From positions 1 through 42,592 of the forward strand of contig JABFRX010000017.1 of NCBI GenBank assembly GCA_013140995.1: a stretch of 42,592 bases of DNA, read 5' to 3'. Origin of the DNA: Alphaproteobacteria bacterium. Lineage in GTDB: Bacteria > Pseudomonadota > Alphaproteobacteria > Micropepsales > Micropepsaceae. Position 1 is the stretch's first letter, and each line of letters opens with the position of its first letter. The position numbers and the translations under genes are program-made. The notes under the pieces were generated by a model that saw nothing but the letters and a program-made list of their open reading frames with translations, made no database searches and had not been told where the DNA came from. Positions 1 through 42,592 of the stretch are shown in pieces.

Positions 1-42
1 GTGCGAAGACGTCGACGGTCGAGCGCGTCGACGTCTTCGCAC
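1..42. repeat. Perfect 16-bp inverted repeat at the window edge
   Basis: Bases 1-16 (gtgcgaagacgtcgac) are the exact reverse complement of bases 27-42, with a 10-base loop between them. The repeat sits inside the open frame of the first gene, so it is not a normal intergenic terminator, and no T-run follows. It starts at base 1 exactly. That suggests a contig end at a foldback, such as an assembly or amplification artefact, or a real hairpin. The sequence alone cannot separate these. Confidence 0.9.
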
Positions 43-845
43 AGGATGGAGCTCCCGTCGCCGGGGCGCGTGTCGCCGAGATGCTGCGATCATTCAGGGT
101 TCCCGACGGAACGACGGACATTGTGCTAGACAAGAGCGCGTTGTCCATCGGCGTTGGCTTTCCCATCGCGCGATTCCTCTTGGACAAATGCGAGGCAGCT
201 GGCAATATCAATTTCCACATTATGATTGTGTCCAATCCTGAATTGGACGCTCGAATTTTCGGCGAGCCCGACGACCGTGTGATCAATGTACGCGGTTTCG
301 CCGGTTCGTCCGTGACCGCGGGCGAGGAGAAGCTTGCGCGGATATGGGTCCCCCAACTCTCGCATCGGAAGGCGTCTGCGCTGACGAAAATACGCGCGGC
401 CTCGGGCGACACCGTTTACAAGATCTGCCCGACTCTCCCGTTTCCCGCGCGCAATCCGCGCCGCGCAGACGAACTCATCGCCGAGTTCGAGGGGCAGTTG
501 CGGGCTTGGGATGTCGACGCGCGCGACATCATCTATGTTTCGGAGCGAAACCCGCTCGACAGCTATCGGACCCTTTCAACTTTGAAGCTGAGATATGACC
601 GGACCGTTGACGGTGTATTCGTACCACAGCTCGTGCTGTCCCCGATCGGTAGCAAAGTGATGGCAACGGGCGCCATGATGGCTGCCATCGAACACGACCT
701 GCCGGTGCAATACGTCGAAACCTTGCGCTACGAATTTGACCCGCCGAACCCGGCGGGAGACAGGCCGGATGACATGATGGTGCACCTATGGCTGCAGGGA
801 CCGATCTACGCGGGCCTCCGAGCGCCTTCGTCCGGTACGAGCTAG
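3..845 (+). CDS. Rossmann-like conserved protein, 5' truncated
   Basis: The reading frame is open to the left edge, so the true start lies outside the window; the first internal ATG is at 81. The C-terminal 250 residues look like an alpha/beta Rossmannoid domain. They begin with an SALSIGVGFP segment and end with LSPIGSKVMATGAMMAAIE followed by PVQYVE. That last block resembles the small-residue loop and helix of CARF and related nucleotide-sensing Rossmann folds, but this is only a visual likeness. The stop codon directly precedes the GTG of the SIS-HAD gene, so the two genes are co-transcribed. No catalytic motif is recognised. Function is unknown; a sensor or scaffold role for the following sugar/nucleotide enzymes is an inference. 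The leftmost 14 codons fall within the inverted repeat and may be unreliable. Confidence 0.75.
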   Translation, partial: AKTSTVERVDVFAQDGAPVAGARVAEMLRSFRVPDGTTDIVLDKSALSIGVGFPIARFLLDKCEAAGNINFHIMIVSNPELDARIFGEPDDRVINVRGFAGSSVTAGEEKLARIWVPQLSHRKASALTKIRAASGDTVYKICPTLPFPARNPRRADELIAEFEGQLRAWDVDARDIIYVSERNPLDSYRTLSTLKLRYDRTVDGVFVPQLVLSPIGSKVMATGAMMAAIEHDLPVQYVETLRYEFDPPNPAGDRPDDMMVHLWLQGPIYAGLRAPSSGTS

Positions 846-2786
846 GTGAGGCGACTCTCCGTGCCCAATGCGCCTGTCTTTTCGACAAAGTTGGATCAAC
901 TACCCGACACAGTCGAGCTCTGTCTCTCGACCTCGTGTGAGCAGCTCGGACGGTCGATCGCCAGCGAGCTCTCTTCCGAGGCTTACATGGTCGGGTCTGG
1001 CGGATCTGCGGTGGTTGCAGAGTACGCCGCGCATTGCCGGCGTACGCTGGGCGCGCGGCCAACGATCGTGCAAACGCCGCTCGAATTCGTACTGGGCCAA
1101 GAGGCGCTAGCGGATGCAGCTGTATGGTTTTTTAGCGCGCGAGGCGATAATGCCGACATCGAAGCGGCGTTCAACGCTGCCTTCACTCGAGGGACCAAGA
1201 CCGTTCATGTCGTGACCAGCAATGCCAATGCGAAACTGCTCGCGTTGGCTGGCCAGCACGCCGGCGCTCAGGCGCACGTCATTCCCGTCAGCACGGAGCG
1301 CGACGGATTCCTTGCAACGCATTCGCTGGTCGCTGCAGCGTTGATGTGGCTTCGCGCATCCGACGCTGTCAGCGACGCCCCGATCGGACACGCACTTTTG
1401 CCAGAGGTGCGCAAGCATGTGCTGACCCGTCTCTCACGCGAAGAGCGCGTACACATAGCGTGGAAATTCCGTGACCTGAAGACGTCAGACACCCTGATTC
1501 TGCTACATGATCCGCGTCTGTTCGCGGCGGGGACGTTGATTGAGACGTCCGTCTGGGAGGCAGCGCTTTGCGCTATTCAGAGGACGGACTTTCGCAACTT
1601 TGCTCATGGGCGGCATGTATGGTTGGCGCGCCGTCCCGAGAGCGCCTTCCTTCTCTCCCTAACCGGAATCGAGACGCGAACCTTGTGGGACGGGCTTCAG
1701 GTGTTAGCGCCAAACGGTTTGCGACATGCGGGGTTCGACTACAACAATTGCGGCCGTTTCGAATGCTTGATTGCGCTGGTCGAAGCGTTGGTATTCGTCG
1801 AGGCGATCGGCCGGGCCGTCGATATTGACCCGGCCAAGCCTGGCGTAGGGAGGTTCGGCTCCGGGATGTACGATGACGCGGCGCTGCTTGACCTATCGCG
1901 GCGTTTGGGGCCTGCAGTACGCATGAAGACGGCGGCTGTCGCCAAGCGCGACGACCCCCGTTTGACTGCAACGGACTATTACGCTGCCGAGCAACAGTTT
2001 CGCGCGCGCCTCTCTACAGCAAGGTTTGGCGGGGTCGTTCTCGATTATGACGGAACGCTGGTTACGACGGACGCGCGATTTGACCCGCCTGATCGCGAGA
2101 TGATGATCCAAATCGGTCGGCTTATTAACGCTGGCGTTGGCGTCGCTATCTCGACTGGCCGAGGTGGTTCCGCAGGCGAAGCGTTGCGAGAGGCCGTGGC
2201 GCAGCAACATCACGCCAGCATTGCCATTGGCTACTACAATGGCGCCTATGTTCAAATGCTTGATGTCGATATTCGCAAAACACCGCCTCAGGCGAATGCC
2301 GACGTCCAGTCTGCCGCCTCTTGGCTCGATCGGAATCGTCGATTCTTTACATGCTTTAACATCAAGAACAGCGGCGTTCAGCTCACTGTCGAACACCGTG
2401 ATCTCGTAAACACCGCTGAGCTGGTTGACGCAATCTCTACAGCCTTTCCCATGTTGCGGACGGTCGAGTCCCAGCATTCGCTCGATATTGTTCCGCATGC
2501 GGCCTGCAAGACCGTTGTGGCGCGCTTGTTGGCGCACAAACATTCCGGTGCGGACATATTGTGCATCGGCGACAGTGGCCATTGGCGCGGTAACGACCAT
2601 GTCCTACTTGGCGAGCCATTCGGTGTCAGCGTCCATCGTGTCTGCGATCGCGCCGAAACGTGCTGGACTTTGTTCGGGCCAACGCTAACCGGTCCGGCAG
2701 CTGTTGCCCGCATCCTTCGCGCTCTGGCCCCCGATGTGGGCGGTCTAGCTCGCCTCGATCTTAGCCTGCTAGAGACTGGTACATGA
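846..2786 (+). CDS. SIS domain-HAD hydrolase fusion protein
   Basis: This is a two-domain protein of up to 646 residues. The N-terminal half (about 1-360) is a sugar isomerase (SIS) fold, with the phosphosugar-binding loop YMVGSGGSAVVAEYAAH near residues 47-63 and a second FSARGDNADI segment. The C-terminal part (about 395-620) is a HAD-superfamily hydrolase of the Cof/sucrose-phosphatase sort. It has VVLDYDGTL with nucleophile Asp400, an STGRGG motif and a CIGDSGHWRGND metal-binding motif. SIS domains bind or isomerise phosphosugars (family knowledge), so the fusion may convert and then dephosphorylate a phosphosugar or glycosyl-amine phosphate. GTG 846 follows the previous stop directly. 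GTG 861 is a good alternative start, with GAGG 9 bases upstream. The stop overlaps ATG 2783 of the next gene as ATGA. A SIS-HAD fusion is an unusual architecture. Confidence 0.85.
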   Translation: MRRLSVPNAPVFSTKLDQLPDTVELCLSTSCEQLGRSIASELSSEAYMVGSGGSAVVAEYAAHCRRTLGARPTIVQTPLEFVLGQEALADAAVWFFSARGDNADIEAAFNAAFTRGTKTVHVVTSNANAKLLALAGQHAGAQAHVIPVSTERDGFLATHSLVAAALMWLRASDAVSDAPIGHALLPEVRKHVLTRLSREERVHIAWKFRDLKTSDTLILLHDPRLFAAGTLIETSVWEAALCAIQRTDFRNFAHGRHVWLARRPESAFLLSLTGIETRTLWDGLQVLAPNGLRHAGFDYNNCGRFECLIALVEALVFVEAIGRAVDIDPAKPGVGRFGSGMYDDAALLDLSRRLGPAVRMKTAAVAKRDDPRLTATDYYAAEQQFRARLSTARFGGVVLDYDGTLVTTDARFDPPDREMMIQIGRLINAGVGVAISTGRGGSAGEALREAVAQQHHASIAIGYYNGAYVQMLDVDIRKTPPQANADVQSAASWLDRNRRFFTCFNIKNSGVQLTVEHRDLVNTAELVDAISTAFPMLRTVESQHSLDIVPHAACKTVVARLLAHKHSGADILCIGDSGHWRGNDHVLLGEPFGVSVHRVCDRAETCWTLFGPTLTGPAAVARILRALAPDVGGLARLDLSLLETGT

Positions 2787-2833
2787 TCCGGCGATCTGGT
2801 ACAAAAGGAGAACATTTCGAATCGGAGGCCGGC

Positions 2834-3787
2834 GTGGCCAACGCTGCAGTTGATGTGGCTGGAACCGGGTTTGCCGTCTTAGACCGAGTTTACGCGGACG
2901 GGGACGCAGCGTTTGAGGCGCTTGGCGGCTCTTGCGGCAACGTGCTCGTTTCGCTCGCAATGCTCGAGCATTCAGTTGCGCCGGTTTTGGCGCTTGGCCG
3001 CGATGCAGTCGGCGAGCGCCTGCTGTGCGAGTTCATGCGCGCTGGTGCTGACACCGCATACATCTTCCGACACGAGCACCTGGCTTCACCTGTTCTCGCC
3101 CAACGGGTCGATACCGTGTCGGGCCAACACCACTTCAGTTTCATCTGCCCTGAAACCGATGAGGCACTCCCGCGCTTTCAGTCGATTGGTGGAGCCGATG
3201 TTCAGCAAGCCAGGCACGTGCTCAACGCGTGCCACGTCTTTTATACCGACCGCTTGTCCGATTCCATTCTTCACGCAATGGAGCTTGCGTTCCATGCAGG
3301 GGCGCTGATTTATTTCGAGCCATCGAACATCGAGGACAACGAGCTTTTCGAGCGTGCGCTCGACATGACGACGATCTTCAAATGCTCTTCTGAGCGATTG
3401 CACGCTGATCTCACCAAACGCGTGCCGCACCGCACTGTCTCCATCGTGACCCACGGCGTTGCCGGTCTCGAGGTCAGTAAGGGCGAAGAGCGTGTGTGGT
3501 GCGCTGCAGTTCCGGCCGAAGTGATCCGCGACACCTGCGGATCGGGCGATATGGTTTCGGTCGGCGTAATTGACTGGCTCATCCGACGGCAAGTCGCGCC
3601 ACAGGCCTTTGCGGTGAGCGACATACTAGGGGGCGTGACCGCCGGGCAGCGAGTAGCGTCAGCGAACTGCGCCTATCTTGGCGCGCGCGGGTTGTTTGCC
3701 GACCGCGGGGCGCAGTATGTGCGCAGGTTACTGGACAACCAATATGTTGATCCTGCGTTTCAGCCTGATCTCTTCGACGACGCTTAG
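2834..3787 (+). CDS. PfkB/ribokinase-family carbohydrate kinase
   Basis: This is a ribokinase-fold kinase that would phosphorylate a sugar or nucleoside with ATP. The N-terminus has a GGSCGNVLVSLAMLE segment matching the PfkB signature region. The C-terminal signature is DTCGSGD at residues 233-239, where the last Asp is the usual catalytic base; the common GAGD is GSGD here. GTG 2834 is chosen because GGAGG lies 5 bases upstream and the protein then begins directly at the fold. ATG 2783 overlaps the SIS-HAD stop and is the alternative start. SIS plus PfkB pairs occur in Amadori-product pathways, where the kinase phosphorylates the sugar adduct and the SIS enzyme cleaves it (FrlD/FrlB, established knowledge). 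That provides one model for this operon, but the substrate cannot be read from the sequence. Confidence 0.88.
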   Translation: MANAAVDVAGTGFAVLDRVYADGDAAFEALGGSCGNVLVSLAMLEHSVAPVLALGRDAVGERLLCEFMRAGADTAYIFRHEHLASPVLAQRVDTVSGQHHFSFICPETDEALPRFQSIGGADVQQARHVLNACHVFYTDRLSDSILHAMELAFHAGALIYFEPSNIEDNELFERALDMTTIFKCSSERLHADLTKRVPHRTVSIVTHGVAGLEVSKGEERVWCAAVPAEVIRDTCGSGDMVSVGVIDWLIRRQVAPQAFAVSDILGGVTAGQRVASANCAYLGARGLFADRGAQYVRRLLDNQYVDPAFQPDLFDDA

Positions 3788-3788
3788 A

Positions 3789-4325
3789 TTATTCTGCAGC
3801 CATCAAATGGACCGGACGAGTTCGCGTTTTCTTTGAGGGCGCATGAGATCTTTTTTTGCCTGCGCGCGCCAATTCTGAGCGAAGCTCCATCAACATGACG
3901 CCCAGCATATTTTGGCCAACACCGTTCACCTCGCCCCACAGCCGATTGACCTGATTGTCGACGGTCGCGCTCTCCACGAGACGCGCTTGCCCCGTACTTA
4001 GCAACAGTTCGCGCAAATCGGCGTGCTGGGTAAACTTGGCGCGCAGAACCGCACGCATTCGGTCAAACTTGGTCTTCGACCACTCTGGTGCAACATCCCA
4101 ATAGTAGAGGCCATGCGCTGCCATTGCCAGAAGAGCTGGCGTTGGCGCGGCCATCAGCCACTTTCTAACCGTAGGCTTTCGCGCTTTCCCTGCTTGGTAG
4201 GCGTGCTCCGAGGTCAAGAAAATCTCCCCTTCGAACTTGATCGCGCGTCGGTAGAGGTTGCTGAAAGCACCATAGGGACGCTCGCTCGCGCGGTAGAACT
4301 TGATGGTTTCAGCCTGTCGGGCCAT
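3789..4325 (-). CDS. NADAR (YbiA-type) N-glycosidase family protein
   Basis: The 178-residue protein matches the YbiA/NADAR (DUF1768) family along its length. It has FSN at 21-23, TSEHAYQ at 38-44 and a C-terminal LWGEVNGVGQNMLG at 129-142, all family hallmarks. Known members are N-glycosidases: E. coli YbiA removes damaged riboflavin-pathway intermediates, and other NADAR proteins remove ADP-ribose from guanine in DarT systems. ATG 4325 is supported by GAGG about 6 bases upstream. The gene converges on the PfkB gene with a single base between stops and diverges from the HTH gene. Its pairing with SIS, PfkB and HAD enzymes suggests handling of a glycosyl-amine or ribosyl adduct (inference). 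The basic C-terminal tail, rich in Lys and Arg, is beyond the family core. Confidence 0.92.
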   Translation of the reverse strand: MARQAETIKFYRASERPYGAFSNLYRRAIKFEGEIFLTSEHAYQAGKARKPTVRKWLMAAPTPALLAMAAHGLYYWDVAPEWSKTKFDRMRAVLRAKFTQHADLRELLLSTGQARLVESATVDNQVNRLWGEVNGVGQNMLGVMLMELRSELARAGKKRSHAPSKKTRTRPVHLMAAE

Positions 4326-4374
4326 TGATGCCTCTCTTGCAAATCAGCACACAAAAGACTATGCAAATATGCAT
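4326..4374. promoter_or_regulatory. Divergent control region with ATGCA-N4-TGCAT palindrome
   Basis: The NADAR and HTH genes start head to head within about 50 bases, so both promoters must overlap here. Bases 4361-4374 form ATGCA-aata-TGCAT with perfect 5-bp arms. TTGCAA hexamers also lie at 4337-4342 and 4379-4384. The arrangement suits an operator bound by the adjacent HTH protein, but binding is an inference. Confidence 0.45.
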
Positions 4375-4714
4375 GAAGTTGCAAGATCAAGATCGAACCC
4401 GATTGAAAGTGGCTTTGGCTCGCCGATTTGCAGACTCCGGGCTAAATTACAGTGACATAGCCCGCATATCGAACGTTCATGCCAGCCAAGTGCATCGGAT
4501 TTGTTCGGGCCGATTTCAGACGCTGAGCCACAACGTCGTGCAAGTTTGCAAAGCGCTCGGTCTGGACGAGCCACCATTTGGGAAGACGAAGATGACCGAT
4601 CCCGATCAGGCACGGATAGAAAGTACAGCGGTAGCATTGTGGGATCGCTCACGTGAGGATGCCGACCGGATCGTGCGGCTCCTGCGCCAGCTATCGGACC
4701 TACGGCGCTCGTAG
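4361..4714 (+). CDS. Small XRE-like helix-turn-helix regulator
   Basis: This is a small DNA-binding protein of about 117 residues. The helix-turn-helix is LNYSDIARISNVHASQVHRI, followed by CSGRFQTLSHNVVQVCKALG, as in XRE/Cro-type domains. The remainder is a charged helix with no further domain. Start choice is uncertain: ATG 4361 and ATG 4373 are both in frame, neither has a strong ribosome binding site, and ATG 4325 would overlap the NADAR start. The divergent orientation and the palindrome in its own 5' region point to autoregulation and control of the NADAR gene (inference). A role as antitoxin is possible, but no toxin is evident next to it except the decayed gene downstream. Confidence 0.75.
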   Translation: MQICMKLQDQDRTRLKVALARRFADSGLNYSDIARISNVHASQVHRICSGRFQTLSHNVVQVCKALGLDEPPFGKTKMTDPDQARIESTAVALWDRSREDADRIVRLLRQLSDLRRS

Positions 4715-4751
4715 AAGCACGGCGCAGTGGGCCTCCATTTCAATTCTGTGC

Positions 4752-5607
4752 ATGCGACCTCACAGGCGCCTCGACCAATTGAGGATCAATTTCTACGCCA
4801 AAGTCCAGCGACGGCGACCGTCTGAGAGAGAGCAACTCAATTTGCGAGCAATTACTATTTACGCTCCACCAACTTTCGGCCCTTCTGGCGATGTCGGAGG
4901 TGCCGAACAAGGCGGATGTAGCCCGTGTTGGAATCGTCACGTGGTACTACGGAATCTATGGCGCAGCCTCTGCCATGATCGCCGCCGCGGACGGATCCTT
5001 TCCGGAAACACATGCCGCGACGGCCCAGCAATGGGCGCGGAATTTTCCGGCCAATGGTCTTGCGATGCCGCCGTTCGCGGATCAATTGTCCAATTTGCTC
5101 GCCGATACCGTCAATCAAGAACTCTCTCTAGCGCGCCAGCGAGGAGAGCACTCTCTGACGAACCGACCATCGGACGCACGCCAGGCGTGGGGATGCTGCG
5201 CCGAATACCTGTCCGGCACCGCTGAGTAGGAGCAATGGAATATCCGTGAGCGCGTAATAGAAACTCGAGAGTTCAAAGCGTTGGGCACCCAGGACTTCCG
5301 CACGTGGGATGCGCGCGTGCTAAGGGACGCAGCCTACGCGAAACGAGGGATCGCGTTTCTGCATCAAGCATCGAGATATCGCGGAAAAGCCAACTATCGA
5401 GAGGCGATATACCTTGCCTATGGTAAGTCGCTTCCGAGACAGCTCGACGGCTTTATCTCCGACCTTGCTCGTGTGTCACGCGGCTTCGCCGTGATGGCAG
5501 CAGCGTATGTATCGTCGCGCATCGGCTCCGATCTGTGGTCAAACTTTCTGGATGACCTTGAAGCTAAGAGATCCATCTCGGCTTCGCCAAAAGCTGCTTG
5601 GTCATAG
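4752..5607 (+). pseudogene. Decayed HEPN-like gene (frameshift plus in-frame TAG)
   Basis: One coherent helical protein can be followed across two breaks. The N-terminus begins at ATG 4752 in one frame. Coding character then moves to another frame between about 4783 and 4850, giving a segment ICEQLLFTLHQLSALLAM. This runs into VTWYYGIYGAASAMIAAADG, which resembles HEPN helices. The frame stops at TAG 5227-5229, but the same frame then continues without interruption from EQWNIRERVIETREF to a stop at 5607, including RYRGKANYREAIYLAYGK. An intact ancestor would be about 285 residues. No clear HEPN RNase R-X4-6-H motif is seen, so the family is tentative. The gene follows the HTH regulator by about 40 bases and was probably part of that unit. 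Confidence 0.5.
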
Positions 5608-5871
5608 GACCCGCCTACGGTTGAAGAACGGCAAAACTTGGCTCACGCGATCCTGCTGAAGGCGTTCGTTCTGATCGATCATCGCCTCTAGCATCAGGAT
5701 TGTTAGAGTTTCGCTTCCAAATAGAATGCCCACCGGAGGACGTCACGCCGTCGCAGCGCGCTTCGATTGATCATGTGCTGATAACTGCGAATTACGCGTA
5801 CTGGCGACCGATCGAACGATACCTGGGGCAACGTGCGTGGGACGATCGCGAACGAGATCGGCGCTCTTGCG
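5608..5871. other. Intergenic stretch with no supported gene
   Basis: This 264-bp gap lies between the decayed gene and the end of the REC-kinase gene. Short open frames cross it, but none has a ribosome binding site or recognisable product. The only structure seen is the 20-bp direct repeat copy listed separately. Confidence 0.6.
5775..5794 (+). repeat. Direct repeat copy 1 (gtgctgataactgNgaatta)
   Basis: The 20-mer gtgctgataactgcgaatta recurs at 10763-10782 in the same orientation with one mismatch (c to t at position 14). The two copies bracket the signalling cassette and the IS21-like repeats. A weaker match (16 of 21) occurs at about 34179-34199, beside a recombinase relic. Flanking sequence is not shared, so this looks like a short recombination or transposition footprint rather than a duplicated gene. 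Confidence 0.6.
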
Positions 5872-7527
5872 TCAGGTTCGGGCCAGCCGATGAAGCGCCG
5901 CAAACATGCAAGCGCTGGTTCTCATTCTTTGCGCATCCGTTAGATCGGCAATACGCGCCAACCTGTAGTGAAACGCCGCCAGCGCATAGAGGTATTCCGC
6001 AGGATTGACTTTTCCGAATATCGCGTTCGCCCTCTCCCGGACTTTGAGAATGAAGCCTGCATAGGGCACCAGCGACTGCCTTTGGCGATTGAGCTTTCCC
6101 CCTTCTGGGAACGAATCCAGTAGGACACTCTCCGCATCGATATGCTGGCGCAAAGTCACCGGAGATAGCTTCGTAGCCTCTGAGGGATAGTAAAGCCGCA
6201 CGCTACTCTCCAATGCCACGAAATCCTCGAAAACGTGTCCCCTTCCCGTATCCTGAAAATCGATGAATGTGATTTGTTTCGCGTCGCTCGTCACGATGAT
6301 GTTGTTGCTGTTCAGATCTCCGTGACAAACCGTCATTGTTCCAGCCATCGCCAGGCGCTCGAAGAGAAGTCGCCAAGGCGCGGGATATTCGGTTCCGCCG
6401 ATCTCGAAACCGTCATGCTCATGAATACCGCAATTTGTAAGAAATGACGTCAGACCGGTGCGGGCACTGTTCAACCGATAGTCGGGTGAAAAAAACTTCT
6501 TGATATAGTGGGTTGATAAGCTTGGCGTGACGCTCTCGAATTTCTGATTGTACCAAATGTGGCCGGAACGGCCGAAGATCTGGTCCGCCAAGTTCTCGAA
6601 GGCCGCCTGGTCGCCTTTTGAAATAAAGTCCGTCAGGGAGACGTACTTCGCCGCATCGCCGAAGGCGAACGAATAAGCGATAGCGCCCCACAAGCGGGTT
6701 TCACCCCAACCTACTGTATCCACGCGCCAGCGATAGGGCACGATCAGGCGCACATATCTTTGAAAATTGGCCATCTCCTCGCGCGCTCGGTCAAGCGGCG
6801 AGATTTTCAAAACAAGCGGCACGAAGTCCAGATTCCGGTCGCGGACCGACAGCTCGATCCGCATAACCAGGCTGCCGCTGCGGCCCCCGCCGAGCGGTAT
6901 CAAGCGGGCCACATTCGGAAGAAATTGCGCATCGAGCTTCGGGCCTGTCCAAAGGCACTGCCGACACAACGTTCTTATGTCACTCCACTCAAGCGAAGCG
7001 CCTCTATGCGCCGGGTCGGGATGGTTGATCCGCGTGGCCTTGCGATGTTCTTCGGGAATCTCAAGATCGATGTCGGTCGCTATACGGAATTTCTCGACAA
7101 AGTCGGAGCGGAATTGTTCCTGCCAGCCGACGCGGGCGTTCGATTTCTCCACGTCGTAGATGAACGACTCTTTCGGAAGAAAGATGTCGAACGTGTGCGG
7201 CGCCCGGTCGTTCACCTCCTGGAGCTTCGGCGACTCCTGGCTGCAGGCCACGACGAACACATGTGGGAATTCCGATTTGATCCGCCGTATGTGATCGAGA
7301 CCGGTGCCCACCTTCGCGCTACCGAGCGTGAGGTCGCAAAACAGCACGTCGCATCTGTCTTCCCGGATCAACTCGTCGACCTGAGTCGCGTCCTTCGTAT
7401 CGACACATATGGCCTTGTAGTTCAGCGACAGAAACAACTTCGGCAGAATGCGGCGCAATATTTGGACAGTATTTTGTTCGTTTTCGAGAATAACAACTTT
7501 CAAACTTCGCTTTAGGTCTTCGTCCAT
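5872..7527 (-). CDS. Response regulator receiver-kinase-like fusion (REC-APH/TCAD9 type)
   Basis: This is a predicted cytoplasmic output protein of 551 residues. Residues about 10-130 form a receiver domain, with VVILENEQ as the acidic start, phosphoacceptor Asp65 in DVLFCDLTLGS and a conserved Lys in FLPKES. Residues about 200-460 are a protein-kinase/aminoglycoside-phosphotransferase-like fold, with LGGGRSGS as the glycine loop, LVLKIS carrying the ATP Lys, HGDLNSNN (His402, Asp404, Asn408) as catalytic loop and FIDFQD (Asp423) as metal site. The layout fits kinase-like domains described in bacterial conflict systems (TCAD9), though that label is from memory. ATG 7527 is chosen because CGGAG lies about 6 bases upstream. 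ATG 7563, overlapping the upstream stop as ATGA, is the alternative. It probably receives phosphate from the adjacent GAF protein (inference). Confidence 0.85.
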   Translation of the reverse strand: MDEDLKRSLKVVILENEQNTVQILRRILPKLFLSLNYKAICVDTKDATQVDELIREDRCDVLFCDLTLGSAKVGTGLDHIRRIKSEFPHVFVVACSQESPKLQEVNDRAPHTFDIFLPKESFIYDVEKSNARVGWQEQFRSDFVEKFRIATDIDLEIPEEHRKATRINHPDPAHRGASLEWSDIRTLCRQCLWTGPKLDAQFLPNVARLIPLGGGRSGSLVMRIELSVRDRNLDFVPLVLKISPLDRAREEMANFQRYVRLIVPYRWRVDTVGWGETRLWGAIAYSFAFGDAAKYVSLTDFISKGDQAAFENLADQIFGRSGHIWYNQKFESVTPSLSTHYIKKFFSPDYRLNSARTGLTSFLTNCGIHEHDGFEIGGTEYPAPWRLLFERLAMAGTMTVCHGDLNSNNIIVTSDAKQITFIDFQDTGRGHVFEDFVALESSVRLYYPSEATKLSPVTLRQHIDAESVLLDSFPEGGKLNRQRQSLVPYAGFILKVRERANAIFGKVNPAEYLYALAAFHYRLARIADLTDAQRMRTSACMFAALHRLART

Positions 7528-7559
7528 GAAAGTCTCCGAGAGCGATCGACGCGGGAATG

Positions 7560-9884
7560 TCAACTTGCCAGCGGCTGAGCGTTGGCGGCGGGAAGCGGTA
7601 CCAAGATTTCCAACTCGACAAATCGCCTTGCCGGCCGGCCCTCACCCGCCGGTTCGATGACGGGCTCGCGGGTGAACGACATTTTCCCTCTGAGCGTTCG
7701 CGTCACGAGGCCGACGATATAAAGACCGTGATGCGTTTCCCCTGATCTTCGGATCGGCGCGACGAAGGCGGCGTTCAATTCTGCCACCGGTGCCTGCCAA
7801 TTGTAGGAACGCGCCCAGATCTTCAGTCGAGTTTCCTTGTTGTAAGCGTCGGGTGTGAGAACGCGCACGCTCAACCGGTCGCGGCGATCGTTCCCGTAAC
7901 GCATCCAATTCCGGCAAAGATTACGCAAGATGATGAAGAGGCCGGTGCGCCGCATCTCGCTGATCATTATTTTGTCGATGACGTCGGACGCGGACTCTAC
8001 CCGATAAAAGGTTTGCGCACTCTTCCATTTGTCCGGGTTGTCGTCATAGGCCTTGTCCAAATACTCGGACACTTTGCGCAAGGCCGAGCCGAGGCTTACG
8101 GTCAAGGCGTCCGGACGACCGCTGCCACGCTGCAAAAGCTGATTCAGCTCGTCTTGGATCCCCAGAAGGCTTGAGAGTTCGTATGTGCTTGGAGCTCGGC
8201 GGTCGACCTCGACGGCGCTATCATCGCTCCGCCTCAACCGTTCGATCAGGCCGCCGACTCGGTTGCGCAGCTCGTGGAGCGATTCCATCCCGTTCACGTT
8301 ATCGAGCATCCACATGGTGTCACTGGACTGATAGTACGTCGTTATTAGGGTGGAGAGCCCGCTGACGATCGCTTGCAGGAATTGAAGATCGGAGTCGAAC
8401 GCCTCGCGCCGCCTGGCTTCGAAGTTGACGACGCCCAGAACGAGGCGCCCGCGCCGCAGCGGGATCGAGATCTCCGATCCGGAGTTGCGAATGGCTTTGA
8501 CTGTACCCAAGCCGAGTTTTCGGTATTTCTCGGGCGTGTACCGGATCGACTGCAGATAGACAAAGTCGTATTTGCCGCCATTGACGAACGCGAACGCGCT
8601 GAGCTTCTCGTGACTGAGCGCCAGGGGAATTGGCCGCGTGCGGTCCGCGGTCCACTCGCTCTGGCTTGCCGGCTCGTCGAGTGTCGTCACGGATTCGTGC
8701 TCGTGGAGGAAATACCGGCGAAGATGGCGGCGAAACGGATCGTGCACCAAAACCGCCATGCTGTGCGCGGCCGTACATGCGATCACCTTCGCGGCGATTT
8801 CGTTCAGATCGACCTTCAAACGATCTTCGAGCCCTTGGTACCCCTCCAGCGGCAGCGCGCTCAATGCCCCATCGAGCTTGGTCATCAACAATGCTAGCGC
8901 CTCGGTCTGGCCGATGCGGTATTTTCGCGTCAGAAAGAGATCGACGGCCCGACTGATCGAATTGATGACCTGCACGCGCGGAATGCCGCCGCGCCCCCCT
9001 TGAATAATGAAGGCTTCAAGCCGCTTCAGGCCCGGATCGACGTGCGAGCGCAAGGGCAGCACCAGGACCTGTCGGGCATCCGCCGAACTGCGGCCGTTGC
9101 CTCCGCTAGCATTGAGCGTCGCTGGATACGACAAATCGAACGGCTTTCCATTTTCGATCGATTGAACGATGGTGGCGCAGACATCGCTGTCCGCTAATGT
9201 GCGTTGCAACATATGTCCGGCGAGCCCGGCCGTCCCGACCAGCCGAATCCTGTTGCGCGCGTCCCTTTCCGGTGTTGGCGAGTGCTTACCAGTGTGCTCG
9301 GTGTACTCGGTCGGCTCGTCCAACACCACGACGTCGATCGAGCGCAAATGCAGCTCGCGGGCAAGCAAGCGTCCCAAGCCTTGAAGATCCTCGACCTTGC
9401 CCGCGTCGATTTCGCCGCGCAACTTGTCGGTGAGTACCGCGCGCCGGTCGCGCGCGATGTTCTGAGCGCTCAGCGAGTTGGCGAAGACGATGTCCGCCAC
9501 CTCCGCCAAGATCTTGATACAGCTCTCAAGATCTTCCTGCGTGCCGTTGGCGTGGATTTCTGAGAAATGGCCCTCAGCCCGGCCGCTGTTTGCGCCAAGG
9601 ATTTTGATGGCCGCGTCGACTGCGTTGGAATTTTCCAGCTTCTCTTGCGATTCGCTGCACCATGAGACGCACAGGCTCCAGACCCACACTGCTGCTTTGT
9701 CTCTTGGCTCGGCCTTCGCTCCGTTTCGCCTGACGCCAGCGACAATATTTGTTCCTGGTGCCGCAGCGAGCCGAACCGCGTCCGCCAGATCTTCGCGCGT
9801 CAGGACCTCATCATGCAGCGCTCGCACGCGAAGCTTGTCGCGCGCGCCTTCAAGCACCTCTATGCGGTCATGGTGTCTGGTCAT
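7560..9884 (-). CDS. GAF-domain histidine-kinase-like sensor
   Basis: This 774-residue soluble sensor has no transmembrane segment. After an N-terminal alpha/beta region come two GAF-like regions (about 150-330 and 350-520). The second ends in IPLRRGRLVLGVVNFEARRREAFDSDLQFLQAI, typical of GAF. MESLHELRNRVGGLIERL follows as a DHp-like H-box with His537, then a degenerate HATPase: LRNLCRNWMRYGN resembles the N-box, and HHGLYIVGLVTRTLRGKMSF resembles the G2 box, but the classic DxGxG is weak. ATP binding may therefore be atypical. ATG 9884 is preferred to TTG 9920, because a TATACT hexamer would otherwise sit inside the coding sequence. The gene is transcribed just ahead of the REC-kinase gene with about 32 bases between, suggesting a partner pair. 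Confidence 0.82.
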   Translation of the reverse strand: MTRHHDRIEVLEGARDKLRVRALHDEVLTREDLADAVRLAAAPGTNIVAGVRRNGAKAEPRDKAAVWVWSLCVSWCSESQEKLENSNAVDAAIKILGANSGRAEGHFSEIHANGTQEDLESCIKILAEVADIVFANSLSAQNIARDRRAVLTDKLRGEIDAGKVEDLQGLGRLLARELHLRSIDVVVLDEPTEYTEHTGKHSPTPERDARNRIRLVGTAGLAGHMLQRTLADSDVCATIVQSIENGKPFDLSYPATLNASGGNGRSSADARQVLVLPLRSHVDPGLKRLEAFIIQGGRGGIPRVQVINSISRAVDLFLTRKYRIGQTEALALLMTKLDGALSALPLEGYQGLEDRLKVDLNEIAAKVIACTAAHSMAVLVHDPFRRHLRRYFLHEHESVTTLDEPASQSEWTADRTRPIPLALSHEKLSAFAFVNGGKYDFVYLQSIRYTPEKYRKLGLGTVKAIRNSGSEISIPLRRGRLVLGVVNFEARRREAFDSDLQFLQAIVSGLSTLITTYYQSSDTMWMLDNVNGMESLHELRNRVGGLIERLRRSDDSAVEVDRRAPSTYELSSLLGIQDELNQLLQRGSGRPDALTVSLGSALRKVSEYLDKAYDDNPDKWKSAQTFYRVESASDVIDKIMISEMRRTGLFIILRNLCRNWMRYGNDRRDRLSVRVLTPDAYNKETRLKIWARSYNWQAPVAELNAAFVAPIRRSGETHHGLYIVGLVTRTLRGKMSFTREPVIEPAGEGRPARRFVELEILVPLPAANAQPLAS

Positions 9885-9902
9885 GCAGCGATCACCATCT
9901 AC

Positions 9903-9908
9903 AGTATA
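9903..9908 (-). promoter_or_regulatory. Candidate -10 element for the sensor operon
   Basis: On the minus strand TATACT lies about 19 bases before ATG 9884, a close match to the sigma-70 -10 hexamer. No convincing -35 is seen at 16-18 bases, so this is a weak call. It would give a very short leader. Confidence 0.3.
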
Positions 9909-10042
9909 CACGGAAAGCAAAATGAACTGGCCACAATATCACGCTAAGAAGATCATGTTCTACGCCAACATTCGTGTCGAAACTGAAGGCGCGCCGAAGG
10001 GACGCTAACGGCGACTTGGGGCGCGAGGGTTCGCGGCCCTGT

Positions 10043-10090
10043 CAAATCGCTTCCAACTGCGACCCCCATTTCGCGTCCAATCGTGACCCC
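10043..10090. repeat. Two tandem 24-bp imperfect repeats, IS21-end-like
   Basis: Two head-to-tail 24-mers occupy 10043-10066 and 10067-10090. On the minus strand both read GGGGTCxCxxTTGGAxGCGA followed by xxTG, agreeing at about 19 of 24 positions. Multiple short terminal repeats of this kind are typical of the transposase-binding ends of IS21-family elements (established for the family). No istA or istB gene remains in the window, so this would be an isolated end or relic. The surrounding 9925-10200 holds no supported gene. Confidence 0.45.
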
Positions 10091-10121
10091 TGTTGGGTGA
10101 TCGAAAGGGCTTGTCCATGTA

Positions 10122-10577
10122 GTGCATAGGAGGGACCCGCGGCCGGCGCCGCGCGTGGTCAAGGGCGCTGGCGGCGGCGGCCGTGGGAGGTACCTGTGCA
10201 CCCACGTGGATAAGGCCGGGTGGAGGGTTTGCTCAGTTGCGGTTTTTGAATCGCCAGCTGGTATTGCCGGTCTCGACGATTCGCTTCGCCATCTCGAAGC
10301 GGCATTGAGCGAATTGCCGAACCAGAGGGAGCTCATTCCGACCTTTGTGAGCGCCGCCATGGCCATCGCCGCGCCCGACAAGGGCGAGCGTTTGACCGCG
10401 TTGCTTCAAGGACACGAGAACGCCATCGCCGTCGAACCGCTCTCGGTCGCCTTGCTGATGCTGCGTGGCGAAAAGCCTCTAGTCGCCAAAGAAGTTAGCG
10501 ACGTTGCGTGGGACATCGTTGTTCGCGCCTCCAACAAATTAGGGCAGGAGGAGCAAGCGTCTGCTCTTGTCAAATAG
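10122..10577 (+). pseudogene. Hypothetical gene fragment, probably 5' truncated
   Basis: The last 110 codons (from about 10250) look coding: a helical, Leu/Ala-rich stretch with DDSLRHLEAALSELP and AIAVEPLSVALLMLRG. The first 40 codons are Gly/Arg-rich junk overlapping the IS21-like end, and no ribosome binding site is seen. This is most simply the 3' part of a gene cut by the insertion. The function is not recognised. It could also be a small intact protein starting internally at a GTG near 10220. Confidence 0.4.
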
Positions 10578-10762
10578 CGCCCTGCGCGCGGCCATGCTCT
10601 CGTGAACAGCCTATTTCGCAGTCACGGCCTTCAAGCTTCGATCCGGGCAATGGCAGATTGCAAGCTTTACTCAGGCTCATCCGGACATCCGAACTCCGCG
10701 TTTCCGAATCTTTCCCCGCACCACGAATCTGGGGCGAACGCGACCTCGAAGTCCGAAGCCGA

Positions 10763-10782
10763 GTGCTGATAACTGTGAATTA
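10763..10782 (+). repeat. Direct repeat copy 2 (gtgctgataactgNgaatta)
   Basis: This is the second copy of the 20-mer found at 5775-5794, in the same orientation with one mismatch. It abuts the 3' end of the first glycosyltransferase gene, which ends at 10780. It therefore lies exactly at the border between the signalling cassette and the glycan locus. Confidence 0.6.
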
Positions 10783-12555
10783 GCGATGTGGGCCTTTCGT
10801 GACTGCAGGGGCCGTGCTCCGCCTGGTCTTGGCACCGACGACGACCTTCGCTGGCTCGGCCGCCGACAGTTTCGATAGAGTCAGCATGTGCTCAATGTAA
10901 AGCCGCACTCGCTGTTCGTGCACAAGCGGGTCATCGCCGAATCCATTTTCGTCACAATTGGAAAAGTGCAAGATGTCAGACGCTTGGATCTTGTAGATCT
11001 TCACGCCCATCCTGGCGCCTAATACTTGGCACATCCAATAGTCATCGACCAACCGATACTCCGGATGGGTCATCGGGTAGCTTGCAGCGTGCCGGAAGAG
11101 GTGCATTGACGCGATTACACAGTCACCAGATCCGAAGTCGACTGTAGTTGCTGGCATACTCTCGTCGAGAAACGTAATCTGGCTCTCGGTCTGCCAGGCG
11201 CTCTCGGGCGAATCGATCTCAAGGCGATGGGGACGGAGCAGGTGCCCGCGGACGCAGACCATAGTCTTTGTGCCAAGCCGTCGATGTGCATCGAAGAGTG
11301 TGCGAACAAAGGTTGGATGCGGAGCGACACTGTCGCCACACACAAGCAGCACGTCGCTTCGCGCGAGTGCTGGCAACGCAAATCGCAACCCACCGTGAAT
11401 ATTGTCACAGCCGATTATTGTTCTTACACTCAGGTGTGGTCGTACTCCCTCAACTATTTTCGCGACCGCACGCGAGTCGTTAGGGCCATTGTTCCAGATC
11501 ACTATCTCGAAATCTGGTGCGTTCTCTTGCATCGCCAGGCCGGTCAACAACGGTCGCAGGGACTCTATTTTCGCTCCGGATTCAATGAGAACTGTAAGGT
11601 CGAAGCGGCGAAATTGCCCTAGCTGTGATTGCGGCGTCGGGAGCGAAAGGTAAACAACGCTGGAACGAATGCTTCGTAAGAATTCCTCATCCGAAGCCAC
11701 TCGCTTCCTGCGTTCCAGAAGATAATCATGCGCCAGCCTCAACTTGGTGAAGTCCGTCAGAAGCCCATCAGCGTTTCCATTGTGGTAGAGTGGATAATCT
11801 TCGCCCAGGTATTCAGCAACGCCTCCCACATTGTTTACGCAGATAGGTGTCGCCCGCGCCAGGCACTCAACGATGACTGTGTTCGCTGGTGCATCAATCA
11901 AGTCTACGAAGACGACGCTTTCTTGCAATAGCGCGTCATACTCCACGTCCGACACCCGAGGGACCAGCTCGACGGATTCGTTGACTACGACGGCACGGGA
12001 GTGGATGGGCCACTTTGGCGGTATCAGGAGCTGCTTGCGCCAGCCAGGAACATGTAGGTCGTAGAAGGACTGAAAGTTGCGCTGGAACTCGCCGACGTGG
12101 AGAAGCCGAGGTGTTTCTTGCGAAACGAACCGATCCCAGTCGAACTGTGGAACCTCGCTCGACGTGGCATAAGGAAGTACACACACCGGAATTCTCACGC
12201 CATTTGTCAGTAAGAACTCGCGGGCATAGTTTGAAAGCGTCCAAAGGCCCCGACAAAATGGGACACTGCGAAGCCAAACCTCCGATTCGATAAGACGAGC
12301 TAGATCAGGATAGCGCCGCAAATTGTGATGAGGCACCTGATGAATGACTCCAACCCAAGGCTCTTCAATTGCTCCATGGTTGTGAAAGTGTTCTTCAACC
12401 GCGCTGACAAACAATGTCCCATCAGGACACGCTAGATGACGCTCGACCAATCGCTCGACATGTTTCCAGCCATCCCGATGTTGCGGCCAAGCGTAGCTTC
12501 GGCCTACTCGCAGCTTCGGCCTCGCAAATTTCGCTATCCCATCTCTGTTCCGCAT
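10780..12555 (-). CDS. Two-domain glycosyltransferase-like protein, GT-A site degenerate
   Basis: This protein of about 591 residues has a GT-B-like N-terminal half: VLPYATSSEVPQFDW, LLHVGEFQRNFQSFYDL and PICVNNVGGVAEYLG, the last resembling the sugar-nucleotide site of GT1/GT4 enzymes. Its C-terminal half is GT2/GT-A-like: FEIVIWNNGPND and the VDDYWMCQVLGARMGV acceptor region. Its paralogue at 20785-22518 shares the full layout. In the GT-A half the metal-binding DDD of the paralogue is replaced by GDS (VLLVCGDSVAP). The GT-A domain may therefore be inactive, or metal-independent. ATG 12555 is chosen because it aligns with the paralogue start; GTG 12585 is possible. It lies downstream of the UDP-xylose synthase-like gene on the same strand, with about 197 bp between. 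The acceptor sugar is unknown. Confidence 0.85.
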   Translation of the reverse strand: MRNRDGIAKFARPKLRVGRSYAWPQHRDGWKHVERLVERHLACPDGTLFVSAVEEHFHNHGAIEEPWVGVIHQVPHHNLRRYPDLARLIESEVWLRSVPFCRGLWTLSNYAREFLLTNGVRIPVCVLPYATSSEVPQFDWDRFVSQETPRLLHVGEFQRNFQSFYDLHVPGWRKQLLIPPKWPIHSRAVVVNESVELVPRVSDVEYDALLQESVVFVDLIDAPANTVIVECLARATPICVNNVGGVAEYLGEDYPLYHNGNADGLLTDFTKLRLAHDYLLERRKRVASDEEFLRSIRSSVVYLSLPTPQSQLGQFRRFDLTVLIESGAKIESLRPLLTGLAMQENAPDFEIVIWNNGPNDSRAVAKIVEGVRPHLSVRTIIGCDNIHGGLRFALPALARSDVLLVCGDSVAPHPTFVRTLFDAHRRLGTKTMVCVRGHLLRPHRLEIDSPESAWQTESQITFLDESMPATTVDFGSGDCVIASMHLFRHAASYPMTHPEYRLVDDYWMCQVLGARMGVKIYKIQASDILHFSNCDENGFGDDPLVHEQRVRLYIEHMLTLSKLSAAEPAKVVVGAKTRRSTAPAVTKGPHR

Positions 12556-12752
12556 CTGGATTGAGCCCTCACACTCCGCCTTCACGTTGGGAGTACTTGG
12601 TTGAATAGCTCAGTGTTTACGAGTTTTCCAGCGTCCGTCCCGGGCCGGCTCGAGCTCAATCGATCGGTGCGATGGTCCTATGGCCATTGAAGGTCTCGAT
12701 AAATAAGTGATTGGAGAGCGAGGGGATTACTTCACCTCAACGGGCGGGGATC

Positions 12753-13763
12753 TCAGTCATCGCTGAATGAGAGATCGGGAAAAGGTTTCTTTGCGCCTGA
12801 CGGCCTTCCTTGAGCATTGTCGCCGCAGCGTTGCGATAACACGTTTTCGAAGTATCTTATCGTTTTTCCTAGGCCCTCAGTCAACGAAACAGCTGGCGAC
12901 CAGTCGAGCAAGCGACGCGCCTTGCTAATGTCGGGGGTCCGCTTCGGCGGATCGTCCGAGGGCAATGGTCGAAATTCGACGGGAGATCGGGATCCGACAA
13001 GTTCGACAACTGTTTCTGCCAGCACTCTTATTGTGCACTCATGCGGGCTCCCAAGGTTAATCGGAGCGACCGCCGACTGAATCTTCATCAGCTTGATCAA
13101 GCCGTCGACAAGATCATCAACAAAACAGAATGATCTTATCTGAGTACCATCGCCAAAAATCGTAATGGGTTTGTTCGTAAGTGCTTGAACAATGAAACTC
13201 GGCACGACGCGACCATCGTTTGGCTGCATCCGCGGTCCATAGGTGTTGAAAATGCGGGCGACTTTTGTGGCAACGCCGAACTGTCGGCGATAGTCTGAGA
13301 ACAACGCTTCGGCGCAGCGCTTGCCTTCATCATAGCACGCTCTGGCGCCGATCGGATTGACGTTGCCCCAATACTCTTCCGGCTGCGGATGGATCGTTGA
13401 GCTTCCGTACACCTCGCTTGTTGAAGCCTGCAGGATCTCCGCCCCGACCTTGCGAGCTAGGTCGAGCATATTGATCGCTCCCAGAACTGCCGTCTTAGTC
13501 GTTCCTGTTGGATGCTGCTGATATTGGGCCGGCGATGCCGGGCACGCGAAATTGTAGATTTCGTCCACATCGACGTGCAGCGGCACACGCACGTCGTGCT
13601 TGATGAGTTCGAAGCTACGGCTGCCCATGATCGCTTGAATATTAGCTTCAGAACCCGTCTGAAAATTGTCTGCGCATACCACCTCATTGCCGGCTTCTAT
13701 CAACCGCTCGCAAAGGAACGATCCTATGAAGCCAGCTCCGCCGGTTACCAAGATGCGCGTCAT
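12753..13763 (-). CDS. UDP-glucuronate decarboxylase (UDP-xylose synthase)-like
   Basis: This is a 336-residue extended short-chain dehydrogenase that most resembles UDP-glucuronate decarboxylase, which makes UDP-xylose from UDP-glucuronate using bound NAD. It shows GGAGFIGS at 8-15 for NAD, EIYNFACPASPAQYQ at 68-82, STSEVYG with the catalytic Ser/Thr, Tyr144-x3-Lys148 in YDEGKR, GPRMQPNDGRVVPSFI and GDGTQIRSFCFVDD. The CPASP and YDEGKR motifs are characteristic of the UXS branch rather than 4-epimerases. An N-terminal relic of a second UXS lies at 34545-34826. The gene is probably the first of a minus-strand unit with the glycosyltransferase downstream. Confidence 0.9.
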   Translation of the reverse strand: MTRILVTGGAGFIGSFLCERLIEAGNEVVCADNFQTGSEANIQAIMGSRSFELIKHDVRVPLHVDVDEIYNFACPASPAQYQQHPTGTTKTAVLGAINMLDLARKVGAEILQASTSEVYGSSTIHPQPEEYWGNVNPIGARACYDEGKRCAEALFSDYRRQFGVATKVARIFNTYGPRMQPNDGRVVPSFIVQALTNKPITIFGDGTQIRSFCFVDDLVDGLIKLMKIQSAVAPINLGSPHECTIRVLAETVVELVGSRSPVEFRPLPSDDPPKRTPDISKARRLLDWSPAVSLTEGLGKTIRYFENVLSQRCGDNAQGRPSGAKKPFPDLSFSDD

Positions 13764-14136
13764 ATGAGCATAGCCATTTAGAAGAGTGTCTCCGCCAACG
13801 GCAGATATTTGCAGAGGCTTCGCAACGCCGTTGCGGAGCGCCGAGGCGTATGTGGGCGACCGAACGTGCGCCGCCTAACGAAACGCAACTCTCGACATCG
13901 CGATAGTTTCGTTGGCAGTTTCCAGCCCAGATTCCGGACTTAGAGAATAGACCTTACAACGACCCGTTGATGTGTCAAGACTTGAGAAAACTGTGCGAGA
14001 CGGATCCGTCTTGGTCGTTGGGTGGAGATCGTCGGTCGGCAACTCGTTTGATCAAAGACAGCAAAAGGTTCGAACGGCCGCCGTAATGATGTTAGAATCT
14101 CTGCGTTCGCAACGGCTGCAGATTGGAGCGGAGTTC
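13764..14136. other. Divergent intergenic region
   Basis: This 373-bp stretch separates the divergent UXS and radical SAM genes. It contains a small perfect hairpin (cgcaac-gcc-gttgcg, 13821-13835). Promoters for both genes are expected here, but no clear -35/-10 pair is seen. The in-frame codons 13972-14136 could extend the next gene if GTG 13972 were used. Confidence 0.5.
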
Positions 14137-15915
14137 ATGACGAATGGACGGCGATTCGTAATCTTGTCTCACGATCGGAGTGAGGCGTCGGTGCTTCGAC
14201 GCTTGGTGCGAGAAGCGGGCGTGCAAGTGTGTGGCGATCTCTTCGACAGCGATCCAAGTATTCGAGCGGAGGCGGCAGCAACCGTTGGACTGAAGCCCTA
14301 TTGCTCAGGAGACGACGGCGCCGCCTATTTGAGCGAATTTGGTACAGATGACAAGGAACCGGCCGGATTCGGGTTGTTGTACGAGCATGCGGCGCGAGGG
14401 CCTGCGTCCACGGCTTGGGATTTTGTCCGCAGTCGGCAAGACATCCCGATAGTGCATCTCACCTCGGATGATCTGCTGGTAACCTGGCTGAGGGCAGAGA
14501 TCGAAAGAAGGTGCGGCGATACAATGAATACGCGGCCGACGGATACGCCCTCATTCGAGGTGGACTGCGAGCGCCTGGCGGAGTTCTTCGATCGCGTGGT
14601 TGCGAAGCGGTACTGGGTTCGGCTGGTTTTTCAAAGTCACCCCTTCTTGGAAATTTCCTACCGCCAGCTTGTCCGCGACCGCTCGACCATGTACCGAGTG
14701 CTTAAGCACATTGGAGCTGGAGCCGGTTCAACCGATGTTGCTCCGGATTGGTTGGTCGAAATTCGCGCTGAACAAATCATGGCTCAGCGAGTGATCGCGA
14801 ATTTCGACGAAGTGTGTGCTTACTTTCGTCACAGCCCTCATGATGTCTATTTTCGCGATCGCCCTGCGGATGGGCAGGTTGCTGCACGCGCCGGCTTTTG
14901 CCCTCGCCCCTTTGAGTCTCTCGGCATCGACGCACAGGGGAAACTCAGAGTGTGCTGTGAGGATTGGCTCACCACCCCCATTGGTGATATTCGCTCGGGC
15001 GGCCTAGCGGAGCAGTGGAATTCCCAGACCGCAGTTGCAATTCGCGATTCAATTCTCGACGGTAGCTATCGGTTCTGCGATTCCCGGCAGTGTCCAGATC
15101 TTGTGAAGGGAACATTGCCCGCGTTCGAAGCGCTGCCCAAAGGATTTCAACGATGGGTGGCAGAAGGTCGAACAGTGATGAGCAATCTGCCGGCCACTCT
15201 CAGTCTCGGGTACGACCCGACCTGCAACTTGAAATGCCCGACCTGCCGTAGCGACTTCATCGTTTTGAAGGGTGAAGCATTCCAGCGTGCGTTGGCTGTG
15301 CATCGTTCGGTGGTGTCTGAATTGCTGCCGGCAGCGCGCCAGGCGATAGTCACTGGCCACGGTGATGCGATCGCGAGCCGTATCTATCGTGAGTTTCTTC
15401 GCAATCTGGACGCGTCGAAATTTCCAAACCTGAGGATCATCGTACTGTCGAATGGTCTCAATTTTGACGCGCGTATGTGGGAGACATTCAGCGCGGCCCA
15501 CTCCGCTATTATGGGCGCCTCGATATCCGTAGATGCCGCAACACCAGAGACCTACAAACTTAATCGCGGCGGCAGCTTTGAGAAGCTGGTTGGCAATCTG
15601 CGATTCCTAGGGGAGTTGCGCCGCTCGGGCAAAATTGATTTTCTTGAGATCAGCTTTGTCGTGCAGGCCAACAATTTTGCAGAGATGGTGGACTTCATAG
15701 GCCTTGCGCGCGAAGTTGGATGTTCATCGATCTTGTTCATGAAGCTAATCCGCTGGCCAGGTACCTTCAGCGAAACTGAGTTTGCGAACCGGGCCGTCCA
15801 AGAGTCAGATCACCCGCTACATCAGGAGTTCCTTGAGTTTCTGCAACAGCCGATTTTCGAAAGTTCTGATGTCGATCTCAGCAATCTCTCCCATCTACGC
15901 ACGCCGGGACCGTGA
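14137..15915 (+). CDS. Degenerate Stf0 domain-SPASM-like-radical SAM fusion
   Basis: The 592-residue protein has three parts. Residues 1-210 align with the sulfotransferase encoded just downstream (FVILSHDRSEAS versus FLLLCSPRTGST; VHLTSDDLL versus VHLTRDNLL). The PAPS-binding P-loop and the 3'-phosphate Arg are lost, so this is a pseudo-sulfotransferase. Residues 255-319 carry a Cys-rich SPASM/twitch-like segment (Cys255, Cys273, Cys274, Cys314, Cys319). Residues about 355-560 are a radical SAM core with C363-x3-C367-x2-C370 for the 4Fe-4S cluster. SPASM-type cysteines usually follow the core, so here they stand in an unusual place. ATG 14137 is chosen because of GGAG 8 bases upstream; GTG 13972 would add 55 residues. 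It is followed 10 bases later by the sulfotransferase gene. The substrate is unknown. Confidence 0.83.
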   Translation: MTNGRRFVILSHDRSEASVLRRLVREAGVQVCGDLFDSDPSIRAEAAATVGLKPYCSGDDGAAYLSEFGTDDKEPAGFGLLYEHAARGPASTAWDFVRSRQDIPIVHLTSDDLLVTWLRAEIERRCGDTMNTRPTDTPSFEVDCERLAEFFDRVVAKRYWVRLVFQSHPFLEISYRQLVRDRSTMYRVLKHIGAGAGSTDVAPDWLVEIRAEQIMAQRVIANFDEVCAYFRHSPHDVYFRDRPADGQVAARAGFCPRPFESLGIDAQGKLRVCCEDWLTTPIGDIRSGGLAEQWNSQTAVAIRDSILDGSYRFCDSRQCPDLVKGTLPAFEALPKGFQRWVAEGRTVMSNLPATLSLGYDPTCNLKCPTCRSDFIVLKGEAFQRALAVHRSVVSELLPAARQAIVTGHGDAIASRIYREFLRNLDASKFPNLRIIVLSNGLNFDARMWETFSAAHSAIMGASISVDAATPETYKLNRGGSFEKLVGNLRFLGELRRSGKIDFLEISFVVQANNFAEMVDFIGLAREVGCSSILFMKLIRWPGTFSETEFANRAVQESDHPLHQEFLEFLQQPIFESSDVDLSNLSHLRTPGP

Positions 15916-15925
15916 CCCCTTGGAC

Positions 15926-16717
15926 ATGGATTTTCCCACAATGCGTCGGCCCAGGTTGGATTCCAACGATTCCTCGTCGCGCGCACTTGTTCCTATAACG
16001 CCATTCCTATTGCTTTGCTCTCCACGCACCGGTTCCACTTTGCTAACTCACGCACTTCGCGAGCATCCGGGAATTCGCATGTACGGCGAGGTCTTTCAGG
16101 ATGAGTTGGATGCACGGCGAGAGGGGCTGGGTTTCCCCAATGAAGTGTTTGAAACCGGAAGTGACGGGGCGTCATATCTCTCGAACAACATCTATGAAGA
16201 GTGCGCTGGCGACGATGAACTCTTCGCTATCGGGTTTAAACTTTTCTACATGCAGGCGCGCGAACCCGGTGCCCGCACAGCGTGGCGCTATCTGATGCAT
16301 CATCGGAATCTGCGCATTGTTCACCTCACGCGCGACAACTTGCTGGAAGCATTTGTCTCGTTTGTTGAGGCAAGAGCTAGCGGTCGATGGCTGTCTGAGG
16401 TCGACAAGTTGCTTCGGGGCGCGCCCATGCACGTCGATACCGATGAGTGTCTGGCGTTTCTTGATCAGATTTACTCGTACCGCGGATGGGCGAACCAGGC
16501 GTTCTGTCAGCACCAGGTATTTGAACTCTCGTACGAGCGCCATCTGATTGCGGACTTCGGCTCCGCAATGACGCAGGTTCAAAAATTCCTCGGCGTACCA
16601 CCGCTTCGCCTACCTGTGCTCCTTCGCAAACAGGGTACTGCGCCCATCGAGACGCGGGTCATCAACTTCGATGAAGTCAGGCGCGCGCTGCGGCACACGA
16701 TCCATGCGATCAAGTAG
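15926..16717 (+). CDS. Stf0-type sulfotransferase
   Basis: This 263-residue cytoplasmic sulfotransferase would move sulfate from PAPS to a carbohydrate hydroxyl. The 5'-phosphosulfate loop is CSPRTGSTLL and the 3'-phosphate site is IVHLTRDNLLEAFVSF; both are intact. LREHPGIRMYGEVF follows the P-loop, as in Stf0 and LPS sulfotransferases. ATG 15926 gives a start about 30 residues before the P-loop; ATG 15941 is an alternative, and neither has a strong ribosome binding site. The gene lies 10 bases behind the pseudo-sulfotransferase/radical SAM fusion and probably arose from the same ancestor by duplication. It implies a sulfated sugar or lipid in the product of this locus (inference). Confidence 0.88.
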   Translation: MDFPTMRRPRLDSNDSSSRALVPITPFLLLCSPRTGSTLLTHALREHPGIRMYGEVFQDELDARREGLGFPNEVFETGSDGASYLSNNIYEECAGDDELFAIGFKLFYMQAREPGARTAWRYLMHHRNLRIVHLTRDNLLEAFVSFVEARASGRWLSEVDKLLRGAPMHVDTDECLAFLDQIYSYRGWANQAFCQHQVFELSYERHLIADFGSAMTQVQKFLGVPPLRLPVLLRKQGTAPIETRVINFDEVRRALRHTIHAIK

Positions 16718-16775
16718 CCGCGCAGCGAGAGTGAACGCCCACCGGCGTTGCGATGAATCTTTCGTCCCTACCTCG

Positions 16776-18374
16776 TCACTTCTGGACCGTGACTCCGTGC
16801 TCACCGCAGTGCCAGCAGCTATAGTTGAGCGGCCACTCCTGCCGAATTTCAGCCCAGGCGGTCGATCGTTGCGGCCATTCGTAGTCACTGAGTGACGGAT
16901 ACGCACCAAGTGACTTCAGCACCGGAGCCGAAGGCACGATCGCTCTATGCGTCGCGGTTGTCGATTCGCCGGCGAGTACCTCAAGCGCGAGGCGGGCTAT
17001 CAGACCTTGCGTCGCAACGACGTCGGCGTACCCAAACGGAAGGAAATGCTCGTGGCAGCCGTCCGCAAGCCTTAGTGGCGACTCGTCTTCCCAACGGGCG
17101 ACTTCTCGTACGAACCGCCCGTTCGGCGAAAACAGACAGGCAAAGCACTTACCCATGAGCGAGACCGCGTGACCCGCGGCAGCGTGACCCTCGACCCAAC
17201 CGGCGACAAACCGAACGCTGTTGTTGCGCGCCCACTCTGCTAGCGCCAGCTCGTCAGGCCACGAAGCAATGGTGCTAACAATGGCATCGGCCCGGAGTTC
17301 TTCTGGTTTGTCGGCGGCAACGCGCTGCCATGTCTCGGCCAATCCTATGATGCGAGGCGCTGTTGGGATGTGTTCTTGCAATCGTCGCGCCAGCTCGACG
17401 GCTTTCGGGCGCTCCACGGCGCTTCCCCCTAATGCATGGCGCGCGACGTTGTCCCAGGAGACCACGTCTGGATCGATAATCGTGAGCCAACCGACGCCGG
17501 CGCGTGCCAGAAGCTCGGCTACGCCGCCTCCAAGCGAGCCACAGCCTACTAGCGCGACATGTGCGTTGGCGATTTCTGCACGCAAACCATTTCCACCGCG
17601 ACTGTGAAGCCATTGGCGATCCGCACGGTCAACGCGCAAGCGCGCAATGACATGAGGAGATTCCAAGACAATGGCCACAAGGAGCGGTCCCGCTGCAGTC
17701 GCAAGCACAAAGATCAAAATGCCCCCATGCAGCACCACCTTCTTTTGCTCGTCATTCAGCGAGGAAAAATCATGGGGAACCTCTGAGAAGTCCTTTGCGT
17801 CAGTAATAAGCGCATCTACGAACGCCAAGGCCGATATGCCCCTGTGCTCCAGCCATGCGCTGAGTTCAGCGGGAGTCCCGGCAATCACCCACCGGTCGTA
17901 CAGCTTGGTCGCCGTAGCATTCGATCTTCTGTCAGCGACATCTAGAAGCGACCACGCGCGCAAACCACCGCTAACCCAACGGTGGCGTGCAGCAACCGGA
18001 TCTTGCCCAGCAATGCGAGCATTGCGCTCGACAATCTGCAGCAATGCCCGAAGGACTTGATCGATCGCCTTCTCGTGAACAAGGGGCATGCTTCTTCGCC
18101 CCGGTTCAAGAAAGCAAACCCTTCCGTCCGTCTCCACATTGTGCCAGGCGGCGCGCGCGCCCGCAGGCTCCACCATCCTCAAGATCGGCGTCCCATAGGG
18201 CGCGTCGGGACCAAGAAGATAGTGTACCCTAATGGCCGAGCCGACGAGCTCCCAACCCAGGGCCTCACCTTGACCGAGCTCTTGACCTGTCAGCTCCCGG
18301 TGCGCAAAGCCCCATCTCTCAAAACAACGTGTGTGCAGACGTTGCAATGATGGTCGCAGCGCCGGAAATAGCAT
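16776..18374 (-). CDS. E2-E1 ubiquitin-like conjugation fusion (ThiF family)
   Basis: The 532-residue protein joins an E2-like domain to an E1-like adenylating domain, as in CBASS Cap2 and other bacterial ubiquitin-like systems. Residues 48-115 hold the E2 core, with WHNVETDGRVC placing the candidate catalytic Cys at 87, nine residues after His78. Residues 272-460 are the ThiF fold: VGCGSLGGG (277-284) for ATP, IIDPDVV, Asn309 and Arg312 in WDNVARHAL and Lys324. Cysteines 410/413 and 520/523 form CxxC pairs likely to bind zinc. ATG 18374 is used because it falls one base after the upstream stop; GTG or other starts to 18482 would overlap that gene. No JAB peptidase or CD-NTase is present. It stands on the opposite strand to its glycan-gene neighbours, as inserted cargo would. 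Confidence 0.85.
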   Translation of the reverse strand: MLFPALRPSLQRLHTRCFERWGFAHRELTGQELGQGEALGWELVGSAIRVHYLLGPDAPYGTPILRMVEPAGARAAWHNVETDGRVCFLEPGRRSMPLVHEKAIDQVLRALLQIVERNARIAGQDPVAARHRWVSGGLRAWSLLDVADRRSNATATKLYDRWVIAGTPAELSAWLEHRGISALAFVDALITDAKDFSEVPHDFSSLNDEQKKVVLHGGILIFVLATAAGPLLVAIVLESPHVIARLRVDRADRQWLHSRGGNGLRAEIANAHVALVGCGSLGGGVAELLARAGVGWLTIIDPDVVSWDNVARHALGGSAVERPKAVELARRLQEHIPTAPRIIGLAETWQRVAADKPEELRADAIVSTIASWPDELALAEWARNNSVRFVAGWVEGHAAAGHAVSLMGKCFACLFSPNGRFVREVARWEDESPLRLADGCHEHFLPFGYADVVATQGLIARLALEVLAGESTTATHRAIVPSAPVLKSLGAYPSLSDYEWPQRSTAWAEIRQEWPLNYSCWHCGEHGVTVQK

Positions 18375-18375
18375 C

Positions 18376-18606
18376 TTAGCCGGCGCGAAACCCACCCCAC
18401 GGCAGGTCGTCCCAGTCGCCCACGGGGAAATGTACCCCCGGAGAATGCGGTCGGGCCAGACGAAGGACAGCAAGGCTTGCATCGAGCGCTATTCGCGCAT
18501 CTTCATGTGTGACCAGCTTACCAAGTCGATCAACAGCACTCTTTACGTGCACCTCAGCAAGAGCTTTCAGCCCGATCTGCGACGTCGGCATTTCGACCAT
18601 AGTCAT
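18376..18606 (-). CDS. 76-residue partner protein of the E2-E1 fusion
   Basis: This is a small protein of unknown family. ATG 18606 has GGAGG about 6 bases upstream, a strong ribosome binding site, and its stop is one base before the E2-E1 start, so the two are translationally coupled. The sequence looks helical (LKALAEVHVKSAVDRLGKLV) and then has an aromatic Gly-rich tail, DWDDLPWGGFRAG, ending in Gly. A C-terminal Gly is what ubiquitin-like modifiers or Cap2 targets present for adenylation. No beta-grasp pattern is evident, however, so it may be a target or adaptor instead. The coupling is seen; the role is inferred. Confidence 0.72.
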   Translation of the reverse strand: MTMVEMPTSQIGLKALAEVHVKSAVDRLGKLVTHEDARIALDASLAVLRLARPHSPGVHFPVGDWDDLPWGGFRAG

Positions 18607-18726
18607 GAGTTCCTCCGTCAATGAGTGGCGCAACTCTACGCGAGTGCTTCATCCTACTCAATGCCATAAATATTTGATACTCAGTCGTGACTGAAACTCA
18701 CAATAGCGACCTAAGGAATCCGCGTG
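18607..18726. promoter_or_regulatory. Divergent control region with 14-bp palindrome
   Basis: The partner/E2-E1 unit and the epimerase operon diverge from here. Bases 18681-18694 read tcagtcgtgactga, with 6-bp perfect arms around a 2-base centre, a size and symmetry usual for dimeric repressor sites. An AT-rich run (ataaatatttgata) lies next to it. No regulator gene is adjacent, so the binder is unknown. Confidence 0.4.
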
Positions 18727-19707
18727 ATGACCGGTTTGGATTGGCCAAGGTCAACCGTCCTCGTGGCAGGTGGCGCTGGGTTTGTGGGTTCGACACTCGT
18801 CCGACGACTCGTCGACAAGGGTGCCCGAGTCGTTTCTTTCGACGATTATTCAACGGGCTCTCCGTCCCATTTGCCAAAGAGTAGGCAAGTCGAAGCCATC
18901 AGGGCGGACGCGCGCGACCGGCTCAAAGTTCTTGAAACGATGCGCGCGCACAGGATCGACTATGTATTTGATTGCATTGGCGATACTTTTGTACCCGAAG
19001 CATACGAGTTGCCCCAACGCTTCTTCGAAGTGAACCTAGGAACTACTCTCAACATACTAAGGGCGGCGCATGAGGCAGGCATAAGGCGTGTTCTCTATGT
19101 GTCCTCGACGGAGGTATACGGCGAAACGACCACCGAGCGTACAGATGAAAACTGTCGACTGCATCCCGTGAACACATATGCCGTATCTAAGCTGGCGGCG
19201 GACCGACTTTGTTACACCTATCACTTGGAGCACGGGCTCCCGGTACTCATTGCGCGGATTTTCAACTGCTATGGTCCGCGCGCAACGCATCCGTATGTCA
19301 TTCCGGAGATCATACGGCAGCTGAGTTACGGTGGGCAGTTAGAGCTTGGCAACACCAGTGCAGAACGCGACTTCACATACGTTGACGACACGGCACGGGC
19401 GTTGATCGCCCTAATGGAATCCGATGTAGCTGATGGCGACGTGGTCAATGTTGGGTCAGGTGAGGCGCATTCCGTCGCTTCGCTGGTTACTCGACTTGCG
19501 AGAATAATGGAGGTTTCGAATGTCGAGGTCGAGCGGGACCCCACGCGCCTCCGTCGACATGATATCTCGCGCTTCTGCGCGGACAGTGGCAAACTTCGGC
19601 GCGCGACCGGTTGGGAGCCTCTTGTTCCCATTGATGTCGGGTTGCGGCGGACTGTCGACTGGTTTCGCCAAAATGGCTGCTGCTGGCACTGGATGAGATC
19701 TGAATGA
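18727..19707 (+). CDS. NAD-dependent sugar-nucleotide epimerase/dehydratase
   Basis: This extended SDR enzyme of about 326 residues would act on a nucleotide sugar. It has GGAGFVGS for NAD, VSSTEVYGE, TYAVSK with Tyr151 and Lys155, RIFNCYGPRATHPYVIPEI and RDFTYVDD, all typical of the 4,6-dehydratase and 4-epimerase branches. The product overlaps the next gene by ATGA, and that gene is a sugar aminotransferase. A dehydratase feeding a 4-keto or 3-keto sugar to the aminotransferase is therefore likely (inference). ATG 18727 has AAGGAA about 9 bases upstream; GTG 18724 is equally possible. The exact reaction cannot be told from motifs alone. Confidence 0.9.
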   Translation: MTGLDWPRSTVLVAGGAGFVGSTLVRRLVDKGARVVSFDDYSTGSPSHLPKSRQVEAIRADARDRLKVLETMRAHRIDYVFDCIGDTFVPEAYELPQRFFEVNLGTTLNILRAAHEAGIRRVLYVSSTEVYGETTTERTDENCRLHPVNTYAVSKLAADRLCYTYHLEHGLPVLIARIFNCYGPRATHPYVIPEIIRQLSYGGQLELGNTSAERDFTYVDDTARALIALMESDVADGDVVNVGSGEAHSVASLVTRLARIMEVSNVEVERDPTRLRRHDISRFCADSGKLRRATGWEPLVPIDVGLRRTVDWFRQNGCCWHWMRSE

Positions 19708-20807
19708 TCAAGCATCTGCCCGTCGCGCGGCCATACTTTTTTGGCAAGGAGCATGAATACATCGATCAAGCGCTCCACTCGATGCAGATCTCCGGCGCGG
19801 GCGCGTTTGTGGACCGGATGGAGGACCTCATCGCCAAGGCAGCCGCGACGCCACATGCGATTGTGGTGTCCAGTGGTACTGCGGCGCTTGACTTAGCGTT
19901 CGAGGCACTTGGGGTAAAACCAGGTGACGAAGTGATCGTGCCTGATTTCACTATGTTTGCGCCGGTTGCTGCTTTGTTGCGTCGAGGGGCGGTTGTCGTT
20001 CCCGTTGACATCGACGCAACGTGGAATCTTGACCCAGGGCGTGTCGCAGAAGCGCTGACGGCAAGGACCAAGGGAATTCTGATGGTGCACACGTACGGAC
20101 ATCCAGCCGATGCGACGCGGATTTGCGAACTCGCGCGCCAGCGGGGAATCTGGGTTGTCGAGGACGCGGCCGAGGCGCTGGGCGCGAAGCTCGGTGGGCG
20201 CGCCGTGGGTTCGTTCGGCAACGTTGCGACGTTCAGCTTCTATGCGAACAAAGTCGTCACTTCGGGCGAGGGAGGTGCGGTCGTCACACGGGACAGCAGG
20301 CTTGCGGCACGCCTGCGCGCATTGCGCAACCTCTGTTTTGGCGATGGATGGGCGCAGCGCTTTGTACACGACGGCATTGGCTTCAATTTCCGGCTCTCGA
20401 ATGTGCTCGCGGCGATAGGGTGCGCTCAGCTTGAGCATCTCGACACGGCGCTTGCAAGCAAACGTCGTACGGCGGTTTACTACCGCGAGCGCCTTTCTCG
20501 TATAAGAGGCCTCATTCTACCGCCGGATTCGTCACGCGTTCTTCATTCATATTGGGTTTTTGGCGTGCTGTTGCCACACGGACATGATCGCAGCGAGGTG
20601 GCAGCTCGGCTGGCCGAGGCGGGGATCGACACGCGCCCCTTCTTTCACCCGGTGCACAGCCAACCTTGTGTCCCAGCCATGCAGGGAGCCTTTCCAAATT
20701 CTGACATGCTAGCGGAACGCGGTATCTATCTTCCTTCGTTTGTCGGTATCTCGAAGCAAGATATCGACCGCGTCAGCGACGCGCTTAAAAAGGCGCTTGC
20801 AGCGTAA
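19704..20807 (+). CDS. DegT/DnrJ/EryC1 sugar aminotransferase
   Basis: This is a 367-residue PLP enzyme that would transfer an amino group to a keto-sugar nucleotide. SSGTAALDLAFEALGVKPGDEVIVPDFTMFA is the family N-terminal signature. VEDAAEALG supplies Asp154 for the PLP ring nitrogen, and SFYANKVVTSGEGG supplies the PLP-binding Lys183. The ending RPFFHPVHSQP followed by YLPSFVGIS is usual for the GDP-perosamine/PseC/FdtB-like groups. Its ATG overlaps the epimerase stop by 4 bases. Its 3' end overlaps the convergent glycosyltransferase gene by 23 bases. With manC nearby, GDP-perosamine-like amino sugars are possible, but substrate choice needs phylogeny. Confidence 0.92.
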   Translation: MIKHLPVARPYFFGKEHEYIDQALHSMQISGAGAFVDRMEDLIAKAAATPHAIVVSSGTAALDLAFEALGVKPGDEVIVPDFTMFAPVAALLRRGAVVVPVDIDATWNLDPGRVAEALTARTKGILMVHTYGHPADATRICELARQRGIWVVEDAAEALGAKLGGRAVGSFGNVATFSFYANKVVTSGEGGAVVTRDSRLAARLRALRNLCFGDGWAQRFVHDGIGFNFRLSNVLAAIGCAQLEHLDTALASKRRTAVYYRERLSRIRGLILPPDSSRVLHSYWVFGVLLPHGHDRSEVAARLAEAGIDTRPFFHPVHSQPCVPAMQGAFPNSDMLAERGIYLPSFVGISKQDIDRVSDALKKALAA

Positions 20808-22518
20808 TCTGTGCGCCCTTCGGCCAGCCGGCCAACATGTGTTCCACATAGAGCCGCACCCTTTGCTCATGCACGCTCGGGTTATGGTAGAGCGCAATGT
20901 TTGGATCATCTGCACTTTCAGTGAAGCGAAAAATCTCCGGTGCCTGGATCTTGCGGCAACTCACGCCGACTTCGGCACTCAGGACATATGAAAGCCAATA
21001 GTCATCCACGAGCACATATTCGGGGTGCGTCATCGGACGAAGAGACGCGCGCCGAAGAAGGTCCATTGAGATTACGAAATTGTCGGCGTGAGCGAAGTCC
21101 ACGGTACACTCTGGAGCGTTTTGATCGTGGAACTTCATGTGCTGTTCACGTTGCCACACCAGTTCTGGGTTATCGAGATCCAAACGATGGGGGTGAAATA
21201 CGTGGCCGCGCACGCACACTGCAACCTCACGGCCGAGTCTTTCGTGCGCGTCATACAATGTTCGTATGTAGTGCGGTTCGGGTAGGACGTCATCGTCACA
21301 GATCAGCAGCACGTCACTTCGTGCAATCGCAGGTAACGCTAGACGCATAGCGCAATAGAAGTTCTCACTGGAATGGATAACTCGGATCGGAAAATCTGAA
21401 CTCAAATCTCGAACGGCCGCATCGACGAGAGGTGCATTTCTTGAGTCGTTATTCCAGATCACCAATTCGAACCTGGGCGCATCTCTCTGGCAAGAAAATC
21501 GATTAAGCTGTTCTCTTAGGCTATGAAGCCTCGCATAGGCAGTGATAAGCACCGTCACGTCGAAACGCTCAAACACTCCCTGTCGCGAAGGGGGGGTGGG
21601 TAACGAAATATAGACTGCGCTAGATTGCACGCGGTCGATGAAATCCTTGTCGCAAGGAGCGCTTTCGCGGCGATCGAGGAGGTATTGATGCGCATCGCGC
21701 ACGCGCGCCGTGTCGCGCAGCAGCGCAGCGGCGTTTCCCTCATGGTAAAGTGGATAGTCCGGGCCAAGATATTCAGGCACGCCGCCTACGCGGTTCACGC
21801 AGATTGGTGTCGCTCTCGCAACGCACTCTACGACTGTGGTGCTTGCAGTTGCATCGCTCAGCTGAAGGAAGACAGCGCTTTCGGCGAGCAACTCGTCGTA
21901 CACATTGTCGGCAACTGGGCGGAGGACTTCGACCGAATCGTTTGCTCGCACCGCGCGCGAACGAACTGCCCAGTCGGTCGGCTCAAGCATTTGCTTTTGC
22001 CAGCCCGGCACGTCGAGGTCGAAGAATGCCTGAAAGTCGCGCAAGAATTCGCCGACGTGTAGGAGCTTGGGGCGAGCGCGCCCAGAAAAGCGGTTCCAAT
22101 CGAATCTCGGGACGTCTTTCGACGATACATACGGAAGCACACCAATTGGTATTTGGACGCCACAACTTCGCAGGAAATTTCTAACGTAGTCCGTCAACGT
22201 CCATATGCCTAGACAGTAGGGCTCACTGTCCCGCCAAGCCGCCATTTGCAACAGGCGCTCGACATCGGGGAACCCAGGTAGATCATGGCGAGGCGCTTGG
22301 TGCACGACGCCCACCCATAGCTCTTGAATTGCACCATCGTAGTGAAGCCGATCCTCAACGGCACTGACAAACAGCACACCCTCAGGACATGTAAGATGAC
22401 GCTGCACAAGCGCTTCGATCCGACGCCACCCTTCCCGATGATGTGCCCACGCGAAACTGTCGTCCATTCGCAGCTTCGGGAGCCAACCACGAGTTTTTGG
22501 GATTCTTGCAGCAGGCAT
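20785..22518 (-). CDS. Two-domain glycosyltransferase (GT-B plus GT-A), DDD intact
   Basis: This 577-residue paralogue of the protein at 10780-12555 has the same order. A GT-B-like half has VLPYVSSKDVPRFDW, LLHVGEFLRDFQAFFDL and PICVNRVGGVPEYLG. A GT-A half has FELVIWNNDSRN, an intact metal-binding DDD in VLLICDDDVLPEP, and MTHPEYVLVDDYWLSYVL. ATG 22518 is chosen because it aligns with the paralogue start, and longer frames would run into the divergent gene at 22664. A protein with both folds could add two different sugars in turn, as bifunctional enzymes in O-antigen loci do (inference). It converges on and overlaps the aminotransferase gene. Confidence 0.85.
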   Translation of the reverse strand: MPAARIPKTRGWLPKLRMDDSFAWAHHREGWRRIEALVQRHLTCPEGVLFVSAVEDRLHYDGAIQELWVGVVHQAPRHDLPGFPDVERLLQMAAWRDSEPYCLGIWTLTDYVRNFLRSCGVQIPIGVLPYVSSKDVPRFDWNRFSGRARPKLLHVGEFLRDFQAFFDLDVPGWQKQMLEPTDWAVRSRAVRANDSVEVLRPVADNVYDELLAESAVFLQLSDATASTTVVECVARATPICVNRVGGVPEYLGPDYPLYHEGNAAALLRDTARVRDAHQYLLDRRESAPCDKDFIDRVQSSAVYISLPTPPSRQGVFERFDVTVLITAYARLHSLREQLNRFSCQRDAPRFELVIWNNDSRNAPLVDAAVRDLSSDFPIRVIHSSENFYCAMRLALPAIARSDVLLICDDDVLPEPHYIRTLYDAHERLGREVAVCVRGHVFHPHRLDLDNPELVWQREQHMKFHDQNAPECTVDFAHADNFVISMDLLRRASLRPMTHPEYVLVDDYWLSYVLSAEVGVSCRKIQAPEIFRFTESADDPNIALYHNPSVHEQRVRLYVEHMLAGWPKGAQITLQAPF

Positions 22519-22663
22519 TCTGTATTGCCAATCTGGAATGTCCAATGATACGTGCTTTCTTGAAAGCGGGCAATGAGGTGGATGGCATGATCTGAGAGAC
22601 CCTATGGGCGCACGGGTGAAGTGCAAAGGGCGTGTCAACCTCAGTGAGGAATAATCTTCCAGG

Positions 22664-23923
22664 ATGAGCGAGACCTTTAACAGCAACAATAGCTCAGCGA
22701 GATCAGAACTACCTCTACAAAAGAGAGCGTTATTCTATGTTTTTGACCGTGGTACGGGCATAGGGCATTTACGTCGGCTTTCAACTATCGCAGAACAAAT
22801 GCAGGGGCGCTTTGCCTGTCTCGTTGTGACCGGTCACCGGGCGGCTGCACATTGGTTCGTTCCCCAAGCTTGTGAGTATGTGCGGATTCCCAGTTGGGAC
22901 GGCCTACTAGGAGCCAACGCCCGCTACTGGGGGCGTGCGCCGTTTGTGAATATGAGTAAGGCGCAGGCGGTCGAGTTTCGGACAGAAATTCTCCGCGGAA
23001 TCGTCCGGGGTTTCAAACCCGACGCGATCTTCGTCGACCACCTTCCGCTGGGCGCCGAAGAGGAGCTCGCAGCAATTCTTCGAGATGCGCCTTGTCGCAA
23101 GTATTTTGTTACTCGAGGCGTTCTCAACGAAACCGAAAATCTTCGCCAACTGATCCTTGGCGGAAAGGCGGGTGACTATCTCAGGGTGCACTATGACCGC
23201 GTGTTCGTCGCGTCGGATCCCCGCGTCTTCGATTTTTGCCGACAATACAACATCCCCGCTGAAATTCGCGAGAAGGCGATTCACGTGGGATACGTCACAC
23301 AGAAAATCCCATACGAACAGAAGCTCAAGACTCGCACAGCCCGAGGAATCGGGGTCAGCGACATCTGGGTGGTTGCGTCGGCGGGTGGGGGCCAGCATGG
23401 TGAGGAGTTGATCGAGAATTGTATTGGCCTTGGCAATGAGTATCCCGACATTGCATTTGACATCGTCATTGGTCCACGATCAAAGCTGGCTTCGGCCGAC
23501 CCAATCTGGTCAGCATCCACGCAGGGTCGGCTACGAATTCACAAGGAGGTGCCGCACTTGGCTCAGTTGAACGCCAGTGCAGACATCGTAATTTCGGCCG
23601 GCGGTTACAACACGCTGCTTGAGGCCGTTCAAGGTAGTGCGGACATCCTTTGTTTTCCGTCGCGCAAGAACACGCGCGATGAGCAATATCAGCACGCTGC
23701 GCGGTTGAAGAAGTTTGTGAACATTGAGGTTTCGACGGAGGTGCGTGAACTCGTGCCGTTATTTGACAAAGCACTAACGTCGTTGTTGCAGCATCGGCGT
23801 GGCGATAGGCGTGGGGAGCTATTGCTCGACGGCGCCGCCAACATTCGGAAAGTGGTCGAGCAAGATCTCGGGTCGACCTCTTTTGGTGACAGTCCCGCAA
23901 AGGAGGACTCGGAATCTGCATGA
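22664..23923 (+). CDS. MurG-like (GT28-type) glycosyltransferase
   Basis: This is a 419-residue GT-B protein with no signal peptide. GTGIGHLRRLSTIAEQM (about 30-46) is the N-terminal Gly/His loop seen in MurG and related enzymes. VVASAGGGQHGEELIENC and IVISAGGYNTLLEAVQGSADILCFPS form the C-terminal nucleotide-sugar site. It is first in a tightly coupled operon: its stop overlaps the dehydrogenase start as ATGA, and the next three genes follow with overlaps or a 15-base gap. The coupling suggests that it uses or accompanies the acyl group made by those genes. The donor and acceptor are unknown. Confidence 0.85.
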   Translation: MSETFNSNNSSARSELPLQKRALFYVFDRGTGIGHLRRLSTIAEQMQGRFACLVVTGHRAAAHWFVPQACEYVRIPSWDGLLGANARYWGRAPFVNMSKAQAVEFRTEILRGIVRGFKPDAIFVDHLPLGAEEELAAILRDAPCRKYFVTRGVLNETENLRQLILGGKAGDYLRVHYDRVFVASDPRVFDFCRQYNIPAEIREKAIHVGYVTQKIPYEQKLKTRTARGIGVSDIWVVASAGGGQHGEELIENCIGLGNEYPDIAFDIVIGPRSKLASADPIWSASTQGRLRIHKEVPHLAQLNASADIVISAGGYNTLLEAVQGSADILCFPSRKNTRDEQYQHAARLKKFVNIEVSTEVRELVPLFDKALTSLLQHRRGDRRGELLLDGAANIRKVVEQDLGSTSFGDSPAKEDSESA

Positions 23924-24786
23924 GGTTTGCGACTATCGGAGTCGTTGGTGCAGGCGTGATGGGTGCGGGGGTCGCCCAGTGCCTGGCGCAGACTGAGCAC
24001 AGTGTTGTTCTAGTGGATGTTTCTCAGGAAATTCTGGAGCGTGCTCGAACGCAAATTGCCAGAAACTTGAGATTCGGAGCGCTGTTTAATCCTGCACTGC
24101 GCAGCGCCAACCACTCGGAAGTGCTCGATCGAATCGATCTCACTGTGAACTACGAACGTCTAGCCAACCTTGACTTCATTATCGAGAACGTCACAGAGAG
24201 TTGGGAGATCAAGCGGGCTGTCCACGCCGAACTCGATCGGATTTGCCGGAAGGAGTGCATCCTTGCCGCTAACACGTCGGTGATCTTGATCGCCAGTTTG
24301 GCCGCCGCGACGCAGTGCCCGGACCGCGTTGTGGGAATGCATTTCATGAACCCGGTTCCACAAATGCGCGCAGTCGAGGTCATTAAGGCTAAAGATACGA
24401 GTGGTGCGACGGTGGAGAGTGCCACGGAAGTTCTGCAGCAAATGGGCAAGTCTGCAATCGTCGTGGGAGACAAGCCTGGCTTTGTCTCAAATCGCGTACT
24501 CATGTTGGCGATAAACGAGGCCATAATGGTTGTGCAGGACGAAGTTGCTGAGCCCGCAGTCGTTGATGAGATTTTTGTGAAATGCATGGCCCACAAAATG
24601 GGGCCGTTGGCTACTGCGGACCTCATAGGCTTAGATACGGTGCTGCGGTCGCTTGAACTACTTTGTCAGTACTACGGCGAGCACAAATATCGGCCGTGTT
24701 CGCTTCTGAAAGATATGGTTGCCGCAGGCCTTTACGGGCGCAAGTCGGGACGAGGGTTCTTCAGATACGCAGGGCAAGCGCGGTGA
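23920..24786 (+). CDS. 3-hydroxyacyl-CoA dehydrogenase, FkbK-like
   Basis: This 288-residue NAD(P)-dependent dehydrogenase has GVVGAGVMGAGVAQ (8-21) as the Rossmann loop, FIIENVTESWEIK, GMHFMNPVPQM with the catalytic His, GFVSNRVLML and a final LYGRKSGRGFFRY. These are hallmarks of 3-hydroxybutyryl-CoA dehydrogenases. Its place beside an ACP, an acyl-CoA dehydrogenase and an FkbH-type protein matches FkbK, which oxidises the glyceryl-ACP hydroxyl in (hydroxy/methoxy)malonyl-ACP biosynthesis. The start codon overlaps the preceding stop and its own stop overlaps the GTG of the ACP gene, so expression is coupled on both sides. Confidence 0.9.
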   Translation: MRFATIGVVGAGVMGAGVAQCLAQTEHSVVLVDVSQEILERARTQIARNLRFGALFNPALRSANHSEVLDRIDLTVNYERLANLDFIIENVTESWEIKRAVHAELDRICRKECILAANTSVILIASLAAATQCPDRVVGMHFMNPVPQMRAVEVIKAKDTSGATVESATEVLQQMGKSAIVVGDKPGFVSNRVLMLAINEAIMVVQDEVAEPAVVDEIFVKCMAHKMGPLATADLIGLDTVLRSLELLCQYYGEHKYRPCSLLKDMVAAGLYGRKSGRGFFRYAGQAR

Positions 24787-25055
24787 CACTGGACGTGCGG
24801 GCTCGAATCCAACGATACATACGCATTGCCGTCGGTAGCGACATCAACGATGAGGACGATATCTTCGAGTTGGGCTTAGTGGACTCGCTTTTCGCACTCG
24901 AGCTAGTGACGTTTGTCGAAAGTGAGTTTGGGGTTGTTGCCGAGAAGGAAGACCTTGACATTTGCAACTTCTGCTCAATCGCAGCTCTAGTAGCTTTCGT
25001 CGAGGCCAGGTGTCAGAATGATGAAGACGCAGGCCGAACATGGACATCAGACTGA
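24783..25055 (+). CDS. Acyl carrier protein, FkbJ-like
   Basis: This is a 90-residue acidic carrier protein. LGLVDSLFALELVTFVESEFGV carries Ser35, the expected 4'-phosphopantetheine site; the usual DSL motif is present. GTG 24783 overlaps the FkbK-like stop as GTGA. The gene end overlaps the acyl-CoA dehydrogenase start by 16 bases. In Fkb-type cassettes the dedicated ACP holds the glyceryl, then hydroxymalonyl, group. The tail after residue 75 is unstructured and acidic. Confidence 0.88.
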   Translation: MTLDVRARIQRYIRIAVGSDINDEDDIFELGLVDSLFALELVTFVESEFGVVAEKEDLDICNFCSIAALVAFVEARCQNDEDAGRTWTSD

Positions 25056-26182
25056 CTGACTCGCAACGTGCTTATCGCGAGACGGCACGGCAGTTCACGG
25101 CCCGGGAGCTTGCCCCTTGGGCAGCACGCATCGATCGCGAAGGGGTGACACCGCCTTCAGTTCTGAACGTGATTCGCGGCTGCGGGTTCCTGGGCGCAGC
25201 ACTTCCGCAGGATAAGGGAGGGGGTGGCATTGATGAGGTGAGTTACGGAATCTTGACGGAAGAAGTCGGGAGAGTCTGCTCGTCCACTCGAAGCCTGATG
25301 ACGGTGCACAACATGTCCGCCCAAGCGATCGCGCGCTTCGGCGACCACGAGCAACAAGAGCGGTGGCTGCCGGACCTTTGTTCGGGTCGAAAGGTCGTCG
25401 CATTCGCACTAAGTGAGCCGGAGGTTGGCAGTGCGGCTGACGCGATCGAGACCAAAGCGACTTCGGATGGTAACGCGTTTCGGGTGAGTGGAACAAAAAA
25501 GTGGATCACCTATGGTCTGATCGCGGATTTGTTTGTCGTTTTCGCGAAGCTTGAGGGAGCACCGATCGCACTTGTGGTGGATCGCGATAGCGAAGGGCTT
25601 CGGATCGAGCCTGTGACGGACATCTTCGGAGTGCGCGGGTCAATGCTTGCGCAGTTACATTTCGACGAAGTGCGAGTCCGTAAGGAACGGCAGCTCGGTC
25701 GCGTGGGAATGGGAATTCGCTTTGTCGCGAACGTCGCGTTGGATCACGGAAGGTTCTCAGTTGCATGGGGCAGCACCGGCATCATCCAAGCGTGCCTCGA
25801 CGCCTGCGTTGCCTATAGCGAGCAGCGGCGCCAGGCAGGCCGCAGGCTTAAGGATTTCCAGCTTATCCGGCGTCAATTGGCGAACATGTTGGTTGATCAC
25901 ACGGCTTCTCGCGCACTGTGTTATCGCAGCGCCTGCCTTCGCCAGCGGCGCGCTCCTCAAGCCACGATGGAAACGTCACTGGCGAAATACCATGCTTCCA
26001 TGGCAGCCATTCGGGCCGCCACAAATGCGGTGCACATGCACGGCGCAAACGGTTGCAGCGGTGAATACCCCGTCGATCGTTACTTGCGCGATGCTACAGT
26101 TTCCGGGATTGTCGAAGGAACTCACGAAATTCACCAGCTTGCATTGGCGAGTTATGCACTTCGGCGTCCTTACCTGGACTGA
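25040..26182 (+). CDS. Acyl-CoA dehydrogenase family, FkbI-like
   Basis: This is a 380-residue FAD-dependent dehydrogenase. FALSEPEVGSAADAIET and KKWITYG bind FAD and substrate. The C-terminal IVEGTHEIHQLALASYALR contains the usual catalytic-Glu segment. In the Fkb cassette this enzyme carries out the second oxidation that turns the ACP-bound aldehyde into a carboxyl, giving hydroxymalonyl-ACP. Here it follows the ACP gene with a 16-base overlap, the same neighbourhood as FkbI. A role in ordinary fatty-acid oxidation is less likely because of the context. Confidence 0.92.
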   Translation: MDIRLTDSQRAYRETARQFTARELAPWAARIDREGVTPPSVLNVIRGCGFLGAALPQDKGGGGIDEVSYGILTEEVGRVCSSTRSLMTVHNMSAQAIARFGDHEQQERWLPDLCSGRKVVAFALSEPEVGSAADAIETKATSDGNAFRVSGTKKWITYGLIADLFVVFAKLEGAPIALVVDRDSEGLRIEPVTDIFGVRGSMLAQLHFDEVRVRKERQLGRVGMGIRFVANVALDHGRFSVAWGSTGIIQACLDACVAYSEQRRQAGRRLKDFQLIRRQLANMLVDHTASRALCYRSACLRQRRAPQATMETSLAKYHASMAAIRAATNAVHMHGANGCSGEYPVDRYLRDATVSGIVEGTHEIHQLALASYALRRPYLD

Positions 26183-26197
26183 AGGGTTATTCAAGCC

Positions 26198-27292
26198 GTG
26201 ACTGAGGCCTCCGCTGCATTCAAAACTGACTCAAAAGAGTGCAAGCAGATTAAGTGCGTCGTCTGGGACCTTGATGACACTCTGTGGCAAGGCACCCTGC
26301 TCGAGGGAGATGATCTGGTCGTGACGGACCTTGTGCGGCACACTATCGTCGAGCTGGACTGTCGCGGCGTCCTACAGTCGATTGCGAGCAAGAACGACCC
26401 CGCTGTGGCATGGGACAAACTTACAGCGCTCGGTCTCGACGAATACTTTCTCTACCCCCAGATCAATTGGGGTAACAAATCAGACTCGCTCCGAACAATC
26501 GCCGAGAAGCTGTCCATTGGGCTCGAATCGCTGGCCCTAGTTGACGACCAACCGTTCGAGCGCGACGAGGTTTGCTTCCATCTCTCAGGGGTGACCGTCA
26601 TTGACGCTGCTCAACTCGGCGGTTTGTTGGATATGCCCGCCCTGCACCCGCGTACGCTAACGAGTGAATCTAAACAGCGACGTCGTATGTACCAAGCAGA
26701 CATCCGACGCAAGGATGACGAAGTGAAGTTCGACGGGGCACGGTCTCAATTTCTGGCCACCTTGCGCATGGTGGTAACTCTGCGGCGTGCCACGGAAGAG
26801 GATCTTTGGCGGGCGGAGGAGCTTACGACGCGGACCAATCAGCTCAACTCCACTGGCCGAACTTATTCGCGTGAGGAATTGCATGATCTGTTGCAATCTG
26901 AAGAACACACCTTGCTGATCGCGGAACTGGAAGACCGGTATGGCTCGAGTGGCACCGTCGGTCTCGGGTTGATCGAACGAGGTTCCGCCAGCTGGCTCTT
27001 GAAGCTGCTGATAGTGTCGTGCCGGGTCGTAAGCCGTGGCGTTGGCAGCATCATGCTCACCCATATTCTGAAGTCTGCGGCCCGTTGCGGAGTCCGATTG
27101 CAAGCTGAATTCGTGGACACGCAGCGAAACCGAATGATGTATATCACGTACAAGTTCGGCGGATTTTATGAGGTCGGCCAGCGAGATGCGGTCACGTTGC
27201 TGGAGCACGCGCTAGGCGAGATTCGACCATTCCCTCCCCATGTCACCGTTGATTCGACGGATCAGTTGGGTGCACCGCATACCGCTGAGTAG
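26198..27292 (+). CDS. FkbH-like HAD-GNAT glyceryl transferase
   Basis: The 364-residue protein has an N-terminal HAD-IIIC domain with VVWDLDDTLW (Asp24, Asp26) and FLYPQINWGNKSDSLRTIAEKL, followed by ALVDDQPFERDEV. These are the recognisable FkbH signatures. Residues about 190-340 form a GNAT-like domain (WRAEELTTRTNQLNSTG, then a C-terminal acyl-binding region). FkbH takes 1,3-bisphosphoglycerate, removes phosphate and loads the glyceryl group on an ACP (established for FK520 and zwittermicin pathways). The TGG GTL variation after DDTLW is slight: the usual GG is QG here. It closes the operon, 15 bases after the acyl-CoA dehydrogenase. No FkbG O-methyltransferase follows. Confidence 0.93.
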   Translation: MTEASAAFKTDSKECKQIKCVVWDLDDTLWQGTLLEGDDLVVTDLVRHTIVELDCRGVLQSIASKNDPAVAWDKLTALGLDEYFLYPQINWGNKSDSLRTIAEKLSIGLESLALVDDQPFERDEVCFHLSGVTVIDAAQLGGLLDMPALHPRTLTSESKQRRRMYQADIRRKDDEVKFDGARSQFLATLRMVVTLRRATEEDLWRAEELTTRTNQLNSTGRTYSREELHDLLQSEEHTLLIAELEDRYGSSGTVGLGLIERGSASWLLKLLIVSCRVVSRGVGSIMLTHILKSAARCGVRLQAEFVDTQRNRMMYITYKFGGFYEVGQRDAVTLLEHALGEIRPFPPHVTVDSTDQLGAPHTAE

Positions 27293-27467
27293 ATGTAGTC
27301 TTGCCGGCAAGTCCGCGAACGCGGGCGCGCACTTCGGATCGTGTAAAAGCACCGGCGGCGAAGGTGACCGTCGTTCATCCGTATTCGAAGCCGTCTCTAT
27401 CGACAACTCAGACCCCGTGCCTTAACTTGACGATCGGCGTATTGAGAGCAGCAATCCGGGGTGGCAC

Positions 27468-28295
27468 ATGATGGCTTTGCAATATGTTGTGAAGACCTTC
27501 CGCCGAGACCTTCAATCTTATTTGCAGCTGCAAGATGACTTACAGCGCTTTGACTGCGCCAACATTCGGCTGTGTGTGCCTGTTGACGATCTCGCCGCCT
27601 TCTCACGTATTGTTGCGGCTGACGTGGAATTGGTCAGTTCTGAGCAAGTGCTTGCCTCCTTCGGCTTCCATCGGGTGCTTCCCGAGAGCTGGTACTCGCA
27701 ACAACTGCTCAAATTACTACTCGTAGCCTCGAGCACTGTCGAAACATGTTGGGTTCTCGACGCAAACACGATTCTCCTGCGACCTCCACCGCGCGCACAC
27801 GACGATGGCGGCCGCATAGTCCTCTCGTGTGACCGCCCAACCGAAGAAGACCGGCAGTGGTACGCTTCCAGTGCGCGGTTCCTTGGTATGCCAATCTCCG
27901 GACCGCGCATGGCAGCGGTGAACCAGCCACTTAGTCGAAAAGCTGTGCGCGCGCTATTGCGCTTTGTTGCGGTGCGAACCCGCTGCCATCCAGTTTACGC
28001 ATTAGCCGGCAGCATGCTGATCGGGCAATTCCGCCGCGAGCCAGTTTGGACTGAATTTGGTCTCTATCGCAGTTTTGCGACGCACGTCCTGCCCGCCTTG
28101 CACCGGTTCTCTAAGGTTCGCCGCACCGTCTACTACCGGCATGAAATCGAGGGCCGGGCATTTGACCAATGGCTTTATCAGGTCAACGAACGACGCCCTG
28201 CCATGGTCAAGGTCTATGCGCGCCGGCCGACAGGTGCGATCCCGCCAACCAGACTCAGCGCCATTTGTGATCGCATCAGGCGGGCGAGTCGTTAG
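27468..28295 (+). CDS. DUF6492-like glycosyltransferase
   Basis: This 275-residue protein resembles GT-A-like proteins of the DUF6492 group. WYSQQLLKLLLVAS is followed by CWVLDANTILLRPP, in which DAN stands where a DxD metal motif is expected. A later WTEFGLYRSFA segment is also typical. ATG 27468 and ATG 27471 are both possible, with GGGGTGG just upstream. The gene lies 175 bp after the FkbH-like gene on the same strand; that gap holds no gene. It is probably another sugar transferase of the locus. The DxD change to DAN may lower metal binding. Confidence 0.72.
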   Translation: MMALQYVVKTFRRDLQSYLQLQDDLQRFDCANIRLCVPVDDLAAFSRIVAADVELVSSEQVLASFGFHRVLPESWYSQQLLKLLLVASSTVETCWVLDANTILLRPPPRAHDDGGRIVLSCDRPTEEDRQWYASSARFLGMPISGPRMAAVNQPLSRKAVRALLRFVAVRTRCHPVYALAGSMLIGQFRREPVWTEFGLYRSFATHVLPALHRFSKVRRTVYYRHEIEGRAFDQWLYQVNERRPAMVKVYARRPTGAIPPTRLSAICDRIRRASR

Positions 28296-28477
28296 GCTGC
28301 CGTGCGGCAGGTCTGGCGCCATCGTTTGGTGAACTGCCGGCTGCAAATGCGCGCCGGAGCCTGTCGCCAAAGAAGGGCATGACAATTAATGCTGCCATAT
28401 TGAGCAACGCCCCGCGCGGCGCGTACTCAATCGGTGCACTTCTACGGTGAGTATGTTGAAAACCCTTGGGGGTTAAC

Positions 28478-29098
28478 TCATTCTATACATGTCACATTAA
28501 CGCCGTAACCCAGCAACCCAAGCAGTCGGCTCTCCATGGCAGACCATTCGCTCCGAATAACACTGAACAGCACCGAGTCTCGAACCCGCCCATCCTTATA
28601 AATCAAATGGTTTCGGATTATCCCTTCCTGCTTGACGCCTAATATCTTCATCGCGGCTCGCGAGCTCAAGTTATGAGGGTCGGTGATCAGTTCCACTCGA
28701 TTCGCTTCAAATCGGTTGAAGGCACACGTAAGCAACAGCAGCCTGACCTCCGGGTTGATCAAAGTGCCTCTCGCATCCGGTGCATACCAAGTGGATCCGA
28801 TCGCGAGCCGCCGGTGATCCGGCACCAGGTCGTAGAACCTTGTTGTGCCGATGATCCGATGGTCGCTACGTCGGTGAACGGCGAAAGGAAGGTGCTCGTC
28901 GTTCGCAGACCGCTCCATCGTATAGTCGAACCACGGGTCGAAATCCTCACCCGCGCCGTTGAAGTTGATTGGGAAGTAGGTCCAAATGCTCGGGTCCTCG
29001 GCCGCTGCGGCGCGCAGCGGCTCTCGATGCTGTGGGCCGAGCGGTTCCAACACAACGGTCGGGCCGGACAAGCGGCTGGGGCGAGCAAACTTCTTCAA
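28478..29098 (-). CDS. GNAT-family N-acetyltransferase (RimJ/RimL-like)
   Basis: This 206-residue acyl-CoA transferase is of the GNAT fold. Residues about 12-170 contain TVVLEPLGPQHREPL, IIGTTRFYDLVPDHRRLAIGSTWY and FNRFEANRVELITDPHNLSSRAAMKILGVKQEG, the usual RimJ/L acetyl-CoA-binding and Asn-containing segments. TTG 29098 is used, with GGAG about 6 bases upstream. It is downstream of the isonitrile-synthase-family gene on the same strand with 57 bases between. It may acetylate an amine on the product of that pathway or an amino sugar (inference). The 28296-28477 gap has no gene. Confidence 0.85.
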   Translation of the reverse strand: MKKFARPSRLSGPTVVLEPLGPQHREPLRAAAAEDPSIWTYFPINFNGAGEDFDPWFDYTMERSANDEHLPFAVHRRSDHRIIGTTRFYDLVPDHRRLAIGSTWYAPDARGTLINPEVRLLLLTCAFNRFEANRVELITDPHNLSSRAAMKILGVKQEGIIRNHLIYKDGRVRDSVLFSVIRSEWSAMESRLLGLLGYGVNVTCIE

Positions 29099-29155
29099 TT
29101 GGTGCTCCTGCTAGAACACTGGCGGCCTTCGGGGAGGAACGCAAACACTGCGAGC

Positions 29156-30718
29156 TTAGCGCGCCCGCCTGCGTATGAGATGCGTGGAAAGTTCCTCAAG
29201 GAAGCCGCTAATGCCGGTGAACGCTATGTCCGGGTACAAATAGAAAAACGGTTGCTCGATCTCACCCCGAACTCTATCCGCCACCAAAACCGGAATTGCA
29301 CCGGCGCCTTCGAGCGCCAGCACGGGAAGCGTGCACAGTCGGATGCCACCGAACTTTGTGCGCTTGAATACTGCGGCGCCAGCCCATGCCAGAACGCGTT
29401 TGCCTAGCGCGGACGGCGTGCGGAGCCCGAGTTGCCCCGGCTTTGCGTGTATCGTCCAGCGCAGGTGGTTCGGCAAGCAGCGAGAAACGGGATCGCAGCC
29501 TTGTTCACGGTCACTTTTTATTTCAGCAATATAGGCAATTGTGGAGTCCCATACCTCCTTCAGCATCGCACGACGCAAATACTCCTTGACGGCTGCTGCC
29601 TCAACTCGCGCGCCGCACCGCGCTAGCTCCTCACCGGCCTCTTTCAGCTCATCCCCCGTTAGGGTGACAAAAGGTTCGCAAAGGTGGCTGGTGAGCTCTC
29701 TGTAAAGGTCACGAAACTGCGCCGGAGATAGCGAGTGAAGCCGATCAAGCGTGTGATACCTGACGATGAAAATCAACGACTTGAACAGTGAAACAAACCG
29801 CCCCTCAGGGTTGTTGCACTCGGGATCGGGGGCTCTTATTGCAGCCTCCCTTAGGGTGGCAGTCATATTGCTCGGGTTGAAGATAGCCGACATGGCACTG
29901 GTGTAGTCACGAAGCGCGCGTTGTCGTAAGACGCCTTTGGTGATCTGCGCAGCCTCAGGCAAGCGATCCCTCAAGAGCTTGCGATACTCAATCAGTTCGA
30001 CATAATCCTGGAGTTGCAGCACCTCGATCCACCGCGCGAGCGCTTCTCTATAGGCGTTGATGCCGACCTCTGATTCGTTCGTGAGTTCACTGAAGCGCGT
30101 TCCGTCGGAAACGATCGTGAATCGTGCGAGAGGTTTGGGCAGTTTGCGCTGGTCCTCTCGATAGAGTTCCTCAACGGCCGCAACGATTTCATAAAGTCCG
30201 AGGATGAAGTCGACATCAGAGAGGTCGGGTAGAATGCCGCGAGTCTTCAGTGGGCATGAGAATTTGTGCGGCAACGCTGGGATGGCCATTTCGATCGGGG
30301 AGCCGGCCGAAATCCGGAGCGCTATTTCATTCCGAAGAGCTTGTCGGGAGCAGGTCTCAAGCCCGCCATCCCGAAATTGCCGATCGAACAGAATCTCCGT
30401 GATGAACTCAGAAGCGCCCGCCTGAGACGGGTGAGTGAGCCCATAGCTTGCATGGTTCCTCATTGCCCGGAGCCTAGCGGCGCATGCACGTTCATGTGCG
30501 AACGCCGATGCCGAGCGCCGCAGCGAGGGAATGAGGCTCTCGGCTACGGCACGTGAAGCAATTGTCGTCGATTTAGACCAGAACTCATCGTTGTCATAGA
30601 GTCTAAGGCCCAAGTCCTTGGAGAGATCGGCCATGAAGTGGGAGCTGATGACAGCTTCCTCAAAATTGTCGAGGCTGGCTCGATAGTTGAGTCCGTTTGG
30701 ATGTCTTCGCACATTCAT
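29156..30718 (-). CDS. DIT1/PvcA-family (isonitrile synthase-like) protein
   Basis: The 520-residue protein carries the central DIT1/PvcA block: IPALPHK at 146-152, a CPLKTRGILPDLSD stretch at 155-168 and FTIVSDGTRFSEL at 200-212, followed by a helical YREAL segment. In PvcA/IsnA this family turns the amino group of tyrosine or tryptophan into an isonitrile, with ribulose-5-phosphate giving the carbon. The yeast Dit1 relative builds dityrosine precursors. PvcA is shorter (about 330 residues), so this protein has long N- and C-terminal extensions of unknown role. ATG 30718 has GGAG 7 bases upstream. No PvcB-like Fe/2OG oxygenase was seen in the window. Recognition is by motif and moderately sure; the substrate is unknown. 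Confidence 0.75.
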   Translation of the reverse strand: MNVRRHPNGLNYRASLDNFEEAVISSHFMADLSKDLGLRLYDNDEFWSKSTTIASRAVAESLIPSLRRSASAFAHERACAARLRAMRNHASYGLTHPSQAGASEFITEILFDRQFRDGGLETCSRQALRNEIALRISAGSPIEMAIPALPHKFSCPLKTRGILPDLSDVDFILGLYEIVAAVEELYREDQRKLPKPLARFTIVSDGTRFSELTNESEVGINAYREALARWIEVLQLQDYVELIEYRKLLRDRLPEAAQITKGVLRQRALRDYTSAMSAIFNPSNMTATLREAAIRAPDPECNNPEGRFVSLFKSLIFIVRYHTLDRLHSLSPAQFRDLYRELTSHLCEPFVTLTGDELKEAGEELARCGARVEAAAVKEYLRRAMLKEVWDSTIAYIAEIKSDREQGCDPVSRCLPNHLRWTIHAKPGQLGLRTPSALGKRVLAWAGAAVFKRTKFGGIRLCTLPVLALEGAGAIPVLVADRVRGEIEQPFFYLYPDIAFTGISGFLEELSTHLIRRRAR

Positions 30719-31050
30719 AGTTCGCTCCCTGCGCACACAGAGATCATCAAGCTAGCGACTGTGAGATTCCCCTCGCAAGATGACAGAGCTGGGCATACCC
30801 AGAGGACCGCCGTCGACCGAACCCAAGAAGCCGCCAACGTTCACCTAACCCTTCCTTCGTTGCATTGTGTGGGTGCTAGTGAGAATTCGCCCAGAAGCGC
30901 TGAGGGAGTTGAGTTTACCTACGCATCGATGACGAAGGCTGCGCCCGCGTACCACCGCGCGGTAAAGCGAAGCCTTTCGGACCCTATACGTTCCTCCTAC
31001 CGCGCGCTATGTTTGTTGACAACAGCAGATGCTACGGAGCCAGAGATTCT
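30719..31050. other. Divergent intergenic region, no gene
   Basis: This stretch of about 330 bp lies between the divergent PvcA-like and GSCFA genes. Short open frames cross it, but none has family likeness or a ribosome binding site. It should contain both promoters; no strong sigma-70 match or long palindrome was seen. Confidence 0.5.
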
Positions 31051-31995
31051 ATGTCCTGGAGGATAGTTCAGCCCCACGTAGGGAACAAGTGGCAAAGAGA
31101 TAGCAACCCTCTCCTTCATCCAATGAATCAGCGCAAGTTCTTGGCTAGAGACAGTCGAATTTTTTCGATTGGTAGCTGCTTCGCTTTGAACGTGAATAGA
31201 TGGCTGCAGTTTCAAGGTTTCTCAGTCCCATCCGTCACGTGGGGCATGCACTACAACACCCGAACGATCCTCTACGAACTACAGCGCGCCGCGGGAGTTC
31301 AGTTGCCGAGTTTCGACTGGGTTGTGAGAAAATCCGACGGATCCAAGGCGTATGTCGACGCATTAAGGCACTGCATCGATGCAAGCACGCCGGAAGAACT
31401 CGCAGGCCTTAAGGCGGCGGTTAGCTCAGAAACGCGCAGGTGCTTTGAGGCGGCCGACAGTTTTCTAATAACTCTGGGGCTGTCTGATATCTGGGAAGTA
31501 GACGTAGGGGGTCAAATGATCGCCCTGAACCGAGCTCCGTATCAGGACGCGCTGTCCAGCGTAGGCCCGTCGCAGCAAGAAGCGTTCAATCGATTCTTGA
31601 CTGTGCAAGAGTGTACGGAGGACATAGTGAGAATTGTCGATACGATAAGGAAAAATAAACAACCAAATATACCGATCGTTCTGACGGTCTCGCCGGTGCC
31701 CTTGAAGCATGCGAGTAGATATTGTCACCCGCACATTGCAAACAGCCGGTCGAAGGCCACTCTATTGTCTGCGGTATTCTCGTTCATCGAACGGGACGCC
31801 TGCGACCAACCGGTGTCTTACTTCCCATCATTCGAATTTTTCGATACAAATCCCTTGAAAATCGACTTGTGGCAGCGTGATGGCCGGCACCCGACAGCGC
31901 AGGCTATCTCCTGCGTTGCAGAACACTTTGTTAAAGCCTACTCGCTCGCACACGTGGAGATAAAGCCAGGCTTCTCTGTGCCGATCTTCGATTGA
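31051..31995 (+). CDS. GSCFA-domain protein
   Basis: This 314-residue protein is of the GSCFA family, an SGNH-like hydrolase or acyltransferase fold. IFSIGSCFALNVNRWL gives the name motif with its Ser-Cys pair. LITLGLSDIWEV, VSPVPLKHA, SYFPSFEFF and DGRHPT with the C-terminal Asp-His pair follow in the usual order. The family is often found in polysaccharide loci and is suspected to move or remove acyl groups on glycans, but its activity is not established. ATG 31051 fits the family N-terminus; ATG 31009 is an alternative. The FMN-enzyme gene follows 11 bases later, so the two are co-transcribed. Confidence 0.85.
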   Translation: MSWRIVQPHVGNKWQRDSNPLLHPMNQRKFLARDSRIFSIGSCFALNVNRWLQFQGFSVPSVTWGMHYNTRTILYELQRAAGVQLPSFDWVVRKSDGSKAYVDALRHCIDASTPEELAGLKAAVSSETRRCFEAADSFLITLGLSDIWEVDVGGQMIALNRAPYQDALSSVGPSQQEAFNRFLTVQECTEDIVRIVDTIRKNKQPNIPIVLTVSPVPLKHASRYCHPHIANSRSKATLLSAVFSFIERDACDQPVSYFPSFEFFDTNPLKIDLWQRDGRHPTAQAISCVAEHFVKAYSLAHVEIKPGFSVPIFD

Positions 31996-32006
31996 GGAGA
32001 GCGCCG

Positions 32007-33143
32007 ATGTCGGGCGAGCGCGCGCCGCCAAATGGCCGTTTGGCGGTTCAACCGGTGACCCTGGAGGACTATCGCGCGTTGGCACGCGAATCCGTCCCCC
32101 TCGACATATTCGACTATGTTGATGGCGGAGCCGGTGATGAGGTCACAGTTCGGGCCAACCGTCGCGACTTTGACGAACTCTTGCTGCTGCCGCTGTGTCT
32201 GCGCGACGTGTCGTCGCCAGCGCTTGCCGTAACGCTGTTTGGCCAAGAGATGCAGTTCCCAGTTGGGTACAGCCCAACGGCCCTTCATCAGTTAGTGCAC
32301 GTCGACGGTGAGTTCGCAACAGCACGTGCGGCAGCGGCTCTACGCATTCCCATGATCGTCAGCGTGATGTCCAGCATCCCTCTTGAGGAGGTTGTGACTA
32401 GGTCCGACAACAACACGCTCTGGCTGCAGCTCTACTTCTTCAAGGATCGCGAATTAACAAAACACCTCGTTCGGCGGGCTGAACAGGTTGGATGCAAAGC
32501 AATCGTGATCAGTCTGGGGTGCCCAGTGCCGGGCAGAAGGGACCGAAACTTGCGCAACGAGTTCCGTTTGCCCCAGACCGTCTCTGCTGCAAATTTTCGG
32601 CGTACCGAGCGTACGGACTTCAACAGCCCCATCCATTCGCTCGAAGGGGCGGAATTAGATTCGTCTGCCACCTGGCAGGACCTGCTTTGGCTATGTGATT
32701 TCACAGTTCTGCCAGTCGTCGTCAAAGGACTCATGAATCCACGCGACGTAGAGCCGACGCTGAAATGTGGAGCCTCGGCGATCATGGTCTCGAACCATGG
32801 CGGCAGACAACTGGACACGACGGCCTCGACGATTCGCGTGTTGCCCGAGTTTTCTGCAGCGATTGCGGGGCGAATACCTCTGTTCGTCGACAGCGGTTTT
32901 CGGCGTGGTACTGACGTGCTGAAGGCCATCATCCTTGGCGCGGATTGCGTGTTTCTAGGTCGGCCGGTGATGTGGGCGCTCGCAGCTGCCGGCGAACAGG
33001 GTGTGTCCGCAATGACGACTCTGCTCCATAACGAGTTGCACGTAGCGATGCAGCTGACTGGTTGCGCTTCAATCGCTGAGCTTCGCGCACAAGGGCAGAG
33101 CCTCCTTCGTCAGTCGCGGCCCTCTTCGGTTCATGACGACTAA
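32007..33143 (+). CDS. FMN-dependent 2-hydroxyacid dehydrogenase, altered active site
   Basis: This 378-residue TIM-barrel enzyme is of the lactate/glycolate/mandelate oxidase family, which oxidises 2-hydroxyacids to 2-oxoacids with FMN. Seen motifs are FDYVDGGAGDE, QLYFFKDRE (substrate Tyr), VVVKGLMNPRDV (FMN Lys), VSNHGGRQLD (catalytic His and Arg) and VDSGFRRGTDVLKAIILGAD. The usual TVDTP is changed to SLGCP, so the Asp that tunes glycolate-oxidase catalysis is a Gly. ATG 32007 has GAGGAGA directly upstream. It is coupled to GSCFA, and its end overlaps the convergent glycosyltransferase by 4 bases. A C3 hydroxyacid such as glycerate or tartronate is a tempting substrate given the Fkb-type genes (inference). 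Confidence 0.9.
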   Translation: MSGERAPPNGRLAVQPVTLEDYRALARESVPLDIFDYVDGGAGDEVTVRANRRDFDELLLLPLCLRDVSSPALAVTLFGQEMQFPVGYSPTALHQLVHVDGEFATARAAAALRIPMIVSVMSSIPLEEVVTRSDNNTLWLQLYFFKDRELTKHLVRRAEQVGCKAIVISLGCPVPGRRDRNLRNEFRLPQTVSAANFRRTERTDFNSPIHSLEGAELDSSATWQDLLWLCDFTVLPVVVKGLMNPRDVEPTLKCGASAIMVSNHGGRQLDTTASTIRVLPEFSAAIAGRIPLFVDSGFRRGTDVLKAIILGADCVFLGRPVMWALAAAGEQGVSAMTTLLHNELHVAMQLTGCASIAELRAQGQSLLRQSRPSSVHDD

Positions 33144-34087
33144 TCGTCAAGAGGACGATCACCGTCCTCGTTGCGCGATTCGAACACGTTCATTGCCCAC
33201 GCACGCATCTCCCTGGATGCATCGGCCCACTCCCACAGGCCATTCGTCCCAACGCGCACATGCCGATCAGGATCAAAGTCAAACTTCTTGAATTCCTGGT
33301 TGCGCGAATAGTAGCGGCGGTCCGCGACTGCTCCGTGCCAAAGATGAAGGACCCGTCCGGGGACATGTCCGAGAGACCCTTGACAGATTTCATGCACTCT
33401 ATTCGCCCAGCGTGCGAAATGTTCGGCATACTTGTGTCCGGAGCCGATCATTGCAGCGATACATTGCGAGTTCAGTGCCCCCGCGAAGACGTGAGCCATG
33501 AGGTGATCAGCGCTGCCGGTCAGACACGCGTCGTACAGGCCGCATTCGGTAAGTAGATCCCGTCGCGCTGCCCACGCAAAGCCGGTGTGGCCGTGCAGCC
33601 TGTAGACGGCGTCAAACGCTAGAGAGCGGTCGCGCGCAAACGCCGCGGCGAATGACTCTACGCACTGCTCCCCGTCCTGCCCCTGCCCCCGAAACTCCAG
33701 GAGGCCGCGTGGAAGGCGGATGCTGCTGCTGAAAGGCTGGACAACGGCGAAGCGCTCCAATGCATCGGCCGTTCGCTTTAGCCATTCATGATCTTCGAAG
33801 AGGAGATCACAATCGAGCCAAGCTACTTTGGTGCATGACGTAGGCAGATTGGTAGTCCCGAGGTTTATCAGCCGCTCCTTCTGCCATATGAAGCTATCGC
33901 CGCGGACCCGCACCACGTTGTGATCCTTGCCCAACTCAAACTCGCCGTCGCTCCGCGCTGTTTCCACAACAAGTAACTGCGCCCCCATCGATCTGAGTTG
34001 CGTGGCAAACAATTCGAAGTTGTGTCTTTTGGTAACATATCGACAGGGGTTGAAATAGGAAGTTACAATCCAGATGCTATCTACCAT
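33140..34087 (-). CDS. GT-A-like glycosyltransferase
   Basis: This is a 315-residue soluble protein. IWIVTSYFNPCRYVTKRHNFELFATQL at the start and VAWLDCDLLFEDHEWL with a DxD motif (Asp-Cys-Asp) match GT-A transferases. HGHTGFAWAARRDLLTECGLYDACLTGSADHLMAH follows, like the acceptor region of family 2-type enzymes, and a late LHLWHGAVADRRYYSR segment recalls GalNAc-transferase-like folds. ATG 34087 (MVDSIW) is chosen since it begins right at the fold. It converges on the FMN-enzyme gene with a 4-base overlap. The transferred sugar is unknown. Confidence 0.75.
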   Translation of the reverse strand: MVDSIWIVTSYFNPCRYVTKRHNFELFATQLRSMGAQLLVVETARSDGEFELGKDHNVVRVRGDSFIWQKERLINLGTTNLPTSCTKVAWLDCDLLFEDHEWLKRTADALERFAVVQPFSSSIRLPRGLLEFRGQGQDGEQCVESFAAAFARDRSLAFDAVYRLHGHTGFAWAARRDLLTECGLYDACLTGSADHLMAHVFAGALNSQCIAAMIGSGHKYAEHFARWANRVHEICQGSLGHVPGRVLHLWHGAVADRRYYSRNQEFKKFDFDPDRHVRVGTNGLWEWADASREMRAWAMNVFESRNEDGDRPLDD

Positions 34088-34255
34088 GTTTATACATCGG
34101 TAAAAGTCGCCGCTTGAGGCGTTAGCTTTAGGCCGCGCCCCTCCACACTGCAAGGAGACGAATAACGCTGGTGCGCCGAGTATCGATAACTGCTGATTAC
34201 TGCTGGAAGTCGATTGGCCCTGTCGGGGGTGCGTGTCCGATAAACGAACATTGTC

Positions 34256-34540
34256 GTGGAGCGATCACGCGAAAGGTGTCGATTGCAATACGACGCTGTG
34301 GCTTTGGATGCTTGCATTGCCGAACATCTTCCGCCAGCGCACGCCGACAACACCCGGCGCACCTGCGCCTCCGACTTGAGGCACTCTGTTGGGTGGGGCG
34401 GCAAGCTTCCGAGCTCTCCGGAGAAGACAACGCGCTGTGTTGCAGCGCTCGCGACGTCGCTCAATACCCGCACCGTCCGCTGGCGTCCCAACGAGAGTGC
34501 GATGACTTACGTGATCAGATCCGCTTGCAGCCGTAAATGA
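34256..34540 (+). pseudogene. Tyrosine recombinase N-terminal relic
   Basis: The frame from GTG 34256 gives ALDACIAEHLPPAHADNTRR, then CASDLRHSVGW, KLPSSPEK and VAALATSLNTRTVRW. This resembles the SAM-like core-binding domain of phage/Xer integrases, where ANTRRAYASDLRHFxAW and PASPETVAxYLAAL are usual. The catalytic domain is absent: the frame ends at 34540, where the UXS relic on the other strand begins. A weak form of the 20-bp repeat lies just upstream at about 34179. The match is by eye and moderate. The rest of 34088-34255 holds nothing recognised. Confidence 0.5.
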
Positions 34541-34544
34541 CACC

Positions 34545-34826
34545 CGTGCACGGAGGTCTTGGTGGTTTGCACCGGGTCGGCCTGGTAGTGGATCGGCGAG
34601 GCCGGGAGGCCAGATTGTAAATCTGGTCGACCTCGACGTAGAGTGAAAACGTCACGTCGTGGCGCATAAGTTCGAAGTTCGGGCTCCCTATCAGTTCGGC
34701 AATATTGCGCCGCGCCCCCGTGTAGAAATTGTCTACACAAAGGACTTCATGATCAGATTCAAGCAGTCGGGCGCAAAGGTGAGACCCAATGAAGCCTGCT
34801 CCGCCTATTACAAGAACCTTTGCCAT
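34545..34826 (-). pseudogene. UDP-xylose synthase N-terminal relic with frameshift
   Basis: From ATG 34826 the frame reads [21 protein letters not shown] and continues to QIYNLAS, clearly the NAD domain of a UXS-like enzyme. A frameshift near 34600 then moves it to a second frame reading [20 protein letters not shown], the expected continuation. The match stops at about 34545, so only the first 95 of about 310-340 residues remain. It is a second copy of the gene type at 12753-13763 but not a simple duplicate; the residues differ throughout. It abuts the recombinase relic. Confidence 0.82.
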
Positions 34827-34899
34827 TGCGCCCCTGCGTTGCAATTCCGCCGATTGGCCTTGGACTGATCGAGTGCCCTATCGGCTTATATTGAATTGC

Positions 34900-35180
34900 G
34901 ATGCTTTGCCGAAGGAAATCTCACTGATCCGAAGCTTCCGCCCGGCAGGAGATGCGGGCCGTGGAGCGAAAAGTCGAAGATCATCGAGTCGCACCCCGCG
35001 CACCGCTGTGGATGCAGCGCAACGGCTTGGAGCGGCTGTTCCGTGCTCTCCGAGCCGCGTTGGCGCAGCTATCTCGTGCTGGCGCCGCAATTTGTCTGGT
35101 TTGCCCCGAGACAAGTCCTTCGAAACACTCGCTATGCTCGCACTCATAGGCGGTGGGGCTCCGGCGCTAATGGAGAGTAG
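34900..35180 (+). pseudogene. WecG/TagA-family glycosyltransferase C-terminal relic
   Basis: The C-terminal end of a WecG/TagA/CpsF-type transferase is visible in two frames. Around 34985-35045 the frame gives RAPLWMQRNGLERLFRAL. After a frameshift the next frame gives SEPRWRSYLVLAPQFVWFAPRQVL, ending at 35180. Known proteins of this family end in APRWMQRxGLEWLxRLxxEPxRLWRRYL, so the match is strong. The catalytic N-terminal part is missing. In the family it adds ManNAc- or related sugars to lipid-linked intermediates. Confidence 0.7.
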
Positions 35181-35189
35181 GATCGGCGC

Positions 35190-36606
35190 ATGCAGATACG
35201 TCCTGTAATCCTCGCCGGCGGCAGCGGTACGCGGCTGTGGCCGTTGTCGCGCGACGCGGTGCCGAAGCAACTGCTGCCGCTTGCCGGGGAACAAACGTTG
35301 CTGCAGCAAACTCTGGCCCGCGTTACCGGCGGCGCCTTTTTGCGGCCGATGATTGTCTGCAACGAGCGGTATCGCTTCCTCGTCGCCGCGCAAGCGGGCG
35401 CCGACAGCACCGACATCGTGCTCGAGCCTGTCGCGCGCAATTCGGCAGCGGCCGCGGCGGTCGCAGCCCTTATCGGCACGCGCGACGGCGACGATACGCT
35501 CCAGCTGCTTCTACCCGCTGATCACGTCATTCGCGACACGGACGGGTTCCGTCGCTCGGTCGAGGTCGCAGCGCGCCGCCGCTAACGGCTATTTGATGAC
35601 GTTCGGCGTCGTACCCACGTTTCCGGCGGAAGAATACGGCTACATCCGGAGCGGCGAACCGATTGCGGACGCGCAAGGTTGTGTGAAAGTCGCGCGCTTC
35701 GTTGAAAAACCGAAAAAAGCCGAAGCCCAGGTGATGATCGCGGAAGGCCGCCACATGTGGAACAGCGGCATGTTCATGTTCCGCCCGCAAGTGTTTCTAG
35801 CCGAACTCGAACGCTTTGCACCGGAAGTCTTGGCTGCCGCGGACGACGCCGTCACGCACGCGACGCGCGACCTTGGTTTCCTTCGTTTGGGTGGCACGCG
35901 CTTCGCCGACGCGCCTTCGACCTCGATCGACTATGCCGTCATGGAACGCACGGCGCTGGCCGCTACCTGCCCGCTCATGGCCGATTGGAGCGACCTCGGC
36001 TCGTGGTCCGCAATTTGGGACGTTCTGCCACGCGACGCCGACGGCAACGCGGTCACGGGCGATGCGCTCGTCAAAGACTCACGTGGCTGCTTGGTGCGTG
36101 CGGAAGTGAAATTGACCACCGTACTGGGGCTGGACGACGCCGTCGTGGTCACGACCGGCGATGCAGTGCTCGTGACCACCCGCGAGCGCGCGCAAGACGT
36201 GCGCGAGATCGTCACCGCTCTGAAGGCGCAAGGCCGCAAGGAAGCGACGGAGACCGTGCTGACCTACCGGCCTTGGGGCACCTACAGCAGCATCGATTCC
36301 GGCCAGAACCACCAGGTGAAGCGCATCACCGTGCATCCCGGCGGAAGCTTGAGCTTGCAGATGCACCACAAACGCGCCGAGCATTGGGTCGTGGTCAAAG
36401 GCGTCGCCAAGGTGACGCGAGGGGAAGAGATGTTCCTGCTCAAGGAAAACGAATCGACGTACATTCCACCGGGCACGAAGCACCGGCTCGAGAACCCCGG
36501 CGAAACACCGCTCGATATCATTGAGGTGCAATCGGGCAGTTATTTCGGCGAAGACGACATCGTCCGCTTCGACGATCGCTACGGCCGCACCGGCAAAACC
36601 GACTAG
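35190..36606 (+). pseudogene. manC: Mannose-1-phosphate guanylyltransferase/phosphomannose isomerase, frameshifted
   Basis: This is a ManC/AlgA-type bifunctional enzyme of about 472 residues that makes GDP-mannose (and isomerises mannose-6-phosphate). The first frame starts with VILAGGSGTRLWPLSRDAVPKQ, the nucleotidyltransferase signature, and stops at TAA 35583-35585 after RRSVEVAARRR. The second frame continues at once with NGYLMTFGVVPTFPAEEYGYI, FVEKPKKAEA and the C-terminal cupin LTYRPWGTYSSIDSG, HPGGSLSLQMHHKRAEHWVVVKG, RLENPG. Total length is one base off a multiple of three, so a single-base indel in the GCC-rich run near 35570-35583 is enough. It may be a true mutation or a sequencing error. 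ATG 35190 begins directly at the fold. Confidence 0.88.
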
Positions 36607-36950
36607 CGTCAATAGGTCGCCGGCGACTTCGAAGCTCAAACCAGCCAAGAGGCGATCACCTTCCACTCCGAAAACACTTCGCCACCAGCGATCGCGACGT
36701 CGCGCGCTTCCGGCTCATCTCAAAAAAACCGTTGAGGCCGCAAAGCGGGCGGCGACCCGCCGAATCTGGTGATGCATCGCCCACTGTAGGTCGCCGCGAC
36801 TTCCTCAACGAGCCGGAGACCAGTGCATTGTGGTTGTCGGGCGGTTGTTCGATGCGCCGTACACAGGAACAAACGAGAAAGTGCCAGAAATTCTGCCAAT
36901 CGAGACGATTCGAACGGTCACTATCAAGCGTGCCTGTGTTCGGGAGTCGA
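36607..36950. other. Convergent intergenic gap between manC and terminase
   Basis: This 344-bp gap lies between the end of manC and the end of the terminase gene. No coding frame with family likeness was found. On the minus strand a T-run (36721-36727) follows GC-rich inverted segments, but the stem is too far from the run to call a terminator. No tRNA that could have served as a phage attachment site was seen. Confidence 0.5.
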
Positions 36951-38546
36951 TTAAATAGCCTTCCAGCCGCAACGCAGCAACTCAGCCGCCTCAGCCTCAT
37001 TCACCCAGATCGTCCGGTTGACGATTCTCACCTCGCGTCCGGTGCAGGTGTTCACCCATTGAATGTGCGCATCAGCAGTGCGTAGCTCGATCGTGAATCC
37101 ACGCTTGCGGTTCTCTTCTGCGTACAGCATCCTGTAATAGCCGAGGAAGCCGGGCTCGGGCGTAGCCTTCAGCCATTGCAGGGCCTGCGCGGTGGAGTCG
37201 ACCTGGTCGTCATGTTTGGCGTTGGGGAAGGCCGTAAGCTCGTGCAGATAGTCGTCGAGCCACGGCGCGTGTTCAGGAATGTAAACGAAGCCGTTCTCGA
37301 TCGTAGCGGTTTGAGCGTGCAGCCGCATGACCTTGTCGCCGGCAGGCTCGATCCCCTTGACGCTATGCAGGCCGTCGACGAGGAGTTCCTGGATTAGCTG
37401 TGTACCGGAAGCGCGGTCCTCGATGAGCACGACCGTTGCGTCGAACTGGCTTGCCGTCTCTTTGACGGTGCGCTTCAAATCGGGGTAGTTCATTTTTCGG
37501 CGGAGCACGTGGAGCAGGTAAATATTCTTGCCCCTCAAACCCCAGATCGTGATGGCAGTGTAGTCGCTGAGCTCGGTTGCTTTGTTGGCGGTGTCGATGC
37601 TCATAACAACTTGGTCGAATAAGTCGGGCAGGTCTTCGGGCTTGTAGCGCTTGAACCACTCGCGCTTGACCATGATGCCTTCCGGCGGAGTAGGGACTTG
37701 AAGCCACTGTGCGGAGAAGATGCTGGAACCCACGTTGCGCTGGATGCTCTTGAGGGTGTCGAGCGATTCATGGGCGGGGTGGAGCGCTTCCCCTTGTTTG
37801 CGAATAATGCGGACCCGGCCGAAGGCGTTGTGGAAAATATGCTCCTCGTCTTCTTGGGCGATGGCGGCAAGATTGAGGATTGTCCAGCCGCCCATCGCAG
37901 CTAGGTGGTCGGTCAGGTCGCCTTCGCTGAGCCGCTGCATGACCACGACGATCCGTCCCGTCGCCTTGTTGTTGAGTCGCGAAAACAGCGTGTGGCTGAA
38001 CCAGTGATTAGTCGTTTCGCGAAGAACCTTCGACATCGCCTCTTCGGGCTTCGTCGGGTCGTCGAGCACGATATAGCCGGCGCCGCGGCCCGTTAGGACG
38101 CCGCCGACCGAGGTCGCCTTCCGAAACCCATGCAGCGTGGTTTCAAACTCGGCCGCGGCCATGCGGTTTGGCGAAAGCAGTGTCTGGGGGTAGAGCTCCC
38201 GATACCAGGGGGTCTGCATGATGGTGCGCGTATCGCGCGAGAACTTCTCCGAGAGGTCCTGGGCGTAGCTCGCGCAGATGACCTCGGCTGCCGGGTCATG
38301 GCCCAAGATCAGGGCCGGGAACGCCACCGACGTGATGATCGACTTCAGCGAGCGGGGCGGCAGGTTGATGATGAGCCGAAGAATCTTGCCCTGGCGGACC
38401 GCTTCGAGATGCGCCGCGATCAGGTCGATCGTCCAATGAGGCAGGAACGTCGCGCCGGGGTTCAACTCGTAGAAAACCTTCTCGATGAAGGCACTGAAGT
38501 CGCGGCGCAAGATCGCCCGCATTTGACGGTTAAGCGATTGGGTCAT
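36951..38546 (-). CDS. Phage terminase large subunit
   Basis: This 531-residue packaging motor would use ATP to move phage DNA and a nuclease to cut it. The Walker A-like motif is NLPPRSLKS at 61-69, and Walker B is YIVLDDP. The C-terminal RNase H-like nuclease shows VMSIDTAN, VVLIEDRASG and KHDDQVDS, giving the Asp/Glu metal site. An unusual final 60 residues (from FLGYYRMLYAEE) extend past the nuclease. Its start overlaps the small HTH gene by 17 bases, as TerS-TerL pairs often do. No portal or capsid genes follow, since transcription runs out at 36.95 kb, so this is a prophage remnant or satellite. Confidence 0.93.
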   Translation of the reverse strand: MTQSLNRQMRAILRRDFSAFIEKVFYELNPGATFLPHWTIDLIAAHLEAVRQGKILRLIINLPPRSLKSIITSVAFPALILGHDPAAEVICASYAQDLSEKFSRDTRTIMQTPWYRELYPQTLLSPNRMAAAEFETTLHGFRKATSVGGVLTGRGAGYIVLDDPTKPEEAMSKVLRETTNHWFSHTLFSRLNNKATGRIVVVMQRLSEGDLTDHLAAMGGWTILNLAAIAQEDEEHIFHNAFGRVRIIRKQGEALHPAHESLDTLKSIQRNVGSSIFSAQWLQVPTPPEGIMVKREWFKRYKPEDLPDLFDQVVMSIDTANKATELSDYTAITIWGLRGKNIYLLHVLRRKMNYPDLKRTVKETASQFDATVVLIEDRASGTQLIQELLVDGLHSVKGIEPAGDKVMRLHAQTATIENGFVYIPEHAPWLDDYLHELTAFPNAKHDDQVDSTAQALQWLKATPEPGFLGYYRMLYAEENRKRGFTIELRTADAHIQWVNTCTGREVRIVNRTIWVNEAEAAELLRCGWKAI

Positions 38547-38916
38547 TGTCGTCGTCCTTCTCGATGAGCCGCATGCGGGCCTTCATGTTTTCGATGATCT
38601 TGTCGTCGCTCTCGGGGGTGTCTGCTTTGGCGGTGTCTGCGGAGGTTTCTGCAGGTGGCTGCCAGCGGGAGCGGGTCTTGAGCCAAAAGATTTGGGCAGC
38701 GACGTTGCCGGCCTTCGCCGCCTGAAACAGAAATCCGGCGACGAGGGCGTTAGCTTCGGCGCCGCCTTCGTCCAGTTCCCGCCGGAAATGTTTGCGCAGG
38801 GTCTTGGGCGAACACCGGGCGAGCTTGGCGATGTCGTCTTGCGGCAAGCCGACGATGGCGAGCTGGCGCACTTTTGCGCGCAGCTCGGATGTTGGCTTAA
38901 AGGGGGCACGAGCCAT
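38530..38916 (-). CDS. Small terminase-like HTH protein
   Basis: This 128-residue protein has an N-terminal helix-turn-helix, VRQLAIVGLPQDDIAKLARCSPKTLRKHFRREL. It is followed by helices (ALVAGFLFQAAKAGNVAAQIFWLKTRSRW) and an acidic tail. The position directly before the large terminase, with a 17-base overlap, suggests it is the DNA-recognition small terminase. This is a context-based call; no clear TerS fold can be shown from the sequence alone. Confidence 0.72.
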   Translation of the reverse strand: MARAPFKPTSELRAKVRQLAIVGLPQDDIAKLARCSPKTLRKHFRRELDEGGAEANALVAGFLFQAAKAGNVAAQIFWLKTRSRWQPPAETSADTAKADTPESDDKIIENMKARMRLIEKDDDNDPIA

Positions 38917-38930
38917 CGTGGGTGCGGGCC

Positions 38931-40244
38931 TCAGCTTGCCGTTTTGCGCGCGACGCGTGCGCCAGCGGCACTTCGCTTCGCGAATGTCTCGCCGGTCGCT
39001 TCCAGTACCGCCTCATGGCCCGTGAACGCCTGCCAGCGCTTGACGATCACATCGACGTAGGGCGGCGACAGTTCGAGCCCGACGCAGACGCGCGCTGTGA
39101 TTTCGGAGGCGATGATCGTGGTGCCAGTGCCGAGGAACGCGTCGTAGACCACGTCGCCGGCGACGCTGTTGTTGACGATCGGCCGGCGCATGCATTCGAC
39201 CGGCTTCTGCGTGCCGTGCCCAAACGTTTCTGGAGCGGTCGAATTACCGAACGGGTTGTTGTTGGCGATTTCCCAGACGGTCGTTTGCTTACGATCCCCG
39301 GACCAGCGGCTCTTGGCGCCCTTGCGCACCGCGTACCAGCAAGCTTCGTGTTTCCAGTGGTAGTCGCCGCGGCTCAACGCAAAGTGCTGCTTGGCCCAAA
39401 TAATCTGCGCCCGCAGTTCGAAGCCCGCGGCGCGAAGGCTCTCGGCGACAACGTCGGCGTGCAAAGCCCCATGCCAAACGTAGGCAACATCGCCCTTGAA
39501 ATGCGCCCACGCAGCGCGCCAGTCGGCGCGGTCGTCGTTGAGCACGCGGCCCGTCGCAACTTTCCGCGTTCCATTACGCGTACGCCACGCCGGATCGTAG
39601 TCGACCCCGTAGGGCGGGTCCGTGACCATGAGGATGGGAGACAGGTTACCTAACGCTGCAGCGACCGCCGCCGCATCAGTGCTATCGCCACAGTGCACGC
39701 GGTGCCGGCGGTCCAAGACCCACGTGTCGCCCGGTCGCGTGATTGCGCGTTCCTGCACCGCGGGCACATCGTCGGGATCGGTCAGTCCCTCAGTCGTCGG
39801 CGACAAGAGCTGCGCTAGGTCGGCGACATCGAACCCAAGGAGACCAAGATCGAAGTCATTCGCCTGCAGGCGGTTGAGCTCCTGCTGTAACAGATCAGGA
39901 TCCCAGCTCGCCCGCGCCGCTAACTGGTTGTCGGCGATGCAATACGCGGCCTTCTGGGCCTTGCTCCACCCCCGCGCGACGATAACGGGTACAATCGTGA
40001 GATTCAGTTTCTGCGCCGCGCGAAAACGGCAGTGCCCGGCGACGATCTCACCAGCCTCGTCAATAAGAATCGGATTTGTAAAGCCGAATTGCTCGATCGA
40101 GGCGGCAACCTTGGCCACATCCTCGTCGGTGTGCGTCCGCGCGTTTTGGCCGTAGGGCTTGAGCCGGTCGACGGACCACCGCTCGATATTTGTGGCCGGC
40201 CAAGGCGCACGGGCGGTCTCGGGTTTGGGCTTTGCCTTCGACAT
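38931..40244 (-). CDS. ParB-like domain-DNA methyltransferase fusion
   Basis: The 437-residue protein has two parts. Residues about 20-110 are a ParB/Srx-like nuclease domain with LKPYGQNARTH and AGHCRFRAAQKL. Residues about 180-420 are an N4-cytosine/N6-adenine methyltransferase with TDPPYGV (DPPY at 209-212) as motif IV and DAFLGTGTT as motif I. The DPPY-before-GxG order puts it in the beta group. Such fusions are usual in prophages and protect phage DNA or mark packaging sites (inference). It ends 15 bases before the small terminase gene and is transcribed with it. Confidence 0.92.
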   Translation of the reverse strand: MSKAKPKPETARAPWPATNIERWSVDRLKPYGQNARTHTDEDVAKVAASIEQFGFTNPILIDEAGEIVAGHCRFRAAQKLNLTIVPVIVARGWSKAQKAAYCIADNQLAARASWDPDLLQQELNRLQANDFDLGLLGFDVADLAQLLSPTTEGLTDPDDVPAVQERAITRPGDTWVLDRRHRVHCGDSTDAAAVAAALGNLSPILMVTDPPYGVDYDPAWRTRNGTRKVATGRVLNDDRADWRAAWAHFKGDVAYVWHGALHADVVAESLRAAGFELRAQIIWAKQHFALSRGDYHWKHEACWYAVRKGAKSRWSGDRKQTTVWEIANNNPFGNSTAPETFGHGTQKPVECMRRPIVNNSVAGDVVYDAFLGTGTTIIASEITARVCVGLELSPPYVDVIVKRWQAFTGHEAVLEATGETFAKRSAAGARVARKTAS

Positions 40245-40306
40245 TACGGGTCACCTCCAAAAGGAAGAGGTGATGGCCGGAATGGCGGAGTTTTCGGAGT
40301 AGGGAC

Positions 40307-41101
40307 TTAAGCAGATTTGGCGCTCGGTCTGACCTTTGTGAGAGCGCGAACCCGATCGCGTGTGATGTCGTTTCGCGCAAAAGCGACATTCGTCAGGGTC
40401 GCCACGATGCCCGGCATGTCCTGACCGAACAGCTTGCGGCACTCGATCGTCATCGCCTCGGCGTAGGCTTCAAGCCTTGCATCCGTACGCCGGCGCGCCA
40501 CGATGAACCGGTGTGCGACGGGATCGCCGAGGAGGCTTTCGAAGGCCTTGGCGACGCCCAGTCGTCCGATCTCCCGCTCAAAGGCGATGCGGGCCTGCAA
40601 TTCTTTGAGCGTGGCGGTTTCTGGCCGTTGCCAGAATCGCGCGATCGCCAGCGTGAAGAGCGCCGCCAAGGCCATATCGTGCTTCATGTCGGGCGGCGAC
40701 TCAAAGCTCACACCGGCGCGATCGCGATCGGCAACCGCCGCGGCCGTCTGCTCTAGCTTTTCTGCCTCCGCGTCGCGCCCAAACGATCGTTCCTTGGCAG
40801 CATGCGCTCGCAGGCTCGTAGCAAGCGAGGCCCAAGTATCGCACTGCGGCGGCGGCGTTCCTGGATGGCTAGGCGTGTTTGTCCGTTGATAGTCATCACG
40901 CTTCTTCTTTCCCAATTCTTGCCACACGCCCCGCATTCGCGCGTCGGTGGCGAAGCGGGACACGACCAGCACGGGGACTTGTCCCGAAGACGCGATTTGA
41001 ACCGCGGCCTGCCGAATTCTGGGCGGCACCCACGAGGGAAACTCGAATTCCAAGTCTGCAGCCGACATCGAAACGTCCCGCGCCAAAAGCAAACCTGACA
41101 T
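40307..41101 (-). CDS. Conserved hypothetical protein of the prophage module
   Basis: This is a 264-residue protein with no recognised domain. It is mostly helical and rich in Arg and Glu, starting with DLEFEFPSWVPPRIRQAAVQIASSGQVPVLVVSRFATDARMRGVWQELGKKK. A charged C-terminal half contains AFESLLGDPVAHRFIVARRRTDARL. ATG 41101 is chosen; ATG 41068 is an alternative, and neither has a strong ribosome binding site. Upstream in-frame sequence to 41353 does not look coding. It lies 62 bp before the methyltransferase gene and likely belongs to the same unit. The function is unknown. Confidence 0.7.
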   Translation of the reverse strand: MSGLLLARDVSMSAADLEFEFPSWVPPRIRQAAVQIASSGQVPVLVVSRFATDARMRGVWQELGKKKRDDYQRTNTPSHPGTPPPQCDTWASLATSLRAHAAKERSFGRDAEAEKLEQTAAAVADRDRAGVSFESPPDMKHDMALAALFTLAIARFWQRPETATLKELQARIAFEREIGRLGVAKAFESLLGDPVAHRFIVARRRTDARLEAYAEAMTIECRKLFGQDMPGIVATLTNVAFARNDITRDRVRALTKVRPSAKSA

Positions 41102-41405
41102 ATTCCGATTCGCGTTTGCTACGAAAGCATGGCGAAATCCTCGCTGTCGAAGCGCGGGAGATTGAATCGGTCGAGACATGTCCGATAAATGCGAGACTTC
41201 AGCGAGAAATCCGTCGTGACGACGCGTCACCCAAACCCGTGCTATCCTTTTATAGACGGGAAATTGAATCCGGACCGGGAGCGTGACTACGACGTGACTG
41301 TGCCGTGTACCATTCAAAGCGCGCTCTTCCTGTCGCATCACTGTCGATCGCATCGCAGCTCGCTGCGGCGCTTGACGGTTGGAAGCGCGTCAGTTAGAAA
41401 ACTGT
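41102..41405. other. Divergent intergenic region, no gene
   Basis: About 300 bp lie between the hypothetical prophage gene and the GntR gene. No supported coding frame is seen. It should hold the prophage module promoter (minus) and the GntR promoter (plus); no good hexamer pair or palindrome was found by eye. Confidence 0.45.
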
Positions 41406-42089
41406 ATGCAGTATGCAATAATCGACCGTCCCAATCTAGCGGACACTGTCGCAGACGCCATCCGCGAAATGATCGTCGACGGCCGTCTGGCGGACGGTGA
41501 GCGGATCAACGAGGTGCAGATATCGGCGCAACTGGGTGTCAGCCGCACGCCGCTCAGGGAGGCGCTAAACCGGCTCACCGCCGACGGCTCGCTTTTCGCG
41601 AAACCGCGGCACGGCTATTTCGTTTCCCCGCTTACGGCGGATGAATTTGTGCAGGTGTACGATCTGCGCCCAATCCTCGATCCCGCAGCATTGCGTTTGG
41701 CGGGGCCGCCCAGGCCAGCTCAGCTCGACAAGCTCGAAGCCCTGAACAAAAAGCTCGACGCGTTGCAAAAGCCGGAACGCGTGGTCGCATGCGACGACGA
41801 GTGGCACCGCGAACTTTTGGCCCACTGTCCGAACCGCGTGCTGCTGGACATGATCGAAAGCATGATCCGCCGCACGCGGCGCTACGAACTTGCGCTGATG
41901 CGCGAGCGCAAGCGCGTCCTGAACGCGGCTGACACACATCGCCAGATCATGACGGCGCTGCGCCGCGGCGATCTCGACCGCGCCTGCGCGGCACTTGAAC
42001 GAAACATGCGCGAGGGGCGCGAGCCGATTCTAGAGTGGCTCGCCGCCCGGACGAAAAACGGGGGAACGAAGAAAGATGCTGCGGCCTAG
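41406..42089 (+). CDS. GntR-family (FCD) transcriptional regulator
   Basis: This 227-residue regulator has an N-terminal winged helix-turn-helix, LADTVADAIREMIVDGRLADGERINEVQISAQLGVSRTPLREALNRLTADG. It is followed by a helical FCD effector domain with EWHRELLAHCPNRVLLDMIE and ADTHRQIMTALRRGDLDRACAALERNM. FCD regulators answer to small carboxylates and sugars and usually control neighbouring genes. ATG 41406 is used because the frame before it, from TTG 41379, adds residues outside the family start. Its end overlaps the secreted-protein gene by 14 bases, so it probably regulates that gene. Confidence 0.92.
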   Translation: MQYAIIDRPNLADTVADAIREMIVDGRLADGERINEVQISAQLGVSRTPLREALNRLTADGSLFAKPRHGYFVSPLTADEFVQVYDLRPILDPAALRLAGPPRPAQLDKLEALNKKLDALQKPERVVACDDEWHRELLAHCPNRVLLDMIESMIRRTRRYELALMRERKRVLNAADTHRQIMTALRRGDLDRACAALERNMREGREPILEWLAARTKNGGTKKDAAA

Positions 42090-42592
42090 CACCCTTGCGG
42101 TGGTGTTATTCGCCGCCCTTTTCACCGGCCTCATCGCGCGCGCGAATGATGCGGCGGATGAGCTCCAGGGCATCTGGGTCAGCCGCACGCCGTTCGATCG
42201 TCCAGCAGGCGAACTTGTGGTGCACCGAGCAGAAGGCGGCTGGACTGCAGCACTCGGACAACGCCAGGTCGCTGTCGAAATCAAAGGTAAAGATCTCCGC
42301 TTCCGCTTCCCCGATGGCCAAGGCGCATTTCGCGGCCGCCTGATCGGCGATCGCCGCATCGATGGCTTTTGGATTCAAGAAGGCGTTTCGGATCAGCCGT
42401 TTGCATCGCCGCTGACGCTGCACGGAACCGCGGCCGGCGGGTGGCGCGGTGAGGTACCGCAACTGGGTCTAGGCTTCACGCTCTACCTCAAAATTTTCCG
42501 CCGCGAAGACGGCGTCCTGATCGGTGCCTTCCGCAACCCCGAGATCAACACCCGCGGCGGCGCCTCGCGCTTCTATGTGCAGCGTCAGCGGC
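42076..42592 (+). CDS. Secreted protein, 3' truncated
   Basis: The gene begins at ATG 42076 inside the last codons of the GntR gene and runs past the window. The first 24 residues (LRPSTLAVVLFAALFTGLIARA) are a signal peptide, with cleavage likely after the ARA. The following 148 residues are beta-rich, with ELQGIWVSRTPF and LTLHGTAAGGWRGEVPQLGLGFTLYLKIFRR. This recalls the lead domain of secreted serine hydrolases (beta-lactamase fold), but the catalytic part is outside the window, so the family is not proven. Confidence 0.75.
   Translation, partial: MLRPSTLAVVLFAALFTGLIARANDAADELQGIWVSRTPFDRPAGELVVHRAEGGWTAALGQRQVAVEIKGKDLRFRFPDGQGAFRGRLIGDRRIDGFWIQEGVSDQPFASPLTLHGTAAGGWRGEVPQLGLGFTLYLKIFRREDGVLIGAFRNPEINTRGGASRFYVQRQR

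Follow-up and report, generated by a model that had tools for sequence, protein, structure and literature searches.

What is a gene cassette for a polyketide extender unit doing among sugar-polymer genes? The question is raised by a tight five-gene operon, 22664-27292, in the window, as we call the whole 42,592-nucleotide stretch of alphaproteobacterial DNA analysed here. It encodes a glycosyltransferase, a 3-hydroxyacyl-CoA dehydrogenase (3HAD), an acyl carrier protein (ACP), an acyl-CoA dehydrogenase (ACAD) and FkbH (Table 1). Judged by the encoded proteins, this is the full gene set for hydroxymalonyl-ACP, minus FkbG. Our best reading, which falls somewhat short of probable, is that a three-carbon acyl group is built on the operon's own carrier protein and used outside any polyketide synthase (PKS), with acylation of a sugar in the surrounding island's glycan or glycolipid as its likeliest fate. 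The donor may be hydroxymalonyl-ACP or, alternatively, its glyceryl precursor.

None of the five reading frames is broken, and the genes are closely coupled. As the original prediction had it, the glycosyltransferase gene comes first and overlaps the 3HAD gene by 4 bases (ATGA, 23920-23923). With GTG 24783 as the ACP start, the 3HAD and ACP genes also have 4 bases in common, and translation from there places the attachment serine at residue 35. ACP and ACAD overlap by 16 bases (25040-25055), and a 15-base gap separates ACAD from FkbH. Scanning the window for tRNA genes gave none.

Table 1 Features of the operon and its neighbourhood (positions in the window).
Feature	Position	Strand	Domain or other evidence
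Second copy of the 20785-22689 glycosyltransferase type	10780..12585	-	53% identity, 550 aligned positions
LegB-like NAD-dependent sugar 4,6-dehydratase/epimerase	18724..19707	+	PF16363/PF01370
LegC-like DegT sugar aminotransferase	19704..20807	+	PF01041; 4-base overlap with LegB-like gene
Glycosyltransferase with GT2 domain	20785..22689	-	PF00535
GT-B-type glycosyltransferase, 419 aa, operon gene 1	22664..23923	+	PF04101, 24.5 bits
FkbK-type 3-hydroxyacyl-CoA (acyl-ACP) dehydrogenase, 288 aa	23920..24786	+	PF02737/PF00725
FkbJ-type acyl carrier protein, 90 aa from GTG 24783, attachment Ser35	24783..25055	+	PF00550
FkbI-type acyl-CoA dehydrogenase, 380 aa	25040..26182	+	PF02771/PF02770/PF00441
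FkbH, HAD phosphatase-GNAT glyceryl transferase, 364 aa, GTG start	26198..27292	+	TIGR01686
DUF6492 protein, downstream of operon, same strand	27468..28295	+	PF20102
GNAT acyltransferase, candidate acyl transfer enzyme	28478..29098	-	PF13302
PvcA/DIT1-like protein, downstream	29156-30736		PF05141, 47.8 bits; PDB 3e59 E 2.7e-5
GSCFA-family protein	31009..31995	+	PF08885
FMN-dependent alpha-hydroxy-acid dehydrogenase	31992..33143	+	PF01070; 4-base overlap with GSCFA gene

Domains, gene order and conserved catalytic positions bear out the complete FkbK-J-I-H cassette. 3HAD carries 3HCDH_N and 3HCDH domains (Pfam) and is at most 58% identical to Streptomyces cassette proteins; its Ser120, His141, Glu153 and Asn191, which we take to be the active site, are identical in 43 of 43 aligned rows. 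ACAD has the N, middle and C domains of acyl-CoA dehydrogenases (Pfam), and Glu359, presumably the catalytic glutamate, is present in 49/49 aligned rows; the FkbI structure 1r2j matches at E 6.6e-50 and ranks 31st, with 30 other PDB sequences scoring better. FkbH reaches 259.8 bits with TIGR01686 (NCBIfam; curated cut-off 146.65). Its HAD residues Asp24 and Asp26 occur in all 56 rows that have a letter there in a 57-row alignment, and Cys275, which we assume with some uncertainty to carry the glyceryl group, in all 57. The ACP attachment serine is kept in 49/49 ACP rows: its loss in relatives, named beforehand as evidence against the prediction, was not seen. Every catalytic position checked in the cassette proteins is conserved, and we reject annotation error or chance, as the four cassette domains exceed their cut-offs and the frames are intact.

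From these family assignments, FkbH would dephosphorylate 1,3-bisphosphoglycerate and pass the glyceryl group to the phosphopantetheine of the ACP. The 3-hydroxyacyl dehydrogenase would oxidise the C3 alcohol to 2-hydroxy-3-oxopropionyl-ACP, and the flavin acyl-CoA dehydrogenase homologue would yield hydroxymalonyl-ACP. Because FkbG is missing, this product would stay unmethylated: no small-molecule O-methyltransferase was found among the Pfam-scanned window genes, where the sole methyltransferase is a DNA methylase. More speculatively, a putative acyltransferase, the GNAT protein being a candidate, may transfer the acyl moiety to a hydroxyl or amino function on a sugar. This acceptor could be the amino sugar of the LegB/LegC-like pair, and the sugar or glycolipid in question may also be the one handled by the GT28-like enzyme.

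Among 264 window ORFs of at least 60 aa, none matched home-made profiles for KS, AT, C and A domains up to E = 10. PKS/NRPS genes are locally absent, as is FkbG, in line with the original prediction; upstream of the operon some 22 kb are free of PKS genes, and downstream some 15 kb. No condensation domain was found in the host assembly (319 contigs, 94% complete). Its five KS-model matches are FabB and FabF, both above their own cut-offs, and three thiolases; its two AT matches, partial and at contig ends, fit one split FabD. Neither window nor assembly revealed a PKS/NRPS that consumes the extender, an absence that is not absolute. With no assembly line found in the genome and sugar-polymer genes as neighbours, decoration of a glycan or glycolipid is the most likely use of the C3 unit.

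An ordinary extender-unit cassette, serving a PKS/NRPS elsewhere in the genome that was lost from the draft assembly, is the first alternative to weigh. PKS genes assemble badly, and with 94% completeness in 319 contigs one may be missing here. A methoxymalonyl locus separate from its PKS is recorded for galbonolide, at least in the title of a reference. Moreover, 43 of 51 named FkbH-relative loci contain KS, AT or C domains in the examined stretch: PKS/NRPS genes near FkbH relatives are the rule, which speaks against sugar acylation. However, the same condensation search gave 7, 3 and 8 matches in other carriers of this FkbH (G510, G629 and G522), the second despite 76% completeness and 320 contigs, and none in the host. 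Together with the PKS-free flanks and with AT and KS matches that are only FabD, FabB, FabF and thiolases, this makes a lost PKS unlikely, though it deserves serious attention.

Relatives of the cassette give a mixed picture. One other sampled genome of the same class, G173, has the complete cassette in the same gene order and no condensation domain; its two AT-model matches are FabD, above cut-off, and an alpha/beta hydrolase. A PKS constantly accompanying related loci had been named as counter-evidence: accompaniment holds for most loci but not for all, since host and G173 lack condensation domains and any AT beyond FabD. The G173 cassette adjoins PHA-metabolism genes rather than glycan genes, so the glycan context is not conserved; the neighbourhood expected in the original prediction stands for the host cassette, which lies in a glycan island, but not for that of G173. 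Window and G173 pair in the FkbH tree with support 94/86 (57 rows; the bootstrap had not settled) and in a joined four-gene tree with 92/87 (36 rows; all four proteins had to be present, and the near-copies L058, L060, L063 and L064 were left out). Both are long branches and the grouping is not decisive; a quick 3HAD tree leaves window, G173 and three Streptomyces in one unresolved set. Within the order, the cassette FkbH occurs in 1 of 96 genomes, so conservation within the lineage is not demonstrable. A plasmid search for FkbH returned 21 records, 15 of them from Streptomyces.

An aspartate directly before the ACP serine was counted, post hoc, in 3 of the 7 ACPs whose surroundings lack KS, AT and C domains and in 0 of 42 others; apart from the window, only L095 and L073 have it. 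In this count L091, whose own stretch has an adenylation-type match only, was placed in the PKS/NRPS group because condensation domains occur next to it on its contig, in L092. A wider idea, which we regard as possible though doubtful, is that envelope glycans or glycolipids receive acyl groups from hydroxymalonyl-ACP, itself formed from 1,3-bisphosphoglycerate, and that the Asp-marked cassettes of the window, G173 and perhaps Halothermothrix (L073) have left polyketide synthesis and work with sugar-acylating enzymes. If true, an acidic tartronyl decoration would derive directly from glycolysis.

The cassette sits within an island whose composition is foreign and whose contig also carries host-like DNA (the host-composition sample was taken without one short stretch, L116, 3.1 kb). 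For this reason we reject a contig from another organism, although the whole contig may conceivably have been misbinned. The island holds the LegB/LegC-like amino-sugar pair, glycosyltransferases and a sulfotransferase. The best NCBIfam models of the pair are TIGR04180 LegB (202.5 bits, under its cut-off of 475) and TIGR04181 LegC (292.2 bits, cut-off 420), and the aminotransferase is a possible source of an amino-sugar acceptor. The second copy of the GT2-type protein has no Pfam match of its own. Pfam did not confirm a sulfotransferase-like N-terminus suspected by eye in the radical-SAM protein at 13972-15915. A split ManC and a truncated SDR fragment lie in the same region.

It also counts against sugar acylation that some of the operon's neighbours are on the opposite strand, and that no known type of ACP-to-sugar acyl transfer enzyme is recognisable among the Pfam-scanned window genes, which show no MBOAT or AT3 domain. 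The host genome has a second, long FkbH next to L098:5439-7004; a suspicion by eye that the latter is an MBOAT found no Pfam match.

To call the first operon gene 'MurG-like' was too generous. Its GT28 C-terminal match (Pfam, 24.5 bits, cut-off 22) covers residues 296-350 only, 55 residues rather than the whole length, and no NCBIfam model matched. A four-sequence profile retrieved UDP-glycosyltransferases (E = 0.0024-0.0077; one bears the name YjiC) and MurG (1f0k; E = 0.015), which weakly suggests a remote similarity to MurG; TAL-effector PDB matches of this profile were discarded as a low-complexity artefact, no single stretch passing alone. A single-sequence structure prediction (mean pLDDT 38.4, pTM 0.30) was set aside as too poor. 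Close relatives are rare: at E <= 1e-30, beyond the own genome, 1 of 385 genomes of the class has one (41% identity), and phylum-wide 1 of 349 (28%). A Mesorhizobium glycosyltransferase operon contains a 26% relative, and viral contigs gave no relative of this protein or of FkbH.

The closest relative of this glycosyltransferase, in L096, lies a few genes away from a stand-alone condensation-domain protein. It thereby lends something to the view that the operon's product is not a surface polymer but a small natural product formed without a PKS, such as a glycolipid or glycoside containing a hydroxymalonyl unit, with the downstream PvcA/DIT1-like, FMN dehydrogenase and GSCFA proteins in the pathway. 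The PvcA-family domain and the overlap of the GSCFA and FMN dehydrogenase genes fit this view as well. Yet the downstream genes lie on both strands as separate units, and the PvcA-like match spans less than half of the profile; such a product seems to us improbable, if worth keeping in mind.

That the cassette is a recently acquired, unused relic would agree with its foreign composition, its presence in 1 of 96 genomes of the order, and the split ManC and truncated SDR fragment, but five intact, tightly coupled frames with all checked catalytic positions kept make this quite unlikely. Least of all do we expect an operon whose oxidised product is no acyl donor and which ends at, or releases, glycerate, tartronate semialdehyde or tartronate as free metabolites. 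In favour are the lack of a confidently identified acyltransferase, an alpha-hydroxy-acid dehydrogenase nearby and the position of the G173 cassette among PHA-metabolism genes, but none of the five operon proteins has a thioesterase domain (Pfam, NCBIfam), and making free C3 acids on a carrier protein would be wasteful.

Acylation of an island sugar is the reading we retain. In the literature searched, hydroxymalonyl- and methoxymalonyl-ACP pathways are described as suppliers of PKS extenders. A PKS-free intact copy in a sugar-polymer island would show an activated C3 unit drawn from glycolysis put to use elsewhere, would add an acidic glycan decoration as a target for mass spectrometry, and would warn that the cassette is not proof of a polyketide cluster.

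Among known systems, FkbG-K of FK520 is a methoxymalonyl-ACP cassette. The bafilomycin cassette BafAI-AV has, in its gene table (PMC3679948), the order 3HAD-ACP-ACAD-FkbH, identical to that given by our coordinates. The window differs from such cassettes in having neither O-methyltransferase nor PKS; with FkbG not found among the Pfam-scanned window genes, we reject a methoxymalonyl-ACP assignment. A passage on tetromadurin proposes the same order of reactions as we do, and one on tetronate biosynthesis describes glyceryl-ACP formed with FkbH, an ACP and a FabH-like protein (both in PMC7489565). Tetronate systems and the window share FkbH and a discrete ACP. No KAS III (FabH-like) domain occurs among the Pfam-scanned window genes, whereas both oxidising enzymes are present; without a FabH-like gene beside FkbH and ACP, a tetronate operon is rejected.

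The four-gene core 'module M112949' of acyl-ACP extender pathways is described together with zwittermicin zmaN, zmaD and zmaE in part of PMC6395733, and a proposal for the last zwittermicin step agrees with ours (a passage in PMC4207774). Both systems have the same four protein types and no methyltransferase, and unmethylated hydroxymalonyl-ACP is expected. They serve a PKS/NRPS with an ACP-reading AT; in the window none was found. A further zwittermicin hydroxymalonyl-ACP gene is zmaG.

For glycans, D-alanylation by DltA-D acylates an envelope glycopolymer from a carrier-protein thioester. The window would share this type of donor; it differs in that its ORFs gave no adenylation-domain match and its Pfam-scanned genes show no MBOAT. 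In Campylobacter jejuni, the fkbH-domain gene cj1302 is placed in the flagellar glycosylation region (an excerpt of PMC7099621), and a di-O-methylglyceric acid derivative of pseudaminic acid is reported as a minor component on its flagellin (a passage in PMC3958885). We infer that gene and group are linked. The window has two oxidising enzymes that are not reported for the C. jejuni locus in the literature searched. For hydroxymalonyl-ACP, the original statement that placing the C3 acyl group on a glycan is not known as described holds in the open literature searched; the related precedent is C. jejuni, with an FkbH-type gene in a glycan locus and a C3 acyl group on a nine-carbon sugar.

Five plus-strand genes occupy positions 22664-27292 of the window: a glycosyltransferase (GT), followed by a 3-hydroxyacyl-CoA dehydrogenase (3HAD), an acyl carrier protein (ACP), an acyl-CoA dehydrogenase (ACAD) and an FkbH protein. 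The GT/3HAD and 3HAD/ACP junctions overlap by 4 bases and the ACP/ACAD junction by 16, while 15 bases separate ACAD from FkbH. Pfam and NCBIfam scans bear out the original prediction that the last four genes form an FkbK-J-I-H cassette, FkbH scoring 259.8 bits where the family model requires 146.65. Its description of the transferase as MurG-like holds in part: 55 residues match the Pfam GT28 C-terminal model, and a profile built from four sequences picks up UDP-glycosyltransferases and MurG at E 0.0024-0.015, but the protein matches no NCBIfam model. By sequence, it resembles MurG only loosely.

Genes of the operon, other glycan genes of the window and the second cassette (L095, genome G173)
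Feature	Locus	Position	Strand	Remark
GT-B-type glycosyltransferase	window	22664-23923	+	first operon gene
3HAD	window	23920-24786	+	
ACP	window	24783-25055	+	attachment Ser35; GTG start
ACAD	window	25040-26182	+	
FkbH	window	26198-27292	+	GTG start
Glycosyltransferase with GT2 domain	window	20785-22689	-	Pfam
Copy of GT2-domain glycosyltransferase	window	10780-12585	-	53% identical to 20785-22689 protein
Candidate GT-like protein	window	33140-34153		judged by eye, no Pfam match
Sulfotransferase	window	15782-16717		
3HAD	L095	11704-12561	-	
ACP	L095	11437-11700	-	
ACAD	L095	10267-11433	-	
FkbH	L095	ends at 9203	-	

All catalytic positions checked in the cassette proteins are retained; we take these residues to be catalytic from what is known of their families. 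In FkbH, Asp24 and Asp26 of the HAD part are kept in all 56 rows having a letter there (57-row alignment) and Cys275 in 57/57; the same is true of Ser120, His141, Glu153 and Asn191 of 3HAD (43/43 rows) and of Glu359 of ACAD (49/49). The attachment serine of the ACP, whose loss in relatives would speak against the original prediction, is present in all 49 aligned rows.

The tetromadurin proposal runs from glyceryl-ACP through 2-hydroxy-3-oxopropionyl-ACP to hydroxymalonyl-ACP (PMC7489565), and for zwittermicin the FAD-dependent last step is assigned to ZmaE (PMC4207774). As FkbG, the O-methyltransferase of methoxymalonyl cassettes, is missing here, hydroxymalonyl-ACP is the product expected of the window cassette; homology and intact residues make its predicted formation well supported.

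None of the 264 window ORFs matches a ketosynthase (KS), acyltransferase (AT), condensation (C) or adenylation profile. A profile search of the whole assembly (94% complete, 319 contigs) gave no condensation domain and five KS matches: FabB (723.8 bits, cut-off 630; adjoining a FabA), FabF (625.8 bits, cut-off 493.75) and three thiolases. The AT model gives two partial matches, at an end of contig C10 and an end of contig C302, which fits a single FabD gene divided between the two contigs. The same condensation search returned 7, 3 and 8 matches in other FkbH-carrying genomes of the phylum (G510, G629 and G522, respectively); on the G629 contig, ACAD and FkbH are the only cassette genes seen. 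At this completeness and fragmentation, the window genome likely has no PKS or NRPS.

Elsewhere, PKS/NRPS company is the rule. The scan of named genomes gave 51 loci with FkbH relatives at 46-56% identity, and local profiles matched KS, AT or C domains at 43. Thus the objection foreseen in the original prediction, a PKS always accompanying related cassettes, applies to most loci; the eight without such a match (L030, L035, L043, L047, L061, L068, L069 and L073) prove little because several come from short stretches of 3-15 kb, either whole contigs or their ends. Two of these eight, L030 and L043, have an adenylation-type match. L061 and L068, from Clostridiales Family XIII, carry an ACP and a short FkbH without the oxidising enzymes, possibly providing glyceryl-ACP for envelope acylation. 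L061 also has an MBOAT-domain piece some 9 kb away from FkbH, and a polysaccharide-deacetylase-domain protein directly upstream. In Halothermothrix (L073, 9992-13469), a KAS III-like gene comes after FkbH, ACP and ACAD, and 21 kb of sequence gave no KS/AT/C match.

The residue before the ACP serine is Asn, Thr or Ser in 46/49 rows and Asp in three, those of the window, L095 and L073. By domain scan, seven ACP rows are free of KS/AT/C (window, L095, L073, L061, L068, L030 and L035); Asp is found in 3/7 of these versus 0/42 of the others, L091 being placed among the 42 since its adjoining stretch L092 has condensation domains. That Asp marks PKS-free cassettes is a lead, post hoc and drawn from related rows, some of the seven on short contigs.

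Among 385 genomes sampled from the class, G173, sole genome of its family, is alone besides the window's own in having FkbH at E 1e-60 or better. Its locus L095 holds a complete cassette in the same order, its proteins 47-49% identical to the window's. The surroundings are not glycan genes: the neighbours encode a PHB-accumulation regulator, a thiolase, an alpha/beta hydrolase and a class III aminotransferase, with a convergent gene whose GNAT match is just under cut-off. No KS, AT or C match occurs in the 20 kb around this cassette. Genome-wide, where condensation and AT models were run (KS within the 20 kb only), G173 has no condensation domain and two AT-model matches, FabD (300.8 bits, cut-off 260.9) and an alpha/beta hydrolase. 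The window and G173 group at 94/86 in the FkbH tree (57 rows), whose bootstrap had not settled, and at 92/87 in a joined tree (36 rows); a quick 3HAD tree left both and three Streptomyces unresolved. These values are not decisive: both branches are long, so long-branch attraction is possible.

In tetranucleotide use, 16 pieces from the host give 0.128-0.215, and the window's 5-kb pieces starting at 1-30001 differ from them at 0.221-0.299; the piece at 32501 (0.181) falls within the host range, and those at 35001 and 37501 are host-like (0.136, 0.146). GC of the five operon genes is 0.52-0.59 versus 0.625 in the host sample, and FkbH at E 1e-50 or better occurs in 1/96 genomes of the order. Foreign composition and this rarity indicate that the cassette most likely belongs to an island that was acquired and now adjoins host-like DNA. 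The host also encodes a second, long FkbH-like protein (about 650 aa, 30% identical over the FkbH part) on contig C297 (L098), close to an SGNH domain of the type found fused to AT3. FkbH-like matches occur in 14 other genomes of 96 in the family, with frame lengths of 570-710 aa in nearly all cases.

Pfam/NCBIfam scans show that the island contains glycan genes. Just upstream of the operon lie a LegB-like dehydratase and a LegC-like aminotransferase with a 4-base overlap, both below curated cut-offs. The large GT2-domain glycosyltransferase and its copy, 8 kb apart, are a duplication within the island. A radical-SAM/SPASM protein is present, along with two more sugar-nucleotide SDR genes, of which one is truncated, and a gene for mannose-1-phosphate guanylyltransferase (ManC) that is broken into two frames; the SDR fragment and split ManC, at 34515-36606 near the island-host junction, are pseudogenes or assembly errors. 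A 568-aa ThiF-family protein (16776-18482, minus strand), whose best NCBIfam model is anti-phage cap2_3, far below cut-off, is perhaps a defence-type E1 enzyme within the island. Two overlapping minus-strand genes occupy 5872-9920: one product combines TCAD9 and APH-like kinase domains and weakly matches a response regulator, while the other is large and matches GAF weakly. In host-like DNA, 36951-40244 (minus strand) carries phage-type terminase large subunit and ParB/DNA-methylase genes.

For the predicted use of hydroxymalonyl-ACP, acylation of a sugar is best supported, because of the glycan synthesis context, the upstream amino-sugar pair, the GT opening the operon and a nearby GNAT (28478-29098), 1.2 kb downstream on the opposite strand. 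Two things count against this use: the scanned window genes include no recognised MBOAT, AT3 or other known acyl-ACP-to-sugar enzyme, and the G173 cassette lies outside any glycan locus. Synthesis of a small natural product that is not a polyketide is a serious alternative, strengthened by a 526-aa protein (29156-30736, minus strand) with a PvcA/DIT1 domain of the isonitrile synthase family (PF05141, 47.8 bits, less than half of the profile matched), whose gene may be a natural-product gene belonging to this island. At 31009-33143 (plus strand), a GSCFA-family protein and an FMN-dependent alpha-hydroxy-acid dehydrogenase are encoded with a 4-base overlap; tartronyl being an alpha-hydroxy acid, a link of this pair to the cassette is conceivable.

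Returning to sugar acylation, we found no description of hydroxymalonyl-ACP as a glycan acyl donor in the open-access papers searched. In Campylobacter jejuni, cj1302 is an fkbH-domain gene within the flagellar glycosylation region (PMC7099621) and flagellin bears di-O-methylglyceric pseudaminic acid (PMC3958885), which by analogy may serve as a precedent for the weaker idea of a three-carbon acyl group placed on a glycan. The bafilomycin cluster shares the 3HAD-ACP-ACAD-FkbH order of the window cassette but has an additional O-methyltransferase (PMC3679948). The parts of the cassette are of a known kind; what appears new is the setting, a complete cassette without a PKS inside a glycan island.
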